DNA of 64,000 bases, from the NCBI RefSeq assembly GCF_019084045.1, contig NZ_JAHRED010000010.1, forward strand, positions 1 through 64,000, read 5' to 3'. Below the pieces are notes generated by a model. That model made no database searches, was not told the origin of the DNA, and worked only from the letters and a program-made list of their open reading frames with translations. Source of the stretch: Paeniglutamicibacter quisquiliarum. Lineage in GTDB: Bacteria; Actinomycetota; Actinomycetes; Actinomycetales; Micrococcaceae. Position numbers and translations under genes: made by a program. Shown here in pieces: positions 1 through 64,000 of the stretch; the first letter of the stretch is position 1; each line of letters opens with the position of its first letter.

Positions 1-1226
1 TCGTCTTCCAGAGCACAAGAACCACCAGCAAGAGGATTGCCACCCTTTCGAACAACACGAGGATCCAGTGGTTGCGGACCTCGGGTTCGTGGCAGCAGGT
101 GCGCACGAGCGCAGGCATCGGCTGGATCCAGTCCAGCAAGCTTTCCACCAAGATGGTGCAGTCTTTACCGCCCAAGCCCACTGTGACATTCAGCGCCCCG
201 CGCTGGACCACGGCGAATCTGAACCTCCGCTCGGGTCCCGGCACCAGCAACGGCTCCATTGGTGTCGTTCCGGAGGGCGAGCGGGTCCTGCTCGGACGAT
301 CCTCCGGTGGCTGGGCCAACGTCAAGACCAGCAAGGGCACGGGCTGGGTGAGCGACGACTATCTTTCTACCGTGGCTCCAAAGCCGCCGGTTGTGAAGCC
401 GACCCCATCGAAGCCCAATGAAATCGTGTTCAGTGCCCCGCGCTGGACGACGGCGCATCTAAACCTCCGCTCGGGTCCCGGAACCAGCCATGGCTCAATT
501 GGCGTTGTTCCGCAGGGCGAGCGAATCCTGCTCGGGCGTACCTCGGGTGGCTGGGCCAACGTCAAGACCAGCAAGGGGACCGGCTGGGTGAGCGTTGTTT
601 ACCTCTCCACCGTGGCGCCACCGCCGCCGGTAACCACCCAGTACCGTTGGGCAAAGGGCAACGTAAACCTCCGCACGGGAAATTCGATTGTGCACCCGAT
701 CTTGGGCGTGGTCCAGGCCGGCGACCGAGTCACTTACCTGCAATCAAGCAACGGATGGGCCCGCGTGGTCACCAGCCTTGGCATCGGATGGATGAGCGAG
801 GACTACCTCTCCAAGGATGTCGTTGCCACGCTCCAACCCGACACCGTGGCAGTCAATAATGCAGTGAGAGCAAGGTATGCGGGCTACGTTTCAGCCTATG
901 GCGGCGTTCGGCCGGGCTCGGTGGGACACAGTAGCGGCCGGGCGACGGACCTCATGATCAAGAACTACAAGAGCGCCCAGGGAATCAGCAATGGCAACGA
1001 AATTGCACGGTTCCTGATTGCCAACCGCAAGTCGCTGGGGGTCAACTACTTGATTTGGGATGACAAAATCTGGTTGGGACCTACAAAGGGATGGGAAGAG
1101 TATTCTAAATCCGGCAAGTATGGCCAACAGTTCGTCAACATGTGGAACGATACGACGCTGCACCTGGACCATATCCATGTGGAGACGTACGGAGATTCAG
1201 GGACCGGCGCGCCGCTGGTCAAGTAG
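1..1226 (+). CDS. SH3-repeat cell-wall peptidase-like protein, 5' partial
   Basis: The frame is open from base 3, so the N-terminus, including any signal peptide, lies outside the window. Visible are the end of one bacterial SH3 repeat and then three more (about bases 195-380, 440-620 and 640-820). Each carries an NLR(S/T)G element, a GWA(N/R)V core and a GxGWxSxxYLS ending; two of them are nearly identical and are separated by Pro/Lys-rich linkers. The C-terminal domain (about 840-1220) has GHSSGRATDL and HLDHIHV, resembling the zinc-binding SxHxxGxAxD and HxDH motifs of LAS/M15-type peptidases (ARB_07466/VldE-like C-terminal domain). Inference: a secreted enzyme that binds the wall through its SH3 repeats and cuts peptidoglycan. 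The near-identical repeats suggest recent internal duplication. Confidence 0.75.
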   Translation, partial: VFQSTRTTSKRIATLSNNTRIQWLRTSGSWQQVRTSAGIGWIQSSKLSTKMVQSLPPKPTVTFSAPRWTTANLNLRSGPGTSNGSIGVVPEGERVLLGRSSGGWANVKTSKGTGWVSDDYLSTVAPKPPVVKPTPSKPNEIVFSAPRWTTAHLNLRSGPGTSHGSIGVVPQGERILLGRTSGGWANVKTSKGTGWVSVVYLSTVAPPPPVTTQYRWAKGNVNLRTGNSIVHPILGVVQAGDRVTYLQSSNGWARVVTSLGIGWMSEDYLSKDVVATLQPDTVAVNNAVRARYAGYVSAYGGVRPGSVGHSSGRATDLMIKNYKSAQGISNGNEIARFLIANRKSLGVNYLIWDDKIWLGPTKGWEEYSKSGKYGQQFVNMWNDTTLHLDHIHVETYGDSGTGAPLVK

Positions 1227-1267
1227 GCCCCATGTTGGGTTCCCCGAAGCAGGGGAATCCACTGGTG

Positions 1268-1504
1268 TCAACCTGCGCGGATGTTCAGTTCACGCTGGAT
1301 CGCAGACTGGATCAGCCGTTTACGGATCTTAAGGTCAAGGGGCCGTCCGGCCATCAGCATGCCGTAGGCGATTTTCTCCACCTTGCGCTCGGCGCGACCG
1401 ATGATGTTGTCGATCTCACTCGTTGGCAGTGATTCGATGTAGTCCCAGACAAGTTGTTCGTGGGCAGAACTGTCGCGTGAACCGGTGAATTCATTTGCAG
1501 ACAC
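1268..1504 (-). CDS. small conserved-type hypothetical protein, 78 aa
   Basis: I do not recognise the function. A GTG start at 1504 is chosen because GGGAGGAGG lies 6 nt upstream; the longer open frame (to 1645) has no comparable ribosome site and an Arg/Pro-rich, non-protein-like extension. The product is charged and probably helical, with a central stretch SEIDNIIGRAERKVEKIAYG and a basic C-terminus. It has no membrane segment or signal. It lies head-to-head with the ABC-F gene, about 215 bp apart, so the two promoters would share that spacer. Confidence 0.6.
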   Translation of the reverse strand: MSANEFTGSRDSSAHEQLVWDYIESLPTSEIDNIIGRAERKVEKIAYGMLMAGRPLDLKIRKRLIQSAIQRELNIRAG

Positions 1505-1719
1505 GGCACGCCTCCTCCCACCAGTCTGGCATTCGAACAGGAATCGCGCCACCATGCTCGGCCGTGCTGGCCGATCCGGCGGGAGGGTTTGTACCCGGCC
1601 TTGTAGAATCAGTGATGGTGCTTCGCGGTATTGGCTCGTGTCCATTTCACCGAGCGGACCCCTTAGGCGGAACGTGCCCGACTTTCCACCACCAACACTC
1701 TTGATAGGACCACACCACC

Positions 1720-3312
1720 ATGAGCTTGATCCGGCTAAACGACGTCAGCGTGCGATTCGAAAACAACCAGATCCTGCGCGAGGCATTCTTCAAGCTTGAA
1801 GCGGGGGACCGGGTCGGTCTTATTGGAAGGAACGGTTCGGGCAAGTCAACCTTGCTGAAACTGATCCTCGATCAAGTTGAACCGGACGCCGGCACGGTCG
1901 CGGTTGAGCTGGGAACCAAGATTGGCTACTTCTCCCAGTTCTCAGAACTCAACGGGGCCTCCACCATCACCGAGGTGCTTGATGCACTTTTTGTGGAGGT
2001 CAAGACCATCGAAGCGGAGTTAGCCGAGATTGATTCGGCCATCGCCGCTGATCCCCAGGCCGATGAAATGGATCGGTTGATTCACCGCCAGTCCGAGCTC
2101 TTTGAATCCATGGATCGGCTGGATGGCTGGGATTACCCCCGTTCCATTGACACTGTTCTCACTAAATTGGGCTTTGACGAAGCCCATAGGATTTGCCCCA
2201 TTGATTCTCTCTCCGGTGGCTGGCGCAACCGTGCAGCGCTGGCGAAGATCCTGCTCGAGGACCCGGATGTGCTCTTGCTGGATGAGCCGACCAACTTCCT
2301 TGATATTGCAGGTGTTGAATGGCTGGAAAACTGGTTCAAGTCATTCAAGGGTGCGGCGATCATTGTTTCGCACGACCGCAAGTTCCTGGACTCGGTGGTT
2401 ACACGAATCATCGAGGTGGAGAATTTCCACCTTCACGAATACCCGGGAAACTTCGCCGAGTACGTGGTGGCGAAGCAGTTCAAGCTCAAGTCCCTCGAAT
2501 CGCAGTTCCTCCACGAGTCCGAACTCCTGGCCTTTGAAGCCGAAGGAATCTCTGACCGAAGAGAAGCAGCCAAGGCCGCTAGCAAGGGCCTGGATAACAA
2601 GCTTTCCAAGATCAAGAAGTCGCGTGCCCCTCGCCCCGTGGACAAGATCATCACGGAAATCTACGGCGGCCTGCACATCAAGGACACCCTCTGCCGGGTC
2701 GAGGGCCTGTCGAAGGCCTATGGCGAGAAAACACTCTTCACCGAGCTCAGCTTCGAGGTGCGCCGCGGGAACCGCATGGTGATTCTCGGTGCCAACGGCA
2801 GCGGCAAGTCCACACTGCTTCGTGTTCTGACCGAACAGGAAAAGCAGGATTCGGGATACGTGACCTGGACCAAGGGCGCGGCGGTGGTCTCCTACAACGA
2901 GATCCTTGAGGAGCTGGATCCGGACGACACCGTGACCCACGCGGTCAATGCCATGCCGAATTCATTGGCCTTTAATGCAACGAAGAAGTCGGTAAATCGG
3001 TTCCTGGCCATGTTCCAGTTCTCCGAGGCCGACTTGAAGAACCGCATTGGAAACCTATCCGGCGGCCAGCGTGCCAGGGTGGCAATGGCCATGTGCCTTC
3101 TCTCGGGTGCCTCGGTACTGATCCTGGATGAGCCCACGAATCACTTGGACATGTCCAGTACGCAGGTGATGGAGCGCGCGCTTCTTCACTTCCCCGGGGC
3201 CGTGGTGGTGGTCAGCCACGACCGGTTCTTCACCGAGAAGATCGCCAACCGCTACCTGGTGTTCGGGACGGAGCACGCCAAGGTGGGCGAGGTTGTTGTC
3301 CGCGGGGCCTGA
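1720..3312 (+). CDS. ABC-F family ATPase (translation factor or resistance type)
   Basis: A 530-aa protein with two tandem ATP-binding cassettes and no membrane domain, the ABC-F layout. Cassette 1 has Walker A GRNGSGKST (about 36-44), signature LSGGW (about 164) and Walker B LLLDEPTNFLD (about 185). Cassette 2 has Walker A GANGSGKST (about 357), signature LSGGQ (about 446) and Walker B LILDEPTNHLD. The charged linker between them (about 240-300, many Lys, Arg and Glu) is the likely P-site tRNA interaction motif. Family members bind the ribosomal E site and act in translation or antibiotic protection; which of these applies cannot be told by eye. ATG start. The first signature deviates from LSGGQ (Trp for Gln). 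Confidence 0.88.
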   Translation: MSLIRLNDVSVRFENNQILREAFFKLEAGDRVGLIGRNGSGKSTLLKLILDQVEPDAGTVAVELGTKIGYFSQFSELNGASTITEVLDALFVEVKTIEAELAEIDSAIAADPQADEMDRLIHRQSELFESMDRLDGWDYPRSIDTVLTKLGFDEAHRICPIDSLSGGWRNRAALAKILLEDPDVLLLDEPTNFLDIAGVEWLENWFKSFKGAAIIVSHDRKFLDSVVTRIIEVENFHLHEYPGNFAEYVVAKQFKLKSLESQFLHESELLAFEAEGISDRREAAKAASKGLDNKLSKIKKSRAPRPVDKIITEIYGGLHIKDTLCRVEGLSKAYGEKTLFTELSFEVRRGNRMVILGANGSGKSTLLRVLTEQEKQDSGYVTWTKGAAVVSYNEILEELDPDDTVTHAVNAMPNSLAFNATKKSVNRFLAMFQFSEADLKNRIGNLSGGQRARVAMAMCLLSGASVLILDEPTNHLDMSSTQVMERALLHFPGAVVVVSHDRFFTEKIANRYLVFGTEHAKVGEVVVRGA

Positions 3313-3688
3313 ACACAATCCGAAGGTCATTGGGAGCAAGATAGGTGGGCGGTTTTCTGGCGGCAGCCGAAAAATACGTTCCACCCTTTCACCCCACATT
3401 CCGGTTATGGATCTTGCCGCTCATGGACAATGCACCCGGTTGGTCTGCCACCTGCGATTCCACAATCGGCAGCTAAGTGGGCGGCCCGACACCCACACTC
3501 GGCGATGCGCCATACTTTTTTGGCGAATCCAACCGCATGTGAAGATGCTCACAATATGGCGGCGTGATCCCGTAACATCCCGCCGTGGAACCGGGCATAT
3601 GACGGGGCGGGCGATATTCTGGCCTTTCTGGTCCGGACGATCCCGAACCATGCATCCAGCCCACTGAAATAGCAAAGGTGCCACCCCC
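3313..3688 (+). promoter_or_regulatory. intergenic region upstream of serA
   Basis: A 376-bp gap with no convincing gene; reading frames here are low-complexity shadows. It should hold the ABC-F terminator and the serA promoter, but I found no strong hairpin with a T-run and no clear -35/-10 pair. The only firm signal is the serA ribosome site AAAGGTG at 3674-3680. Confidence 0.4.
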
Positions 3689-5284
3689 GTGTCTGTAAAC
3701 AAGCCAGTCGTCCTATTGGCCGAAGAACTCTCGCCCGCAACCATTGCGGCCTTGGGTCCCGATTTCGAGATTCGCCAGACCGACGGTGCGGACCGCTCCC
3801 AGCTGCTGGCTGCCATTGCCGACGTTGATGCCATCCTCGTGCGTTCCGCCACCCAGGTCGATGCCGAAGCCATCGCCGCAGCCAAGAACCTGAAGGTTAT
3901 TGCCCGCGCGGGCGTTGGCCTGGACAACGTGGACATCAAGGCCGCCACCCAGGCCGGCGTCATGGTCGTGAACGCCCCGACCTCCAACATCATTTCGGCC
4001 GCCGAATTGACCGTGGGCCACATTGTTTCCCTGGCCCGCCGTATCCCGGCCGCCAACGCCTCGCTCAAGGGCGGCGCCTGGAAGCGCAGCTCCTACACCG
4101 GAGTTGAGCTGTTCGAAAAGAAGGCAGGCATCATCGGCCTGGGACGTATCGGTGCGCTCGTGGCAGCGCGCCTGCAGGGCTTCGGCATGGAAATCCTTGC
4201 CTACGACCCGTACATCACCCCGGCCCGCGCACAGCAGCTCGGCGTCAACCTCGTGGACCTGGACGAATTGTTGGCACAGTCCGACTTCGTCACCATCCAC
4301 ATGCCCAAGACCCCGGAGACCGTGGGCATGCTTGGCAAGGACGCCTTTGCCAAGATGAAAAACTCCGCATACGTCATCAACGTGGCCCGCGGCGGTCTGG
4401 TTGACCAGGACGCTCTCTACACGGCGCTGAAGAACGAGGAAATCGCCGGGGCCGGCATCGACGTCTTCGTCCAGGAACCGAGCACCGACCTGCCCTTCTT
4501 TGAATTCGAAAACGTCACTGTCACCCCGCACCTGGGTGCCTCAACCGACGAAGCCCAGGAAAAGGCCGGCGTCTCCGTGGCAAAATCCGTTCGCCTAGCA
4601 CTGGCCGGGGAACTTGTCCCGGACGCGGTCAATGTTGCCGGCGGTGTCATCGATGAAAACGTTCGCCCGGGTATCCCGCTGATCGAGAAGTTGGGGCGCA
4701 TCTTCAACGCTTTGACCGTTGGTTCCTTGACGAGCATCGACGTGGTCGTTGCCGGCGAGATCGCTTCCCTGGACGTGAAGGCGCTGGAGCTTTCCGCCCT
4801 CAAGGGTGTCTTCATGGACGTTGTCTCCGACCAGGTTTCCTACGTCAACGCCCCGGTGCTCGCCGAACAGCGTGGCGTGGCCACTCGTTTGGTCACCACC
4901 CCGGATTCGCCGGAATACCGCAACCTGCTCACGGTCAAGGGCGCTTCCACCGAGGGCACGCAGCTTTCGGTTGCCGGCACACTGACCGGTCCGAAGCAGA
5001 TCGAAAAGCTCGTTGGCATCAACGGTTACGAAATCGAAATCCCGATCACCGATCACATGATCGTTCTTCGCTATGCCGACCGCCCGGGCGTCATTGGCAC
5101 CTTGGGCAACGTGCTGGGAGAGCAAGGCGTGAACATTGGCGGCATGCAGGTGGCCCGCAAGGAAGAGCGCGGCGAGGCAGTTGCTGTGCTGGCCATTGAC
5201 TCTGCCCTGCCGGCCGGAGTGCTGGACATCGTTCGTGCCGCCATTGGCGCCACCGTCGCCCGAGAGATCAACCTCGAGGACTAA
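3689..5284 (+). CDS. serA: D-3-phosphoglycerate dehydrogenase
   Basis: Oxidises 3-phosphoglycerate to 3-phosphohydroxypyruvate with NAD, the first step of serine synthesis, in the cytoplasm. The 531 aa match the long actinobacterial form: split substrate-binding domain, NAD-binding domain with GLGRIG (about 150), VNVARGGLVD (catalytic Arg region), the catalytic His in TPHLG (about 281), then an intervening domain and a C-terminal ACT domain (about 455-531, beginning ITDHMIVLRYADRPG) that gives serine feedback control in the family. GTG start at 3689 with AAAGGTG 8 nt upstream. Monocistronic by spacing. Confidence 0.95.
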   Translation: MSVNKPVVLLAEELSPATIAALGPDFEIRQTDGADRSQLLAAIADVDAILVRSATQVDAEAIAAAKNLKVIARAGVGLDNVDIKAATQAGVMVVNAPTSNIISAAELTVGHIVSLARRIPAANASLKGGAWKRSSYTGVELFEKKAGIIGLGRIGALVAARLQGFGMEILAYDPYITPARAQQLGVNLVDLDELLAQSDFVTIHMPKTPETVGMLGKDAFAKMKNSAYVINVARGGLVDQDALYTALKNEEIAGAGIDVFVQEPSTDLPFFEFENVTVTPHLGASTDEAQEKAGVSVAKSVRLALAGELVPDAVNVAGGVIDENVRPGIPLIEKLGRIFNALTVGSLTSIDVVVAGEIASLDVKALELSALKGVFMDVVSDQVSYVNAPVLAEQRGVATRLVTTPDSPEYRNLLTVKGASTEGTQLSVAGTLTGPKQIEKLVGINGYEIEIPITDHMIVLRYADRPGVIGTLGNVLGEQGVNIGGMQVARKEERGEAVAVLAIDSALPAGVLDIVRAAIGATVAREINLED

Positions 5285-5308
5285 ATACCCGCCAGATCGG
5301 AATAGTTA

Positions 5309-5393
5309 GCGTGCTCCGCACGCCTCCGGTGTACTTCTTAGATCTTTGCTGAAGAGGACACGGGATGGCGTGCGGGCACGCTTCAATATTTTT
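5309..5393 (+). terminator. two hairpins after serA, possible terminator
   Basis: GCGTGC/GCACGC pairs occur twice: at 5309-5323 (loop TCC) and at 5368-5381 (loop of 2). The second is followed by an AT-rich run ending in five T's (5389-5393). Two copies of the same stem within 70 bp downstream of serA suggest termination, but the second loop is unusually small. Confidence 0.4.
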
Positions 5394-5572
5394 AGACCCG
5401 CTATGCCTGACGTTCTGGGATATTGAATGCCACAGCGGGTGTTGGGCACTCATCCAGTGATCTTGCCTTCTGTAACTTCTCCGGGCCGTGCCGGTCTGGG
5501 AAGTCACTAGAAATAGCTCAGGTGCTCAGCGCGTTTCTCAAACGCTTGCTTTGAACGGCATAGGATTGAGTG

Positions 5573-6619
5573 ATGATGTCTCAGAGCGCTATTTTCGTGG
5601 ATGCCAGTTTTTTGCTAGCCGTTGGAGGACATCGTGCCTCCGGAACTACGTTGCGTGCAGCCTTTACCGTCAACTATGAAGCTCTGATCGAAGGGATCCT
5701 CAATACTGCCAAGGACTTCAGCGGCTTGGAAAACCTAAGGATCTACTGGTACGACGCAGCCAAGGATGCAATCTTTACAGATCAGCATAAGCGCATTGGC
5801 CTAATTCCCGGTGTGAAGGTAAGACTGGGTCGAATTTCCTTCAACGGTGAGCAAAAGGGCGTTGACCTGAAGCTAGGCCTTGACCTAGTCGGCATCGCCC
5901 GTAACCGCGCTGCCTCGGTTGCCTTCCTCGTTTCTGGTGATGATGATCTCGCCGAGGCCGTCGAAGAGGCACAGGATCTGGGCATGAAAGTCGTTCTTAT
6001 CGGTGTGGAGAAGGCTGACCACCGACTTGGTGTAGCCTCCGTTGCCGAGCACCTTGCCTTGCGCGTGGATAGCATCATTACATTGCCTGAGGAGCTCATA
6101 AAGTCGTCCTTTGTGAAGGCGGTATCGTGGGATGCCGAACATGCGACTCAAACTGCCAATATCGCTAGCGCGGGCGCCACAGCCAAGGAAGTAGTGGCGC
6201 TGTCGGTGCCGGATCCGACGATACCGAAGCCCGGTGCACCGAAGCCTCCTACTCCCGCGTTGCTGAACCAGCGCACCAAGTTTCAATCGCCTGTGCAAGC
6301 GCCGGCACCTGCTGACTACCAACTGGTCTATAGCTCGACCCACCACTCATCCGGATTTACGGGAGGAGCAACCAAGGACCCAAGCGCCATGGAAGTGGCC
6401 ACGGAAGTGGGTAGCAGCGTGGCAACAAATTGGTACGCAAGCACGACTGAAACCGAACTGAAAGAACTACTCGCCGACCGCCCACTTCTACCGCCGGAGA
6501 TCGATCGGGTGCTACTTAAAGATTGCGCCCAACGACTTGGTGAATGGAAGACCGATCTGCAAGATATTCGCCGCGCACTTCGCGTTGCTTTTTGGGACGA
6601 GCTCGATCAGCTCACATAA
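5573..6619 (+). CDS. NYN (PIN-like) domain protein
   Basis: 348 aa. The N-terminal half (about 1-180) has the NYN/PIN-like acidic residues: Asp in IFVDASFLL near the start, KGVDLKLGLDL (about 95) and SGDDDLAEAVEEAQDLG (about 125). This matches the LabA/limkain-type NYN family of Mg-dependent ribonuclease-fold proteins. A Pro/Ala-rich linker (about 225-255) joins a C-terminal part of about 65 residues (ELKELLADRPLLPPEIDRVLL onward) that may be a small helical domain. ATG 5573 is preceded by AGGA at 5562-5565; GTG 5570 is an in-frame alternative. Inference: an RNA-processing or RNA-binding protein; substrate unknown. Confidence 0.8.
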   Translation: MMSQSAIFVDASFLLAVGGHRASGTTLRAAFTVNYEALIEGILNTAKDFSGLENLRIYWYDAAKDAIFTDQHKRIGLIPGVKVRLGRISFNGEQKGVDLKLGLDLVGIARNRAASVAFLVSGDDDLAEAVEEAQDLGMKVVLIGVEKADHRLGVASVAEHLALRVDSIITLPEELIKSSFVKAVSWDAEHATQTANIASAGATAKEVVALSVPDPTIPKPGAPKPPTPALLNQRTKFQSPVQAPAPADYQLVYSSTHHSSGFTGGATKDPSAMEVATEVGSSVATNWYASTTETELKELLADRPLLPPEIDRVLLKDCAQRLGEWKTDLQDIRRALRVAFWDELDQLT

Positions 6620-6663
6620 CTGTCTCCGATGGGCATATTGGAGCCAATCTACGATAGATTTCT

Positions 6664-8220
6664 ATGGTGACTTCTGAGCAGACTCCGTTTTACATCACCA
6701 CGGCCATCTCCTACCCGAACGGCGTTCCCCACATTGGGCACGCCTATGAGGTGATCGCTACCGACGCCATGGCGCGCTTCAAACGCCTAGATGGCTACGA
6801 CGTATTCTTCATGACCGGTACGGATGAACACGGGCAGAAAATGCTGCAGACGGCAGAAAGCGAGGGCATCACCCCGCGCCAGCTCGCGCAACGAAATTCG
6901 GATGCCTTCCAGGCCATGAACGACGAGCTGGGCATTAGCTATGACCGATTCATCCGCACCACGGATTCGGACCACTATGCAGCCGCCCAGGCCATCTGGA
7001 AGCGCATGGAGGCCAACGGTGACATCTACCTCGATAAGTATGCCGGTTGGTATTCGGTCCGTGATGAGGCCTTCCACGCCGAGGTAGACACGGAGGTCCG
7101 AGCAGACGGTCTTCGCTATTCCAAGGAAACTGACACCGAAGTTACCTGGACCGAAGAAGAGTCTTACTTCTTCCGCCTCTCGGCGTATCAGGACAGGCTG
7201 CTCGAGCTTTATAAGTCCGTGCCTGACTTTGGCGCACCCCATACCCGGTTCAACGAGGTGATTCGCTTCGTTGAGCGAGGGCTGGAGGACCTGTCAATTT
7301 CACGCACCACCTTCGACTGGGGGGTTCCGGTACCGGGCAACAAGGACCACGTCATGTACGTGTGGGTCGATGCGTTGACCAACTACCTGACGGGCACTGG
7401 CTTCCCTGATGTTGAATCAGAGTCTTTCAAGAGGTATTGGCCGGCTGACGTCCACGTCATTGGCAAGGATATCTCGCGCTTCCACGCGATCTACTGGCCG
7501 GCCTTCCTGATGTCTGCGAAATTGCCGTTGCCAAAGCGCGTCATGATCCATGGTTTCCTTCACAATAACGGCGTGAAGATGTCCAAGTCCTTGGGCAACG
7601 TTGTAGCTCCTACAGATTTCGTGTCACAGTACGGTCTGGACCAGGTCCGCTACTTCTTCCTGCGAGAGGTACCTTTTGGTGCCGATGGCAGTTACAGCCA
7701 CGACACCATCGTCGGCCGTATGAACTCGGACCTTGCTAACAACCTAGGCAACCTTGCGCAACGTTCTCTATCCATGGTGGCCAATAACTGTGGGGGTTTG
7801 GTTCCCACTCCTGGAGAATTCACCGTAGCTGATCAAGAAATCTTGGCCTATGCGAGCAAGTTGCTCGAGATCTGTCGCGACGCATTCTCGCGTCAAGAAT
7901 TCAGCAAGGCTTTGGAAGCGATCTGGACGGTCTTGGGAGATACCAACGCCTACTTCGCAGATCAGGCGCCGTGGGTGCTGCGGAAAACCGACGTTGCAAG
8001 GATGGAAACCGTTCTTTACGTAACCCTTGAGGTACTTCGCCGTGTCGCGCTCTTGATTCAGCCTGTCATGCCAACTGCCGCCGCTCAGCTTCTTACCCTT
8101 TTGGGACAGGCCGACGGCTCGGCACGCGAACTGACAGAGTTCGATGTCTCATTGGCGCCTACCGCCGTTCTTCCGGCGCCTTTCCCCATCTTTCCGAAAT
8201 ATTACGAAAATGTAAACTAA
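6664..8220 (+). CDS. metG: methionyl-tRNA synthetase
   Basis: Charges tRNA-Met with methionine. The 518 aa carry the class I signatures HIGH (about 24-27) and KMSKS (about 305), and end without the C-terminal dimerisation/tRNA-binding EMAP domain, like other short actinobacterial MetG proteins. The knuckle inserted after about residue 125 has no Cys set, so it is the zinc-less type. ATG start; no strong ribosome site, which may mean a leaderless or weakly initiated message. It is the last clear housekeeping gene before the AT-rich glycan island. Confidence 0.95.
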
Positions 8221-8411
8221 CAAAAATATTAGTTATTTAATTCTGATAGCAAAGAATTGAGGCGAAGATGTGTTCATTTGGGCGCAAACAATATTAAGTG
8301 CAGTGCAGTGCACTTCACTGATCTCGAGGCGCCGACGGATGCCACGATCAAGATAACTTATTCGCCATGGAGTTCTTACGATTCATTGTCAAGATTTGAT
8401 GAACATATTAA
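8221..8411 (+). pseudogene. possible remnant of a small island protein
   Basis: The AT-rich spacer after metG contains an open stretch (about 8230-8411, ending TGA) that reads like protein: ...HLGANNIKCSAVHFTDL... to ...SRFDEHIKC. It has no ATG or GTG start with a ribosome site (only a TTG near 8259). The NNIKCxA stretch also occurs near the C-terminus of the next gene, so this may be a decayed duplicate of it; this could be chance. The drop in GC marks the left edge of the island. Confidence 0.25.
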
Positions 8412-8451
8412 ATGTTGATAAAAACTAATGCAATAGGACTAGGAGATTAAA

Positions 8452-8880
8452 ATGGTGTCTGATTTTGGAGCAATTTCCGGTTATGAAGCCAGAAAATATT
8501 CATTTAAGGTTCCTTCCGGCGCCTCGCCGCAGCGACTAATTGTCGCTGCTCCGGGAAGTGGAGAGAGGGATTTCGTTCTGCTCCCTGCGAAGGGATTGGT
8601 CCCCCTCTATCCGAGCCTGGCGACGATGAGTTTCTCTGCGGGCCTCGATGCCAGATTTTCCTATGTCGGTGGCGACTTAGCCTACGTTGAACTGAATCAA
8701 GAATTCAACAATCGAGGTATCGCATCGACGATGGATTTCGTCATCGTTCGCTGGGCGCGTAAGAGTGTTGTTAACTTTCCTAATAATATTAAATGTCTCG
8801 CAAAAGTCCGTGCTTCAACTCACGGTCCTGCTAGGCATTTTAATGAAATTCTAACGGCCTCAGCCGTGTCGACGCACTAA
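8452..8880 (+). CDS. small unknown protein, family A copy 1
   Basis: 142 aa with no recognised domain, signal peptide or membrane segment; the pattern of alternating hydrophobic residues suggests a beta-rich fold. It resembles the 139-aa protein at 13397-13816: both have a short strand (YSFKVPSG here, MNFELPAD there) and the shared segment S(F/W)SA(G/S)L(D/E)xxFxYV. Both precede a GT2 glycosyltransferase gene and, after it, a family B gene. Strong ribosome site (AGGAG, 8 nt before ATG). First gene of the island's forward operon. Inference: an accessory protein of glycan assembly, perhaps sugar-binding. Confidence 0.65.
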   Translation: MVSDFGAISGYEARKYSFKVPSGASPQRLIVAAPGSGERDFVLLPAKGLVPLYPSLATMSFSAGLDARFSYVGGDLAYVELNQEFNNRGIASTMDFVIVRWARKSVVNFPNNIKCLAKVRASTHGPARHFNEILTASAVSTH

Positions 8881-8895
8881 GGACGCCACTTGCCA

Positions 8896-10266
8896 ATGGA
8901 TCAGGAACAACTACCGCTAATCAGTGTTGTCATGGCCACTCGAAATCGAGCCGGCTTACTTAAACAAAGCATGCATTCAGTTCTCAACCAGACATTTCGG
9001 AATCTCGAACTCGTTGTCGTCGATGACGGATCAACCGATGACACCCGTGACGTGGTTGAGTCGGTGATCGACTCTCGCGTCAAGTACGTTCGGGGGCATG
9101 GCCGCGGAATTTCCGCGGCACGTAATACGGGAGCGGACCACTCCAGGGGACTATGGACGGCAGTTCACGACGACGACGACATTATGTTGCCAACGCGCCT
9201 TGAAGAACAATTGAAGTACGCCGATGACTCAGTCGATTTCATTTACGGCGCCTTCATCAATTTTGACGACGCATCAGGCAAGCTTCAGTTACACCATGGG
9301 CGAAACTACGGTTTTGGCCCTGCGCTGATGACTGGCTTCGCCCCTGGACACTCAACCTGGTTAGTTCGTACCGATTTGATCAGGAAGTTCCGTTATGACG
9401 AGGGCATCGAGAGCGCGGTCGATAACAACTTGACATTCAGGATGTTGCGATCAGGGGTTCGATTCAAGCATAGTGGGGTTATATGCCTTCTGCGGAGAGT
9501 TCATAGCGGCCGTATCACTGACCAAGGCGGAAAAGGGCAGAAATACGTCGCTCAGATGAACCTTGCCTTTATCAAACGCGGATTCAGCGAAGATGAAATC
9601 GATACTTTGAGTAAAGAAGCTCGTCGTGATTGGGGTGCCGTGGACAAAAAGAAGTGGGAAACTAAATTCTTAGGATTCATTCCGGATCATCTTGTAAAGC
9701 GATCGGGCTTCCTATTATCAACGAACTATGTTGAGGATCAACTCGGCACCCTTCAAAGGCTGGCCCTTGACGATGCAAGCGCGATGGATTGGTTTGACTT
9801 CGTTCAGCGATGTGGCAGTGGTGCATCTCAGGACAACGTTACTGTCCGGGTCCGCGAGCGTCCAGAAATCGAATCCTTGCTTCAAGGTATCGAGCTTGAA
9901 CCGAAGATCAGAAGGAAGGACAACCGGACACTGCTCACCGAATTTGCTCTTGGTTGGCTCGACAGTAATCCGGAAGATAATTTTGGCACCTCGCCATATA
10001 TTGCGTTGGTAATCGGTGAATCACGTATGTGGACGGATCAGCAGAAAAAGCTAGCGGTGAACCGTTTTGTTACAGGTCGTGGCAGAGATGAGTTTATGGC
10101 CGGAATAATCGAGTTTAACTCTCTTGAAGCTGCAGTGAGGCTCAATGCCGTTATCTTCACAGCTTCTGATTTCGATTATCGGATCCTTGCAAGCGGTGGA
10201 ATCGACGCAGTGCAAGACAGGGTCTCGATGGAATTGGTGCCTGGCACCGACAGCAAGTCTGTCTGA
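8896..10266 (+). CDS. family 2 glycosyltransferase
   Basis: 456 aa. The N-terminal GT-A domain starts with ISVVMATRNR and has LVVVDDGSTDDT and the metal-binding acidic cluster HDDDD (about 95). After the catalytic domain (about 1-230) there is a C-terminal half without recognised motifs, possibly for acceptor binding or oligomerisation. ATG 8896 is preferred over TTG 8890. It lies 15 bp after family A copy 1 and 14 bp before family B copy 1, so it is co-transcribed with them. It would add a sugar to the surface polymer; donor and linkage cannot be read from sequence. Confidence 0.85.
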   Translation: MDQEQLPLISVVMATRNRAGLLKQSMHSVLNQTFRNLELVVVDDGSTDDTRDVVESVIDSRVKYVRGHGRGISAARNTGADHSRGLWTAVHDDDDIMLPTRLEEQLKYADDSVDFIYGAFINFDDASGKLQLHHGRNYGFGPALMTGFAPGHSTWLVRTDLIRKFRYDEGIESAVDNNLTFRMLRSGVRFKHSGVICLLRRVHSGRITDQGGKGQKYVAQMNLAFIKRGFSEDEIDTLSKEARRDWGAVDKKKWETKFLGFIPDHLVKRSGFLLSTNYVEDQLGTLQRLALDDASAMDWFDFVQRCGSGASQDNVTVRVRERPEIESLLQGIELEPKIRRKDNRTLLTEFALGWLDSNPEDNFGTSPYIALVIGESRMWTDQQKKLAVNRFVTGRGRDEFMAGIIEFNSLEAAVRLNAVIFTASDFDYRILASGGIDAVQDRVSMELVPGTDSKSV

Positions 10267-10280
10267 AAGGTAGCGTAAGA

Positions 10281-10919
10281 ATGCATATCATTTTCCAGCA
10301 GGCAGATGGTGCCGCACGAACAGCACTGTCTGTTGAAGTTGAGACGGGTGAAGTAAACCCGGAACTTGCAAGTTTGTTGTTTGACGTTTCACCCTCAAGC
10401 GTGAGCGCGACACAAACGGCCGTGGCCGGTGCCTTACTTTATGGCTCGGGGTCTCTGAAGCGTCTTAAAGTTAATGGTGAGATGCCTGATACGGCAGTAG
10501 CGGAAATTTCTCAGGTAATCGGATTTCCTGTTGAATCTGATTCCGTCGAGTTAATTGAAAACTCATCTGTGGGCCAGCTGGATTCGCTCTTAAAGGTAAC
10601 GTCGTTACGGGTGTCGTTGGGGCTGGATTTGGCTCGTGAAACTCCTGGGCGCGACGAGACTCGCCTTACACTATTTCCTAGTGAACGTTATTACGGCGGT
10701 CTACTTGGCATAAAAGAAGCGGTAGTTGCCTCTAACGCGTGGCTGCATGCGACTTACGTTGATCCAGCACGAGTATTGGCCGCTGCTGGAGTCTTGTTTG
10801 CAAATGATTTTTTGGCCGAAGGTCTAACCTTACCTGACGTTTCGGGCGAGGAGAGAGATATCATCTCTCGTCTCTGTCGTATTGCTGGGCTTGAAACAAC
10901 ATTCGAGGCCATTGGATGA
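10281..10919 (+). CDS. unknown protein, family B copy 1
   Basis: 212 aa, unrecognised. It is a paralogue of the protein at 15716-16336: both have an AxAGxLxxGS segment in the middle, then L(T/R)(L/I)xP followed by Y, then (V/S)SNA(W/Y), and end in a helix-rich region around EE(R)xxxxSLxxxxGL. The shared blocks are in the same order. No signal or membrane segment. It overlaps the next gene by ATGA. Two copies, each directly after a GT2 gene, suggest a dedicated partner of those enzymes. Confidence 0.65.
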   Translation: MHIIFQQADGAARTALSVEVETGEVNPELASLLFDVSPSSVSATQTAVAGALLYGSGSLKRLKVNGEMPDTAVAEISQVIGFPVESDSVELIENSSVGQLDSLLKVTSLRVSLGLDLARETPGRDETRLTLFPSERYYGGLLGIKEAVVASNAWLHATYVDPARVLAAAGVLFANDFLAEGLTLPDVSGEERDIISRLCRIAGLETTFEAIG

Positions 10920-12733
10920 TTGAAAATGACCAATTGCCAACGGCCGTTATTGTTAGCGACGTTAAGCAGGGTCAGCGATCTGGCCTGCTCGGGATGAGAT
11001 ATGCCCTTGTACGAGCGCTCAGCGATAATAGTGTTCCAACTGTGTTGACACACACCCATGCTCTGCAAAACATCACTGAATCTCTAAAAGACAACACTCG
11101 CATTGTTGTTTTTTGCGAGAGCATCAGGGCACTAAAATCTGGGAGAAAGATATTTGATGGGCAAATGGGTTGCTCATTCGTGCTTATCGTAATTCCGACT
11201 TCCTACGCTGGATGGCGTGAAAAGACGTTGGCTTGGTCCGACGGTCTAAGCGAGGAATGCGATAGAGATACTGTTATCTTCACGGATAGTTCGCTGTCGC
11301 AAAGAATAATTGAGCAGGAACTCGCAAGCTATCGAGCTGATGTCAGGATCTTAGTTCCAGAGTGGCACATCATCGATCCTGATCAGCTTGATTTGACCGA
11401 CGAGTGGGATAACGATCTATTCAATGCCCAAAAGGGTGTCAGCGGCGGCCTCGAAACCAATCATTGGAGTTTTGGTTCTGCTAAGACAGTCGAAAGAGAC
11501 AAAGGCCTGCACTTTTCTGGTACGGATTGGGGTTTTGAGCCACGAAGGGAGCCAAGCCCAGCATCTACAGTTGTAACAACGCCAGATCACTGTCTCGATG
11601 ATCCGGCCCGAACAAGCCAAGTTGCTAACGCGGGACTTGTAGGCCAAATTATGCAGGGGACTTCACTCGTTGGTAAGGCGCTAAATATCCTTGTCCAAGG
11701 TACCAAACTAACTTTCATCGATGAGTTGGGTCGGGATCTGGCGCGTCATTCTGGATCGAATGTAACCTTTGACGAGTGGATACACCTCGGCGCACCATCT
11801 GACTCGAACCGATCTCAAGCACTGCTTGATAGATCGGAAGTCGTCATTGGAGAGTGGGCGCGACCAAATAACGTGTGGATACAAGAGCGTGCCAGGAAGA
11901 ACCAAAAGCTGATTGTTAGGGCTCATCGATACGAAGTTACAACTGATTTTCCACACAAAATCGATATGCAACGATACTATGCTGGTGTGGTGATTGTTCC
12001 TTGGGTAGGTAGGGCCCTAGTTCAACAATTTGACTGGCCCGCTGACAAGATGGTCTATATCCCGAACTACGTTAACTCGCGATACTTTCACAGGGAAAAA
12101 CTCGTCGGCGCGGAGTTCACATTGGGCATTGTTGGGATCACACCGGATCTGAAACGACTGGATTTGGCTTTAGATTTGTTGGAAGAATTGCGATCTGAGG
12201 ACCTGCGCTACACTCTACGGGTCCGTGGAGACCTGCCCCCCGCGCATATCAACTGGGAAAAGCAGCCTCTACAGGCCGAACAATGGGGCAGTGTACTTCG
12301 CCGCTTGGAGTTGAATCCGCTCCTTCGCAATTCAGTTCACTTCGATGCGCCGGGCCGCGACATGGCTACGTGGTATCAGCAAATCGGTGTAATTCTTTCG
12401 ACGTCCGACATTGAAGGGTCTCATGTGGCGTTGGCGGAAGGCATTGCTTCAGGCGCTCTGCCAGTTGCGCGAAATTGGCCTGGCATAGGGACCCTTTGGC
12501 CAGACGACTTTGTTTTTCAGGATCTTGAACGAGCAGCGCAGTGGGTATTGCAATCGAGGGATGCGCACTGGCGACGTATTCAAATGGAACGCTTTCGTGC
12601 CCTGAATTGCTTGGACCAAGATCGCGTTTTGGGCGCATGGTGGGATCTAGTTAATGGTCGATTCGAGTTGGCGCAGAATGCTTTTGGCCCCATCGACTGG
12701 ACAGCTCCACTGTTCGAGACCGTCGAAGCATGA
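10916..12733 (+). CDS. GT-B fold glycosyltransferase (GT4-like)
   Basis: 605 aa. The C-terminal part (about 250-600) is a complete GT-B-like module: ALNILVQG, VVIGEWARPNNVW, YIPNYVNSRYF, then LGIVGITPDLKRLDLALDLL, and a donor-site-like region STSDIEGSHVALAEGIASG. It is clearly homologous to the last module of the 1,470-aa protein at 35182-39594 (shared VGI(T/V)P(D/E)xKRLD(L/V)ALDLL). The N-terminal 200 residues look like another Rossmann-type half-domain without known motifs. ATGA overlap with family B copy 1. Confidence 0.78.
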   Translation: MIENDQLPTAVIVSDVKQGQRSGLLGMRYALVRALSDNSVPTVLTHTHALQNITESLKDNTRIVVFCESIRALKSGRKIFDGQMGCSFVLIVIPTSYAGWREKTLAWSDGLSEECDRDTVIFTDSSLSQRIIEQELASYRADVRILVPEWHIIDPDQLDLTDEWDNDLFNAQKGVSGGLETNHWSFGSAKTVERDKGLHFSGTDWGFEPRREPSPASTVVTTPDHCLDDPARTSQVANAGLVGQIMQGTSLVGKALNILVQGTKLTFIDELGRDLARHSGSNVTFDEWIHLGAPSDSNRSQALLDRSEVVIGEWARPNNVWIQERARKNQKLIVRAHRYEVTTDFPHKIDMQRYYAGVVIVPWVGRALVQQFDWPADKMVYIPNYVNSRYFHREKLVGAEFTLGIVGITPDLKRLDLALDLLEELRSEDLRYTLRVRGDLPPAHINWEKQPLQAEQWGSVLRRLELNPLLRNSVHFDAPGRDMATWYQQIGVILSTSDIEGSHVALAEGIASGALPVARNWPGIGTLWPDDFVFQDLERAAQWVLQSRDAHWRRIQMERFRALNCLDQDRVLGAWWDLVNGRFELAQNAFGPIDWTAPLFETVEA

Positions 12734-12779
12734 ATAAGGCGAACATGAATGCCAACACAGAATAGCAAGGATGGGAAAA

Positions 12780-13397
12780 ATGAACGAGCAATTAGAAAGC
12801 GTCTCGTTTGATGCTTACGCGGAAATCGACTACTTGAAAAGTAGGCTCATAGAGCTTGAGCGCACAGTTCGATATTTGTCGGACTCCCGAGCGAAACAGG
12901 ATCCAGCAGGCCGACCAGCTTTTAAACGTCCCCCGTACGTAACTGTTGGTGAAGGATGCAATATAGGTAACGGGGTGACTTTTTCGGCCACTGAAAGAAC
13001 GCCGATCCTTGTGGGTGACCGAACTAAGATCCTTCGAGGAGGTGAATTGCTGGGTCCCTTGACCATCGGTTCACGAGTCTTCATCAACCGTGACGCGTAT
13101 ATACGTTCTGGCGTGACGATTGAGGACGGCGTTTCCCTTGGCCCATTCGTGCGACTCATCACCGACTCGCACCACATTGGACAGGCAAGTCACCGGGCTG
13201 GACCGGGTAAAACTGAGGCTATCCTGATAGGTGAAGGTGCTTGGCTCGGAGCCGGAGTGACGGTCCTGGGTGGCGTAACTATTGGGGCGGGATCAATCGT
13301 GGCTGCAGGTGCACTAGTTAGGGACAACGTTCCCCCGAATTCGGTCGCAGCTGGAGTGCCAGCGAGAGTTATTCGCCAGCTGGAGGAACCGCAGTAG
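12780..13397 (+). CDS. left-handed beta-helix acyltransferase
   Basis: 205 aa. A short N-terminal coiled coil (EIDYLKSRLIELERTVRYL) precedes a run of hexapeptide repeats (about 55-200: TVGEGCNIGNGVTF, ILVGDRTKI, LTIGSRVFI, VSLGPFVRL, ending IGAGSIVAAGALVRDNVPP and VAAGVPARVI). The SHHIG region supplies a likely catalytic His. The family transfers acetyl groups from acetyl-CoA to sugar hydroxyls or amines. Start at 12780 is chosen because AGGATGGGA lies at the right distance; ATG 12771 sits almost on the ribosome site. The stop overlaps the next start. Likely O-acetylates the island's glycan. Confidence 0.85.
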   Translation: MNEQLESVSFDAYAEIDYLKSRLIELERTVRYLSDSRAKQDPAGRPAFKRPPYVTVGEGCNIGNGVTFSATERTPILVGDRTKILRGGELLGPLTIGSRVFINRDAYIRSGVTIEDGVSLGPFVRLITDSHHIGQASHRAGPGKTEAILIGEGAWLGAGVTVLGGVTIGAGSIVAAGALVRDNVPPNSVAAGVPARVIRQLEEPQ

Positions 13398-13816
13398 TGT
13401 TAGGCAATCTTCCTTGCGCCACAACAATGAATTTCGAACTGCCAGCTGACTGTGATAGTGCTGTGATCGTAGCTTCCTTTGACCGCACCCTTGCGGACCA
13501 AGAATACATAATCACATTGGGTTTTGCAACTAAAGAAACTTACTCGTCGATCCAGATATCTGAGCTCTCATGGTCTGCGAGCCTTGAATCGGCATTTGTT
13601 TATGTTTCTGCATTGCCTTTAAAGACACCTTATAGAAGCCCGCGTTTTGAGATTCCTGCCGGTGCGCGGAGAATGCAAGTGCACTGTCGGAATTGGAAGC
13701 CTCAGGGCTCCGGCCCGGAGCAATCTCTTAGGGGACTTGCGGTTGAGGCATTTGTGATAGGGCCTGCCCTATCCACTAGTCTGAGCCGGGTCATTCTTCC
13801 TGGAAAGAAGATCTGA
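13397..13816 (+). CDS. small unknown protein, family A copy 2
   Basis: 139 aa, beta-rich in appearance, no known domain. Paralogue of the 142-aa protein at 8452: SWSASLESAFVYV here aligns with SFSAGLDARFSYV there, at similar positions. GTG start overlaps the preceding stop by one base, with GGAGGA about 9 nt upstream. It stands immediately before a GT2 gene (1-bp gap), as copy 1 does. Confidence 0.65.
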   Translation: MLGNLPCATTMNFELPADCDSAVIVASFDRTLADQEYIITLGFATKETYSSIQISELSWSASLESAFVYVSALPLKTPYRSPRFEIPAGARRMQVHCRNWKPQGSGPEQSLRGLAVEAFVIGPALSTSLSRVILPGKKI

Positions 13817-13817
13817 C

Positions 13818-15719
13818 ATGGATGTATGCGAAGTATCCGTTGTTATTGGCTTTCGAAACTGGGGCCAAGAGCGATTACGTCTAGCGCTTGGTTCGCTTCA
13901 AGCAGCCTTTGGTACGTGTAATGGCGAGGTAATTTTAGTTGACTATGGTTCGACGGATCCCGAGCCGGCACGTGCGGCCGCGGAAATCACTGGTTCCAGG
14001 CTCGTGAGGATTGACAATGTGACTGTTTGGTCGCGTTCAGAAGCCTTAAACGCTGGGTTTGCCCAAGCCCGAGGGAGGCTGTTCATTTCAACGGACGCGG
14101 ACATGTTGTTTGCCCCGGGCACTTTGGAGACAATTCATACTTGGTGGCAGGCTTCAGGATCTAGCGCTCTCTACCTACAATGTCGTGATCTTCCGCCGTC
14201 ACTTACAGTCCAAAGTCTATCCACTGGTCACGTTAATTGGAAAGAACTTGAGGCGGTGTCACGACTAAGGCCCAGGTGGGGCGTCGGAGGCATGATGGCA
14301 ATTGATCGCCATTCATACGGTGTTCTTCGAGGTTTCGACGAGAGAATGCACACCTATGGCCGGGAAGATATGGACTTTGCCGCACGTGCACGCCGTGCCG
14401 GCCTGCGAATGGTTTGGGTAGAGGATCAAAAGGCGCGCATGTATCACATGTGGCATCCATCCTCGGCTGATGCACTACAAGATTCTCCAGCGGCTATCGC
14501 CGCACTAAAGCAAAACCGGAGTATTTTCGATAATGATGGAACAGTGGCCCGAAATCGAACAATTTGGAACAATTCGTTACCTGAAGCGCCGCCTCTAATC
14601 AGCATCTGTCTCCTCAGTGGCTATGAATCAATTAAGGATGGCAGGCTAGCAGACACCATAGCTTTGCAAAACATCCGTGACGTTGAGGTATTGGTTTCGG
14701 CAACGGGAGGACAGGTTCAGGCGGCAACGATTGAGTCGTTGGTGCGAGAAGTGGACTGCCAAGTTGGCGATCTAGATTCCATGTTGGAGGTTGCCGCGGG
14801 GAAATACACTATTGTTCTGGACTCTAGCTACTGCCTCCCCGAAACGTTTTTAGAGGAGCTATTGGTCGATGCGCAGGGTTCAGTGCGAGCGGTCGTACCA
14901 CGTCAGCTAGCCTTCGACCCTGAAACGAACGGGTTCGGATTCATGCCAATCGGGGATGAAAATCGAACAAATACACTTCTCGGTGTTCTCGCACAAACGG
15001 ACATACTCCGTTCCTTGTCTCGCGAACAGAATATCTCAACCATTAATCCAGGATTCTTGGAAATATTGAATAGTCTCGGTGCTGAAGTTTTATTCAGCGA
15101 GAATGCCATTTGTTTGGTCGAGGCAAAGGAGTCAGTTCAATCTTCGATTCGCCGATACGAAATTCCTTCGGAAATAAGACGGATACTATGGCCCTTGTTC
15201 TCCGATAGCGATACCAGCAGAATTGCTAAAATCACCGGGGGACCCGTCGAAACACTTGCGAGCGAGAAATTTGACGGTTCTTTAGAATTTTCTGTGGTCA
15301 AGCGAGACGATGAAATCACTTCCAGGCTAGGCGTCCTCGGAAACGCTTCGCTGACTGATCTTGCCAGATTGCGAAACTTGGGATGTGATTTTACCGTTGA
15401 TCTGGAACCGATCGATCAGGCGGAAAACTCGGGACGTGGAATCCGGTGGATAATTTCTGAGGCAATGTTCGCTATTGGGCAATCGGATGTGATTCCGCAC
15501 GCAGTAATTGTCGTTGAAGGTGAACATGATGGGCGTGGGTTCGCAACTCCTGATGCACGTCCTTTGTGCATCAAAGTTGAGCGATTGGGATTAGATGACC
15601 ATGAAAAGGCGACGCTTTTCTTTTCCAATAATGCACTGGAAACCAGTAATATTTTGGAGTTCGCAGACGGAAGAGTCCGATTTATATTAAGTCAACCGGA
15701 TTGGGAAATTGGATCATGA
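13818..15719 (+). CDS. large family 2 glycosyltransferase
   Basis: 633 aa. The N-terminal GT-A domain has VSVVIGFRNW, VILVDYGSTD and STDADMLF (metal-binding DAD). It is followed by a galactosyltransferase-type C-terminal element, GGMMAIDRHSYGVLRGFDER, and GREDMDFAARARRAG, as in chondroitin-polymerase-like GT2 enzymes. Residues from about 260 to 633 are a second, GT-like but motif-poor half (FTVDLEPID and similar strands), possibly a degenerate second GT domain. It overlaps family B copy 2 by ATGA, so the two proteins are translationally coupled. Confidence 0.82.
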   Translation: MDVCEVSVVIGFRNWGQERLRLALGSLQAAFGTCNGEVILVDYGSTDPEPARAAAEITGSRLVRIDNVTVWSRSEALNAGFAQARGRLFISTDADMLFAPGTLETIHTWWQASGSSALYLQCRDLPPSLTVQSLSTGHVNWKELEAVSRLRPRWGVGGMMAIDRHSYGVLRGFDERMHTYGREDMDFAARARRAGLRMVWVEDQKARMYHMWHPSSADALQDSPAAIAALKQNRSIFDNDGTVARNRTIWNNSLPEAPPLISICLLSGYESIKDGRLADTIALQNIRDVEVLVSATGGQVQAATIESLVREVDCQVGDLDSMLEVAAGKYTIVLDSSYCLPETFLEELLVDAQGSVRAVVPRQLAFDPETNGFGFMPIGDENRTNTLLGVLAQTDILRSLSREQNISTINPGFLEILNSLGAEVLFSENAICLVEAKESVQSSIRRYEIPSEIRRILWPLFSDSDTSRIAKITGGPVETLASEKFDGSLEFSVVKRDDEITSRLGVLGNASLTDLARLRNLGCDFTVDLEPIDQAENSGRGIRWIISEAMFAIGQSDVIPHAVIVVEGEHDGRGFATPDARPLCIKVERLGLDDHEKATLFFSNNALETSNILEFADGRVRFILSQPDWEIGS

Positions 15720-16336
15720 GGATAATTTCAGAAACAGAATCTTCTGGTCGATTTTCATTGCTTACTGAAGTCGAAGCATATGATGCAGTCACGCCGATTA
15801 GTCGATTCTTTGTCGACTACGTTCCGTCAGAGTTGAATCCGGAGCGGGTTGCACTTGCTGGATATCTGGCCTTTGGTTCTTGGATCAGCGGTGGCGTAAA
15901 ATTTCCTGAAGCGATTTGTCCCGAGCTCGCTTCCGCTATTGAGGACGACGCTTTCCCGGCGCGTGTACGCCCGGAGAAAATTGACTACACGCCAAAGCGT
16001 TTGGCTGGCGGAGAGTATGAAGCGCAGGTTCTTGTTGGCCCTGCGGCTACTGAATCCGAGACGAGTCGATCCTTGAGAATTCTTCCCCACGGAAAGTATG
16101 TAGGAGCACTTCGGCAGGAGGGTCATTTCCAAGTGTCTTCGAACGCATATGTATTGGCCGGTTGCGTCCCTAAAGAAGCAGAGCATCGACCAATGCTCGC
16201 AGTTGCTGTTTTGGCAGCGGAGGAATTTGGGATAGACAAATTGCGATTTCAGGCAATTATTAGCGAGAATGAACGAAGGCACTTGCAGTCACTCTTGGGT
16301 GCCGTTGGACTCGGTCTTACGATTTCGTTGACTTGA
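15716..16336 (+). CDS. unknown protein, family B copy 2
   Basis: 206 aa from ATG 15716, which overlaps the upstream stop (ATGA); the further upstream in-frame start is disfavoured. Same architecture as the protein at 10281: ALAGYLAFGS in the middle, LRILPHGKYVGAL, then VSSNAYVLAG, and a C-terminal NERRHLQSLLGAVGLGL. No known domain, no signal peptide. Its coupling to a GT2 gene for the second time in 8 kb argues for a function tied to that enzyme class. Confidence 0.65.
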   Translation: MRIISETESSGRFSLLTEVEAYDAVTPISRFFVDYVPSELNPERVALAGYLAFGSWISGGVKFPEAICPELASAIEDDAFPARVRPEKIDYTPKRLAGGEYEAQVLVGPAATESETSRSLRILPHGKYVGALRQEGHFQVSSNAYVLAGCVPKEAEHRPMLAVAVLAAEEFGIDKLRFQAIISENERRHLQSLLGAVGLGLTISLT

Positions 16337-16437
16337 GTGCCTCACGCTTGGCCTAATTCAAATAGTTTTTTGAGGACTTCAAGAAACCAAAAATGATCAT
16401 TTTTTCGATCAGTCCAAACAGTAAGAAAAGAGATTTG

Positions 16438-17751
16438 ATGAAAATTTCAGTAGTCGGATGCGGCTATCTTGGCGCCGTTCATGCAGCTGCCATGGCGAAA
16501 CTTGGCCACGATGTAATCGGCATTGATGTGGACGCTAGTAAGATTGCAGACCTTCAAGCCTCGAAGGCGCCTTTCTTTGAGCCCGGCCTGCCGGAATTAC
16601 TCAGTGAAGCGCAGAAATCTGGATCACTTTCATTCTCCACGAACATGGCTGATGCAGCTGATGCGGATGTTCATTTTCTGTGTGTAGGGACGCCGCAGCG
16701 GAAAGGTGAAAACGCAGCTGATCTTAAGTACGTAGATGCGGGATTTGCATCAATCACGCAGCATATCAAGCCTGGGGCGCTCATTGCGGGAAAATCCACT
16801 GTTCCCGTTGGAACGGCCGAGCGTCTTGCCGATAAGTTGAGGGATATTCAGCCTGAAGCAATCCTTGCATGGAATCCTGAGTTCCTCCGCGAGGGTCACG
16901 CTGTAAAAGACACTCTGGCGCCGGACAGACTGATATATGGTGTTTCCGATGATTCACAGGGAGCTCGTGCGATCGAACTATTGGACGAGGTGTATCGGCA
17001 GATTTTGGATGCCGACACGCCACGGCTGACAATGGGATATGCGACCGCCGAACTCGTGAAAACGTCAGCGAATTCATTCCTGGCAACGAAGATTAGTTTC
17101 ATAAATGCAATGGCGGAGATTTGTGAAGCCACAGGAGCTGATGTCAAAGTTCTGGCCGACTCCATAGGTCTCGACGACCGAATTGGAAGAAAGTTCTTGA
17201 ATGCGGGTGTTGGATTTGGCGGTGGGTGCCTGCCGAAGGATATTCGTGCCTTTATGGCCCGTGCAGGGGAACTTGGCGCTGATCAAGCTTTAACTTTTCT
17301 AAGGGAAGTCGATGCAATTAACATGCGTCGACGAGAACGAGTCGTCGAGCTCGTGCGAGAAGAACTTGGCGGCTCACTATTAGGCCAGCGCATTACGGTG
17401 CTGGGAGCGGCATTCAAACCCAATTCTGACGATGTAAGAGACTCGCCAGCACTGTCGGTTAGCGCCCAGCTGCAGTTGCTCGGTGCAATCGTAACTGTGA
17501 CAGATCCAGAAGCGCTGTCCAATGCACGTAAACGTTTCCCAGAATTACAGTATGAGCAAGATCTAACGGAGGCAATCAAGGGTGCGGAAGCACTAATTTT
17601 GTTGACCGAGTGGGAGGATTACACGGAAGCTGATCCTGTTGCTTGGTCTCAAATCGTCAGTCGACCTTTGATTTTGGACGGTCGAAATGTACTTGATATT
17701 GATAAATGGCGAGCGGCCGGTTGGCATGTGAAGGCAATGGGCCGACCGTAG
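16438..17751 (+). CDS. ugd: UDP-glucose 6-dehydrogenase
   Basis: Oxidises UDP-glucose to UDP-glucuronate with two NAD. 437 aa: N-terminal NAD domain starting KISVVGCGYLG, central helix, and the catalytic Cys in GFGGGCLPKDIRA (about 263), then the C-terminal UDP-binding domain with FKPNSDDVRDSP. The start at 16438 matches the conserved family N-terminus; the ATG at 16393 would add 15 unrelated residues. It is the last gene of the left forward operon and is followed by a strong terminator. Supplies UDP-GlcA to the glycan; the 59-kb wecC product is a relative with a different substrate. Confidence 0.93.
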   Translation: MKISVVGCGYLGAVHAAAMAKLGHDVIGIDVDASKIADLQASKAPFFEPGLPELLSEAQKSGSLSFSTNMADAADADVHFLCVGTPQRKGENAADLKYVDAGFASITQHIKPGALIAGKSTVPVGTAERLADKLRDIQPEAILAWNPEFLREGHAVKDTLAPDRLIYGVSDDSQGARAIELLDEVYRQILDADTPRLTMGYATAELVKTSANSFLATKISFINAMAEICEATGADVKVLADSIGLDDRIGRKFLNAGVGFGGGCLPKDIRAFMARAGELGADQALTFLREVDAINMRRRERVVELVREELGGSLLGQRITVLGAAFKPNSDDVRDSPALSVSAQLQLLGAIVTVTDPEALSNARKRFPELQYEQDLTEAIKGAEALILLTEWEDYTEADPVAWSQIVSRPLILDGRNVLDIDKWRAAGWHVKAMGRP

Positions 17752-17780
17752 AGGAGTTCGCTTAGCCTGTATGAACAGAT

Positions 17781-17827
17781 CCGCCTCCGACCACCTTTTC
17801 GTAATTGGAGGTCGGAGGCGGTTTCGT
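17781..17827 (+). terminator. rho-independent terminator of the left operon
   Basis: Perfect 12-bp stem, CCGCCTCCGACC (17781-17792) with GGTCGGAGGCGG (17810-17821), 17-nt loop, followed by TTTCGTT. It lies about 30 bp after ugd. Confidence 0.8.
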
Positions 17828-17966
17828 TCTGCCGCGCAAATGTTGCTGGCCATGCTAACGGAGAGTCTTTTCTGGTATTTCCCGACTGGCAAGTATGCAT
17901 GTGCTGAACCGTGGTCCACGAATCCGGCTTGAAGGTAATCGCCACAAGTATCCAGATGGAGCCGCC

Positions 17967-18158
17967 TGCCAAATAGCCTTTGCTGGTACCGGTGTTCTGG
18001 CGATCTGGTGTGTAACCTCGCAACATGGACACCAAATCGCGTCACTTCGTAGACACCTTTTCATGGCCCTTGACAGACAACCGATCTCATGACTTCGTGT
18101 TGCCGGAACGGGAGTACCAATAAGCCGGAACAGGAGTGCCCTCTGGCGCTATGTAGCA
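17967..18158. mobile_element. MITE-like element with IS21-type ends, copy 1
   Basis: 192 bp without a gene. The left end TGCCAAATAGCC...GGTACCGGTGTTC and the right end (GGAACAGG...CTGGCGCTATGTAGCA) are inverted copies of each other and closely resemble the ends of the IS21 element at 40555-43241, including repeated GTTCCGG-type boxes. It is flanked by a perfect 6-bp direct repeat GCCGCC (17961-17966 and 18159-18164), the expected target duplication. The interior matches copy 2 (GTGTGTAA, CTCGCA, ACTTCGTAGACA), not the intact IS, so the parent is another relative. Confidence 0.7.
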
Positions 18159-18204
18159 GCCGCCGGCATCTGATGACAGAGGACCCGCTGGCAAATATGC
18201 CTAG

Positions 18205-18375
18205 TGCTGAATAGCGTCTGTTGGTACCTATGTTCTGACGACTTGGTGTGTAATCTCGCAGCATCGTGGACACCGGATCTTGTTACTTCGTAGACAACCG
18301 ATCTCATGGCTTTGTGTTCCCAGAACAGCAGTACCAACAAGCCAGAACAGACGTACCTTCTGACGCTATTCAGCA
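18205..18375. mobile_element. MITE-like element with IS21-type ends, copy 2
   Basis: 171 bp; left end TGCTGAATAGCGTCTGTTGG, right end its near inverse (CTGACGCTATTCAGCA). The first 11 bases are identical to the left end of the intact IS21 element at 40555. It shares its interior with copy 1, lying only 46 bp away, but lacks about 20 bp. The flanks (CCTAG, CCCTG) are not a convincing target duplication, so it is probably older. Confidence 0.65.
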
Positions 18376-18420
18376 CCCTGGCCGGCAACATGGCCATCAG
18401 TGGCATGCAGCAAACGCGGT

Positions 18421-18461
18421 CGGGCCCCCGATTCCGGAAAATTCACGGAATCAGCGGCCCG
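18421..18461. terminator. long GC-rich hairpin
   Basis: CGGGCCCCCGATTCCG (18421-18436) pairs with CGGAATCAGCGGCCCG (18446-18461), 14 of 16 positions, with a 9-nt loop. There is no T-run directly after it on the plus strand. It lies beyond the 3' end of the minus-strand hydrolase gene (ends 18660). It could be a terminator for that gene or an end of an old insertion. The rest of 18462-18659 shows nothing. Confidence 0.4.
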
Positions 18462-18659
18462 TCTGCACACGATGAAAAATCGGTGTTAGTGGAGTAAGGT
18501 TTAAGGGTAAATCAGAATAGGACATGTCAGCACAGGACTTATGGCACTTAAATCGTGTTGATGGACTTCAATGTGTGGCCCCATGCGGACGCAAGAACAC
18601 GGATGCCCAACCCGACAAATCATGTGAGTGACCTGCGTGCGAAGCAAAACATCTATGTG

Positions 18660-19475
18660 TTAGGTGATCGACTCGAGCCTAACAGCCTCAATCCTAGTCA
18701 ATTCGGCGCGCTCGCTCCACTGCTCTATTAGCGCGAGTGCCTCCAGCTGTGCCAAAGCGGCATGGCCGGATACATGGTTGGTCAGCAGCATTCTCTGCTG
18801 ACCAACCCTAGGCAAAGCAGCCATAGCAACATCCGCCATGAAATCCTGCTGAATGGCGATACTCATATCGGTCTCGTTCGAAACCAGCAAGAACGGCGGA
18901 ATGAGATTCGACTTCTTAAACCGGTCACGCACATCTACCATTTCGGGGTGGTCGATCCTATGTTCAGAAAACGTCTTTCCTAGCACCCTATTCTCCATCG
19001 CCTTGATAGATCCCGGTGAAGGCCATTGGGAGACATCAATTTGTGGAATTTCGGCGATGGCACTCGATCCAGGAAGCAAAGAAGCCATCCCGAGCGCCCC
19101 AAACCCACCTAGGGACGAGCCATAGAACAAGATTTGATCATTCGAAAGCCCCAGACGAATAACTTGCTCTTGTACCATGACAGCCATCTCTTCGAGCAGA
19201 TCGTCGGTCGGGTGCAAGTACCACGCCCCGCGAATTTCGTCGTCAAGGCCCAAAGCAGGATCAGAGAGCGCGAGGACGTGTTGATTCGGCATGACTGTGT
19301 GCCAGTTCCACCGAGAAAGCAGTTTCCAACGACGGATGCCAGTACCAGTTTGTGCGGCCGGCATGAAACACACTAGTCTTTCGGCAGAATCCCGGCGAGC
19401 GAGAGCACCATGAATGGATAAACCAGTATTGGATTTCTTTTCGAGTGTCTCTACGACGGTCCCCAATGCATGCAT
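18660..19475 (-). CDS. alpha/beta-hydrolase-fold protein
   Basis: 271 aa. The nucleophile elbow is YGSSLGGFGAL (Ser at about 150), preceded by a strand LVCFMPAA and followed by an acidic region and HVSGHAAL near the C-terminus, the expected site of the catalytic His. Similar elbows occur in Asp2-like and esterase-type proteins of glycan clusters. No signal peptide, so it is likely cytoplasmic. Its closest relative in the window is the hydrolase gene split by the IS21 element (40312/43861), which has GSSAGGFGAL. Inference: acyl transfer to or removal from sugars. It has no forward partners and stands alone between decayed DNA. Confidence 0.75.
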   Translation of the reverse strand: MHALGTVVETLEKKSNTGLSIHGALARRDSAERLVCFMPAAQTGTGIRRWKLLSRWNWHTVMPNQHVLALSDPALGLDDEIRGAWYLHPTDDLLEEMAVMVQEQVIRLGLSNDQILFYGSSLGGFGALGMASLLPGSSAIAEIPQIDVSQWPSPGSIKAMENRVLGKTFSEHRIDHPEMVDVRDRFKKSNLIPPFLLVSNETDMSIAIQQDFMADVAMAALPRVGQQRMLLTNHVSGHAALAQLEALALIEQWSERAELTRIEAVRLESIT

Positions 19476-19759
19476 TCGTAAATCCTATCAGCAGCAACTA
19501 AACCTCTCGAAAGGTCACCATGCCCCATCCAGATGTACCGGAATTCGCCGCCCAAGAGTAAATGGCGAGTCACACTTGGATCGTTGGTCACTTCGAAAAG
19601 CAAGGCGAACCGAGCAATGGCAAGTGGTAGGGATCTTGATGATGAGACTCGCGCCCGTGCGATGCGGTATTCCATTAGCGGCGTGATGACGCACCCGGGG
19701 TGTTTGCGTCCAGTCCGCACGTGGTCGATTTGATTGCGGTTTCCCCGGATATCATGCAC
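19451..19759 (-). pseudogene. fragment of a CDP-glycerol glycerophosphotransferase-like gene
   Basis: An open stretch of about 100 codons reads FALLFEVTNDPSVTRHLL then FRYIWMGHGDLSRG. The H/MGHGDS-K pattern after a hydrophobic strand is characteristic of TagF/TarF-type glycerophosphotransferases, which are 350 aa or more. Nothing recognisable continues it on either side, and it runs out of frame into the start of the hydrolase gene. Inference: a truncated remnant of a teichoic-acid-type gene that once preceded the hydrolase. Confidence 0.45.
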
Positions 19760-20090
19760 ACGTGGTTCAGAATGTGTTTCGTCAGCAGAATGTAGGCCAT
19801 CTCAGCGCTAAGAAGCAGGACATTTCAGCAGATTGTCAAGCCATTTCGGCAGTCGCGGGTGCATGCGCTGGCATTCTTCGCCTGACTCACCGAAATCTCC
19901 GCTTCGTGTTGGCCGCCCCGAGGTGTGCGACTCTGTCCGCGATGGCGGTAAGTGTTCTACCAGCAATGATCTCTAATAATGATCTGACTTGATATTTTAT
20001 ACCTTTGTAGCGATGACGGGTATCGTCGTTTCCCAGGCTCATTCACGAGATTCGCCCGCGGATGGCCCGTAAAGTGCAACGCCAAGTCTT
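19760..20090. other. gene-poor stretch
   Basis: No convincing coding sequence, hairpin or repeat seen. Short open frames lack ribosome sites and family-like motifs. Probably decayed DNA between two remnants. Confidence 0.4.
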
Positions 20091-20489
20091 CTATGCGCCA
20101 CGGCGATTAAACGGGCGAAGGTGGGGTTCACGTGTCGCTTCCGGAGCACCGGATGAGGCGCGAAGCCTATGTTTCGCCCCCACCGATCCCACCCGGCGGC
20201 CTATTCCGGCGAGTTCGGTGGCCAGCCCCGCTGTGGCGAGAGGGGCGTCCGGGACAGAGAGCGATTCGGAGTCCCATCGGCGGATGGGTTCCACCAGTGC
20301 CTGGACCAATCCGGGGCCCTTCTCGGTCAGGGCTTTGCTGTCCGCCCCGTGCTTGCGAATGCCCCGAAACGGTGCGGCGCCAGCCGCCAGCTCGTTGACG
20401 CCTAGCTGGGTCCTGGAGCGGGGCGGCGCCCGAGGCCCGGGCCGCGGGCGTTGATCCCGCCATGGCCCCAGAAATCGGGTCCTGGCCAC
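20091..20489 (-). pseudogene. ISAzo13-type transposase remnant
   Basis: The minus frame reads FRGIRKHGADSKALTEKGPG, then LVQALVEPIRRWDSES and LATELAGIGRRV. This follows the order of the ISAzo13-family N-terminal region (RRxGGGRK-LTE-DPxL, LVEPxTRGDPES, LAxELxxxGHxV). The remainder of the 400-aa transposase, including the catalytic core, is missing. Composition is very GC-rich compared with the neighbouring island genes. Confidence 0.6.
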
Positions 20490-20705
20490 CAGTAGCAGGC
20501 TCGTGCCCGTTCATCGAAAGTGGGGTAGGATCGTTGCGAACTTCGCACGCAACGAGTGAACAACTACAGCGGAATCTAGCCTACATCATTGTCCAACCCA
20601 AAAGTCGATTGGTCGTGCTTATCTATGAGCGTTTCCTAATTGGCTGCTGAAAGGCAAAGAGCGAACATTTACGTTTCTCGCACCCTTCATGGTTACTATG
20701 TTTTC

Positions 20706-21269
20706 ATGGACATAACAGCGGGCCGATACACCTACGGTCAAGAAAAGATTCGCCTTCACGCCACATGGCCGAACTCCAAAGGCGTGAAGATCGGTTCATT
20801 TTGCAGCATCGCCGGCGGTGTGCAGATCATAGCGGGCGGAAACCACAGGACAGATTGGGTTACCACTTGGCCGTTCGGGAAGCTCAGCACGGACAAGTTC
20901 CCGTTTGACGACAAGGGTCAGCAGCCGACCTCCAAGGGTGACGTGATCATCCAAAATGACGTTTGGCTTGGGCAAAGCTGCACAATCCTTTCTGGCGTTA
21001 CAATCGGACACGGTGCCGTCGTTGCCACACAGGCCGTCGTTACGAAGGACGTCCCGCCCTACGCGATCGTAGGCGGCAACCCCGCCAAAGTCCTCAAATA
21101 CCGATTTGATGGAGAAGCAATCGCAAAGTTGCTCGAACTGAAGTGGTGGGATCTGACGGACGAACAGATATCGCCGCTCGTCCCTTTTCTCTGCCAACCG
21201 GACGTGAACCTTCTCATCGAGAAGCTGCAGGCAACCCGGTCTGATGAGGTAATTACCGCAACGAAATAG
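20706..21269 (+). CDS. CatB-type hexapeptide O-acetyltransferase
   Basis: 187 aa from ATG 20706 (a TTG at 20640 in the same frame would add 22 residues; neither has a clear ribosome site). The xenobiotic-acetyltransferase (CatB/Vat-like) layout is visible: RYTYG near the N-terminus, VKIGSFCSIAGGVQIIAGGNHRTD (split into repeats), the loop with WPFGKL, then VIIQNDVWLG, VTIGHGAVVA, DVPPYAIVGGNPAKV, and a C-terminal helix ELKWWDL. Forms a trimeric left-handed beta-helix; the loop His is catalytic in the family. It is bordered by decayed DNA on both sides. Likely acetylates a sugar or glycan. Confidence 0.85.
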   Translation: MDITAGRYTYGQEKIRLHATWPNSKGVKIGSFCSIAGGVQIIAGGNHRTDWVTTWPFGKLSTDKFPFDDKGQQPTSKGDVIIQNDVWLGQSCTILSGVTIGHGAVVATQAVVTKDVPPYAIVGGNPAKVLKYRFDGEAIAKLLELKWWDLTDEQISPLVPFLCQPDVNLLIEKLQATRSDEVITATK

Positions 21270-22744
21270 CCCACCGCGCCCTTCTGGCGTGCGATACGGG
21301 CGGAATTGCAAAATCTGTAAGCGACGGTGGGTCGCCGTAGAATGGGGCATCCCCAATAAATGACGGCCGCCCACTGATCATCCTGATGAAGGCCGACGAC
21401 GTGTCCGGAGAGACCTGCACGGCATCGTCGACACCGTTCGTGCCGCATGGGGTTATGCCCGCTGGCCACGACCTCATAATTAGGGAAGTCGAAGCCACCT
21501 TAGCCGCATGGGAAGCCGCCGCTGGCACAACCCTAGGATCAGCTTGAGAGTAAGCTCCCACCTGGGTGCGGTTTGACTCTCTGGGCATCACCTTCAACGG
21601 CTGATAAGCGTCTCCCCTGCGGGTGGGAGAGGCCGTGTGATCTACTTAGAGTAGTTACGATAGGGATTTGCCTCGGAACCGCATCGTTCCGGGGCTTTTC
21701 CGTGTCCAAAAGATTGTTCGCATTAAAAATGTCACAGAAAGTATTCCATTGCACGCTCCACAGGCGTAATCCGGGGACACGAAACGGGGTGTATCGGCTA
21801 TGCATGTCGCCATCAGCACCTTTCGCCGGGTGAACTGGTCCGGCGTCGAGGTCATCGATGAGTCGGCGCTGGTGCGTCGTGCCTACGGCGAGGACGGGAA
21901 GGTCAAGCTCGAGACCCTGGCAACGTATCGTTCCTGCCGCGGCACTCGATCATAGACCTGAAGGCCGACCTGAATGACAGGACCATGGTGGACGCCAACG
22001 CCCGGATGCAGAATCTGCGCAGCCTGCCCAAGGGCACCCCGACGCGATCTACACCGTAGCTGGCGGCCTGTGCTTCAAAGGCTTATACTTGCCGGAACCG
22101 CGACGTGGTCATGGGCCTCTTGGCCGCACGGATCTGCAGGCTCACCTCCAAGATCGCCACCCTGAATTAGTTCGCCGGCACCACCCTGGGTACCGACCTG
22201 CAACCCGTCACCACGGATGAGTTCGGCGGCGCCATTGATGAGCTCCTCAAACAACAACCCATCACCAGCTACAAAGACCTCCTGGCCTATCGCGCGCGGG
22301 ACTCCACCAAACTCGTCACGCCACGGACCTCGGAGCAGGACAGCGACATTGGCCCGCAGGAGCCCGCCGGCGACCTGATCTTCGAACTGCTCACGGTCCC
22401 CACGATCTGCCAATGCGGGCCATGGACCTCATCCACCAACACCTCCGAAACCGCGGATAGTAGTCAGAAGCCCCGGATCCGAAACTCAGATACCCCGATA
22501 AACCGGGGTTCCTTGTGTTCTGCCCAGAGTAACTTCTCTGGCTACTTACGACCTATCCAGGTCCTGCCTGGCCACTGCGGAAATCTGCGGCGTCACGCAC
22601 AACACCGTGCGCGCCTTCGTCAAGACCGAACAGCTCATGACACAGATCGAGTAGTTAGTGAAAACCGGCAGGGGTAAGATCCGCGGGGAAAATGGGAAGT
22701 GCCGATCCCAGCCTCACATTCGTCAGGACAACCAATCAGGGCTT
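21270..22744. other. decayed DNA with coding fragments
   Basis: No intact gene in 1.5 kb. Several frames look formerly coding but are broken by stops or shifts: about 21799-21950 (+), and about 22106-22470 (+), the latter reading TDEFGGAIDELLKQQPITSYKDL in part and interrupted by TAG. About 22540-22654 (+) reads LATAEICGVTHNTVRAFV, a helix-turn-helix like the N-terminus of IstA-type transposases. I do not recognise the first two. A hairpin ACCCCGATAAACCGGGGT lies near 22490. Likely several superimposed old insertions. Confidence 0.45.
21670..21699 (+). terminator. hairpin with T-run
   Basis: GCCTCGGAAC (21670-21679) pairs with GTTCCGGGGC (21686-21695) with one G-T pair, 6-nt loop, followed by TTTT. 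A plausible rho-independent terminator, 400 bp after the acetyltransferase gene. Confidence 0.5.
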
Positions 22745-23710
22745 CTAGCCGATCAGCTCACCAAGCATACGTTCCGTCTCAGAAATGCTTCTTCTGTCGC
22801 CATCAGCGATGAAGGGGACGTATCCAGATTGCCTTCCTATGGCGTCGTCAATGACTCTCTGGTTAGGGAGGGCGCGGTAGGATGACCTCGGATCACCAAT
22901 CTCCAAGACCTTGGCATGGGGATGTGCGAACGCAGACAAGTGCAGGGCTGAGCCGGAAACTCCGGACAGGATTCCCGCATCGGCAACCGTAGCCAGTTGC
23001 TCGTTTAGGGACAACTCTTGAGGGTGAACGATGTCGAACCCCTTCGACGCCATAAGGTCGTCCAAACGGTTGTCACCATCGACGCGTCGGGGGTCCTTCA
23101 ATAGCTTGGACCTTGAGAGGAAAACATTGCGCGAATGGTTTCCCTGCGACGCTACTCGATTCCAGACGCCTACCGCTTGAGGGGAAACAGAATCGTTAAG
23201 TATAAATGGGCGTTGAGCCACCACGAGCTCGTCAACAACGCATCCTTGCCTCGCGACCATGATCGGGACATCGAATCCGAGCCTCCGGACCAATTCAACC
23301 TGCCAGGGTTCGATGGCGCTTCCGAAAATGAACGGATGGCAGATGATGCCGTCAAACGGTAGACGTGGCCACATAGTGGTCAGAGTCTCCGTGATGAAGT
23401 GCCCGAACTGCCCCATCCAGTTGCCAGCATACAGCCACCGTCCGGAAAGCCTGTTGAATCCGGCGGTTCCGGCGATGGTCTCTGGATCGGCAGAAGTAAC
23501 TAGGTCTCCGCCACGGCCTCCGACGCGCTGAGAGCTCGGAATCAGTTTTCCTTCGACGTACACAGCACCGGAAACGGTGCTATGTCGCGCATCGAGCTTG
23601 TTTACTTGGAAGGTCGTGAGCACAGCGTGATCTACAGTCACCGCCGACGACGCTGGAGCAAGGGACGGCACCGCAGGACGGCTCCATGGAAGGGAAGTTG
23701 CTGGGATCAT
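22745..23710 (-). CDS. family 61-type glycosyltransferase
   Basis: 321 aa. GT61 (DUF563) features: GHFITETLTTMWPRL (about 100), VFLSRSKLLKDPRRVDGD (about 190), and VSGSALHLSAFAHP (about 262), with LSLNEQLATVADAGI between them. These enzymes use sugar nucleotides with a GT-B-like fold and often act in capsule or O-antigen synthesis. It is transcribed in the same direction as rmlCD-rmlB, about 100 bp downstream of rmlCD, and may be read from the same promoter. Its donor could be the dTDP-rhamnose made next door, but this is inference. Confidence 0.8.
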   Translation of the reverse strand: MIPATSLPWSRPAVPSLAPASSAVTVDHAVLTTFQVNKLDARHSTVSGAVYVEGKLIPSSQRVGGRGGDLVTSADPETIAGTAGFNRLSGRWLYAGNWMGQFGHFITETLTTMWPRLPFDGIICHPFIFGSAIEPWQVELVRRLGFDVPIMVARQGCVVDELVVAQRPFILNDSVSPQAVGVWNRVASQGNHSRNVFLSRSKLLKDPRRVDGDNRLDDLMASKGFDIVHPQELSLNEQLATVADAGILSGVSGSALHLSAFAHPHAKVLEIGDPRSSYRALPNQRVIDDAIGRQSGYVPFIADGDRRSISETERMLGELIG

Positions 23711-23809
23711 GCGCCCAGCCTAACCGAGGTCAGCCATCAAAGGGTAAACGGCGATGAGACTCACGAGACGTGCTCGCAGTATGGGGAATACGGCACCCAA
23801 CGTGGTTGT

Positions 23810-25264
23810 TTAGTCCTTACCCGCATTTTTTGTGTTGCGGTCGGCGAGGTAGGAACGTAGGGCCTCATGCATGTCCTGGGGGGTGAAACCCGTCGCGCTG
23901 ATCTTGGCTAGGTCTAGCACCGAGTTCAGCGGGCGTGGTGCTGCTTGTTTTCCGGCGAAGTACTCTGCGGTACTAATCCCGGTGACTGCCCGACGCTCTC
24001 TACCGGCAGCGGCGAAAGTTTCCTCTGCGATGTCGGCCCAGCTGGCAGGTTCCCCGGCGTTGGTCAGGTTGTAGGTACCTGCCGGTGCATCCGTGGCCAA
24101 CAGGTGGTCGATGCCTGCCGCGATCGTGTCAGTGAATGACAGCCGGCCAAACTGGTCGTTGACGACGTTGGGCTCGATGCCCCTAGTGGCCAGATTAAGC
24201 ATGGTGGCCACGAAGTTCCCACCATCGCCGATAACCCAGCTGGTGCGGATCAAGTAGTGGTTCGGAACGGTGGCCGCGGCCAAGTCTCCGGCTGCCTTGG
24301 ACTGACCATAGACCCCCAGAGGGGATAGCGCAGCCTGCTCGGTGTACGGGAGAGTGGAAGTTCCGTCAAACACGTAATCGCTGGAGACATGGACCAAGGT
24401 TAGGCCGTGCCCGATGCATACACGAGCCAGTGCCGCCACGCCCGTGGCGTTGGCCGCCCAGGCGGCGGCCCGCCCGTCCGAGGTCTCGGCCGCGTCGACC
24501 TGGGTGTAGGCGCCAGCATTGATGACGGCGCTGTACCCGGACCAGTCGTAGGCGACTAGGTCGGAGGTGTTGGTGAGATCCAGATCGGCGCGCGTGGCGA
24601 AGTCGACGTCTTCGCGTCCGGCGAAGCGGCGCCGCAGTGCAGTACCGAGCTGACCGCCAGCGCCTAGCACCAATGTGCGCAGCGGTGGCACGGGTGCCAC
24701 GTCGGCTAGGCGTGGATGCTGGCGGTCCTTGTCCGAGAGCTCGGCCTCTTCCAAAGGAATAGGCCAGTCGATGGCCGCGGTCTCGTCGGCAAGGTTCAGG
24801 AAGGCGTATTGGCCAGTAGCCTCAGCGGACCAGTGGTCATTCACTAAATAGCTATACGCGGTATTAGGTTCCAGCGTTTGGAATGCGTTGCCAACCCCGC
24901 GGGGGACATACACTGCTGTTCCCGGATCCAGTTCGGTGGTGAAGACCGCCCCGAAGGTTTCCCCGGCGCGCAGGTCGACCCAGGCACCGAAAATCCGGCC
25001 GGTGGCCACCGAAACAAATTTGTCCCACGGTTCGGCATGGATGCCACGGGTGGTGCCCACAGCGGCGTTGAAGGAAATGTTGTTCTGCACCGGACCGAAG
25101 TCGGGCAGGCCCAGCGCAGTCATCTTCGCGCGTTGCCAGTTCTCCTTGAACCAGCCACGGTTGTCGCCATGGACGGGCATGTGGATTACGAGCATCCCCG
25201 GTATGCCGGGAACCGGTGTGGCCTGCAGAGCTGCCGGCGGGAGGGAAGGATTCACGTCAGCCAT
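23810..25264 (-). CDS. rmlCD: dTDP-4-dehydrorhamnose 3,5-epimerase / reductase fusion
   Basis: 484 aa from ATG 25264 (2 bp after rmlB's stop). Residues about 1-195 are the RmlC epimerase cupin: GIHAEPWDKFVSVATGRIFGAW (in two motifs) with the catalytic His, and YVPRGVGNAFQ. Residues about 215-484 are the RmlD reductase, an extended SDR: LVLGAGGQLGTALR NAD site, HVSSDYVFDG, and the YGQSKAAGD catalytic Tyr-Lys pair. Together they carry out the last two steps to dTDP-L-rhamnose. In most bacteria RmlC and RmlD are separate; the fusion occurs in some actinobacteria. Confidence 0.92.
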   Translation of the reverse strand: MADVNPSLPPAALQATPVPGIPGMLVIHMPVHGDNRGWFKENWQRAKMTALGLPDFGPVQNNISFNAAVGTTRGIHAEPWDKFVSVATGRIFGAWVDLRAGETFGAVFTTELDPGTAVYVPRGVGNAFQTLEPNTAYSYLVNDHWSAEATGQYAFLNLADETAAIDWPIPLEEAELSDKDRQHPRLADVAPVPPLRTLVLGAGGQLGTALRRRFAGREDVDFATRADLDLTNTSDLVAYDWSGYSAVINAGAYTQVDAAETSDGRAAAWAANATGVAALARVCIGHGLTLVHVSSDYVFDGTSTLPYTEQAALSPLGVYGQSKAAGDLAAATVPNHYLIRTSWVIGDGGNFVATMLNLATRGIEPNVVNDQFGRLSFTDTIAAGIDHLLATDAPAGTYNLTNAGEPASWADIAEETFAAAGRERRAVTGISTAEYFAGKQAAPRPLNSVLDLAKISATGFTPQDMHEALRSYLADRNTKNAGKD

Positions 25265-25266
25265 TC

Positions 25267-26807
<1,541 letters not shown>

Positions 26808-27683
26808 ATGAGGGGAATTATTCTCGCCGGTGGTACGGGCTCGCGGCTGCACCCAATCACCCAAGGCATCAGCAAGCAGCTCGTTCCGGTCTACGACAAG
26901 CCGATGATCTACTATCCACTAGCCACGCTTATGCTCGCTGGTATTCGAGAGATCCTGTTAGTCACAACTCCGCACGACGCCGACCAGTTCCGTAGGCTGC
27001 TTGGCGACGGCTCACAGTGGGGGTTAGAACTGACCTATGCTGTCCAGGAATCTCCGGACGGCCTGGCGCAGGCGTTTCTGATTGGCGAGGAACACATCGG
27101 TGACGGCAAGGTTGCTCTTGTGCTGGGCGACAACATTTTTTACGGTTCGGGGCTTGGGACGCAACTTCAGAACCTGAACGACCTCGAAGGAGCAGCGGTA
27201 TTTGGCTACCACGTGGCTGATCCTCACGCCTATGGAGTCGTGGAATTTGACGGCGAAGGAAACGCGATTTCCTTGGAAGAAAAGCCGGAGCACCCGCGGA
27301 GTAACTACGCGGTGCCAGGTCTGTATTTCTATGATAATCGGGTAGTCGAGATAGCTCGTGGTCTCAAGCCTTCGCCGCGGGGGGAGCTGGAGATTACCGA
27401 TGTTAACCGCAGCTACCTTGAGATGGGCGAGCTGAAGGTCTCGATCCTGCCACGTGGGACGGCGTGGCTGGACACCGGTACGTTTGATTCGCTGAACGAT
27501 GCGTCTAACTACATTCGCACCATCGAGGCTCGTCAGGGACAGAAGCTGAGCGCCCCCGAGGAGATCGCTTGGCGACAAGGATTTATCACCACGAATGAGT
27601 TTAGAACACTGTCCGAAAGTCTCGTGAAAAGTGGATACGGGAGTTACCTCTTGAGCCTTATAGAACATGGTCAGGGCGACTAG
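26808..27683 (+). CDS. rmlA: glucose-1-phosphate thymidylyltransferase
   Basis: 291 aa from ATG 26808, matching the usual RmlA length; an open frame to 26745 exists but adds residues unlike the family. Makes dTDP-glucose from Glc-1-P and dTTP. Motifs: [16 protein letters not shown] (nucleotide binding), [50 protein letters not shown] (in two motifs), and [10 protein letters not shown]. First step of the rhamnose pathway completed by rmlB and rmlCD. Two bases separate it from the next gene. Confidence 0.95.
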
Positions 27684-27685
27684 CA

Positions 27686-28999
27686 ATGACTGTACCGAGG
27701 ATCAGCTATGGCGTTGGCCAACCTTGGGGCAATGCTGTGATCTCCTCGATCGATGTGGTGGGTGCTGCAGTTTCAGATGTGGCGATTCCACCGACGTTGC
27801 TTCAGTATAGGAATTCTCAGGTGGTCGCTTATTACGATGCCGAGCGGACGCTGACTATTGCCGACAGGAATATTGGCGGGCTAGTTTGGAATTATAGGAA
27901 GCTCGACTCCAGTGCAAAAAGGGACAGTCACAACTACGTAGACCTTGGGTTCGATAGATCTGGCCAGTTGCATGTAGCGGGAAACATGCATGCTTCGCCC
28001 CTGCAATACTGGATAATCGACCTCTCAAGCGAGGAATTTCGACCGGCGAAAGTGAATGCTCTGCTTGATCCCCAGGCCGAGCTGAAAATTACTTATCCTA
28101 GATTCATCCGTTCGTCCGATGGCTCCATAGTCTTCACATATAGAAACGGGTCAAGTGGCGACGGCGACTTCGTGGCAGTAATTTGGGATGACTCTGAACA
28201 GCGACACAAGCTGGTTAGTGATGGTCCATTGATAGACGGAGGCGGCAAACGCAACGCTTACCCTGACTCAAACGCCCCGATCTTGGGGCCCGATGGTCTC
28301 TGGCATTTGCTGTGGGTATGGCGGGACTCACCTGACGCTGAGTCGACCCACTCCATCAACTACGCGTGCAGTCAAGACCTGGTTGCGTGGAGAAGTGGGG
28401 ACGGCCGTCCGCTGAATCGACCGATTGCTCTAAATGAACAGAGCATAGTGGATCCGGTGCCACCGCGCCATGGGCTTATTAACATTAACGTTCGGCTTGG
28501 CTTCATGCCGGATCACCGCCCTATCGCGCTCTACCATAAGCGGGATGCGAGCGGCTCGCAACAACTATGGTCAGCCGTATTTGAAGATTCGAGCTGGGTC
28601 ATACGACAACTCACGAATTGGAACTTCGCCTGGAACTTCCAAGGGCAAGGTTCGCTGGACTTCAAAATTGAAATTGGGGTTCCATATACGACGACCCGTG
28701 GTCTGTCAGTCGACGTACGCCTCAACGAAGAAGTTCAGACCTACTCGTTCGACACGGACTTGACCCTCGTTTCTACAGAAGTGGCCGCACCTGGGGGACC
28801 ATTGAGTAGAAGTACGCGTTCCGATGGGTTGATTGAACGGTGTGAAGCAGCCCGTGGATGGCGGCCGGAGGATGACAGCCGCGAGTGGTTCATTTCGTAC
28901 GCAACGGTGCCCGACCAGAGGGATCATCGTCCGAAGAGCAACGTTCCGACTTATCACCCGTTATCCATCATCGGCACTTCGGTTGCTCAAGGCACTTAA
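27686..28999 (+). CDS. BNR_4 repeat protein, polysaccharide-lyase-like
   Basis: 437 aa. HNYVDLGFDRSGQLHVAGNM (about 83), PRFIRSSDGSIVFTYRNGSS, and DGLWHLLWVWRDSP are the strand signatures of the BNR repeat-containing family (PF15892), a beta-propeller that includes ulvan/rhamnoglucuronan lyases (PL24/PL25-like). No signal peptide is visible, so it is not obviously secreted. It is translationally close to rmlA (2-bp gap) and precedes a large GT. Inference: binds, or trims, a rhamnose- and uronate-containing polymer of the kind the neighbouring genes would build. Confidence 0.72.
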   Translation: MTVPRISYGVGQPWGNAVISSIDVVGAAVSDVAIPPTLLQYRNSQVVAYYDAERTLTIADRNIGGLVWNYRKLDSSAKRDSHNYVDLGFDRSGQLHVAGNMHASPLQYWIIDLSSEEFRPAKVNALLDPQAELKITYPRFIRSSDGSIVFTYRNGSSGDGDFVAVIWDDSEQRHKLVSDGPLIDGGGKRNAYPDSNAPILGPDGLWHLLWVWRDSPDAESTHSINYACSQDLVAWRSGDGRPLNRPIALNEQSIVDPVPPRHGLININVRLGFMPDHRPIALYHKRDASGSQQLWSAVFEDSSWVIRQLTNWNFAWNFQGQGSLDFKIEIGVPYTTTRGLSVDVRLNEEVQTYSFDTDLTLVSTEVAAPGGPLSRSTRSDGLIERCEAARGWRPEDDSREWFISYATVPDQRDHRPKSNVPTYHPLSIIGTSVAQGT

Positions 29000-29065
29000 A
29001 GCCCATCTCATGCGCCGTAAATTAAAATATTGTTCTATATCAACTCTTATGGGGGACGAAAACAA

Positions 29066-32000
29066 ATGGCTAAAACATTCGATCAATATTCTGATCTAGA
29101 TCTCTTGCTTGGTTCAGGAATCTTTGATCGCCATTGGTACGCAGCCCAGAGCGACAGATACTTTTCTAGCTGGCATGCAGCCGCGGAGGATTTTCTCGCG
29201 TTCGGCATGTCGAAGGAAATGTCCCCCCACCCACTCATGGACGTCCGGTCTTGGCCTGGACATTTGCGCGCGGCCTGGAAGGATGGAAAGCTCGGCCCAG
29301 TCTTAAACTGGTTCCGACGTCCACTTGAAGGCCAGCCGTCTCTTGGACCGCTTCTTGTCCCCCGCATGCTCAATACTAGTGGCCATGTTATTTCCTCTCG
29401 GGATGTGGCCTCTCACGCGGGAGGCACTTTAGGATGGCTTTTAGAACATGCTCCCGGCGACTATGTCGTTGACTTTCCTGAAGGACATTGGGTCTGGGAA
29501 AATGTCCTGAGTTCGAAATCGAAAATCGTCGCTACAATCAAAACCCAAACCTACAAGTCACGACCTCGTATGAAAGACCAGTGGAACAAACCCGCAGAAG
29601 ACGTATGGCGGGGAAAAGTTAAGTCTATTAGTCTGCCCTCGTCGGATAACGGCGAGCCGCTCGTTAGTATCATCATGCCGGCCTGGAATCGTGCAGACGT
29701 CATAGCAAAGGCTATCCGGTCTGTGCAGCGTCAAACTGCTGATTTTTGGGAGTTGATCGTTGTTGATGACGGATCTACGGACGCGACACGTGAAGTCGTT
29801 CGTCTCTTAGCTTCCTCCGATTCTCGCATTTCATTGCTTTCCGCGGAGCACGGCGGGGTGTGCGCTGCCCGAAACCTTGGACTCAACCATGCAACTGGTC
29901 GTTGGGTTTCTTTCCTCGACACCGATAACGAATGGCCTGAGGAATACCTTGAACTGTCGATCAAGGGTGCAATCGAATCTAACGCGCAAGCGGTCTATGC
30001 TGGCTTGGAACTTCATAATGGAGGAAAAGTTTCTTATAGGGCCTACCAAGGGGCACTAGACGAACTGATGATCGTGAACCATATCGATCTCAATGTTTTA
30101 ACGGTCGAACGAACCCTGGCCGTTGAGGCCGGGGGTTTTGACGAAGGGCTTAAACGCTGGGTAGATCACGACTTCGCTATTCGCATCGCAAAGCTCTCGG
30201 TCCCTCGTCTTTTGCCGTTCATAGGTTGCAAGTACTGGGACGATCGTGAAGCTGAAACCCGGATTACCACGTCCGAATCGGATTCGTGGCAATGGGTTGT
30301 GCTGGGGAAGAACTTAGTCGATTGGCCTGCTATGGAAGAACGCGCATCGGTCCCGGGACGCGTGACGATTTCGATGCCCGTGTATCAGGATTGGTTGATG
30401 ACCGTCCGAGCGGTACGAAGCGTTCTTGATCGCTCAGGTTCAGTTGATATTGAGGTGGTGGTAGTGGACAACGGATCCGCCTACCACTACAGTGTGGTCC
30501 TTGGCCTGCTACTTGAATCTGATCCACGAGTAAAATACGTACGCCTACCGCGCAATATGAACTTCGCCGTTGGCTCGAATTATGGCGCCTACCTTGGAAC
30601 TGGCGAATTCACATGTTTCCTGAACAACGACACCATTGTCCGTGATGGCTGGTTGGAACCGTTGCTGGAGAGATTGCAGAATCCAGAGGTGCTCGCAGTG
30701 CAGCCACTCCTGCAGTATCCGGATGACTCCATCCAGACAGCTGGCACAGTCTTCATGGCCGAGAACCGGCTGCCGGGTCACTTCCTTGCCAATCACCCTC
30801 CAGAAGATGCAGCAACTGTCGCGGACAGCGAATTTTCGGCCATTACTGGTGCTTGCATGCTGTGGCGAACTAAGGACGTGGCAAGCCTGAGAGGTTTTGA
30901 TCCATTCTTCGTCAACGGAATGGAGGATATCGACCTATGTCTACGAGCAATCGAACAGAATGGCGGCTACTTTGCTGTTGACCCCCGTTCTAAGGTTACG
31001 CACCATGAAAGCAAAACGCCCGGGCGTGGGCGAAATATCGTCTCTAACCGAAGTGCGTTTATGAAGCGGTGGGCAGGTCGGCTTCCCTCACCGGAAACGG
31101 ACAAGTACGTTCGCGCAGGGTTCGAATTGGCGCACGTGGGTGGCGACAACAACTTCATCCCGTCTCCACGGCCGATCGTTACGCGTGCTAAGCAGCCTGA
31201 AAATCAGCGCTGGGGCATTCGTCTGGCATCGACGGGCGGCGCAAATGGCGATAAGTGGGGCGATACCCACTACGTCAATTCCCTGGCCGATGCTCTGCGA
31301 GGAGTCGATTGTGAAGTCGTGACATACCGTCACGGTCATAATGTCGACCGAGATCAGGTATATGACGACGTTAACCTTGTTATTCGAGGACTGGACAAAA
31401 TATCGCCAATTCCGGGAACGGTAAATGTCCTTTGGGTGATCAGCCATCCTGAAGACGTTTCTGTTGAAGAGGTTCAAGCCTTCGATCTCGTCTACGCGTC
31501 TTCATTGTCTTGGTCTGCGGAAATGACTGAACTCAGTGGGCGTGAAGTTAAGCCTCTTCTTCAGGCTACAGATTCTAGTCGCTTCCATTTGCCAGCTCCC
31601 GGAACAGATGACAGATCACGGCCAACGACCTTCGTAGGGGCTAATACGCACAACCGTGACCGAAAGGTGGTGTCGGACGCGTTAGTCTCCGGAATTGATC
31701 TCCGCATCATTGGCCACGGCTGGGCTGATGTTTTGGAGCCACGGATGCACGAGGCCGAGGGAATCAAGAATGAACTGCTGGGGGATTTTTACAGGTCTTC
31801 GAAGCGCGTCCTGGCGGACCACTGGACGGACATGGCAGAACAAGGCTTTATCCAGAACCGCATCTTTGATGCAATCGCTTGTGGAACACCGGTAGTCTCT
31901 GACCAAGTTTCTGGACTCACAGACGTTTTCGGCAGCATGGTGCAGGTCTATGAGTCGCTCGATGAGCTCCGCTGGTTGTGCAGCCCGGAAGGGCTCACTG

Positions 32001-32146
32001 CTTTTGGTACGGGAGAAGAACGGGCCGCCCAAGCTCGTCAAGTATTAGAACAGCATTCTTTCGAAGCCAGAGCAAAAACGTTGACTCAAGATGTTCGCGA
32101 GTGGTTATTGCGGAGGAATTTGAAGTCAGCCGTGTACAAGGTCTGA
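29066..32146 (+). CDS. three-domain glycosyltransferase (GT2-GT2-GT4)
   Basis: 1,026 aa from ATG 29066, with GGGGGA 8 nt upstream; the earlier ATG at 29030 lacks a ribosome site. Residues about 1-150 contain FDRHWYAAQSD...FLAFGMSKEMSPHPLMD, a repeat seen at the front of rhamnan and capsule GTs. GT2-A (about 196-400): VSIIMPAWNRA, LIVVDDGSTDAT, FLDTDNEWP. GT2-B (about 430-680): VEVVVVDNGSA-like strand, FLNNDTIV, ITGACMLWR, GMEDIDLCLRA. GT-B module (about 713-1015): RLASTGGANGDKWGD, NRIFDAIACGTPVVSD. No membrane segments. Such a protein could add two or three different sugars in order. Confidence 0.85.
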   Translation: MAKTFDQYSDLDLLLGSGIFDRHWYAAQSDRYFSSWHAAAEDFLAFGMSKEMSPHPLMDVRSWPGHLRAAWKDGKLGPVLNWFRRPLEGQPSLGPLLVPRMLNTSGHVISSRDVASHAGGTLGWLLEHAPGDYVVDFPEGHWVWENVLSSKSKIVATIKTQTYKSRPRMKDQWNKPAEDVWRGKVKSISLPSSDNGEPLVSIIMPAWNRADVIAKAIRSVQRQTADFWELIVVDDGSTDATREVVRLLASSDSRISLLSAEHGGVCAARNLGLNHATGRWVSFLDTDNEWPEEYLELSIKGAIESNAQAVYAGLELHNGGKVSYRAYQGALDELMIVNHIDLNVLTVERTLAVEAGGFDEGLKRWVDHDFAIRIAKLSVPRLLPFIGCKYWDDREAETRITTSESDSWQWVVLGKNLVDWPAMEERASVPGRVTISMPVYQDWLMTVRAVRSVLDRSGSVDIEVVVVDNGSAYHYSVVLGLLLESDPRVKYVRLPRNMNFAVGSNYGAYLGTGEFTCFLNNDTIVRDGWLEPLLERLQNPEVLAVQPLLQYPDDSIQTAGTVFMAENRLPGHFLANHPPEDAATVADSEFSAITGACMLWRTKDVASLRGFDPFFVNGMEDIDLCLRAIEQNGGYFAVDPRSKVTHHESKTPGRGRNIVSNRSAFMKRWAGRLPSPETDKYVRAGFELAHVGGDNNFIPSPRPIVTRAKQPENQRWGIRLASTGGANGDKWGDTHYVNSLADALRGVDCEVVTYRHGHNVDRDQVYDDVNLVIRGLDKISPIPGTVNVLWVISHPEDVSVEEVQAFDLVYASSLSWSAEMTELSGREVKPLLQATDSSRFHLPAPGTDDRSRPTTFVGANTHNRDRKVVSDALVSGIDLRIIGHGWADVLEPRMHEAEGIKNELLGDFYRSSKRVLADHWTDMAEQGFIQNRIFDAIACGTPVVSDQVSGLTDVFGSMVQVYESLDELRWLCSPEGLTAFGTGEERAAQARQVLEQHSFEARAKTLTQDVREWLLRRNLKSAVYKV

Positions 32147-32287
32147 CGAATGCCTTGAGGATCGATAAAGAGGTCTGGTCGGACGTTACGTGGGGCAGCA
32201 GAGTAGTCCCGTTTCAGCGAGGCCGTGGAATTGCGAGCCCACAATCAGAGTGGGATCGAATTGGCAATGACTTAGGAGTAGAGCCGG

Positions 32288-33646
32288 ATGAGTATCGCAA
32301 TCAGGGTCGGCTTCGTCGATCAAATTACAACTGACCGCATAAACGTGCTCGGTTGGGTTCGGACCATTGACGGGATCACGCCAGACCTTCATGCGACTGT
32401 TGGCGGCAAGGTACTCGGTTCGGCGCAGTTTGGTCGCGAGCGCGAGGACGTGTTGAAGGCAACAGGTCTTAGGAATCGTGCATTCGCTATCAAGCTTGCC
32501 TGCCCTATTAGTGCGGTAGAAGTTCTGGGCGGCGGACTACGGGTGGTTACAGTTGTCGATGGAGAGGAACATCTTCTGCCGTTGTCCGGCGGCGGTGAGC
32601 TAGTTGAAACCAGGCTCGCCCTTATTGACCTGTCGAGCAAAGTCTCAGGTTCTGCTTCCGCCACCATCATTCCCAGTAATGATTACGGCGAGGCGCTGGC
32701 CTACGCCGCAGAAGTGAAGCAGGCTGGGCAATCCGGGCGTCTGACACCAGTGCAGTTCCCCATCGGATTGCGATCGCGAGACAATGCGGCCCAGCTTGGT
32801 CATGACGGACACATCTTCCTCACCGAAGGGTCAAACAACCTGCTGGCCCGATATAAGGAGCCAGAAGACCTCGAAGAACAAAAGCAGTTGGCGCAGGAAA
32901 CCCAAGCCTGGGTGAACTTGATCCGCGAACGTAACGAAAAGATCACCGGAAACGGTATGGGGTTCGTTCAGATCGTTATTCCCGAGAAGCTGACGGCCAT
33001 GAAGGAACTGGCCCCGGTGCACATAGCCGGACCGACCCCACTGTTTGCGAAGCTCGAGGAAGCGCTAGTATCCGAGCAGTACTGGATCAGTGGCCTCGGC
33101 ATCTTCGAAAACTGGGAGGGACCGATCCCGCCGTGGCAGCGAAACGACTCGCATAACTCGGCGGCCGGGTCTCTCGCGATCACCCGAGCGTTGATTGCAG
33201 GACTCCCCGGATGCGTAACAGACGTTCTGGACGACGTGCCCCTGGTGAACCGTAGCTACCGTGACGGAGACCTCGCCGAGAGGTTCTTCGGCCTCCCGCT
33301 CTGGGACGAGCACCTCGACCCAGAACCAGAATTTCTGGCCGAATCCGGTAAAGGGATTGACAACGTAACTGCCTACAACCCGGCCAAGGGCCATCTGGGA
33401 ACTCACATGGTCTGGCGGAACAGCAAGGCACCGATTCAAAAATCTGTGGTCGTTTTCGGAAATTCATTCTTCGGGCAAAGCGCGAACTCACCGGCAAAAC
33501 TAGGTTGGTGGTTTGCACGACTATTCGCCGAATATCACCTTGTGTGGAAGCCCGAGATCGACTACGACTACATCGACACGGCGAAGCCCGACTATGTGAT
33601 CGCCCAAACAATCGAAAGGTTCCTCGGTCGATTCCCGTCCACCTAA
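32288..33646 (+). CDS. AlgX/AlgJ-like SGNH-hydrolase-family protein
   Basis: 452 aa. An N-terminal region of about 130 residues (VGFVDQITTDRINVLGWVR) has no clear family. The C-terminal two thirds match the AlgX-type SGNH fold: GHDGHIFLTEGSNN near 165, LWDEHLDPEPEFLAESG, and VVVFGNSFFGQS (about 385) with the Ser at the usual place of the nucleophile (GDS-like, here GNS). Family members O-acetylate exopolysaccharides in the periplasm; this one has no visible signal peptide. Ribosome site AGGAG about 10 nt upstream. It follows the three-domain GT with a 141-bp gap. Confidence 0.68.
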   Translation: MSIAIRVGFVDQITTDRINVLGWVRTIDGITPDLHATVGGKVLGSAQFGREREDVLKATGLRNRAFAIKLACPISAVEVLGGGLRVVTVVDGEEHLLPLSGGGELVETRLALIDLSSKVSGSASATIIPSNDYGEALAYAAEVKQAGQSGRLTPVQFPIGLRSRDNAAQLGHDGHIFLTEGSNNLLARYKEPEDLEEQKQLAQETQAWVNLIRERNEKITGNGMGFVQIVIPEKLTAMKELAPVHIAGPTPLFAKLEEALVSEQYWISGLGIFENWEGPIPPWQRNDSHNSAAGSLAITRALIAGLPGCVTDVLDDVPLVNRSYRDGDLAERFFGLPLWDEHLDPEPEFLAESGKGIDNVTAYNPAKGHLGTHMVWRNSKAPIQKSVVVFGNSFFGQSANSPAKLGWWFARLFAEYHLVWKPEIDYDYIDTAKPDYVIAQTIERFLGRFPST

Positions 33647-33720
33647 CAGCAACGCAGAGAAGGGCCCCAGCAACCATCCGGGGACCCATCGTATTCCCGG
33701 CGTTGACCGGCACGACCCTT

Positions 33721-34685
33721 CTATGTTTGGCAAGCGGTGTTCGGCGCCTCGTCATAGCTCATCCGAGAAATCGAGACCATGTGCAGTGCCCAGTTCAGGC
33801 TCCTGTCGGCGCCGCGATTGAGCCGATAACGGACGGTGTGGCCCGATGCAGCCGGGATCGGATTCAGCCCGGTGAGGGACGCGTATACGGTTTCCGAATG
33901 CACTCCTCTCGGGTGGGACCACACTGTCAGGCTCATGGGGACCGTGACGGCACCGAAGCCCTTTACCTCCAGGAACGGCGCGGCTTCGCTGACCTTGACC
34001 AGCTCGGTGATCTGCTTATTGTTGACGGACAATTCCTGCTCGAGCTCACCGCTTCGCTTCGCCAGCCGGACAGTTTCGGCACGAGCGATGGGAGCGCGAA
34101 CTCCTCGTCCCGGGCATGGCGCCGGGACACCTCGGCAATCTGCAACGCACTCAGAGCCTTGCGGGCGTCCAGGCCAAGCTCGTTGATGCGCACAAGGGCG
34201 GTCAGCGCGTTCGCGGCCCGGGTCCGCTCACCGGTCATGGCGTCGCGGGCTGAAACCAAGACCTTCAGGGAGCACGGATGACTTCATCCAGGCGGGGTCG
34301 GCAGAATCGCCCTTCCTCCAAGGGCAGCACGGCCGGGGGGATCCGATGAGCATCGAGTTCGTCGGATTTGCCGACCCCGAGGTGGGCCCGAGCGTGCATC
34401 CAGGCCGCCTCGACCATCGGGCACCCTTCGGCGGCCACTGTTACGGCGAGGATGTCGCCGTAGGAAGCCGCGCCCTCGACCACTCAGAGCGGCAAGGTTG
34501 GCGCCGATGCGGCGGGCCACCCCGGCGATGGCGCGGCTCATGCCGGCACTTTAGGAGGGAAAATCCTTGGTTTCGACCAGTTCACCGGTCTTGGCGGCGA
34601 TGATGGCGTAAACGTGGTTGCGGGCCTGAGTGTCGACACCGTCGGCAAACGTGTGTGAATGCGTGACGATAAACATGGCGGTCAT
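33721..34685 (-). pseudogene. IS110-family transposase, frameshifted remnant
   Basis: Three minus-strand pieces in order make a broken IS110/IS116 transposase. The N-terminal piece starts at ATG 34685 with HTFADGVDTQARNHVYAII (first DEDD Asp). A middle piece (34265-34483) has KSDELDAHRI. The C-terminal piece (33721-34032) has FLEVKGFGAVTV, YASLTGLNPIPAASG and RYRLNRGADRSLNWALH, the transposase_20 signature. At least two frame changes and stops separate them, so it is inactive. Confidence 0.75.
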
Positions 34686-35181
34686 GCGTACCTTCCTCTT
34701 CACGGAAATGGTCAAGGCCGCTGCCGGCCGGCACCAGTCCGGGTAGAGGTCACTTCGGAACAATGTGACAAGCCACGCCCATAGGCGGACAACCTTCTGA
34801 TCAAGTCACCGAGGTGGGCCGGGCAGGTGCCGGCCGACCCGCCTCGATGGATGGACAAGTCGCCGGCAAGACACTTTGAGGTCAGCGTTTTTTGAGTCAC
34901 ATCCAGGCGGAGCGGAGCGGCCAGGACCGATCCTGCCAGGGGGACTTGGTGCTGATTTTGGCTAGCCGCCTTCGTGATATTCCCCGTAATCATTCAGATG
35001 GTTGATCGCAAGCATTCCACACAAAACAGCCTCTGGTAACCTCATGAGAATCACAGCTAGATGCGGCTTCAAGGGACGGGACTCGCCCACAACGGGTGAA
35101 CCGAGATTTGTACTTGGGAATGATGCGCAGTTGGACGTGGTCAACGAATGTGAACCACTTCGAAGACCGCGTCGCAGACAG
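34686..35181. other. gene-free spacer
   Basis: No supported gene, hairpin or repeat. It lies between the dead IS110 and the 3' end of the 1,470-aa GT gene and may hold that gene's terminator, but none is evident. Confidence 0.4.
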
Positions 35182-38100
35182 CTATGGAAGCAAGGTAGTG
35201 GTGATTACGCTGGCCAAGGCACCAAGTGTATTTTCATTGCGGTACTCGCTCTGAGCAAATTCTTGAGCCTCAGTTCCTTCGCTCGCAAACGTCGCTTCGG
35301 TCGCGGCCGCTTTCAAAATGCGGTCCGACATCCCACCTATGGATCTTGAAATCCACGCATCTGGGTAGATCATTTCCGCACCTGGCCAAGACAAGATGAC
35401 GGGAACGGCTCCGGATGCAGCACCATCGGCCAGGGTGAAGTGGAAGGACTCAAAATCGCTAACGGACAAAGCAACCCCGATCTTCCGGAACCACTCAGGC
35501 ATGTCATTGCCATGTTCATCAAATGTAACTGCGCCGCGCAGGGCTGGATCGTTCTCGATGCGTTCGTACTGTGCCTCGTAGTACGCCATTTCCTGGGGAC
35601 GTGCCGCCATCCAAGGATAGCCTTCCGGACGGCGGCCCTTAATGAACAACTTGTATCGATCGTCGGTGGCCCTTAGCAGCGACAGCAGGTCTAGTGCGAC
35701 GTCAAGGCGCTTCTGTTCTGGCACGATTCCCACCAGCCCAAGGTTGAAGCGCGCATCGGCAGTCTTGGGCAGATCTAGTGAAGCAAGGTCCACGGCATTA
35801 GGGATCACTGACGTCAGCGACTCCGGGATGCCAAACTTGCGAATGGCGACGCGTCTTATGAACTCCCCAACAAAAATGATCTGATCGACGTTCTCAAAAT
35901 CGACCTGAGTCGGGTAATTGGTGAAGAGCTCCTGTGAGTGGAAACGAGATACCAGTCGTTGTCCCGGTAATTTGTTTTGCGAATACCAGGCAAGGTTGCC
36001 CAACGACCATTCGCAGAAGATGACATCCGCGTCCTCAAGAAGTACTAGGCTTTGCTCGGGGTCGTGTTGAGAATGTCCGGCCCACTTGTCGACCGCTATC
36101 TTGTGTCCTGCAGCCGCCAGCTCGTCCATGATTCCAGTGGCAAATTTTAAGTCGTGGCCGGCCACCAAGATGTTCAATGGTTCATCGACGCCTGCGTAGA
36201 GTGAGTCGACGTTGCCGGCAGTTGTCTCTTGGTTGACCGGCACCCTGCGAACAGTTACGTTGTCGGCTGAATCAACGTCGTTGCCCACCATCGTCGCAGG
36301 CCCATGGTTTGCCGGACGAACCTGCCACAGAGAATGACTTTCTTCAGATGCTTCACCTGCGTCGATCGACGCGGTTCGGCAGCCACTGTAGTGCATAGCT
36401 GTCACCAAGTCTTCGGCCAAGTGCGCGTCTTTCAGGAAATTTCCGAGGCTGCCGATGGCAACCTTGGCGTCTTTTGGTACTGCGCCCAGGACATCGATTC
36501 CGTGCTGTGCCAAGATTTTCGAGGCTTCGGGGTACGAAACAATCCTCGCCACCACGGCGATTGGTCGTTGGCTCTGTTCCAAAACGTCTAAGGCAGAGGC
36601 TTCGGTGAGTTCGTCCAGTTCCAAAATGAATCGTGGCAGCTCCGGTACGTTGACGGACAACCCCGCAATACGCATCACGTAGGCAAGTCGATGCGTGGAC
36701 AGATGTGAGCGGTAAACAACTCGTAGGGCTGCCCAGGCAGCGTTAATGCGTGAAGGCTCATCCGTCATCCACTGCGAAGCCAGTTCCTCTGTCTCGTCCT
36801 GAGACAGGGCGGATGGAATGGCAGTTCCAAAGAGGCCGCCAATCTCAAGCCCCGGTCCCGAAAGAACTGGTGTTCCAGATCCGGCCAGTTCGAATACACG
36901 CCTGGAAAACATGGTGGGGGAGTTGGAAACGGAGTTCACGTTGATGTGTACCGGGTGGTTCTTATAGGCCTTCAGCATCTCAGAGTAGGGCAGGCCGCCC
37001 TGTACATATTGCTGAAGATGTTCCGGGAACACATAGGGGGATTCGGGATTATTAAACTGGCGATCATAGATCGTCAGCCCTTGGGGGATCGCTGCGTCCA
37101 AAAGGTCTACAAGTTCCTTGGACCTCTTCTCAAAGCGTTCGCCGTAGTACGAACCGCCGTACGCTACTGTGTGGTTTTTACCTTCGCCCGATGGAAGCGG
37201 GTTGTGGATTTTAGGCTGGGCCCAAAAGGGGAGCGAAGCCAAGGTTTTGAGGTGGCCGCCGCGGTGCCCCCAATAGTCCTTGAGGCAGTTGGCATCAGTC
37301 GTGAAAACGTGGTCGAAGAACTTTGCAGTTTTCCTGAACCGGTTGAAGTGAACCGGATCTTCCTTGTTCCAGAAGACTGTTGGAATACCGACTGAACGAC
37401 AGTGCGAAATGAGAGCCCTCAATTCACGACACTCTTCGTCATCGTAGTAGCCGACCTTGCGAGACCAGGCGCCATCGTTGCCCTCCCACGCGGATTCAAC
37501 GAAGAGCAGGTCAACGTCCGAGCCCTCGAAGACGGCCTTCCAATTCGTGGGCGTGGGAAGCACGAGGTTAACGTCCCCTTGCATACTGGTTCTGGTGAAC
37601 TCGTCCGAGATAAGCGCGATGGTCATGTCGCCCAACGGCTTGCTTCCCGGAACGTCTGCACTGGTAGTGGCTCGTGATAGCCCTTCCAGTTGCTGCCGGG
37701 CAATCGTGGCCCATGAACGGTTCTTGGTAATCCACATGCGGGCTTCGCGGCCCATTTCATTGCGTTTCGCCCTATCGCCCGCAAGTTCCCGGATTACACG
37801 GGCCAGATCCGAGGCGTCCCCGGCTTTGAACAAGGCACCCCGCGTTCCATGAGTGCCGAGTAAATCCGCCAGCGGGGCTACGTCGGACGCGATGACTGGT
37901 TTTCCGGCAGACATGGCTTCCAGTGGCTTCAGGGGAGAAACCATCTCCGTAACGATTGAGCTGACACGGGGGCAGACAACGGCATCGAACAACTCGATGA
38001 AACGTGGAACTTCAGATGCGGGCACACGTCCCAGGAACTGAACCGAATCACCAAGTTCAAGTTCGGATGCCATTGTTTTCAAGTCCGCCAAGGCAGGCCC

Positions 38101-39594
38101 GTCGCCGACAACGACTAGCTTGATTGGCTCGCCAGCGTTGACGATTTCTGCTACGGAGCGGATGGCAAGGTCTAGGCCTTCATATTCCAGGACACTGCCG
38201 GCATAACCGAGAGTGAAGCCACCTTCCAATTTGTAGTCTGCAGCAAATGCCGCTTCGGGGCGGAGTGGTGCAAACTCATAGATGTCGGCAGCATTGGGCA
38301 ATAAACTTATCTTGCTAGCATCGACTCCACGCCTTACCAGTTCGTCCTTGACCTGTGTTGTAATCGCAAAAACGTGGTCGGCGTTCGTAGCCACGAGAGT
38401 CTCGAGTTTGACGGCCAGGGCGAAGCGTTCGCTGTCTTCATATCCGTCCTTGCCGGAGGCCTCGGTGATTTCCCAAAGACCGCGAACCTCGTAGGCAAAG
38501 GGAACGCCGAGTCGCCGGGCCGCGATAAGAGCGGGCAAGGCGGTCACGTGGTTTGATGCTGCGACGATCTTCGAAGGCCGATTGATCATCGCCTCTCGAG
38601 CATAGATGTCTGCGGCCTCGTGGACGTACTGGTCAAGTGCCCGTTGTGACCAAGAAGTTCCTGGGTTGTATACGGTACGTACGCCGTTGGAAACAGTCTC
38701 AAACCGGGCTTTGCTTTTCGCCTTTTCGTTTGTCTTTGCATCCCAGGGATAACCTGGACGGGCCGCGACAAAGATGTCCGTTCCCAGTTCCGCAAGGGCC
38801 TGTGTAATGCCTGCCGTGCGGGTCGAATATCCGTTGCTGTTGAAACCGCCAGTGCTGTGGGCGCAGTACATGACGCGGTCTGGTTGAGGAACGTATCCGA
38901 TTCCGTGCTGTGCGTCTGGAATCCTGGGTGTTCGATCCAGCAGCCTCACAACGCCATCAATTTGGTCGAGGAGAATGCGGTCTGACTTAGTGACGTCATA
39001 GCCGGGAGGCAGCTTGCGTGCGAGTTTCTGGGCAACTGAAGCATTGCCGGCCACTCTATAATTATGAGCGACCTCGGCTAATATGACGTTCGGTCGGTTT
39101 TCATTTGTTTCCGGACCAAGTGAAGCCGAGATGGAACCTACCGAGGTAGCTGCGCGCACGACGGGCTTTCCTTGACTGCGTCCCAGCAGACTCTTGGCTG
39201 GTGCGGTAACTGCACGGGAGAGCCGTAGGAATGGATGTGACTTCAGTCGGTCGTAAGCAGACTTGTATTTGGTGGCGCGATCCTTTTCGGCTGCCAGATA
39301 CTTTTCGAGCCTGACGCGAGTTTGGGCCTCATTGCCCCGACTTGCACTTTCTTGACTGAGCTCCCGTTTCAGCTTTGCATTTTGTTTGACAAGCTCGTTT
39401 CGTCGTTTCTGCAGAGCAACGGTTTCAGCTTTGAGCTTCATAATTTCTGCTTGTGCACCAGCAAGTTGGCGATCCTTCTTGCGAAGGAGTCGAAGATTTT
39501 CAGCGGGCGATACGCTTGAACTGATGTTAGATTCGGAACTGAATTGAACATTTTTGAGTGGGATCTGCTTACTTGATTTCGAATCATCAACCAT
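35182..39594 (-). CDS. giant multi-module glycosyltransferase
   Basis: 1,470 aa from ATG 39594 (a TTG at 39606 precedes it). Order of parts: a coiled coil (about 35-110, Lys/Glu/Leu-rich); a GT4 module (about 210-625) with ALPALIAARRLGVPFAYEVR, LGYAGSVLEYEGLDLAIRSV and SPLKPLEAMSAGKPVIASD; a CgeB/DUF3880-type module (about 640-1000) with DLLFVESAWEGN and GIPTVFWNKEDPVHF; a shrunken GT2-like remnant (about 1000-1110) without a DxD motif; and a final GT-B module (about 1150-1470) with LGLVGIVPEQKRLDVALDLL. The CgeB part is homologous to the protein at 54019, the first module to 57180, and the last to 10916. No membrane segments. Confidence 0.85.
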   Translation of the reverse strand: MVDDSKSSKQIPLKNVQFSSESNISSSVSPAENLRLLRKKDRQLAGAQAEIMKLKAETVALQKRRNELVKQNAKLKRELSQESASRGNEAQTRVRLEKYLAAEKDRATKYKSAYDRLKSHPFLRLSRAVTAPAKSLLGRSQGKPVVRAATSVGSISASLGPETNENRPNVILAEVAHNYRVAGNASVAQKLARKLPPGYDVTKSDRILLDQIDGVVRLLDRTPRIPDAQHGIGYVPQPDRVMYCAHSTGGFNSNGYSTRTAGITQALAELGTDIFVAARPGYPWDAKTNEKAKSKARFETVSNGVRTVYNPGTSWSQRALDQYVHEAADIYAREAMINRPSKIVAASNHVTALPALIAARRLGVPFAYEVRGLWEITEASGKDGYEDSERFALAVKLETLVATNADHVFAITTQVKDELVRRGVDASKISLLPNAADIYEFAPLRPEAAFAADYKLEGGFTLGYAGSVLEYEGLDLAIRSVAEIVNAGEPIKLVVVGDGPALADLKTMASELELGDSVQFLGRVPASEVPRFIELFDAVVCPRVSSIVTEMVSPLKPLEAMSAGKPVIASDVAPLADLLGTHGTRGALFKAGDASDLARVIRELAGDRAKRNEMGREARMWITKNRSWATIARQQLEGLSRATTSADVPGSKPLGDMTIALISDEFTRTSMQGDVNLVLPTPTNWKAVFEGSDVDLLFVESAWEGNDGAWSRKVGYYDDEECRELRALISHCRSVGIPTVFWNKEDPVHFNRFRKTAKFFDHVFTTDANCLKDYWGHRGGHLKTLASLPFWAQPKIHNPLPSGEGKNHTVAYGGSYYGERFEKRSKELVDLLDAAIPQGLTIYDRQFNNPESPYVFPEHLQQYVQGGLPYSEMLKAYKNHPVHINVNSVSNSPTMFSRRVFELAGSGTPVLSGPGLEIGGLFGTAIPSALSQDETEELASQWMTDEPSRINAAWAALRVVYRSHLSTHRLAYVMRIAGLSVNVPELPRFILELDELTEASALDVLEQSQRPIAVVARIVSYPEASKILAQHGIDVLGAVPKDAKVAIGSLGNFLKDAHLAEDLVTAMHYSGCRTASIDAGEASEESHSLWQVRPANHGPATMVGNDVDSADNVTVRRVPVNQETTAGNVDSLYAGVDEPLNILVAGHDLKFATGIMDELAAAGHKIAVDKWAGHSQHDPEQSLVLLEDADVIFCEWSLGNLAWYSQNKLPGQRLVSRFHSQELFTNYPTQVDFENVDQIIFVGEFIRRVAIRKFGIPESLTSVIPNAVDLASLDLPKTADARFNLGLVGIVPEQKRLDVALDLLSLLRATDDRYKLFIKGRRPEGYPWMAARPQEMAYYEAQYERIENDPALRGAVTFDEHGNDMPEWFRKIGVALSVSDFESFHFTLADGAASGAVPVILSWPGAEMIYPDAWISRSIGGMSDRILKAAATEATFASEGTEAQEFAQSEYRNENTLGALASVITTTLLP

Positions 39595-40311
39595 AAGTGT
39601 TACCAAGTCTCCACAGTCTACGTCGTCAGTATGTTCGTTACACGTCTATCTTAACAGGCTGTAGGCGCTTGCCTAATATCGTAACTGGAGTCAATACGAG
39701 GGATATCTGGCATATAGGTTCGGTTCTGGTGTCATTAACCGTCAATGCAGGATTCCTACGGCTGGATGTGTTGAACCAACATTTTCGGTGCCCATGAACC
39801 AGATGAAGTTCTTGGCTAGGCAGCTTTGGATTAAGTTGCCTTTGGTCAACATGCGTCGGGTCTCGGGCCCTCCGCCGGCGCAGGGTAAGGAATCAAGATT
39901 TTTTCCTTGAGGAAAGATCTTCATTTGATAGTGGCTCCAAGGTTGTTGTAACTCCCGAATATCGGGGGAGTTGCAACTGTGAGCTAGAACTCAAGAAACT
40001 CGCAGCAGAGGACATCAAATGGATCGACCACGTTTACGTTAACCAAAACATCTATCGATGACGGATATTGTTGTAGACGGTACGCCTCGGGCCGTGCTGA
40101 ACACCCAATTGCGGCGCCTAAAGTCAGAGAGCCTGCATATAATCCAGATACCACACTAGGTCCAGCTTCGGGGATTGTTAGAACTGCCGCGCCACTACCT
40201 TGCCTCATCAAAAGGCAGTCGTTAGAGCGTTGGGCCCCAAGCAATGTATTAGTGTTTATGTTGTCGATTATTAGATATTCTTGATTTGACCAAAATTATT
40301 TAGGAGATTCA
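39595..40311. other. 717-bp gene-free region, promoters
   Basis: Separates the divergent giant GT and the split hydrolase. No gene supported. The last 60 bp before 40312 are AT-rich and likely hold the promoter of the split gene, with AGGAG 7 nt before its ATG. Confidence 0.45.
39945..39977. terminator. hairpin in the spacer
   Basis: GTTGTAACTCCC (39945-39956) pairs with GGGAGTTGCAAC (39966-39977) apart from one G-T, loop 9 nt. No T-run on either side, so it could be an attenuator, an operator or an insertion scar rather than a terminator. Confidence 0.35.
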
Positions 40312-40554
40312 ATGAAGAAGATAAATCGCTCATTAATTAATTTCAAGCCTTCCGAACTCTATAACTATATTGATAATGAGAAATTTTCTTCGAGTGTTAT
40401 GAAAAACGGCATTCACTCATTAAAGATTAATAATCGATGGTTTGATGCAGGGTATGAAACACGTGGCTCTGATTCACTATTGATATGTTTTCATGCTGCT
40501 GTCGGAGGGCACCTCAAGTCTAGCCCGGTGCTTTCTGGTCGTGCAGTCGCCTCC
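40312..40554 (+). pseudogene. 5' part of alpha/beta-hydrolase gene split by IS21
   Basis: 81 codons up to the insertion point, beginning MKKINRSLINFKPSELYNYI and containing the strand LLICFHAAVGG, which matches LVCFMPAA of the hydrolase at 18660. Removing the IS plus one CCTCC copy joins codon Ser81 in frame to 43247 (EIGSDWVAFADPSV), which continues the same alignment. AT-rich, with a good ribosome site (AGGAG). In the present state translation ends two codons into the IS. Confidence 0.85.
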
Positions 40555-40699
40555 TGCTGAATAGCCTCGGGAGGTAGTGCCGTTCCGGCTTGTTGGTAGA
40601 TTCGTTCCGGATACATGGTAGTGCTCTAGGGCTTTTCGTGATCGTCTGTTTTGGTCTCCGCGCAACACGGCGCGGCGACCAGATCAGAGGAGAAAAACC

Positions 40700-42286
40700 T
40701 TGGTGGATTATCAAGCCATCATGTCCCTGGTATTCAAGGGCCGAACCTACATGGAGATCACCGCGTCGGTCGGGTGCTCGCATCGTGACGTTTCGGCCGT
40801 GAAGAGGGCCATCGCCACCGCCGGCATCACCGCCGACCGCTTTGCGTCGATGACCGCGACGGACATCGAGCAGCTCTTCCCGGACGGGCGCAAGGCCGTC
40901 TCCCAGGACTACGCGGACCCGCATTTCGCGCAGGTCGTCGAGGAGATGAAGCACAACCGGTTCTTCACGTTGCAGCAGGGCTGGGTCAAATACCTCGGCT
41001 CACCCAGCGAGAAGAAGAAGTACGGCTACTCGCAATACTGCGAACTGTTCAACCGGTTCGCCGCCGCCACCGACGTCGTGGCCACGCTGCAGCACGAACC
41101 GGGCAAGGCCATGTTCGTGGACTGGGTCGGCCCGACCCTGCCGGTGGTGGACACCGTGACCGGGGACGTCGGCAAGGCTTATTTTTTCGTCGCTTCGCTG
41201 CCGTACTCCGGGCTGGTGTTCTGCCAGGCGTTCGGCAACATGAAGCAGGAGGCCTGGAACCAGGCGCACGTGAACGCGCTGGCGTTCATCGGCGGGGTGC
41301 CGCAGCTGATCGTCCCGGACAACGCCCGCACCGCCACGCACAAGCGCACCCGGGCGGACAACGAGGTGGTGGTGACCAAGTCCTACCGCCAGCTCGCCGA
41401 GCATTACCAGACGGCAATCGTGCCGGCCAGATCGAATCGCCCGACCGACAAGGCGCACGTCGAGCGAATGGTGCAGGCCGTGGAAAGCCGCGTCATCGGC
41501 TATCTTGCCTCCGAAACCTGGACCTCGTTCGAAGAGCTCAACGACGCGGTGCGGGAGCGGCTGCTGGATCTCAACGAACGGTTGCGCCGGGTCAACGGGA
41601 CCACCCGGCGGGAAGTCTTCGACGCGGAGGAGGCGGCATTGCTCCAGCCCCTGCCGGACCAGCCGTTTGAGTCGGTGGAATACAAGCAGTTGAAGGTCGG
41701 GCGGAACTATCACGTCACCAGCGACTACCAGCACTACTCGGTGCCGTACGCGTTGGCAGGGAAGATCCTGTCGGTCCGGATCACCGCAACCACCGTGAGC
41801 ATCTTCGACGGGCAGGCCAAGGTTTGCGAGCACCCGCGCAAGCTCGGGCGCCGGGGCCAATACTCCACCGAGTTGTCCCATGCGCCCAAGCACCACCAGC
41901 AGGTCCAGGGATTGTGGTCCAGGGAGTGGTTCCTGAACCGCGCCCGGAATTACGGGCCGGCCACCGTGCAAGTCATCACCCAAATCCTGGACCGCAACCA
42001 GGTCGAGGCCCAGGCCTACCTGCCGTGCCGCAACATCCTCTCGGAGCTCGGCGGAAAGAAGGCCTCGCTGGAGGAAGCCTGCCAGGAACTGCTGAACATC
42101 AACGGGCATGCCACCTACACCTCGCTCAAGCGGGTGATGGCGACGCTGGCCGCCGCCAAGGACCAACCTGGCGCGGCCGTCCCGGCGGCGCAGAACGTGA
42201 AGAACCTGAAGGAAATCCAGAACCTTCCCGGAGTGTTCGTCCGCGATGCCGACCACTACAAGGGGCGGGGTGGCACCGATGCTTAA
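40700..42286 (+). CDS. istA: IS21 transposase IstA
   Basis: 528 aa. DDE-type transposase: N-terminal helix-turn-helix (YMEITASVGCSHRDVSAVKRA), rve/integrase core with first Asp in VDWVGPTLPVVD, second in QLIVPDNARTA, and Glu in KAHVERMVQ; C-terminal Mu-type beta domain (YHVTSDYQHYSVPYAL). Start is TTG 40700 or GTG 40703; AGAGGAG lies upstream at a better distance for TTG. It overlaps istB by 8 bp, so IstB is translationally coupled. Confidence 0.92.
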   Translation: MVDYQAIMSLVFKGRTYMEITASVGCSHRDVSAVKRAIATAGITADRFASMTATDIEQLFPDGRKAVSQDYADPHFAQVVEEMKHNRFFTLQQGWVKYLGSPSEKKKYGYSQYCELFNRFAAATDVVATLQHEPGKAMFVDWVGPTLPVVDTVTGDVGKAYFFVASLPYSGLVFCQAFGNMKQEAWNQAHVNALAFIGGVPQLIVPDNARTATHKRTRADNEVVVTKSYRQLAEHYQTAIVPARSNRPTDKAHVERMVQAVESRVIGYLASETWTSFEELNDAVRERLLDLNERLRRVNGTTRREVFDAEEAALLQPLPDQPFESVEYKQLKVGRNYHVTSDYQHYSVPYALAGKILSVRITATTVSIFDGQAKVCEHPRKLGRRGQYSTELSHAPKHHQQVQGLWSREWFLNRARNYGPATVQVITQILDRNQVEAQAYLPCRNILSELGGKKASLEEACQELLNINGHATYTSLKRVMATLAAAKDQPGAAVPAAQNVKNLKEIQNLPGVFVRDADHYKGRGGTDA

Positions 42287-43046
42287 CAGCGAGGATCACC
42301 AAAAGATCAAGGACCTCCGGCTCACCGTGTTTGCCGAGAAGTTCCTGGAACTGGCCGGCGACGAAGCCAACGACAAGCTACTGCCGGAGGAGGTGTTCAT
42401 GCAGGCGGTGAACCATTCCCTGGATGCCCGCCGGTCGAACAAGGTCGACCGGCTCATCAAGCAGGCACGCTTTCCCCTGCCCGGAGCGTCGATTGCCGAG
42501 CTGCACTACCTTCCGGGGCGGAAGATCGACGAGGCGCGGATGAAACGCTACGCCACGCACCAGTGGCGGGAGGATCCGACGAACCTGTTGATCATCTCCC
42601 CGTCCGGCGGGGGCAAGACCTACATTGCCTGCGCGATAGGCATTGCCGCCTGCCACAGCGAGCATTCGGTGTTTTACACGCGGATGGACGTGCTGGCCCG
42701 AAAGCTGCTCATCGCCCGGGCGGACAGCAAGGTCCACGATGCCCTGCTGGAAAAGCTGCGGGAAGCGGACCTGCTGATCATCGACGACTTCCTGACCGTC
42801 GGCATCGACCAGAACATCGCCAGCGACCTGTTCGGGGTGCTGGCCGACCGGGAACACCGGCTGCCCACCGTGATCGTCAGCCAGACCGATCCCACCTACT
42901 GGGTGCAGGTGTTGCCCGACCGCGTGGCCGGGGATTCGATCGTGAACCGGCTGGCGAACAACACCAGGTGGCTCGTGCTGGGAGACACCGACATGCGCAA
43001 GCTCAAGCATGAGAAGGCCCGGGACTCCGCCGGTTTCTGGGAATAG
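42279..43046 (+). CDS. istB: IS21 helper ATPase IstB
   Basis: 255 aa from ATG 42279. DnaC-like AAA+ ATPase that selects the target and activates IstA. Walker A SPSGGGKTY (about 108), Walker B LLIIDDFL (about 166), sensor VIVSQTD (about 204). The N-terminal helical region includes FLELAGDEAN. Starting at 42246 instead would add residues encoded within istA. Confidence 0.92.
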   Translation: MLNSEDHQKIKDLRLTVFAEKFLELAGDEANDKLLPEEVFMQAVNHSLDARRSNKVDRLIKQARFPLPGASIAELHYLPGRKIDEARMKRYATHQWREDPTNLLIISPSGGGKTYIACAIGIAACHSEHSVFYTRMDVLARKLLIARADSKVHDALLEKLREADLLIIDDFLTVGIDQNIASDLFGVLADREHRLPTVIVSQTDPTYWVQVLPDRVAGDSIVNRLANNTRWLVLGDTDMRKLKHEKARDSAGFWE

Positions 43047-43095
43047 GTTGCAGTCCGTTCCTGAACCACTGGTTCCCGAGCCTTCACCCTAAATG

Positions 43096-43134
43096 GTATT
43101 GGCCAAGAGCCCCTCGACGGCTCTTGGCCAATAC
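43096..43134. terminator. 16-bp perfect hairpin after istB
   Basis: GTATTGGCCAAGAGCC (43096-43111) pairs perfectly with GGCTCTTGGCCAATAC (43119-43134), 7-nt loop. It lies 50 bp after istB and inside the IS, just before the right terminal repeats. Without a T-run it may terminate weakly or block read-through from outside. Confidence 0.65.
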
Positions 43135-43246
43135 GACAAAAGCCGGACGCACTACCACTTCGCCGGAAATCCACTACCGCCTGCCCGGAGTGGACACTAC
43201 CAGGTCGTCGGAACAGCACTACCAAGAGGCGCTATTTCGCACCTCC

Positions 43247-43861
43247 GAAATTGGAAGTGATTGGGTCGCTTTCGCAGATCCCTCGGTTTCTCATCCCGAT
43301 GCTCTTGAAACCGGGTGGCACCTATCCACCAAGCGAGTTCCTGCCCAGGAACTAGTAAGGTCGACGATCAATGAACTACGTGAGAGTGGGAAGTATAAGA
43401 ACCTGATCTTTTTTGGTTCATCCGCCGGAGGGTTCGGGGCTCTGAACCACAGCTACCAGGTTCCAGGATCCATCGCTGTCGTCATGAATCCTGTGATCGA
43501 GATTCGCCAGGAGGCTAAGCGCTATTGGGATGAGTTTTGCGCGTCAGCCTACGTCGGGTGGTCCTCGGAAAAGATCGAAAAAAAACTAACTATATCGATG
43601 AGTGAAGTTTACGCCGGGAAAATGAAAAATAGGATTGTTTATATTCAAAATCTTCAAGATGAGCATTATTTCAACAAACACTATTCAAGCTTCGTAAATG
43701 AAGTTAGTGACAAAAGCCGTGTGTTAACATACTGCGGGAATTGGGGCCGAGGCCACGTGGTACCGCCTCGGTGGGTCTATACGCAGGCATTGAGGCAAGT
43801 TGTGGAATCAGCAGGCGAATGGAATCGCCTCTTTACCCTGAAGGTGACGAATCTAGAGTGA
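43247..43861 (+). pseudogene. 3' part of alpha/beta-hydrolase gene split by IS21
   Basis: 204 codons: DWVAFADPSVSHPDALETGW, the elbow FFGSSAGGFGAL (nucleophile Ser), a lid region rich in Lys and Ser, and a C-terminal GRGHVVPP with the candidate catalytic His. The open frame extends back into the IS right end, but no start with a ribosome site is evident, so it is probably silent. Joined to the 5' part it would make about 285 aa, close to the 271-aa paralogue at 18660. Late part (43560-43720) is AT-rich. Confidence 0.85.
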
Positions 43862-43866
43862 GGTGG

Positions 43867-44135
43867 TCAAGCTCTTGAGACGGTTGGTTCGATTTCCTTT
43901 GGTGATTTCAGGCAGCGAGGATCGGATTCCGAGTTTTCTGGTAGAGCTCGAGCTTGGCCAGCGGGCTGACGCCTTGGTTGTGCGTTGCGGGTCCGCGCCG
44001 GTTGCCCAGGTCTTGGGGTATTCATTACGCCGGCGATAGCCTCAATGCGATGGTTGAAGGCCTGGCGCTGGTCCACCGTGTTCTTCAGCGACCAAAACGC
44101 CGACTCAGAGACGGCGTGGTCCTACCAAGGCTTCT
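43867..44135 (-). pseudogene. IS3-family transposase fragment
   Basis: The minus frame reads SAFWSLKNTVDQRQAFNHRIEAIA in two adjacent pieces, matching the end of IS3 orfB (ESFWSSLKxE...FxxRxEAxxAI). Only this C-terminal fragment remains and it is not in one frame with a complete integrase core. The stretch 44136-44420 beyond it shows no further gene. Confidence 0.5.
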
Positions 44136-44420
44136 GATATCGACGGTTTGAGCCGAGATTGTTTGGGGCACCTCAGAGCCGATTCTTAATGGCCTATCAC
44201 AGGACAAGGCCTGGGCCCGGGTACCGGGTGAGAGTTTCGGTGAGAATCGAGCTGAGTTCCCTAGCGGCGGGTGTTTCCCGTTTGGTCGCCATCGGGTCCA
44301 AGTAGACGGAAGCCACCGCTGCGAATCGCGCGGTGGCACACTGCTTCTGAAGTAACTGAAGTGAGAGTCAGCTCAAAAATCAACTACGCAACGGCCTTCC
44401 TTGGCAGGTAAGTAGGTGAG

Positions 44421-46241
44421 TCATCCGAAGCTCAGCCAAGCGATTATGCCTCCGAGGTTGTAGAGTTCTCTCAACTCTGAACGGTTGAGATTTGTCTTTC
44501 TAAATAATTCCACAACATATTTGGAATCAATGTAATCAAAGAATGTGCTATCACTTGATTGTTCGTAAGCTTTTCGAAGTAGGTCCTGCCCTGCAGCCTG
44601 ATAGGCAACCTGCCAATAATTTGCACCCATAGTGTTAGCCTTCGAAACTAGCGATTGTCGCTCCGTACGTGTTGGTTGATGTTCTTCAACGTTTAATTGA
44701 TCTAGAATTTTCAAGAAAGGGCTCGTTTGAGAAGCGCTTGGAGTGAGGGAATCCTTCATGAGTAGTTTGGTACTAGATTTTGGCCAATTCGTAGATTTTT
44801 TAGGTTTTCGAATCAGCGATAATTGTTCATTGTGTCGATTGTAATCAAATGGAAATGAGAGTAGTTCAGGAGCAAAGGACTCCATTAAATCAAATCCAAT
44901 TGCGTTTGAGCTTCGAACGTGCTGTGTTGCATTTGACGCTAGGCAGTAGCCGGCAACGGAATATAATGGATCAAATCTCGAGCCCACTCGACTCCATAAC
45001 AATGAGGATTGACCAATATGATATCGATTTCTTACGTGCGTATAGAAAGCATCTCCCAGGAAGGCGACATCGTCGTACTTGGAACTTAGCTGACCAAATT
45101 TTTCGTTTAGTTTTTCTTCGATATCCACGAGTGCATGTTTTGCAATATACGGATGAGTGGATCCATGGTTTGGTAGATAGCTCTGCCGTAATAATTTCGC
45201 ATCTATTGTCACTGAGTCTGAAGATATTAGTCGATTGCCGTAGAATGTGCGTAAAATTTCGCCGTAGCCGCCACCCATGGCACTAACGGGGACGTGAATT
45301 TCCCTCCCTTGGGGACCGGTGTTGGTCATGCCGGAGCTATCGAAAAGCGCGCCCATAAGGCGCTCGGACATAACGCTTGTTTGCGCGTTTGTTAGGCCAG
45401 CGCCAGTGCTTCTAACTAATCCGAACTGACGACTCAGTCCATCGGCAATCGTTCGATCGGTGGAACCGTCTGGACCTGAGCAAAAGAATAGGAATTGTTG
45501 TTCTAAATTCAAATGAAGAGTTGCCGACAAGATTAACCGCGAATCGAACCCTCCTGTTAAATGAGATATCTTCTGCGCTGTATCAGAGTTTGCGATGGCC
45601 GTAATTGAACTAATGATATCTTCGCGAAGTATATTAATAAGTTCATGACGCGAGGCGCCCTTCATGGTGTCAAATATTTTATAGTGGGATATTTGTATTT
45701 GGTTGTTTTTAATTATTAAATATTCGAACGGTTCAATGCTTGCGATGTCGTCATAGCTGGCCGGAATTAATCCACCATTGCCAAACATGAGTCTTTCGAG
45801 TTGAAACTGAGCAGATTTCTTAGGCCCTTTGTTATCTTTTTTGAGCTCTAAAATAATTTCACTCAATTGAGTAGATATAAGTATCTCTTTGTTGTTCTTG
45901 TGGTAGAAAGCCAATGCACCGCCGAGCGCGTCTGGAAGGCATGCTGCCCATCCCTCCGACTCATCGGAAACATAAAGTGCACAAGGATTTTTGGCATTCC
46001 AAGACCACCACTCTGCGATTCTCTCTATTGCCCAGGTCTCTGCGTTAGCTGGGATTACTGATCCCAGACTACGTCCGTCGTGGATTACAACGCCTGATAC
46101 GATCGCGCTTCCGTCAATCCAAAATTTCCTCTTCCCTAACTGGAAAGCAACCGCGCCGTCCGTCTTGAACTGCAGGCTAGGTTTACCGTCAGGAAAACGG
46201 CCGCAAATGAGAAGCGGGGCTTTCAGTCTTTTTTCATGCAT
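44421..46241 (-). CDS. asparagine-synthase-related protein
   Basis: 606 aa, markedly AT-rich. The middle holds the synthetase PP-loop ISHLTGGFDSRLILSAT (about 225), the ATP-pyrophosphatase signature of asparagine synthetase and beta-lactam synthetase. Upstream is a domain that resembles the Ntn glutaminase (LGGALAFYHKN, ILISTQLSEII), but the mature protein would not begin with Cys, so it should not use glutamine as nitrogen donor. Ends QQ-poor with LYNLGGIIAWLSFG. In glycan clusters such proteins are thought to amidate uronic acids or make amide bonds; here the substrate is unknown. Stands alone; its transcript direction is opposite to its neighbours. Confidence 0.72.
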   Translation of the reverse strand: MHEKRLKAPLLICGRFPDGKPSLQFKTDGAVAFQLGKRKFWIDGSAIVSGVVIHDGRSLGSVIPANAETWAIERIAEWWSWNAKNPCALYVSDESEGWAACLPDALGGALAFYHKNNKEILISTQLSEIILELKKDNKGPKKSAQFQLERLMFGNGGLIPASYDDIASIEPFEYLIIKNNQIQISHYKIFDTMKGASRHELINILREDIISSITAIANSDTAQKISHLTGGFDSRLILSATLHLNLEQQFLFFCSGPDGSTDRTIADGLSRQFGLVRSTGAGLTNAQTSVMSERLMGALFDSSGMTNTGPQGREIHVPVSAMGGGYGEILRTFYGNRLISSDSVTIDAKLLRQSYLPNHGSTHPYIAKHALVDIEEKLNEKFGQLSSKYDDVAFLGDAFYTHVRNRYHIGQSSLLWSRVGSRFDPLYSVAGYCLASNATQHVRSSNAIGFDLMESFAPELLSFPFDYNRHNEQLSLIRKPKKSTNWPKSSTKLLMKDSLTPSASQTSPFLKILDQLNVEEHQPTRTERQSLVSKANTMGANYWQVAYQAAGQDLLRKAYEQSSDSTFFDYIDSKYVVELFRKTNLNRSELRELYNLGGIIAWLSFG

Positions 46242-46869
46242 AGGGAAACTCTACTAGTTGGGCGGGTTGGTGGTAATTTGCCTGCCGCACGTGTGTCGTT
46301 GGGAATTTGGGCCAATTCTGGCTTGGGTATGGCATTCGCGAGCAAAATCCGGCATGGACCGAAACTGCATGTTTGGTAGGCCCTGTTCGGGGCCGGGTAG
46401 CAGTGTTCATTCAAAGTCTTGTTTGACTGCCGACGCACAATCGTGCCGATACGGCCCGTCGGCGCTTATGGTGACGAAATGCTCCTGTTAAATTTGGCGA
46501 TTGTCTAGATCTTCAGGCAACACCAGAAGCGATTCTATGCCATTTCCCCCATTATCCTCCTCAATGGCCAGCTGGACCCCGGACGCAATATTTCAGACTT
46601 TGGCGTCGTTCGCGGACCACCGCAAGTCCGAAGGCGTCCGCCAATAGTTGGGAGGGGTCCTGGCCGTGGCACTCTGCGCAGTGATGATCGGCTCGTACAT
46701 CATTTGCCGCTGTTGCCGAATGCTCCACGTACGCAGCCTCAACTTCGCTACGGGCCGCAAGTTTTGTGACTCGTAGCTTACCAAATTCCAACGCATACTG
46801 GCCCGGTGGTCCCTCGAAAGATTCGAACATTCCTCTGGGTGCTTGGGCGTAAACCCATGTCGATGCGCT
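46242..46869. other. intergenic region, no gene
   Basis: No supported gene. Contains the promoter of the minus-strand asparagine-synthase-like gene (not resolved). Composition rises in GC towards the ISAs1 remnant. Confidence 0.35.
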
Positions 46870-47668
46870 GGTTATCGCCATTGACGGCAAGGAAGTGCGA
46901 GGAGCCAAAATTGTGGCGGGGGCCGCGTACAACTCATGCCAGCACGGGCCTGTGAAACAGACACCATAAGGTGGGCAGGCTGAGGTCGGCATCGAGACGA
47001 ACGAGATCACCCATCTCGACTCCCTGCTCGAAACCCTTGGTGACTTGGCGAGAAAGTGCATCTCCTTCGATGCCCTGCACCGCTTGGGACGTCATGCGGA
47101 GTGTTTGCATGCACATGGCGCCCACTTTGTGATGCAAGTGAGAGGCAACCGGCCCAAGCTGCTCGAACAGCTCAGAGCCCTACCGTGGGCGGAAGCTCCG
47201 GGGGGAACACGCAACGAAATACCGGGCACGGGCGAAAGAGCATCGCCCGGATCTAGGTCGCCACTCTCACAGTTGGCATCAACGTCCCCATGACATGCAG
47301 TCTGCCCAACTGACACTGAAAACACGGACACCGAAGGGAACGCGACGATCAATCGAGACCGCTTAACTCATAACCGCGATTCCGGCTCACGGGGCAAGCC
47401 CCAGCCGCGCAACACTTGAGTCCGACGACATTGGTGCATTGAAAATTCCCTCCATTGGTGTCGGGATGTGACATGCGCGGAGGACGCTAGCCATATCAGA
47501 ACTGGGGTACCACAGCGGGTGTTGGCCAGGCTACACAATCTGGCCATCAGCCTGCGCCGGCTCAACCGCAGCCCCAACATCAACCTAACCAATGGCCATG
47601 TGTCCAAACGCCCGCAGCGATCACTGGAACGCATCGGAATTCACGACCAAACAATAACTTTGCATTAG
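46870..47668 (+). pseudogene. ISAs1-family transposase remnant
   Basis: Broken pieces on the plus strand follow ISAs1 order: VIAIDGKEVRGAKIVAGAA (catalytic core start), then TNEITHLDSLLETL, SFDALHRLGRHAECL, GAHFVMQVRGNRPKLLEQLR, and after a gap with frame changes, WCRDVTCAEDASHIRTG and LHNLAISLRRLNRSPNI near the end. A TAA interrupts the first part. The element is dead. Confidence 0.72.
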
Positions 47669-48029
47669 CGTTGCCATAGCTCGGCGCACGTGGCTTGCGA
47701 GGCGCCGGGGTAGATGACTCAATACGTTTGATCGCGATGCCTAGCTGACAGCGGATGTTGGCCGGCGACGACTCGATTTCGGCCACGAGGCGATCCACAA
47801 CTACCTTCTTCATACGACTTTGCATACGCTTGGGCTTCCATCGTCGTGATCTCTTCGCGGGCGGCCAGCGTCCACCCATATCTCATTATTCAAGAACACC
47901 GAAGTGCCCTGCTGCCGGAAAGGGATTCGTGAGCATCTGCTCATGAGGTACTGACCCTATTTCGCGAGCACTTTTCATGAGTCACACCGAATATGTGCCT
48001 ACCGCCGGTAAAGCATCTATGCTGGACCA
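47669..48029. other. intergenic region before the DUF6270 gene
   Basis: 361 bp with no supported gene. It may include the promoter of the next gene. No hairpin or repeat recognised. Confidence 0.35.
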
Positions 48030-48752
48030 ATGCAGGGAGTATTTCTATACGGCGGATGCGTCATACGTGACGCCTACGAAAAGATTCGAGACATAGCCAG
48101 CTTGACTGGGTACGTATCGAGGCAGTCGCTCATAAGCGCAACGACCCCTGCTACATCACTGCTACCCGAAGTAAAACTGGCATCCCCATTCCAGAATCGT
48201 GCAGCCAACGGCGACATAAAATCGAGCCTGATTCCGCTCATGCGCAAAGCTGCACCGCACACAGACTTGTTCGTCTTGGACTTCCATGTCGAGCGCCTTG
48301 GCGTACTCAAACTCCCCGATGGATCGTTCATTACTTCATCGAATGAAATTGCGGATTCAGGGGTCCTGAACCACCTGAATCGACCACCAGGAAAGGTTTT
48401 TCTGGGGACTAATCGGCATTCAGACTTCTGGACCCACGCAGCTAGGCGATTCTACGCACGGCTGGAATTTATGGGCATCCAGGACAAGGTGCTGATCGTC
48501 GATGCGCCATGGGCCACACACACAACTGACGGAACAGAACTCGGGCCCTTCGCTGGACGCCCCCTTCGTGAAGTAAGCGACAATATATCTTCCCTTACTC
48601 AAAAGCTCGCAGACTACGGACTCAAAGTAGTCACCATGCCACGCGAATTTTCAGTCGCGCCGACAAATCACAAGTGGGGGCTGAGCCCCTTCCACTTTGG
48701 CGAACCAGCGATGGAATGGGTATCCAACCAAATGATTCGCGCCCTCAAATAG
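48030..48752 (+). CDS. DUF6270 domain protein
   Basis: 240 aa. It fits the DUF6270 pattern: an N-terminal strand ending in (S/G)CVxRDA (VFLYGGCVIRDAYEKI), then YVSRQSLIS, and LFVLDFHVERLGV around 90, and GLSPFHFGEPAMEWVS near the end. The family occurs in cell-surface glycan clusters and has an SGNH-like look; catalytic role is not established. It has no signal peptide. Both sides are decayed transposon DNA, so it stands alone. Confidence 0.7.
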   Translation: MQGVFLYGGCVIRDAYEKIRDIASLTGYVSRQSLISATTPATSLLPEVKLASPFQNRAANGDIKSSLIPLMRKAAPHTDLFVLDFHVERLGVLKLPDGSFITSSNEIADSGVLNHLNRPPGKVFLGTNRHSDFWTHAARRFYARLEFMGIQDKVLIVDAPWATHTTDGTELGPFAGRPLREVSDNISSLTQKLADYGLKVVTMPREFSVAPTNHKWGLSPFHFGEPAMEWVSNQMIRALK

Positions 48753-49549
48753 ATTCATTCGATCGAGGTTCTTACCGTTTGGCGGGGGCCTCGCCGAACC
48801 CATGCGGCATCTGAGTCGCCCTTCCCATGTCTCAGAGTGTCACAATGAACCAACCCATATGTGGTGACCTGTGCAGCTGCGGCTGCCTGACGCGATGTAT
48901 CCCGAGCCGTTGCTAACCGTCGTTTTCGATCTGTGGCGGATCGGCAAGAGTCTGTCCAAAGCATTCCGGTTCATGGGCCTCGTGCAAATGGGCTCTCGGA
49001 TCTAATGCGTGGTGACGCAAATATGAGTAGGGCCCGTAGCCCTGCAGTTCCCCCGGCGGGGCGCACCTGTGTTGTCGAATTGGTTTCCATCGAGATTGGA
49101 TGCCCATCCTATGGGGTGGTTTCCTCCCGCATCCCAGCCAGACCCGTGCGCTAGGTCAAGGAAGTTTCGTTAGGCGTCAAAGACCTAGAAGTCTTGACGC
49201 GCAAGCGCCGACTGATAAGCCTAGAAGAGCAGTGTGAGAGTGGGTCCTTCGTACAGTCCGCTGGGCAGCTTCCCTGCAATCGCGTCTAGCAACGAGATTT
49301 GCGGGCTCGATAAAAGAGGCCGCGAGCACCGAAATGCGGGCGATGACAGGAATCGCCGCTGCCCGCGGGGTTTCCTGCCCCATCTGTGAAGAGGAAACTG
49401 ACTGATATTGGTGAAGTGGTCGGCAACGTGAACTACGGATTCAGGCGGCACCTGGGCATTGACAAGCACCGTCTTGGGCGAGCGGTGTTTCGTGCGCAAT
49501 CCTTGGGGAAAGTTGATGCGGATCGAACCATGGTGGATCGCGATGCCGA
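48753..49549. other. gene-poor stretch
   Basis: No intact gene. A nested hairpin GCGTCAA (49174-49180) with TTGACGC (49194-49200) could be an insertion end. Open frames do not match families I know. Confidence 0.35.
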
Positions 49550-50120
49550 CTAGGACACCGGCATGATCCTGTAAGTTGGGGATGGAGAGCTCGGGGCCGC
49601 ATGCTTCATCCGACCGGTGGCAATGAAGAACTCGGTGACATGCTCAGCCTCCAGCTCCCGGGGCTGTTCGAGGTTCGCTTTCAAGCTATGGCCGGTATCC
49701 GCCAGCCATTTCTGGGGAATCTGCCCCAGGTTTTCCAAGGCCTTTTCGACCATGGGAATCAGTTCCCGTGGTCGTTGGTCGCCTGGTTCATCTCTGCGGC
49801 ACCGATGACCCGCAGGTGTTCATCCACGAGGGCCTGGCCGTTGTAACAATACGAGAATGAGCGGTCTGCCCGCTTCCTGACCCTCGCATCGGGATCCGAG
49901 AATTTCCGCTGTGGTTTGGGCTTCGGCACCGCATCTTGTGCGGTCGAGCGCAGGGATGACGTTAATGACATCACCGCCTCCGGGTCAAAGCCCTTGAACA
50001 GCTTCTTTGCCTGACGTTTAGATTGATCCACTCATCGACCGGGACTTCGACCTGCTCGATGATCTCGGCGGCGAAGAGGGCCATCCTGCGGCAGGCAGAA
50101 GGGGTATCCATACTCCCAAA
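49550..50120 (-). pseudogene. IS1182-family transposase remnant
   Basis: Minus-strand pieces: PKPQRKFSDPDARVRKRADR then SFSYCYNGQALVDEHLRVI, and (after a frame change) WLADTGHSLKANLEQ with a C-terminal stretch ending near 49600. The order matches the IS1182 DDE core (QRNFTDPDSR, YNGQAAVDE, ADAGY). Earlier and later portions are missing or scrambled. Inactive. Confidence 0.65.
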
Positions 50121-50255
50121 ATTCCAGTGCTGGCGCGAAGTCTGTGATAGTCCACCGGCGTTTTATGGATTCCTAGAATCACTGTTTCCGGATATTGACC
50201 CACGCAAGGTCGTGCCTTTCTGTCTTAGAACAGCGGGAAGAACAGCAGGTTATAT

Positions 50256-50284
50256 CTACAGAGGCCGCGGAATGAGTTGCGCAG
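50256..50284. repeat. partial copy of the RIT terminal repeat
   Basis: CTACAGAGGCCGCGG (50256-50270), followed by an A/T-rich step and TTGCGCAG, resembles the start of the 43-bp RIT repeat that begins 75 bp later, in the same orientation. It could be a second recombinase site or a scar of an earlier insertion. Confidence 0.45.
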
Positions 50285-50330
50285 ACGAAGATCGTATGTT
50301 GGATCTAATGCAGAATTCTGCATTACATCC

Positions 50331-50373
50331 ATTATGTAGAGGCCGCGGTTATGCAGAAAACGGATGCCGCGTG
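50331..50373 (+). repeat. left inverted repeat of the RIT element
   Basis: Starts TTATGTAGAGGCCGCGGTTA and ends ATGCCGCGTGG; 42 of 43 bases match the inverse of the right repeat. The core GAGGCCGCGGTTATGCAGA is a likely recombinase binding region. Confidence 0.88.
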
Positions 50374-50413
50374 GCGTCCTGATAAACCTTATGGATGGGT
50401 CAACTCTGCATAA

Positions 50414-51403
50414 TTACAGCCCTTCCAGAAACGCCAAGAGAGTATCGGGCGCACGGTACCGGCCGGCCTTGGTATCCGGTGGTCTGATCCGGTCCAAGGC
50501 CCGCTGTTTGAGGGCGAGGTCGGCGTGCAGATAGATTCCCGATGTGCGGATATTCTCGTGGCCAAGCCAAAGTGCGATCGTGGCTATGTCCACGCCGGAT
50601 TGAAGAAGCCTCATGGCGCAGGTGTGCCGCAGGGTGTGGGGTGAAATGTTCTTCACCGCCAGGGACGGGCATGTTGTCGAGGCCTCGACAACATGCCGTG
50701 CAAGGATTTTTGCAACCCCGTCACGTGTCAGTCGATTGCCTTTGGTCCCGGGAAACACCGGGTCAGGTTGGGAAGGGTTTTGTTCCTTGAACCAAGCTGT
50801 CAGGTGCCTGCGGGCTTGGGCAGACAAAGGTGTGATGCGGTCCTTGCGGCCTTTGCCATGAACGAGCAGATGCGAGGAAGGCCCCAGCTCAACGTCGGCA
50901 ACAGTGAGGTTCACCAATTCACTGACGCGCAGCCCCGTGACCACGGCCACCAGCAACAAGACCTTGTCTCGACGTCCCCTCCAGGTTGCCGTGGTGGGGG
51001 CATTGATCAGTGCGTTCGTTTCGGTCTCTGTCAGGTAGGCGACGATGGCCTTCTCCGTGCGCTTGGCCGGAACCGCCAAGACTCGCTGGATGAGTTCGGC
51101 GTGCTCTGGATATTCGAAGGACGCGTAGCGGAACAGGGCCCGGATGGCGGCCAGGCGCGCATTCCGTGTTTGGATGCTGCATCCGCGACTGTTCTCCAAC
51201 CACGCCAGAAAACCGCCAATAATTCTCGCATCGAGATCTTCCAAGTCCAGTTCCTGCGGTGCCTTCCCAAGTGTCTCGGGTGCGTATCGCAAGAACAACC
51301 GGAAGGCGTCGCGGTACGAGGCAACAGTGTTTGCGCTGGCCCGTTGCTGGCCCATGAGTCGCTTGGCAAAGAATGCTTCCAGGATGGGCGCCAACGCGGT
51401 CAT
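50414..51403 (-). CDS. tyrosine recombinase, third of the trio
   Basis: 329 aa. N-terminal SAM-like core-binding domain (about 1-100) and catalytic domain with Arg in TGLRVSELVNL (about 165), Lys in GKGRKDR (about 188), HTLRHTCA (about 268), the second His in WLGHENI and Tyr in SGIYLH (about 300). Start ATG 51403 overlaps the upstream stop (ATGA) and has GGAGGA before it. All catalytic residues expected of integrases are present. Confidence 0.88.
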   Translation of the reverse strand: MTALAPILEAFFAKRLMGQQRASANTVASYRDAFRLFLRYAPETLGKAPQELDLEDLDARIIGGFLAWLENSRGCSIQTRNARLAAIRALFRYASFEYPEHAELIQRVLAVPAKRTEKAIVAYLTETETNALINAPTTATWRGRRDKVLLLVAVVTGLRVSELVNLTVADVELGPSSHLLVHGKGRKDRITPLSAQARRHLTAWFKEQNPSQPDPVFPGTKGNRLTRDGVAKILARHVVEASTTCPSLAVKNISPHTLRHTCAMRLLQSGVDIATIALWLGHENIRTSGIYLHADLALKQRALDRIRPPDTKAGRYRAPDTLLAFLEGL

Positions 51404-52338
51404 GATTCCTCCTGCAAATAGGTGCGTACTCGTTCAGAAACCAAGGTCATCAATTCCGGTGTTCCGCTCAGATACCAATAGGTGGCATACGGATTCTGGT
51501 GACCGAGATACGTTGATAGCAGGGGCAGCAGTGGGCCGACGTCAGCACCGGATTGGTACCAGCCCTGGAGTGTCCTGACCGCAAAGGTGTGCCTTAGATC
51601 GTGCAAACTTTGTTGGTGACGCGTCTCCAGCCGTGGCAGCCCAGCCGTTTGGACCAGGCCGGCGAAAACTTGGCCGACAGAGCTGGAAGAGAGCCTGGTT
51701 CCCCGGGTAGAGAGGAAAAATGCGGGCTGTTCTGTCGTACCGAATTCCCGGTCCCGTTGATGTGCATAGTCGTCCAACGCCGTAATCGTGCTCGGGTGCA
51801 GCGGCAGCCGGCGCGTCTTGTGGAATTTTGCTTCCCGGATGGTCAGGGCAGCGTTCTCCCAATCAAGATCACTACGATCAAGGTTCGTTGCTTCGCTGCG
51901 CCGCATCCCGGTCACCGCCACCAACGAGATGTAGGTCCGGTAGGTGAGTGCCCGGAATGCGGGCTGGAGTTTGTCCGCAGCCGCGAGCAGCCGGGCAAGT
52001 TCCGGCTCGGAAAAGATGAAGGGTCGGACCCTGTGGTCCCCGTCTTGGATCGCGGAGGCCTCCGGTACCTGGGTCTGCGCGTCGAAGGCCTGGAGGAACT
52101 GGGCGAAAGGCCGGACAGCGCCCAGACGCGCGTACCACCAGGTCCGATCCGCGTTCGAGGGCAGGGTTGCCCAGTCCAGGATAATGGCCGTGGAGACATG
52201 CTCGGCCCCTGTGTTTTGGAAGAACCTTGCGAAGTCCAGGAGCCGCTGGCCTTGGCCATGCAGCGTGTATCCCATGCCTCGGCGCATGCGCAGGTATTGA
52301 TCGACCATCAGTGCGATATCAAGGCCGGTGGAGCTCAT
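51400..52338 (-). CDS. tyrosine recombinase, second of the trio
   Basis: 312 aa from ATG 52338, which forms ATGA with the stop of the first gene (an ATG at 52356 is possible but less natural). Catalytic region: Arg in TGMRRSEATNL, Lys in FHKTRRLPL, LHDLRHTFAVRT, YLGHQNP, and Tyr in ATYWYLS. The N-terminus is unlike those of its two partners, as is usual for trio members. Confidence 0.87.
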   Translation of the reverse strand: MSSTGLDIALMVDQYLRMRRGMGYTLHGQGQRLLDFARFFQNTGAEHVSTAIILDWATLPSNADRTWWYARLGAVRPFAQFLQAFDAQTQVPEASAIQDGDHRVRPFIFSEPELARLLAAADKLQPAFRALTYRTYISLVAVTGMRRSEATNLDRSDLDWENAALTIREAKFHKTRRLPLHPSTITALDDYAHQRDREFGTTEQPAFFLSTRGTRLSSSSVGQVFAGLVQTAGLPRLETRHQQSLHDLRHTFAVRTLQGWYQSGADVGPLLPLLSTYLGHQNPYATYWYLSGTPELMTLVSERVRTYLQEES

Positions 52339-53540
52339 GGTGCGGTCTGCGGCCATGGCAACGCCAAACCCCGTAGGGAAGCGTCGTCGACCTTTGCATA
52401 AAGGGCGGTGCTGGCGGGACTGCGATGACGCAGGACCTGCCCGACCTCGGCCAGCGACGAGCCGGCACGTAGGAGCTGCGTCCCGGCGGTATGCCGGAGT
52501 CGGTGCGCGCAAGCTCCCGGAATTCCCGCGCGCTGCGCAGCGACCAGCACGACGTTTACGACATCGCCCGAAGTGATGCCCTTCAATGGTGCGTAGAGCT
52601 TCAAGAACATGGCGTTTCCCCAGCCAGGGGGACGCCCATGGCGCAGGTAGTCAACCAAGACGGACCCTACGTCGTGCGGCAACGGCAGTTTCTCCTGGCA
52701 GGACCCCTTGCCACGGACCAGGATTTCCCCGGCCCGCCAGTCCACGTCCTTCAGCAGCAAGGCCGATACTTCGCCGGCTCGCAATCCCAGCCGGCTCATG
52801 AGGACCAACATTGCGTAGTTCCGCAGGCCCGTCACGGTCCCGCGGTCGCACGTGGCCAGCAAGGCGTCGACTTCCTTCTGCGTCAACCCCTTTGGCAGGT
52901 TTGTGCCATGGCCCGCGGCGGAGGGAACTACATCCGCCCAAGATCGCTCCGTCAGGTCCTCCAGGTAGGCCCACCGCAGGAATGACCGCAGCCCCGTCAG
53001 CTCTTTTTTCGCGTGAAGACTTTTTTGGGCACTGTAGACGTCCATCGCAAAGGTAATGACATCCGACGCATCCATGGATTGGAGTGTCTTGGCAGATCCG
53101 TCCAGCCAGGCCACGAAGGAACCGGCCGTCTTCTCGTAGCTGGCAATGGACCGGGCACCCAGCCCCCGTTCAACAATGAGATAGTGCCCAAAACCATCAA
53201 TCACGGCTTGCTCGGGATTCGCCGGTTCCGTCGAGGCCGCGGGCCACGGGGTTGCGCCGGCTGTGCGCAAATACTCCAGCAGGAATGTGAACGAAGCCGC
53301 CGTTGGGGTCCGCTTCGAGGTCTCTGCGCTCAGGGCGTCAAGGAACACGTGCAATTCGCAATCATCCAGCGACGCGACATCCAGGCCCTTGTGCTGCAGC
53401 CATCGGTCCAATCGCCTTGCCAAGACCGTCAATTGGCGGATTCTCGATTCGGCATACCCTCGATCGTTCAGGGCCTCGCGAAATCCCTCTATGTAGGTTG
53501 AAAGGGGACCTCCCATGGGCCCCGGTGAGTGGTTCACCAT
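52335..53540 (-). CDS. tyrosine recombinase, first of the trio
   Basis: 401 aa, the longest of the three. Two N-terminal helical domains (about 1-190), then the catalytic domain with LGLRAGEVSALLL, GKGSCQEKLPLP, AHRLRHTAGTQLL, LRHRSPASTALYAK. It is nearest to the right repeat and would be transcribed first from a promoter near 53600. GTG/ATG choice is not decided by a strong ribosome site; ATG 53540 used. Confidence 0.86.
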   Translation of the reverse strand: MVNHSPGPMGGPLSTYIEGFREALNDRGYAESRIRQLTVLARRLDRWLQHKGLDVASLDDCELHVFLDALSAETSKRTPTAASFTFLLEYLRTAGATPWPAASTEPANPEQAVIDGFGHYLIVERGLGARSIASYEKTAGSFVAWLDGSAKTLQSMDASDVITFAMDVYSAQKSLHAKKELTGLRSFLRWAYLEDLTERSWADVVPSAAGHGTNLPKGLTQKEVDALLATCDRGTVTGLRNYAMLVLMSRLGLRAGEVSALLLKDVDWRAGEILVRGKGSCQEKLPLPHDVGSVLVDYLRHGRPPGWGNAMFLKLYAPLKGITSGDVVNVVLVAAQRAGIPGACAHRLRHTAGTQLLRAGSSLAEVGQVLRHRSPASTALYAKVDDASLRGLALPWPQTAP

Positions 53541-53642
53541 CTTGCTCGCCTTCCCTCGTTCGTTGGGAAGACAAGCATGCGCCCCACGTTCTTATGTAGA
53601 AACTGAAAGCGAAACCACGCCGGGAAAGCGCAGGACTTCACT

Positions 53643-53685
53643 CCACGCGGCATCCGTTGTCTGCATAACCGCGGCCTCTACATAA
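53643..53685 (-). repeat. right inverted repeat of the RIT element
   Basis: Inverse of the left repeat, one mismatch. It sits about 100 bp upstream of the first recombinase gene. Between 53686 and 54018 there is no other supported gene; an open stretch from 53926 reads in frame into the next gene. Confidence 0.85.
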
Positions 53686-54018
53686 TGTTCCCAGCTGTCT
53701 ACAAATTGGGAATTCGAGTCTCGCTAATACGTTGATGGAAGGCGCGATTGGTTGGGTCATCATGAAATGCAGGCTCAAACAGGATGCAGGGGGCGTGCCT
53801 TTCTACGAAATATCTCATGGGGGGGGAGGAATAATTCGTAAGGTTGGGAGCGGATTGAATCTACTACACTTGAATGGTCCGTCAAGGTCGGCCGGACGCG
53901 ATACTAAGCAACACACACAGCATAGGAACCCATCATTAAGAATCTTCGGATTGCTCTTTGGCATTTTAGGCAAGGCGGGCTGAAACAGCTGCTCCGTTGG
54001 AGACGTCGGCAAACCGTT

Positions 54019-55848
54019 TTGGAGCAGAACGGAGCCAATAATATTGTGGGGCGGAAAATACGTTCATCGTCCCATGGTCGAATGGTCTTGGACTTTCCGC
54101 CCCTGCGACCAACGAAGAAATCTGGCTTGGGGCCCAGACCGCGTGTGGCAGTGATTCTGGATGAATTTTCGGCTCAGGCTTGGGGTTTTGAGTGGGACTG
54201 TGTTGCAATCAAACCCGACAATTGGCTCGAGAAATTGACTGCCCGAACTGTTGATCTTCTATTCGTAGAATCGGCGTGGGCGGGAAATAGCAAGGCTTGG
54301 TCTTATCACTTGACTGGAACGTCTGCCCCACGGCCAGCCATCGTTGAACTGGTTACCTGGTGCAAGTCCCAAAATATTCCCACGGTCTTTTGGAACAAGG
54401 AAGATCCTCCACACTACGACGACTTCTTGGCTACTGCCCGGCTGTTCGACACGGTGTTTACATCCGACTCAACGCAAATTGACCGGTACAAGTTGGATCT
54501 TGGACACGACCGCATTGAAGCGTTGAGCTTTGCTGCCCAACCGGCGGTTCATAATCCCATCCGCCCGGAACGAGGTTTTCAGGCGCGAGACGTTGCCTTC
54601 GCGGGAATGTATTTTGCACATAAGTTTCCGGAACGCCGTGAACAAATGGAAATGCTTCTCACTGGTGCGCTAGACGTATCAGGGGCAATGGAGCACGGTC
54701 TTGAAATCTTCTCCCGACAACTGGGCGGGGACACGAACTATCAGTTCCCGGCGCCATTCAACGACCGTGTCGTGGGGAGCCTCCCTTATGAGAAGATGCT
54801 AACCGCATACAAGGCCTACAAGGTGTTCCTCAACGTGAACTCCGTTGTCGATTCACCGAGCATGTGTGCGCGGAGAATCTTTGAAATTACTGCATCCGGA
54901 ACGCCCGTCGTGACAGCACCCAGCAGGGCGATCGCGGAGTTTTTTGAAAAGTCTGAAGTGGTCGAAGTCGGTAACCGCGCGGAGTCGGCGGGCATGATCC
55001 GTTCCTTGGTTCGCAGCAAAGAACTTCGTGATCGGATCGTGCATTTGGGGCAACGCAAGATTTGGCAGCAACATACGTATGCGCATCGCGCAGAACAAGT
55101 TCTCCAGGCCTCTGGAATCAGCTTCGAATGTCCCCAGCCGTTCTCAATGACACGGCGGCCCACTGTTTCTGCGCTGGTGTCCACCATCAGGCCGCAACAG
55201 ATTCCACACATCCTCGCCACGATCGGGAAGCAGGCGAACGTTGATACCGAGCTGGTGTTATTGACGCACGGTTTCGAGCTGGACGAAGCGTCTCTGCGTG
55301 CAGAAGCACTTGATGCCGGAATAGACAATCTAGTTTTACTTCACCAGCCACGTACCACCTCGCTAGGGGCATGCCTGAATCTTGCGGCTGGCGCCGCGTC
55401 GGGGTTCTATGTCACCAAAATGGACGACGACGACCTGTACGGGGCCAACTATCTACAGGACCAAGCGGCAGCCCACCGCTACAGCGGTGCCAATGTGGTC
55501 GGCAAGCAGGCGCACTACATGTATCTGGGAGACCGCAACGCAACGCTGCTGCGGTTCGAAGAACGCGAACATCGATTTACTGATTTGGTCATGGGGCCAA
55601 CGATCTTCACCACACGCGAAATGATGCAAGAAGTTCCGTTCCTAGAATTGGGCAGGGGAGAAGACACCAACTTTCTCAGGGGAGTTCTCGATGCTGGCGG
55701 TTCGATATATTCAGCTGACCGCTTCAATTTCGTCCAGATGCGCTCCGCGCAAGGCGACGGTCACACGTGGTCAGTGGAAGAGACCGACTTACTCGCCACT
55801 GGAGTGGTGTCGTCGTTTGGATTGAACGAACAACACATCATGTTTTAA
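54019..55848 (+). CDS. CgeB-like / GT2 fusion glycosyltransferase
   Basis: 609 aa counted from TTG 54019. N-terminal GT-B module of the CgeB/DUF3880 type (about 40-370): DLLFVESAWAGN, NIPTVFWNKEDPPHYDDF, FLNVNSVVDSPSMCARRIFE (in two motifs), ITASGTPVVT. C-terminal GT2 domain (about 380-600): YVTKMDDDDLYG, with the metal-binding Asp cluster, and GRGEDTNFLRGVLDAGG. It is homologous to the middle of the giant GT at 35182. In-frame coding-like sequence (LRIALWHFRQGG, LLRWRRRQ) extends back to 53926 without ATG, GTG or TTG, so the true start is uncertain. Confidence 0.8.
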   Translation: MEQNGANNIVGRKIRSSSHGRMVLDFPPLRPTKKSGLGPRPRVAVILDEFSAQAWGFEWDCVAIKPDNWLEKLTARTVDLLFVESAWAGNSKAWSYHLTGTSAPRPAIVELVTWCKSQNIPTVFWNKEDPPHYDDFLATARLFDTVFTSDSTQIDRYKLDLGHDRIEALSFAAQPAVHNPIRPERGFQARDVAFAGMYFAHKFPERREQMEMLLTGALDVSGAMEHGLEIFSRQLGGDTNYQFPAPFNDRVVGSLPYEKMLTAYKAYKVFLNVNSVVDSPSMCARRIFEITASGTPVVTAPSRAIAEFFEKSEVVEVGNRAESAGMIRSLVRSKELRDRIVHLGQRKIWQQHTYAHRAEQVLQASGISFECPQPFSMTRRPTVSALVSTIRPQQIPHILATIGKQANVDTELVLLTHGFELDEASLRAEALDAGIDNLVLLHQPRTTSLGACLNLAAGAASGFYVTKMDDDDLYGANYLQDQAAAHRYSGANVVGKQAHYMYLGDRNATLLRFEEREHRFTDLVMGPTIFTTREMMQEVPFLELGRGEDTNFLRGVLDAGGSIYSADRFNFVQMRSAQGDGHTWSVEETDLLATGVVSSFGLNEQHIMF

Positions 55849-55972
55849 TCGGTCCCCCTGCGCTTGGTTTACGTCTGCGAAGTTGTTTTTGGGTGCAAGT
55901 CGATGCATATTCGATGTGGCGTAGAATCGATAAATCAAAAAGTGAGCTTTTGCTCGTGGAGTTAGGTGGAAT

Positions 55973-57193
55973 ATGTCAGTGGGGGCAGTGCGCGTTCTAT
56001 TGCTGACGCATTCCTATTCTCCGGAGGTTTCGCCGCCGCAACGCCGTTGGGATTCATTCGTCTATGTCATGCGCAATGCTGGCTGGAATGTGCAGGTGGT
56101 AACACCGAGAACAGTCGCCGGTCCGGGAGCGTCTGATGCGGGCCAACGGATTGATTCGGTCGAAGTTGGTGCCCACGGAGAGTACATCCGAAGTTACGCA
56201 TCCATGAAGAAGTCGACTGGCATCGCGGGCAAAATCATCAAGAATGCACTTGATGGCGCGCTGATGCTTCCCAGGGCGTTACTCCAGGCCCGACCGAGTG
56301 TAGTGATAGCAACTGTTCCAGCCCTGCCGACAATGTTCATCGGGTTTATTGTTTCAAGAATATTCAACCGGCCACTGCTACTGGAAATGCGTGATGCATG
56401 GCCGGATTTGATCTCGGATTCTCGAATCCTGAGATGGAAATGGTTGACGAAGCTGGCGCACTGGGGAGTCCGGGGCGTTCAACGCCGGGCCACAATGGTC
56501 GTGACGGTAACGGACGGATTTGCGGACATTTTGATACGCGACGGCGTTCACTCCGTGCATGCGATTCACAACGGGATCAGCACCCGAAACTTTGAACCCC
56601 TGTCGGCAGCTTCGCAACGCACGGATGCCAAGCTTCACGTACTTTACCTGGGAAATCTGGGGGAGAGTCAAGGACTGGAATCAATGATTCTGGCGTCCAC
56701 CATGGTTTCCGAGAATGTCAATGTGCGAATGGTGGGCGGCGGCACGGCGAGTGATCGCTTAAAACGCTACGCCGAAAGCATCGATGCCAAGGTGGATTTC
56801 CGGGCCCCGGCCCGGGGAGAAGCACTTCGGTCCCACTATGATTGGGCAGACACGTGTGTGGTGAGCCTAAGAGATGATTGGGCCAGCTTCAATCACACTG
56901 TCCCGTCAAAAATCTATGAACTCCTATCACTCGGTCAACACATTACTGGAATCGTCAAAGGTGAAGCAGCACAAATCATCAGCGCGGCAGCCGCAGGCGA
57001 TATCGTCGACCACGATCCGCGCAACATTGCTAAATTGTGGCAGGAACTACACATAAACAGGCAGAAACTTGATGTTGGAAATACTGGTCGTGACTGGGTC
57101 TTCGAGAAGGCTTCGCTAGAAAAATTGGGCGAAAAATACGTGGAATTGATTAGCGCCATTACCACGCGAGGGACAAAACATGGCAGGAACTGA
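55973..57193 (+). CDS. family 4 glycosyltransferase
   Basis: 406 aa. GT-B fold: N-terminal VRVLLLTHSYSPEVSPPQRR, then LLLEMRDAWPD, AIHNGIS, LHVLYLGNLGESQGLESMI and VPSKIYELLSLGQHI, the donor-binding helix. WbuB-like. ATG 55973 with AGGTGG 4-8 nt upstream. Short (14 bp) overlap with the next gene, so co-translated. Confidence 0.86.
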   Translation: MSVGAVRVLLLTHSYSPEVSPPQRRWDSFVYVMRNAGWNVQVVTPRTVAGPGASDAGQRIDSVEVGAHGEYIRSYASMKKSTGIAGKIIKNALDGALMLPRALLQARPSVVIATVPALPTMFIGFIVSRIFNRPLLLEMRDAWPDLISDSRILRWKWLTKLAHWGVRGVQRRATMVVTVTDGFADILIRDGVHSVHAIHNGISTRNFEPLSAASQRTDAKLHVLYLGNLGESQGLESMILASTMVSENVNVRMVGGGTASDRLKRYAESIDAKVDFRAPARGEALRSHYDWADTCVVSLRDDWASFNHTVPSKIYELLSLGQHITGIVKGEAAQIISAAAAGDIVDHDPRNIAKLWQELHINRQKLDVGNTGRDWVFEKASLEKLGEKYVELISAITTRGTKHGRN

Positions 57194-58970
57194 ACAGATG
57201 GCATTTTCCAACGAGCCGGCTAGTTTTTTCAGCAATTTTCGTACCATTTCCAGGATTGTCTGCGATAACTTACTTGACGACCCCATTTACTTCTTCCTGC
57301 AAGCAGCACGTCGCGTGGACTCCAGGTTTCTGTCGAGCTTCGCTTTGGCCTGCGTCCGTTTTCTGCCCAAACGTGCGATTGAGTTCAGGGCCGTTGGCCT
57401 ATTACTAGCAGGGAACACGTCAGAGCTCAGTTTGTTCCTTCGGCAATTGGACTCCGCGACGTTGTCTGAGCGTTCCAAAGCTCGTCTGGGAAACATTGCG
57501 ATCGCCATCCAAGACGCGCAGAGCGCCGCACACTTGTTGCAGAAGTGCCCATCGTCAAATACTGCATTGTGCCGAACCAGTGCCCGGCACGCATGGTATC
57601 TGGGGGACATGCAGGGGGCCATCGACATCCTGGCGTCAGTAGTACGTCCATCCAACAAGCAGCTTCGCCACTACGAAAGTGAGCTTAAGGTCTTTCGGGG
57701 TGACCTGGCGATTACCGCAAAGCGGGAGATCGTACAACACGACTCGTCAGACGGTGTATCGACCCTTCACTTCCTTACGAACTCGCTTCCGCATACGGGA
57801 AGCGGATATGCCCAGCGTTCGCACTCGATCCTGACCTCTTTGCGAGACGAAGGGTGGAAGATTGAAGTCCTCACGCGGGCGGGCTACCCGCTTACGGTCG
57901 GGAAGATCCGGGCAAAGGGACAAGACATCGTTGATGGTATCGCCTATCGGCGGGTGTTCCCCGCTCGTTACAGGTCGGATATGGGATCCAAGATCCAGCA
58001 GCAGGCAGATGCCCTCGCCAGTGCCGTGGAGCGTCTGCGACCCAGCGTCCTCCACACCACAACCGACTTCTCCAACGCCCTAGCCGTCATGAGCGTTGCA
58101 GAGGCGTATGGGCTGCCGTGGGTCTACGAGGTTCGTGGGCAGCTGGCGGATACTTGGGCCTCCACTCGGCCCGAGAGTGCGAGGTCCTCCCAACGCTACC
58201 GATTGTTCAAGGAACGAGAAGCCTTTGTCGCAGCGCGCGCGACACATGTTGTGACCCTGGGCGAAACCATGAAGAGTTTGCTTGTGGCACAAGGAGTCCC
58301 AAGCGACAAGATCTCCATAGCACCGAACTCCATCGGTGATGCCTACTTGGAGGAGCCCATCGAACGCTCGTGGGCCCGAGCGAGCCTCGGCTTGTCCCCT
58401 GACCTGCAATATGTGGGCACGGTCAGTAGCTTGGTTGCCTACGAAGGATTGGACCTACTGATCCGGGCTGCTGCGGAGCTTATTCCGGAAAATCCGAAGC
58501 TTCGCGTCTTAATAGTCGGAAGTGGTGTTGAATCTAACAACCTCAGGGAACTCGGCATCGAACTGGGAATCGATGAATATTGCATCTTCACGGGACGCGT
58601 GCCGCGTAATGATGCTCGGACTTATCATTGTGCCCTGGACATTTTCGTGGTTCCACGCAGGGATCTTTCGGTGACCCAGGCAGTAACCCCCTTGAAACCC
58701 GTTGAGGCATTGGCCTGTGAAGTCCCAGTGATTGCAGCGGACTTGCCAGCCCTTCGTGAGATTGTTGCCGATGGGGTAACTGGCAAGTTGGTCCCGCCGG
58801 AAGATGCAGGAAAGCTGGCCCGCGCGATTCGATCATTGCTCGAAGACCCGTCCAAGAGAGCTTCAATGGGGGTGGCCGGAAGGCGAACCATGCTGGCCGA
58901 GAGGACCTGGTCGGCGAACGCACGAAAGTTGTCTGAGACATACAAGTTGATCACCGACAAACTGCAATGA
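57180..58970 (+). CDS. family 4 glycosyltransferase with N-terminal extension
   Basis: 596 aa from ATG 57180 (GAGGG 7 nt upstream). Residues 1-190 are helical, repeat-like and of no known family; from about 195 a GT4 enzyme: HFLTNSLPHTGSGYAQRS, LPWVYEVRGQLADTW, VGTVSSLVAYEGLDLLIRAA, VIAADLPALREIVADGVTG. Closely related to the first module of the giant GT at 35182 (shared PW/FxYEVRG and YEGLDL). Followed by wecC after 119 bp. Confidence 0.86.
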   Translation: MAGTEQMAFSNEPASFFSNFRTISRIVCDNLLDDPIYFFLQAARRVDSRFLSSFALACVRFLPKRAIEFRAVGLLLAGNTSELSLFLRQLDSATLSERSKARLGNIAIAIQDAQSAAHLLQKCPSSNTALCRTSARHAWYLGDMQGAIDILASVVRPSNKQLRHYESELKVFRGDLAITAKREIVQHDSSDGVSTLHFLTNSLPHTGSGYAQRSHSILTSLRDEGWKIEVLTRAGYPLTVGKIRAKGQDIVDGIAYRRVFPARYRSDMGSKIQQQADALASAVERLRPSVLHTTTDFSNALAVMSVAEAYGLPWVYEVRGQLADTWASTRPESARSSQRYRLFKEREAFVAARATHVVTLGETMKSLLVAQGVPSDKISIAPNSIGDAYLEEPIERSWARASLGLSPDLQYVGTVSSLVAYEGLDLLIRAAAELIPENPKLRVLIVGSGVESNNLRELGIELGIDEYCIFTGRVPRNDARTYHCALDIFVVPRRDLSVTQAVTPLKPVEALACEVPVIAADLPALREIVADGVTGKLVPPEDAGKLARAIRSLLEDPSKRASMGVAGRRTMLAERTWSANARKLSETYKLITDKLQ

Positions 58971-59089
58971 ATGGATGAATGCAGTATTCTGGACGAGGTT
59001 ACGAATCGTAGCCTCCTGAACTTCAGTGCCTGTGGCGGGTTGCTTTGCACGCCTAGGTGCGCCCACTATTACCAAGGGGAAACGTCATA

Positions 59090-60322
59090 GTGACGAGTAT
59101 CAAAGAAGTTGCCGTAGTTGGACTTGGCTACATCGGGTTGCCTACGGCAGCAATCCTGGCGTCGAAGGGGATCGTCGTCAAGGGAGTGGACGTCAGTCCG
59201 CGGACGGTTGATGCCGTGAATCGTGGAGAAGTTCCATTTGTTGAGCCCGCGCTCGGTGACTTCGTTGCTGCCGCGGTGGCTAACGGCACCTTGAGCGCCG
59301 GCTTGGACACCCCGGCAGCAGATGCCTACATCGTGGCCGTTCCGACTCCGTTCAATGCCGACCACAGCGCCGATCTGTCCTACATCGAGGCCGCTGCCGA
59401 CAAGATTGCTCCTCAACTTCGCGGCAACGAGCTGGTCATCCTTGAATCGACCTCCCCCCCAGGTGCCACGCAGCACATGGCCGACCGCTTGTTTGCCGCG
59501 CGGCCGGATCTAGATTCCTCGAGCATCCATATTGCGCACTGCCCGGAACGAGTATTGCCCGGCCGTGTCATGGAAGAACTCGTCACCAACGACCGAATCG
59601 TCGGTGGCATCACGCCCGAGGCCGCACAAATGGCCAAGGGCCTGTACAGCGTGTTCTGTGAAGCTGAAATCCTGGTCACGGACGCAACCACCGCCGAAAT
59701 GGCCAAGTTGGTTGAAAACTCCTTCCGCGACGTCAACATCGCCTTCGCCAACGAGCTGTCGGTGATTTCCGACAAGGTCGGCATCAACGTTTGGGAGCTC
59801 ATCGAGTTGGCCAATCACCACCCGCGCGTAAACATCCTGCAGCCGGGCCCGGGCGTTGGCGGACACTGCATCGCCGTTGACCCCTGGTTCATCGTCGCAG
59901 CGGCACCCGAGGAATCCAAGTTGATTCGACAGGCGCGCGAAACCAATGACGCAAAGCCTTCCTGGGTCGTGGACAAGGTCATCAAGTCGACCGAAACCCC
60001 GGGCTTCAACGGCAAGGTTGCGGTTCTGGGCCTGGCGTTCAAGGCCAACATCGACGATCTGCGCGAATCCCCGTCCATCGCGATCGCCAAGTCTCTGTCG
60101 GAAAAGGCACCTGGCGTTGAATTCTTCTTGGTTGAGCCGCACATCGAGGAATTGCCCAGAGGCCTGGCCGGAATCCACAACGTATCCTTGCGCAGCACCG
60201 AGGCCGCCCTTGAAGAGGCTTCCACGGTCGTGGTCCTGGTTGACCACGACCAGTTCAAGACCGTTCCCGCCACCGCCTTGGCTGGCAAGGATGTCATCGA
60301 TACTCGCGGACTGTGGCGCTAG
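59090..60322 (+). CDS. wecC: UDP-N-acetyl-D-mannosamine dehydrogenase
   Basis: 410 aa. Oxidises UDP-ManNAc to UDP-ManNAc-uronate with two NAD. EVAVVGLGYIGLPTAA nucleotide site, catalytic Cys in GVGGHCIAVDPWF (about 259), and FKANIDDLRESPS in the C-terminal domain; the GGHCIxVDP form is typical of WecC rather than Ugd. GTG 59090 is used because AAGGGG lies about 10 nt upstream; an open frame to 59057 precedes it. Directly upstream of wecB, which makes its substrate. Confidence 0.92.
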   Translation: MTSIKEVAVVGLGYIGLPTAAILASKGIVVKGVDVSPRTVDAVNRGEVPFVEPALGDFVAAAVANGTLSAGLDTPAADAYIVAVPTPFNADHSADLSYIEAAADKIAPQLRGNELVILESTSPPGATQHMADRLFAARPDLDSSSIHIAHCPERVLPGRVMEELVTNDRIVGGITPEAAQMAKGLYSVFCEAEILVTDATTAEMAKLVENSFRDVNIAFANELSVISDKVGINVWELIELANHHPRVNILQPGPGVGGHCIAVDPWFIVAAAPEESKLIRQARETNDAKPSWVVDKVIKSTETPGFNGKVAVLGLAFKANIDDLRESPSIAIAKSLSEKAPGVEFFLVEPHIEELPRGLAGIHNVSLRSTEAALEEASTVVVLVDHDQFKTVPATALAGKDVIDTRGLWR

Positions 60323-60376
60323 GCTGTTGACAGCACGTCGAACCAACTCAATATTCGCCCCAACGGATAGGTTATC

Positions 60377-61561
60377 GTGAAGAAGATCATGCCGATTTAC
60401 GGCACTCGGCCGGAAGCCATCAAGGTGGCACCGATTGTGAAGGCCCTGCAGGAATCCGAGCTCTTCGACTGTGTGGTGACCGTTACCGGCCAGCACCGTG
60501 AGATGCTCGACCAGGTCAACGAACTTTTCGACATCACACCTGAATACGATCTCGACGTCATTCAGCCGCGGCAGACCCTCAACTCGTTGCTCACCAAGAC
60601 CATCAATGGCTTGGATGCAATCTTTGAAAAGGAAAAGCCGGACGCCGTGGTGGTCCAGGGGGACACCACCACGTCTACTGCAGGTGCCATCGCCGCGTTC
60701 TACCGGGGTATCCCGGTGGTCCACGCCGAGGCGGGGCTTCGCAGCTACGACATCTTCTCTCCGTTCCCGGAGGAAGCGAACCGCAAGATGACGTCCCAGA
60801 TCGCCAGCTTGCACCTTGCTCCAACGACACTGAGCCAGCTGAATCTGATCAACGAGACCATTGATCCGAAGACCATTACGGTCACGGGCAACACCGTCAT
60901 CGACGCCCTGTTCACGGTGGTTGAAAAGAACATTCCGTTCGGCGACCCCAAGCTTGAAGAGCTGGTGTCGTCCGGCCGCAAGATCGTCTTGGTGACGACA
61001 CACCGTCGCGAGAACCAGGGTGAGCCCATGCGCGGCATCGGCCGCGCCTTGGCACGCCTCTCGGCTGCGGAGCCGGAGGTTGAATTTATTCTTCCCCTGC
61101 ACCGCAACCCCGCCGTGCGTGAAGCTTTGCTTCCGGAAATCGAGGGGCGCAAGAACATCACCCTGACCGAGCCGCTGGCCTACGGCGAGTTCACCCGGCT
61201 CATCGCCGCGGCCAACATCGTGCTGACCGACTCCGGCGGCGTGCAGGAAGAAGCTCCGAGCCTTGCAAAGCCGGTGCTCGTCATGCGCCAGAACACCGAG
61301 CGACCGGAAGCCGTTGTCGCCGGCACCGTGAGGCTCATCGGCACCGACGAAGAGAAGATCTTTGAATCGGTCGAGCTCTTGCTCAATGATGCTGCCGCCT
61401 ACGAGCAGATGGCCATGGCGACCAACCCCTACGGTGACGGCAAGGCGGCTATCCGCACGGTTGCAGCGATTGCCGAGCTGCTTGGAGTTGGCACGCGCAT
61501 GGAGGACTTTGACTCGAACTTGCCCTCCGAGGACAGCCTGGTGAATGCCGCGAGCATGTAG
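60377..61561 (+). CDS. wecB: UDP-GlcNAc 2-epimerase (non-hydrolysing)
   Basis: 394 aa. Converts UDP-GlcNAc to UDP-ManNAc. YGTRPEAIKVAPIV at the N-terminus, TGQHREMLDQV, VVQGDTTTS, VHAEAGLRS, HRRENQGEPM, and DSGGVQEEAPSLAKPVLVMR are the family signatures. GTG start at 60377, 54 bp after wecC. The pair supplies UDP-ManNAcA, a precursor known from Micrococcus-type teichuronic acid. Confidence 0.95.
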   Translation: MKKIMPIYGTRPEAIKVAPIVKALQESELFDCVVTVTGQHREMLDQVNELFDITPEYDLDVIQPRQTLNSLLTKTINGLDAIFEKEKPDAVVVQGDTTTSTAGAIAAFYRGIPVVHAEAGLRSYDIFSPFPEEANRKMTSQIASLHLAPTTLSQLNLINETIDPKTITVTGNTVIDALFTVVEKNIPFGDPKLEELVSSGRKIVLVTTHRRENQGEPMRGIGRALARLSAAEPEVEFILPLHRNPAVREALLPEIEGRKNITLTEPLAYGEFTRLIAAANIVLTDSGGVQEEAPSLAKPVLVMRQNTERPEAVVAGTVRLIGTDEEKIFESVELLLNDAAAYEQMAMATNPYGDGKAAIRTVAAIAELLGVGTRMEDFDSNLPSEDSLVNAASM

Positions 61562-61574
61562 TTCGAAGCACATC

Positions 61575-61619
61575 AAGAGGCACTGATTACCAACGCCTTG
61601 TTGGAGATCAGTGCCTCTT
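61575..61619. terminator. terminator after wecB
   Basis: AAGAGGCACTGAT (61575-61587) pairs with ATCAGTGCCTCTT (61607-61619); an inner CCAAC/GTTGG stem extends it. Followed by TTTT on the plus strand, with A's on the other side, so it could serve both wecB and the convergent response regulator. It closes the island. Confidence 0.85.
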
Positions 61620-61692
61620 TTATCTGGCAGCTGTCGCTACTGCGCCAGGGGTCGTCCAAGCGTGAAATCGGGCCGAAATCAGCGCCCGAAAA

Positions 61693-62382
61693 CTAGGGCG
61701 AGACTATTCCGGTCTCGTAAGCGATCACGACAGCTTGCACGCGATCCCGTGCGTTGAGCTTGGCCAGGATGTGCCCCACATGCGTCTTGACCGTTGCTTC
61801 GGAAAGAAACAGTTCGGCGGCGATTTCCGGATTAGACCGGCCCAAGGCAATCAATTCAAAGACTTCGCGCTCTCTTCTCGTTAGGGACTGCACCGACACG
61901 ACATGGGAGCTGTCCGGAAGGGTGGAGCGTCTCAGCATCGGCGCTACATGGTCAAGAAGGCGCCGGGTCGTGGACGGTGCTATGACTGCATCCCCGCGGT
62001 GGACGGTACGGATGGATTCAAGCAGCTCCTCCGGGGGAGCGTCCTTGAGCAAGAAGCCGCTGGCCCCGGCCTGAATGGCTGCCAGCGCGTACTCGTCGAG
62101 GTCAAAGGTCGTGAGGACAATGACCTTGGGCCCGGGTGCAGCCTTGGATTGTCCTGAAAGCAACAGCTCGGTTGTTTCTATCCCGTTCATTTCCGGCATG
62201 CGCACGTCCATAAGAATGACATCCGACGCGGCAAGTGCAGGGGAGGCGATGGCCTCGCGGCCGTTCGATGCCTCGGCAACAACCTCAAGATCAGCCTGGG
62301 AATTGATGAGCATCCTAAAGCCGCTGCGGACCAGGAGCTGGTCATCGACCAGCGCGACGCGGATGGGGTTTTCTTTTGGCAA
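61693..62382 (-). CDS. NarL/LuxR-type response regulator
   Basis: 229 aa. Receiver domain with the acidic pair near VALVDDQ, phospho-acceptor Asp59 in VILMDVRMPEMNG, Thr in LTTFDLDEY and Lys in FLLKDAPPEEL; C-terminal helix-turn-helix SLTRREREVFELIALGRSNPEIAAEL (in two motifs). Pairs with the histidine kinase 6 bp upstream. Targets are unknown; a role in envelope stress is possible by neighbourhood only. Confidence 0.92.
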   Translation of the reverse strand: MPKENPIRVALVDDQLLVRSGFRMLINSQADLEVVAEASNGREAIASPALAASDVILMDVRMPEMNGIETTELLLSGQSKAAPGPKVIVLTTFDLDEYALAAIQAGASGFLLKDAPPEELLESIRTVHRGDAVIAPSTTRRLLDHVAPMLRRSTLPDSSHVVSVQSLTRREREVFELIALGRSNPEIAAELFLSEATVKTHVGHILAKLNARDRVQAVVIAYETGIVSP

Positions 62383-62388
62383 AGCTTT

Positions 62389-63576
62389 TTAGTCCTCGGT
62401 GTAGGGGATGAATACGGAAACGCGGAAGCCTCCGCCGGGTGTGGGTCCTGCTTCGACGTCACCCTCGTAGAGGGCAACTCGCTCGGCCATTCCCCGAAGG
62501 CCCTGGCCGGATGCGGAGCTTCCCAGGGCACCGGCCCCGCGTCCGTTGTCAGATACCAGCAGCTGGAGTCCCCGATTGTCCCAGCGCAGAGTCACGCCGG
62601 CCGCGGCTTCGGGTCCGGCATGCTTCAGGACGTTGGTCAGGGCCTCCTGCATGGCCCGGTATACGGTGAGCTCGGCACCTGCCGGAAGCTCGCGCCGGGC
62701 GGTGCCAACTTGTGCGAAGTTGATGGCCAAGCCGCTCATGCGCGTGGCATCCAGCAATTCGGGAACGTCGACGAGGGCGGGGAGGGGACGGGTTGAAGCC
62801 TCCTCATCGCTGCGCAGAACACCCAGCAGCCGGCGCATCTCGCGCAACGAGCTTCGCCCCGTCTGCGAAATGGTGGCGAGGGTTTCCCGGGCGATCCCCG
62901 GATCGTGTTCACTTGCGTAGCGCGCACCATCGGACTGCGTGATGATCACCGAAAGTGAATGGGCAACGATATCGTGCATTTCTCGCGCAATGTGGCTGCG
63001 TTCATCGGCAGCGGCCAAAGCGCGTTCCTGCTCCCGCTCAATTTCGAGCCTTCTGGCGCGGTCCTCGAGCGTTTGCAAGGTCAACCGTCGGGTCCGGGCC
63101 AAATCCCCAAACGTCCAGGCCACCAAGACCAAGAGGCCGAGACCGATGAAATTGCGCACCGCACCTTCCGGTGAGCTGCCTGCGGACCAGGACCCCACTC
63201 GAATACTGGCAAGAAGGGCGCCCACGAATCCTGCGGCGAGACCAGCGAATGACTGCCAGCGTCGTCCATAGGCGGCCAACGAATACACCGTAATCGGCAC
63301 GGCAATTTGGGAAGGCAATAACTCGTCGGTGACGGCAACTTGGATGAGGTGGGCGAGGACAATTATTCCGGCAGCCAGCCCAGGGTGCCGGCGGCGCCAA
63401 ATCAATGGAAGCGTTTGGACGGTACCCAGGATGGCCAATTGCCAGCCGTTTCCCGAAACTCCAAGCATGATTCCGGCGAGAAGTCCGAAGACGAGCCATA
63501 TGCCGAGGCCAAGGATGAGGTCGACCTTGTGTGGATTCTGGCGAATCCACTTATCTAGGCTGCGGTGTGGCGTCAT
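62389..63576 (-). CDS. two-component sensor histidine kinase
   Basis: 395 aa from ATG 63576, which has AGGA just upstream and yields a typical N-terminus (MTPHRSLDKWIRQNPHKVDL); ATG 63651 would add 25 residues. Hydrophobic segments (about 20-150, four or five membrane helices) are followed by the HisKA_3 region with phospho-acceptor His in REMHDIVAHSLSVI and a HATPase domain with EALTNVLKHAG and VSDNGRGAG. DesK/NarX-like family. Cognate of the NarL-type regulator. Confidence 0.9.
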   Translation of the reverse strand: MTPHRSLDKWIRQNPHKVDLILGLGIWLVFGLLAGIMLGVSGNGWQLAILGTVQTLPLIWRRRHPGLAAGIIVLAHLIQVAVTDELLPSQIAVPITVYSLAAYGRRWQSFAGLAAGFVGALLASIRVGSWSAGSSPEGAVRNFIGLGLLVLVAWTFGDLARTRRLTLQTLEDRARRLEIEREQERALAAADERSHIAREMHDIVAHSLSVIITQSDGARYASEHDPGIARETLATISQTGRSSLREMRRLLGVLRSDEEASTRPLPALVDVPELLDATRMSGLAINFAQVGTARRELPAGAELTVYRAMQEALTNVLKHAGPEAAAGVTLRWDNRGLQLLVSDNGRGAGALGSSASGQGLRGMAERVALYEGDVEAGPTPGGGFRVSVFIPYTED

Positions 63577-63689
63577 CGATTCCTGCACGGGCAATGGGGC
63601 TGCTTCTTCTTCCTTGATTAGCCTACGGTGTTGAAGTGCGGCATTCGTCATGCCGTGGCATGAGAATTGGAACGTAATCGCTGCGTCGC

Positions 63690-63721
63690 TCACTATGTGA
63701 GATGGGTTGCTCACATAGTGA
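63690..63721. promoter_or_regulatory. perfect 12-bp dyad between kinase and leuB genes
   Basis: TCACTATGTGAG (63690-63701) and CTCACATAGTGA (63710-63721), spacer 8 bp. Size and symmetry suit a dimeric or tetrameric regulator's operator. There is no T-run, so a terminator is less likely. It could control leuB, the divergent kinase gene, or both. Confidence 0.6.
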
Positions 63722-63741
63722 TACGAGTCGATAAACTCGTA
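63722..63741. promoter_or_regulatory. second dyad immediately before leuB
   Basis: TACGAGT (63722-63728) and ACTCGTA (63735-63741), spacer 6 bp, ending three bases before the leuB ATG. No normal ribosome site is present between it and the ATG, so leuB may be translated from a leaderless transcript and this dyad could be an operator over its start site. Confidence 0.5.
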
Positions 63742-63744
63742 GGC

Positions 63745-64000
63745 ATGAGCGAATCCTTGAATATTGCCGTCATTCCAGGTGATGGCATTGGTCCTGAAGT
63801 AATTGCCGAGGCCGTGAAGGTCCTGAAGAAGGTAACCGAAGCCTCTGGCGTGCAGTTGGCACTGACCGACTACAAGCTCGGTGCCGAGCACTGGCTGGAG
63901 ACGGGGGAGACCCTTCCGGAGGAGACGCTCACTGCGCTCCGCGGCCACGACGCCATCCTTTTCGGTGCTGTCGGCGCAGCGCCGGGGGATACCCGCATTC
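63745..64000 (+). CDS. leuB: 3-isopropylmalate dehydrogenase, 3' partial
   Basis: The first 85 codons are visible: [20 protein letters not shown], the NAD/substrate-binding start of the family, then [13 protein letters not shown]. LeuB oxidises and decarboxylates 3-isopropylmalate in leucine synthesis. Runs off the window end. The upstream dyads are noted above. Confidence 0.93.

Follow-up and report, generated by a model that had tools for sequence, protein, structure and literature searches.

According to a review (PMC10939387), class II synthases contain two independent GT-2 modules, a pair of single-action PmHAS mutants was as efficient in vitro as the wild-type bifunctional enzyme, and class II hyaluronan synthases are known only from Gram-negatives. 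The donors reported for KfoC are UDP-GlcA and UDP-GalNAc (PMC7764085). A further uronate-containing polymer, assembled from ManNAcA and glucose, is made by the teichuronic acid synthetase (TUAS) of Micrococcus luteus, which is described in PMC3005890 as a 440 kDa octamer of 54 and 52.5 kDa subunits, that is, two different glycosyltransferases in one complex.

Here, a locus of Paeniglutamicibacter quisquiliarum was compared with these systems. It lies in a stretch of 64,000 nucleotides (the window) on contig C2 of a 4.44-Mb genome. Its genes A, GT2 and B form a conserved cassette around a polymerase of a known kind, and the split form of that polymerase is the surprising part. No title or abstract describing such a triad was found in searches of a literature library covering few subscription papers.

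Layout of the locus

Two A-GT2-B triads were located at 8452-10919 and 13397-16336, with the genes of GTBx and of a hexapeptide transferase between them (Table 1). The places, sizes and order of the genes given in the initial annotation were borne out by the coordinates. The A2 gene has a GTG start and overlaps by one base with the TAG of the upstream hexapeptide transferase gene. The GTBx protein was matched to the Pfam family Glyco_trans_1_4 at an E value of 0.0026, a match that fell short of the cut-off, and its position was kept in two other loci (L026, from a congener, and L027). The last listed ORF was putatively assigned to a UDP-glucose dehydrogenase (UGD) from its sequence. The G+C content was 49-53% in the five 2-kb blocks covering 8001-18000 and 56-59% in the four preceding blocks.

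Table 1. Features of the triad locus in the window.
Feature	Position	Strand	Description	Basis or remark
A1	8452-8880	+	Family A protein, 142 aa	Ortholog in L026 and gene position
GT2a	8890-10266	+	D2-only half of the double-GT2 enzyme	TTG start; in-frame ATG at 8896
B1	10281-10919	+	Family B protein, 212 aa	BLASTP against B2
GTBx	10916-12733	+	Probable GT-B fold glycosyltransferase, 605 aa	Overlaps B1 by 4 bp
Hexapeptide transferase	12771-13397	+	Hexapeptide-repeat acyltransferase-like protein, 208 aa	Lies after GTBx and before A2
A2	13397-13816	+	Family A protein, 139 aa	Predicted beta sandwich
GT2b	13818-15719	+	D1 motifs intact, second half probably a degenerate D2	Motifs and D1 profile
B2	15716-16336	+	Family B protein, 206 aa	ATGA overlap with GT2b; confident alpha/beta model
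UGD	16393-17751	+	UDP-glucose dehydrogenase (presumed)	Adjoins B2

Elsewhere in the window, two small alpha/beta-hydrolase-like proteins were encoded at 18660-19475 (-) and 43124-43861 (+), and relatives of the former were observed near the triad in several loci. Two very large multi-domain glycosyltransferases of 1038 aa (29030-32146, +) and 1474 aa (35182-39606, -) were free of transmembrane segments by a crude scan. The proteins of 452 aa (32288-33646, +) and 606 aa (44421-46241, -) had no Pfam match at an E value of 0.01. An ORF pair at 40700-43046 (+) looks like IstA/IstB of the IS21 type.

Two complementary halves of a double-GT2 enzyme

The typical GT2 enzyme of this family was a single protein of ~700 residues with two GT2 domains, a GT2/GT7C-like D1 bearing DxD plus GxED and a D2 bearing a DDDD motif. 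In GT2a, the motifs DDDD, GHSTW, VDNN and LRRVH were present and D1 was absent. In GT2b, the D1 motifs STDADM and GREDMD were intact, and DSSYCLP was found where D2 has DDDD. GT2a scored 351 bits against the D2 profile and GT2b scored 367 bits against the D1 profile, each profile containing the protein concerned; no match at 30 bits was recorded for GT2a against the D1 profile or for GT2b against the D2 profile. The D2 remnant in GT2b gave a weak signal (E 0.0055; 1e-6 and 0.05 for the orthologs in L026 and L027, respectively), and the second half of this protein is, judging by its sequence, probably a worn D2. The triads had previously been regarded as a repeated functional unit. The triad does occur twice, but its GT2 enzymes are complementary halves rather than copies of one enzyme.

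The motifs were surveyed in 31 GT2 proteins, namely the 30 compared proteins, the window's two included, and the second glycosyltransferase of the L033 locus. Both modules were present in 17 (among them the L065 protein, where DDDN replaces DDDD), the D1 site was lost in six, D2 was lost in four, and another four consisted of D2 only. Every genome with a D1-only enzyme (the window, L026, L027 and L033) encoded a D2-only partner in the same gene run (4/4). The division in L026 and L027 was as in the window, and an eight-gene order was common to all three. At L033 (10007-13090, -), the order was A, D2 glycosyltransferase (51% identical to GT2a), D1 glycosyltransferase (55% identical to GT2b) and B, which is a split within a single triad. 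Since the gene order is the same in three of the four genomes with the split and the L033 B protein groups with B2 in the B tree, the split may represent one event rather than four.

Double-GT2 proteins with an intact D2 and a D1 devoid of DxD and GxED were observed in L037, L039, L040, L064, L120 and L123. The stretches carrying these six proteins showed no further D1 match exceeding 30 bits, hence a two-sugar polymer would not be universal among the triads.

The best PDB match of a double-GT2 protein (L029) was the E. coli K4 chondroitin synthase KfoC (E 2e-28). The two were collinear over residues 154-457 and 273-574, respectively, which cover the end of the first module and the second module. 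GT2a also matched KfoC (E 7e-23). GT2b alone gave no KfoC match at an E value of 0.01, and it was 46% identical to the L029 protein over D1. A 19-residue hydropathy scan of A1, GT2a, B1, A2 and GT2b revealed 0 transmembrane segments, which fits a peripheral class II synthase.

Families A and B and their association with GT2

Neither family had been recognized in the initial annotation, and searches of Pfam and NCBIfam agreed, giving 0 families for A1, A2, B1 and B2 at E values up to 1. A PDB sequence search yielded no protein matching A or B, the one hit for A being a chance-level hit to another protein.

The two A proteins had been described as alike on account of a shared SxSAxLxxxFxYV motif. 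Their pairwise alignment was not significant (best E 0.22), so the motif alone is no proof of kinship, but a link was obtained through profiles, clear for A2 and, for A1, weak in itself and made via its orthologs. A profile of the A genes of other loci, from which A1, A2 and their orthologs were excluded, matched A2 at an E value of 4e-7, the A1 orthologs in L026 and L027 at 2e-5 and 0.003, and A1 itself at 0.24. When the A2 group was added to the other loci, A1 was matched at 0.038; combining the other loci with the A1 group gave a profile that matched A2 at 6e-8. As A1 responds weakly to profiles that exclude it, its membership of family A rests on the orthologs and on gene position. The A genes of L030, L037 and L121, like the second glycosyltransferase of L033, were found by a six-frame search and were absent from the simple ORF list; in alignment A6, the L061 sequence starts inside the gene.

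The predicted structure of A2 was a beta sandwich (pLDDT 83, pTM 0.77). Carbohydrate-binding jelly-rolls (CBM4, CBM6, CBM16 and the CBM of FjoAcXE) were among its best Foldseek matches, with probabilities up to 0.92. The matches were weak, since none of the best 50 of 1397 had an E value better than 0.015 or a TM score above 0.41. Pfam gave no match for A2. One residue, a Ser, was invariant in 21 family A sequences.

The kinship of the B proteins, also proposed earlier, was confirmed directly, since B1 and B2 were aligned by BLASTP at an E value of 7e-6 (24% identity over 216 columns). A confident alpha/beta model was predicted for B2 (pLDDT 90, pTM 0.89) with an internal repeat (26-87/139-202), and the two halves of B aligned in register with a P of 6e-4, against 0.2 for the reversed control (12 sequences in both alignments). 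The fold search with B2 against the PDB and the viral BFVD returned nothing at E < 0.09 among the best 50 of 630 and the best 50 of 530 matches. The Asn of SNA and two Asp were invariant or near-invariant. An EPSP-synthase-like repeat fold, suggested by eye, was rejected, as similarity to the MurA/AroA profile was absent (hhalign P 0.75; based on 12 of 30 fetched loci, cut-outs with a stop or of ≤380 aa dropped). A recent tandem duplication of the triads was likewise rejected as unlikely, because B1 and B2 were not sisters in the B tree, the deep forks of which are uncertain.

A, GT2 and B were found together in 25 of 26 loci, picked nearly all by a B match, so that the set tells little about such GT2 enzymes without B. 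The usual order was A-GT2-B; L043 and the second L042 module had the permuted order GT2-B-A. In the listed loci, A and B flanked GT2, and the genes often overlapped by a few bases. The earlier suggestion that A and B are dedicated partners of the GT2 enzymes is therefore well supported, and their homologues do lie beside GT2 genes in other genomes. That the proteins form a new glycan-assembly complex, also suggested earlier, is an inference. The exception, L065 (4873-7888) of the alphaproteobacterium Microvirga terrestris, contained GT2-B, the latter with a C-terminal extension, and no detected A. In L042 (3275-10389), two double-GT2 triads were arranged in tandem, separated by a UGD fragment. 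Its ORF 6565-7074, which starts with the UGD fragment and is not an A, was included in the A profile behind the table of 26 loci; the profiles of the exclusion test and of the family search described below do not contain it. Ten of the 26 loci lay outside the A profile, one of them, L057, being closely related to a member of it. Nine of the ten gave an A match at E values of 1e-27 to 1e-4, and L065 was the miss. The loci L055, L056, L058-L061 and L063 were repeats of genomes already counted and stood outside the 26.

A search of 295 genomes of the family with B2 gave 22 genomes, of which three (E 0.003-0.007) were judged false, leaving 19. Two of the three false ones (G077, locus L044, and G238, locus L045) scored weakly and had nothing GT2-like nearby within 19 kb, and the third (G018), with a stop inside the B match, was dropped on score alone. 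The ORF of L044 looks RibA/B-like. G395 (L122) was left out of the counts, its stretch ending about 1 kb past the B match. The A profile recovered the identical 19 genomes, which was expected because it contained A genes from 17 of them; the informative result was that no genome had A without B. The counts are lower bounds, since G106 of the same sample carries both A (E 2e-6 on closer inspection) and B and escaped both searches, being found by a B profile. The triad also occurred in other families of the order (L120, L121). It was sparse in wider samples, with at least 8 of 396 genomes for the order, 2 of 345 for the class and 1 of 296 for the phylum (the window's genome included in each; 7 to 10 candidates scored per genome). 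A pattern scan of genome contigs gave 11 loci.

A full-length UGD was located within 8 kb of the triad in 14 of the 26 loci and was an immediate neighbour in nine, in one case on the opposite strand and in one upstream of A. No UGD at ≥40% identity was found in 11 loci, several of which are short stretches, and L042 had the fragment. The window's UGD is a second copy, 56% identical to the other one, which lies elsewhere in the genome.

Proposed function and comparison with known synthases

It was proposed, with a probability of about 0.6, that the two triads and the UGD encode a divided, soluble two-sugar polymerase of the class II type (KfoC/PmHAS-like) that uses UDP-glucuronate, with A and B as its dedicated subunits. 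The product would probably be a two-sugar polymer built by a multi-part enzyme. In the fused relatives, D1 and D2 would add two different sugars alternately to the growing chain end, D2 being placed where KfoC has its second module. In the window, the D1 activity would reside in GT2b and the D2 activity in GT2a, both in the cytosol, and the linked UGD suggests UDP-glucuronate as the donor fed to one of the modules. The jelly-roll-like A would most likely hold the glycan acceptor, and B, with its internal two-fold repeat, would most likely serve as a scaffold joining GT2 to a partner or to the membrane. No exporter was seen among the window's ORFs by crude hydropathy on an imperfect ORF list, which counts against this explanation.

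A broader version was considered only tentatively, at clearly less than even odds. The locus may represent a Gram-positive glycosaminoglycan-type synthase holoenzyme, in which a KfoC-like two-module polymerase depends on two subunits from new families, A being a jelly-roll that holds the glycan and B having a new fold. The polymerase would have been split in a few lineages into half-enzymes that reassemble into one alternating polymerase; in the window, each half would have a separate A and B.

Another explanation, which we regard as less likely, is that the two GT2 enzymes act independently, each transferring a single sugar with the A and B of its triad, and so add two residues to a lipid-linked repeat unit polymerized elsewhere (Wzy-like or ABC), the likeness to a split polymerase being incidental. 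It would agree with one intact module per GT2 in the window, with GTBx and an acyltransferase-like gene separating the triads in the manner of a repeat-unit cluster, and with the six single-triad proteins in which one module is intact. However, D1-only enzymes were always paired with D2-only ones in the four genomes, though possibly through one event, both modules are fused in 17 proteins, and, among solved structures, the one closest to the fused form is a polymerase.

Far less probable is a glycoprotein-modifying system of the accessory Sec type, with Asp1-3-like helpers and glycosyltransferases. The neighbour at 18660-19475 showed a weak likeness, below cut-offs, to Asp2 and XcbB/CpsF, A2 is a predicted small beta sandwich, and the fold matches of B2 at chance level included accessory secretion protein 1 (E 0.33 and 0.74; probability 0.04-0.06). 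This system was rejected on the SecY2 score, since the sole match to the SecY2 profile in the genome reached 170.2 bits against a cut-off of 249.6. The profile also matched below the cut-off in 9 of 14 control genomes, so the match looks like an ordinary SecY; moreover, no Asp3 was present among the best 50 of 1397 fold matches listed for A2. It is equally improbable that A and B are enzymes, for example of sugar modification, instead of subunits. The conserved Asn and Asp residues of B would suit catalysis, but A keeps a single invariant residue, and both proteins flank GT2, often with overlapping genes.

If the divided polymerase is real, class II-type two-sugar polymerases would be placed in Actinobacteria, two unnamed protein families would gain a defined partner, and a natural split of a bifunctional polymerase would make each activity separately testable, with single-module and double-GT2 relatives allowing direct comparison.

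The proposed enzyme resembles TUAS in making a uronate polymer by a two-enzyme complex, reported for TUAS and proposed from genes for the window. This likeness is one of description, and TUAS differs in its octamer of 54/52.5 kDa subunits and in its sugars. Neither the PmHAS mutant pair nor the TUAS complex proves the case of the window. Other close known systems are KfoC (PDB 2z86/2z87) and the Pasteurella class II hyaluronan and chondroitin synthases, with which a typical family member shares two GT2 modules in the same order. A supply of UDP-glucuronate, a further likeness, is suggested in the triad loci by the linked UGD. In KfoC, a leader precedes the first module, which starts from about residue 94, whereas D1 of the L029 protein begins at the N-terminus without a leader. 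Two modules on one polypeptide, the mark of class II, were present in 17 of the 30 compared proteins and absent in the window, where the modules are on separate proteins and, unlike in the Gram-negative synthases, the additional families A and B accompany them.
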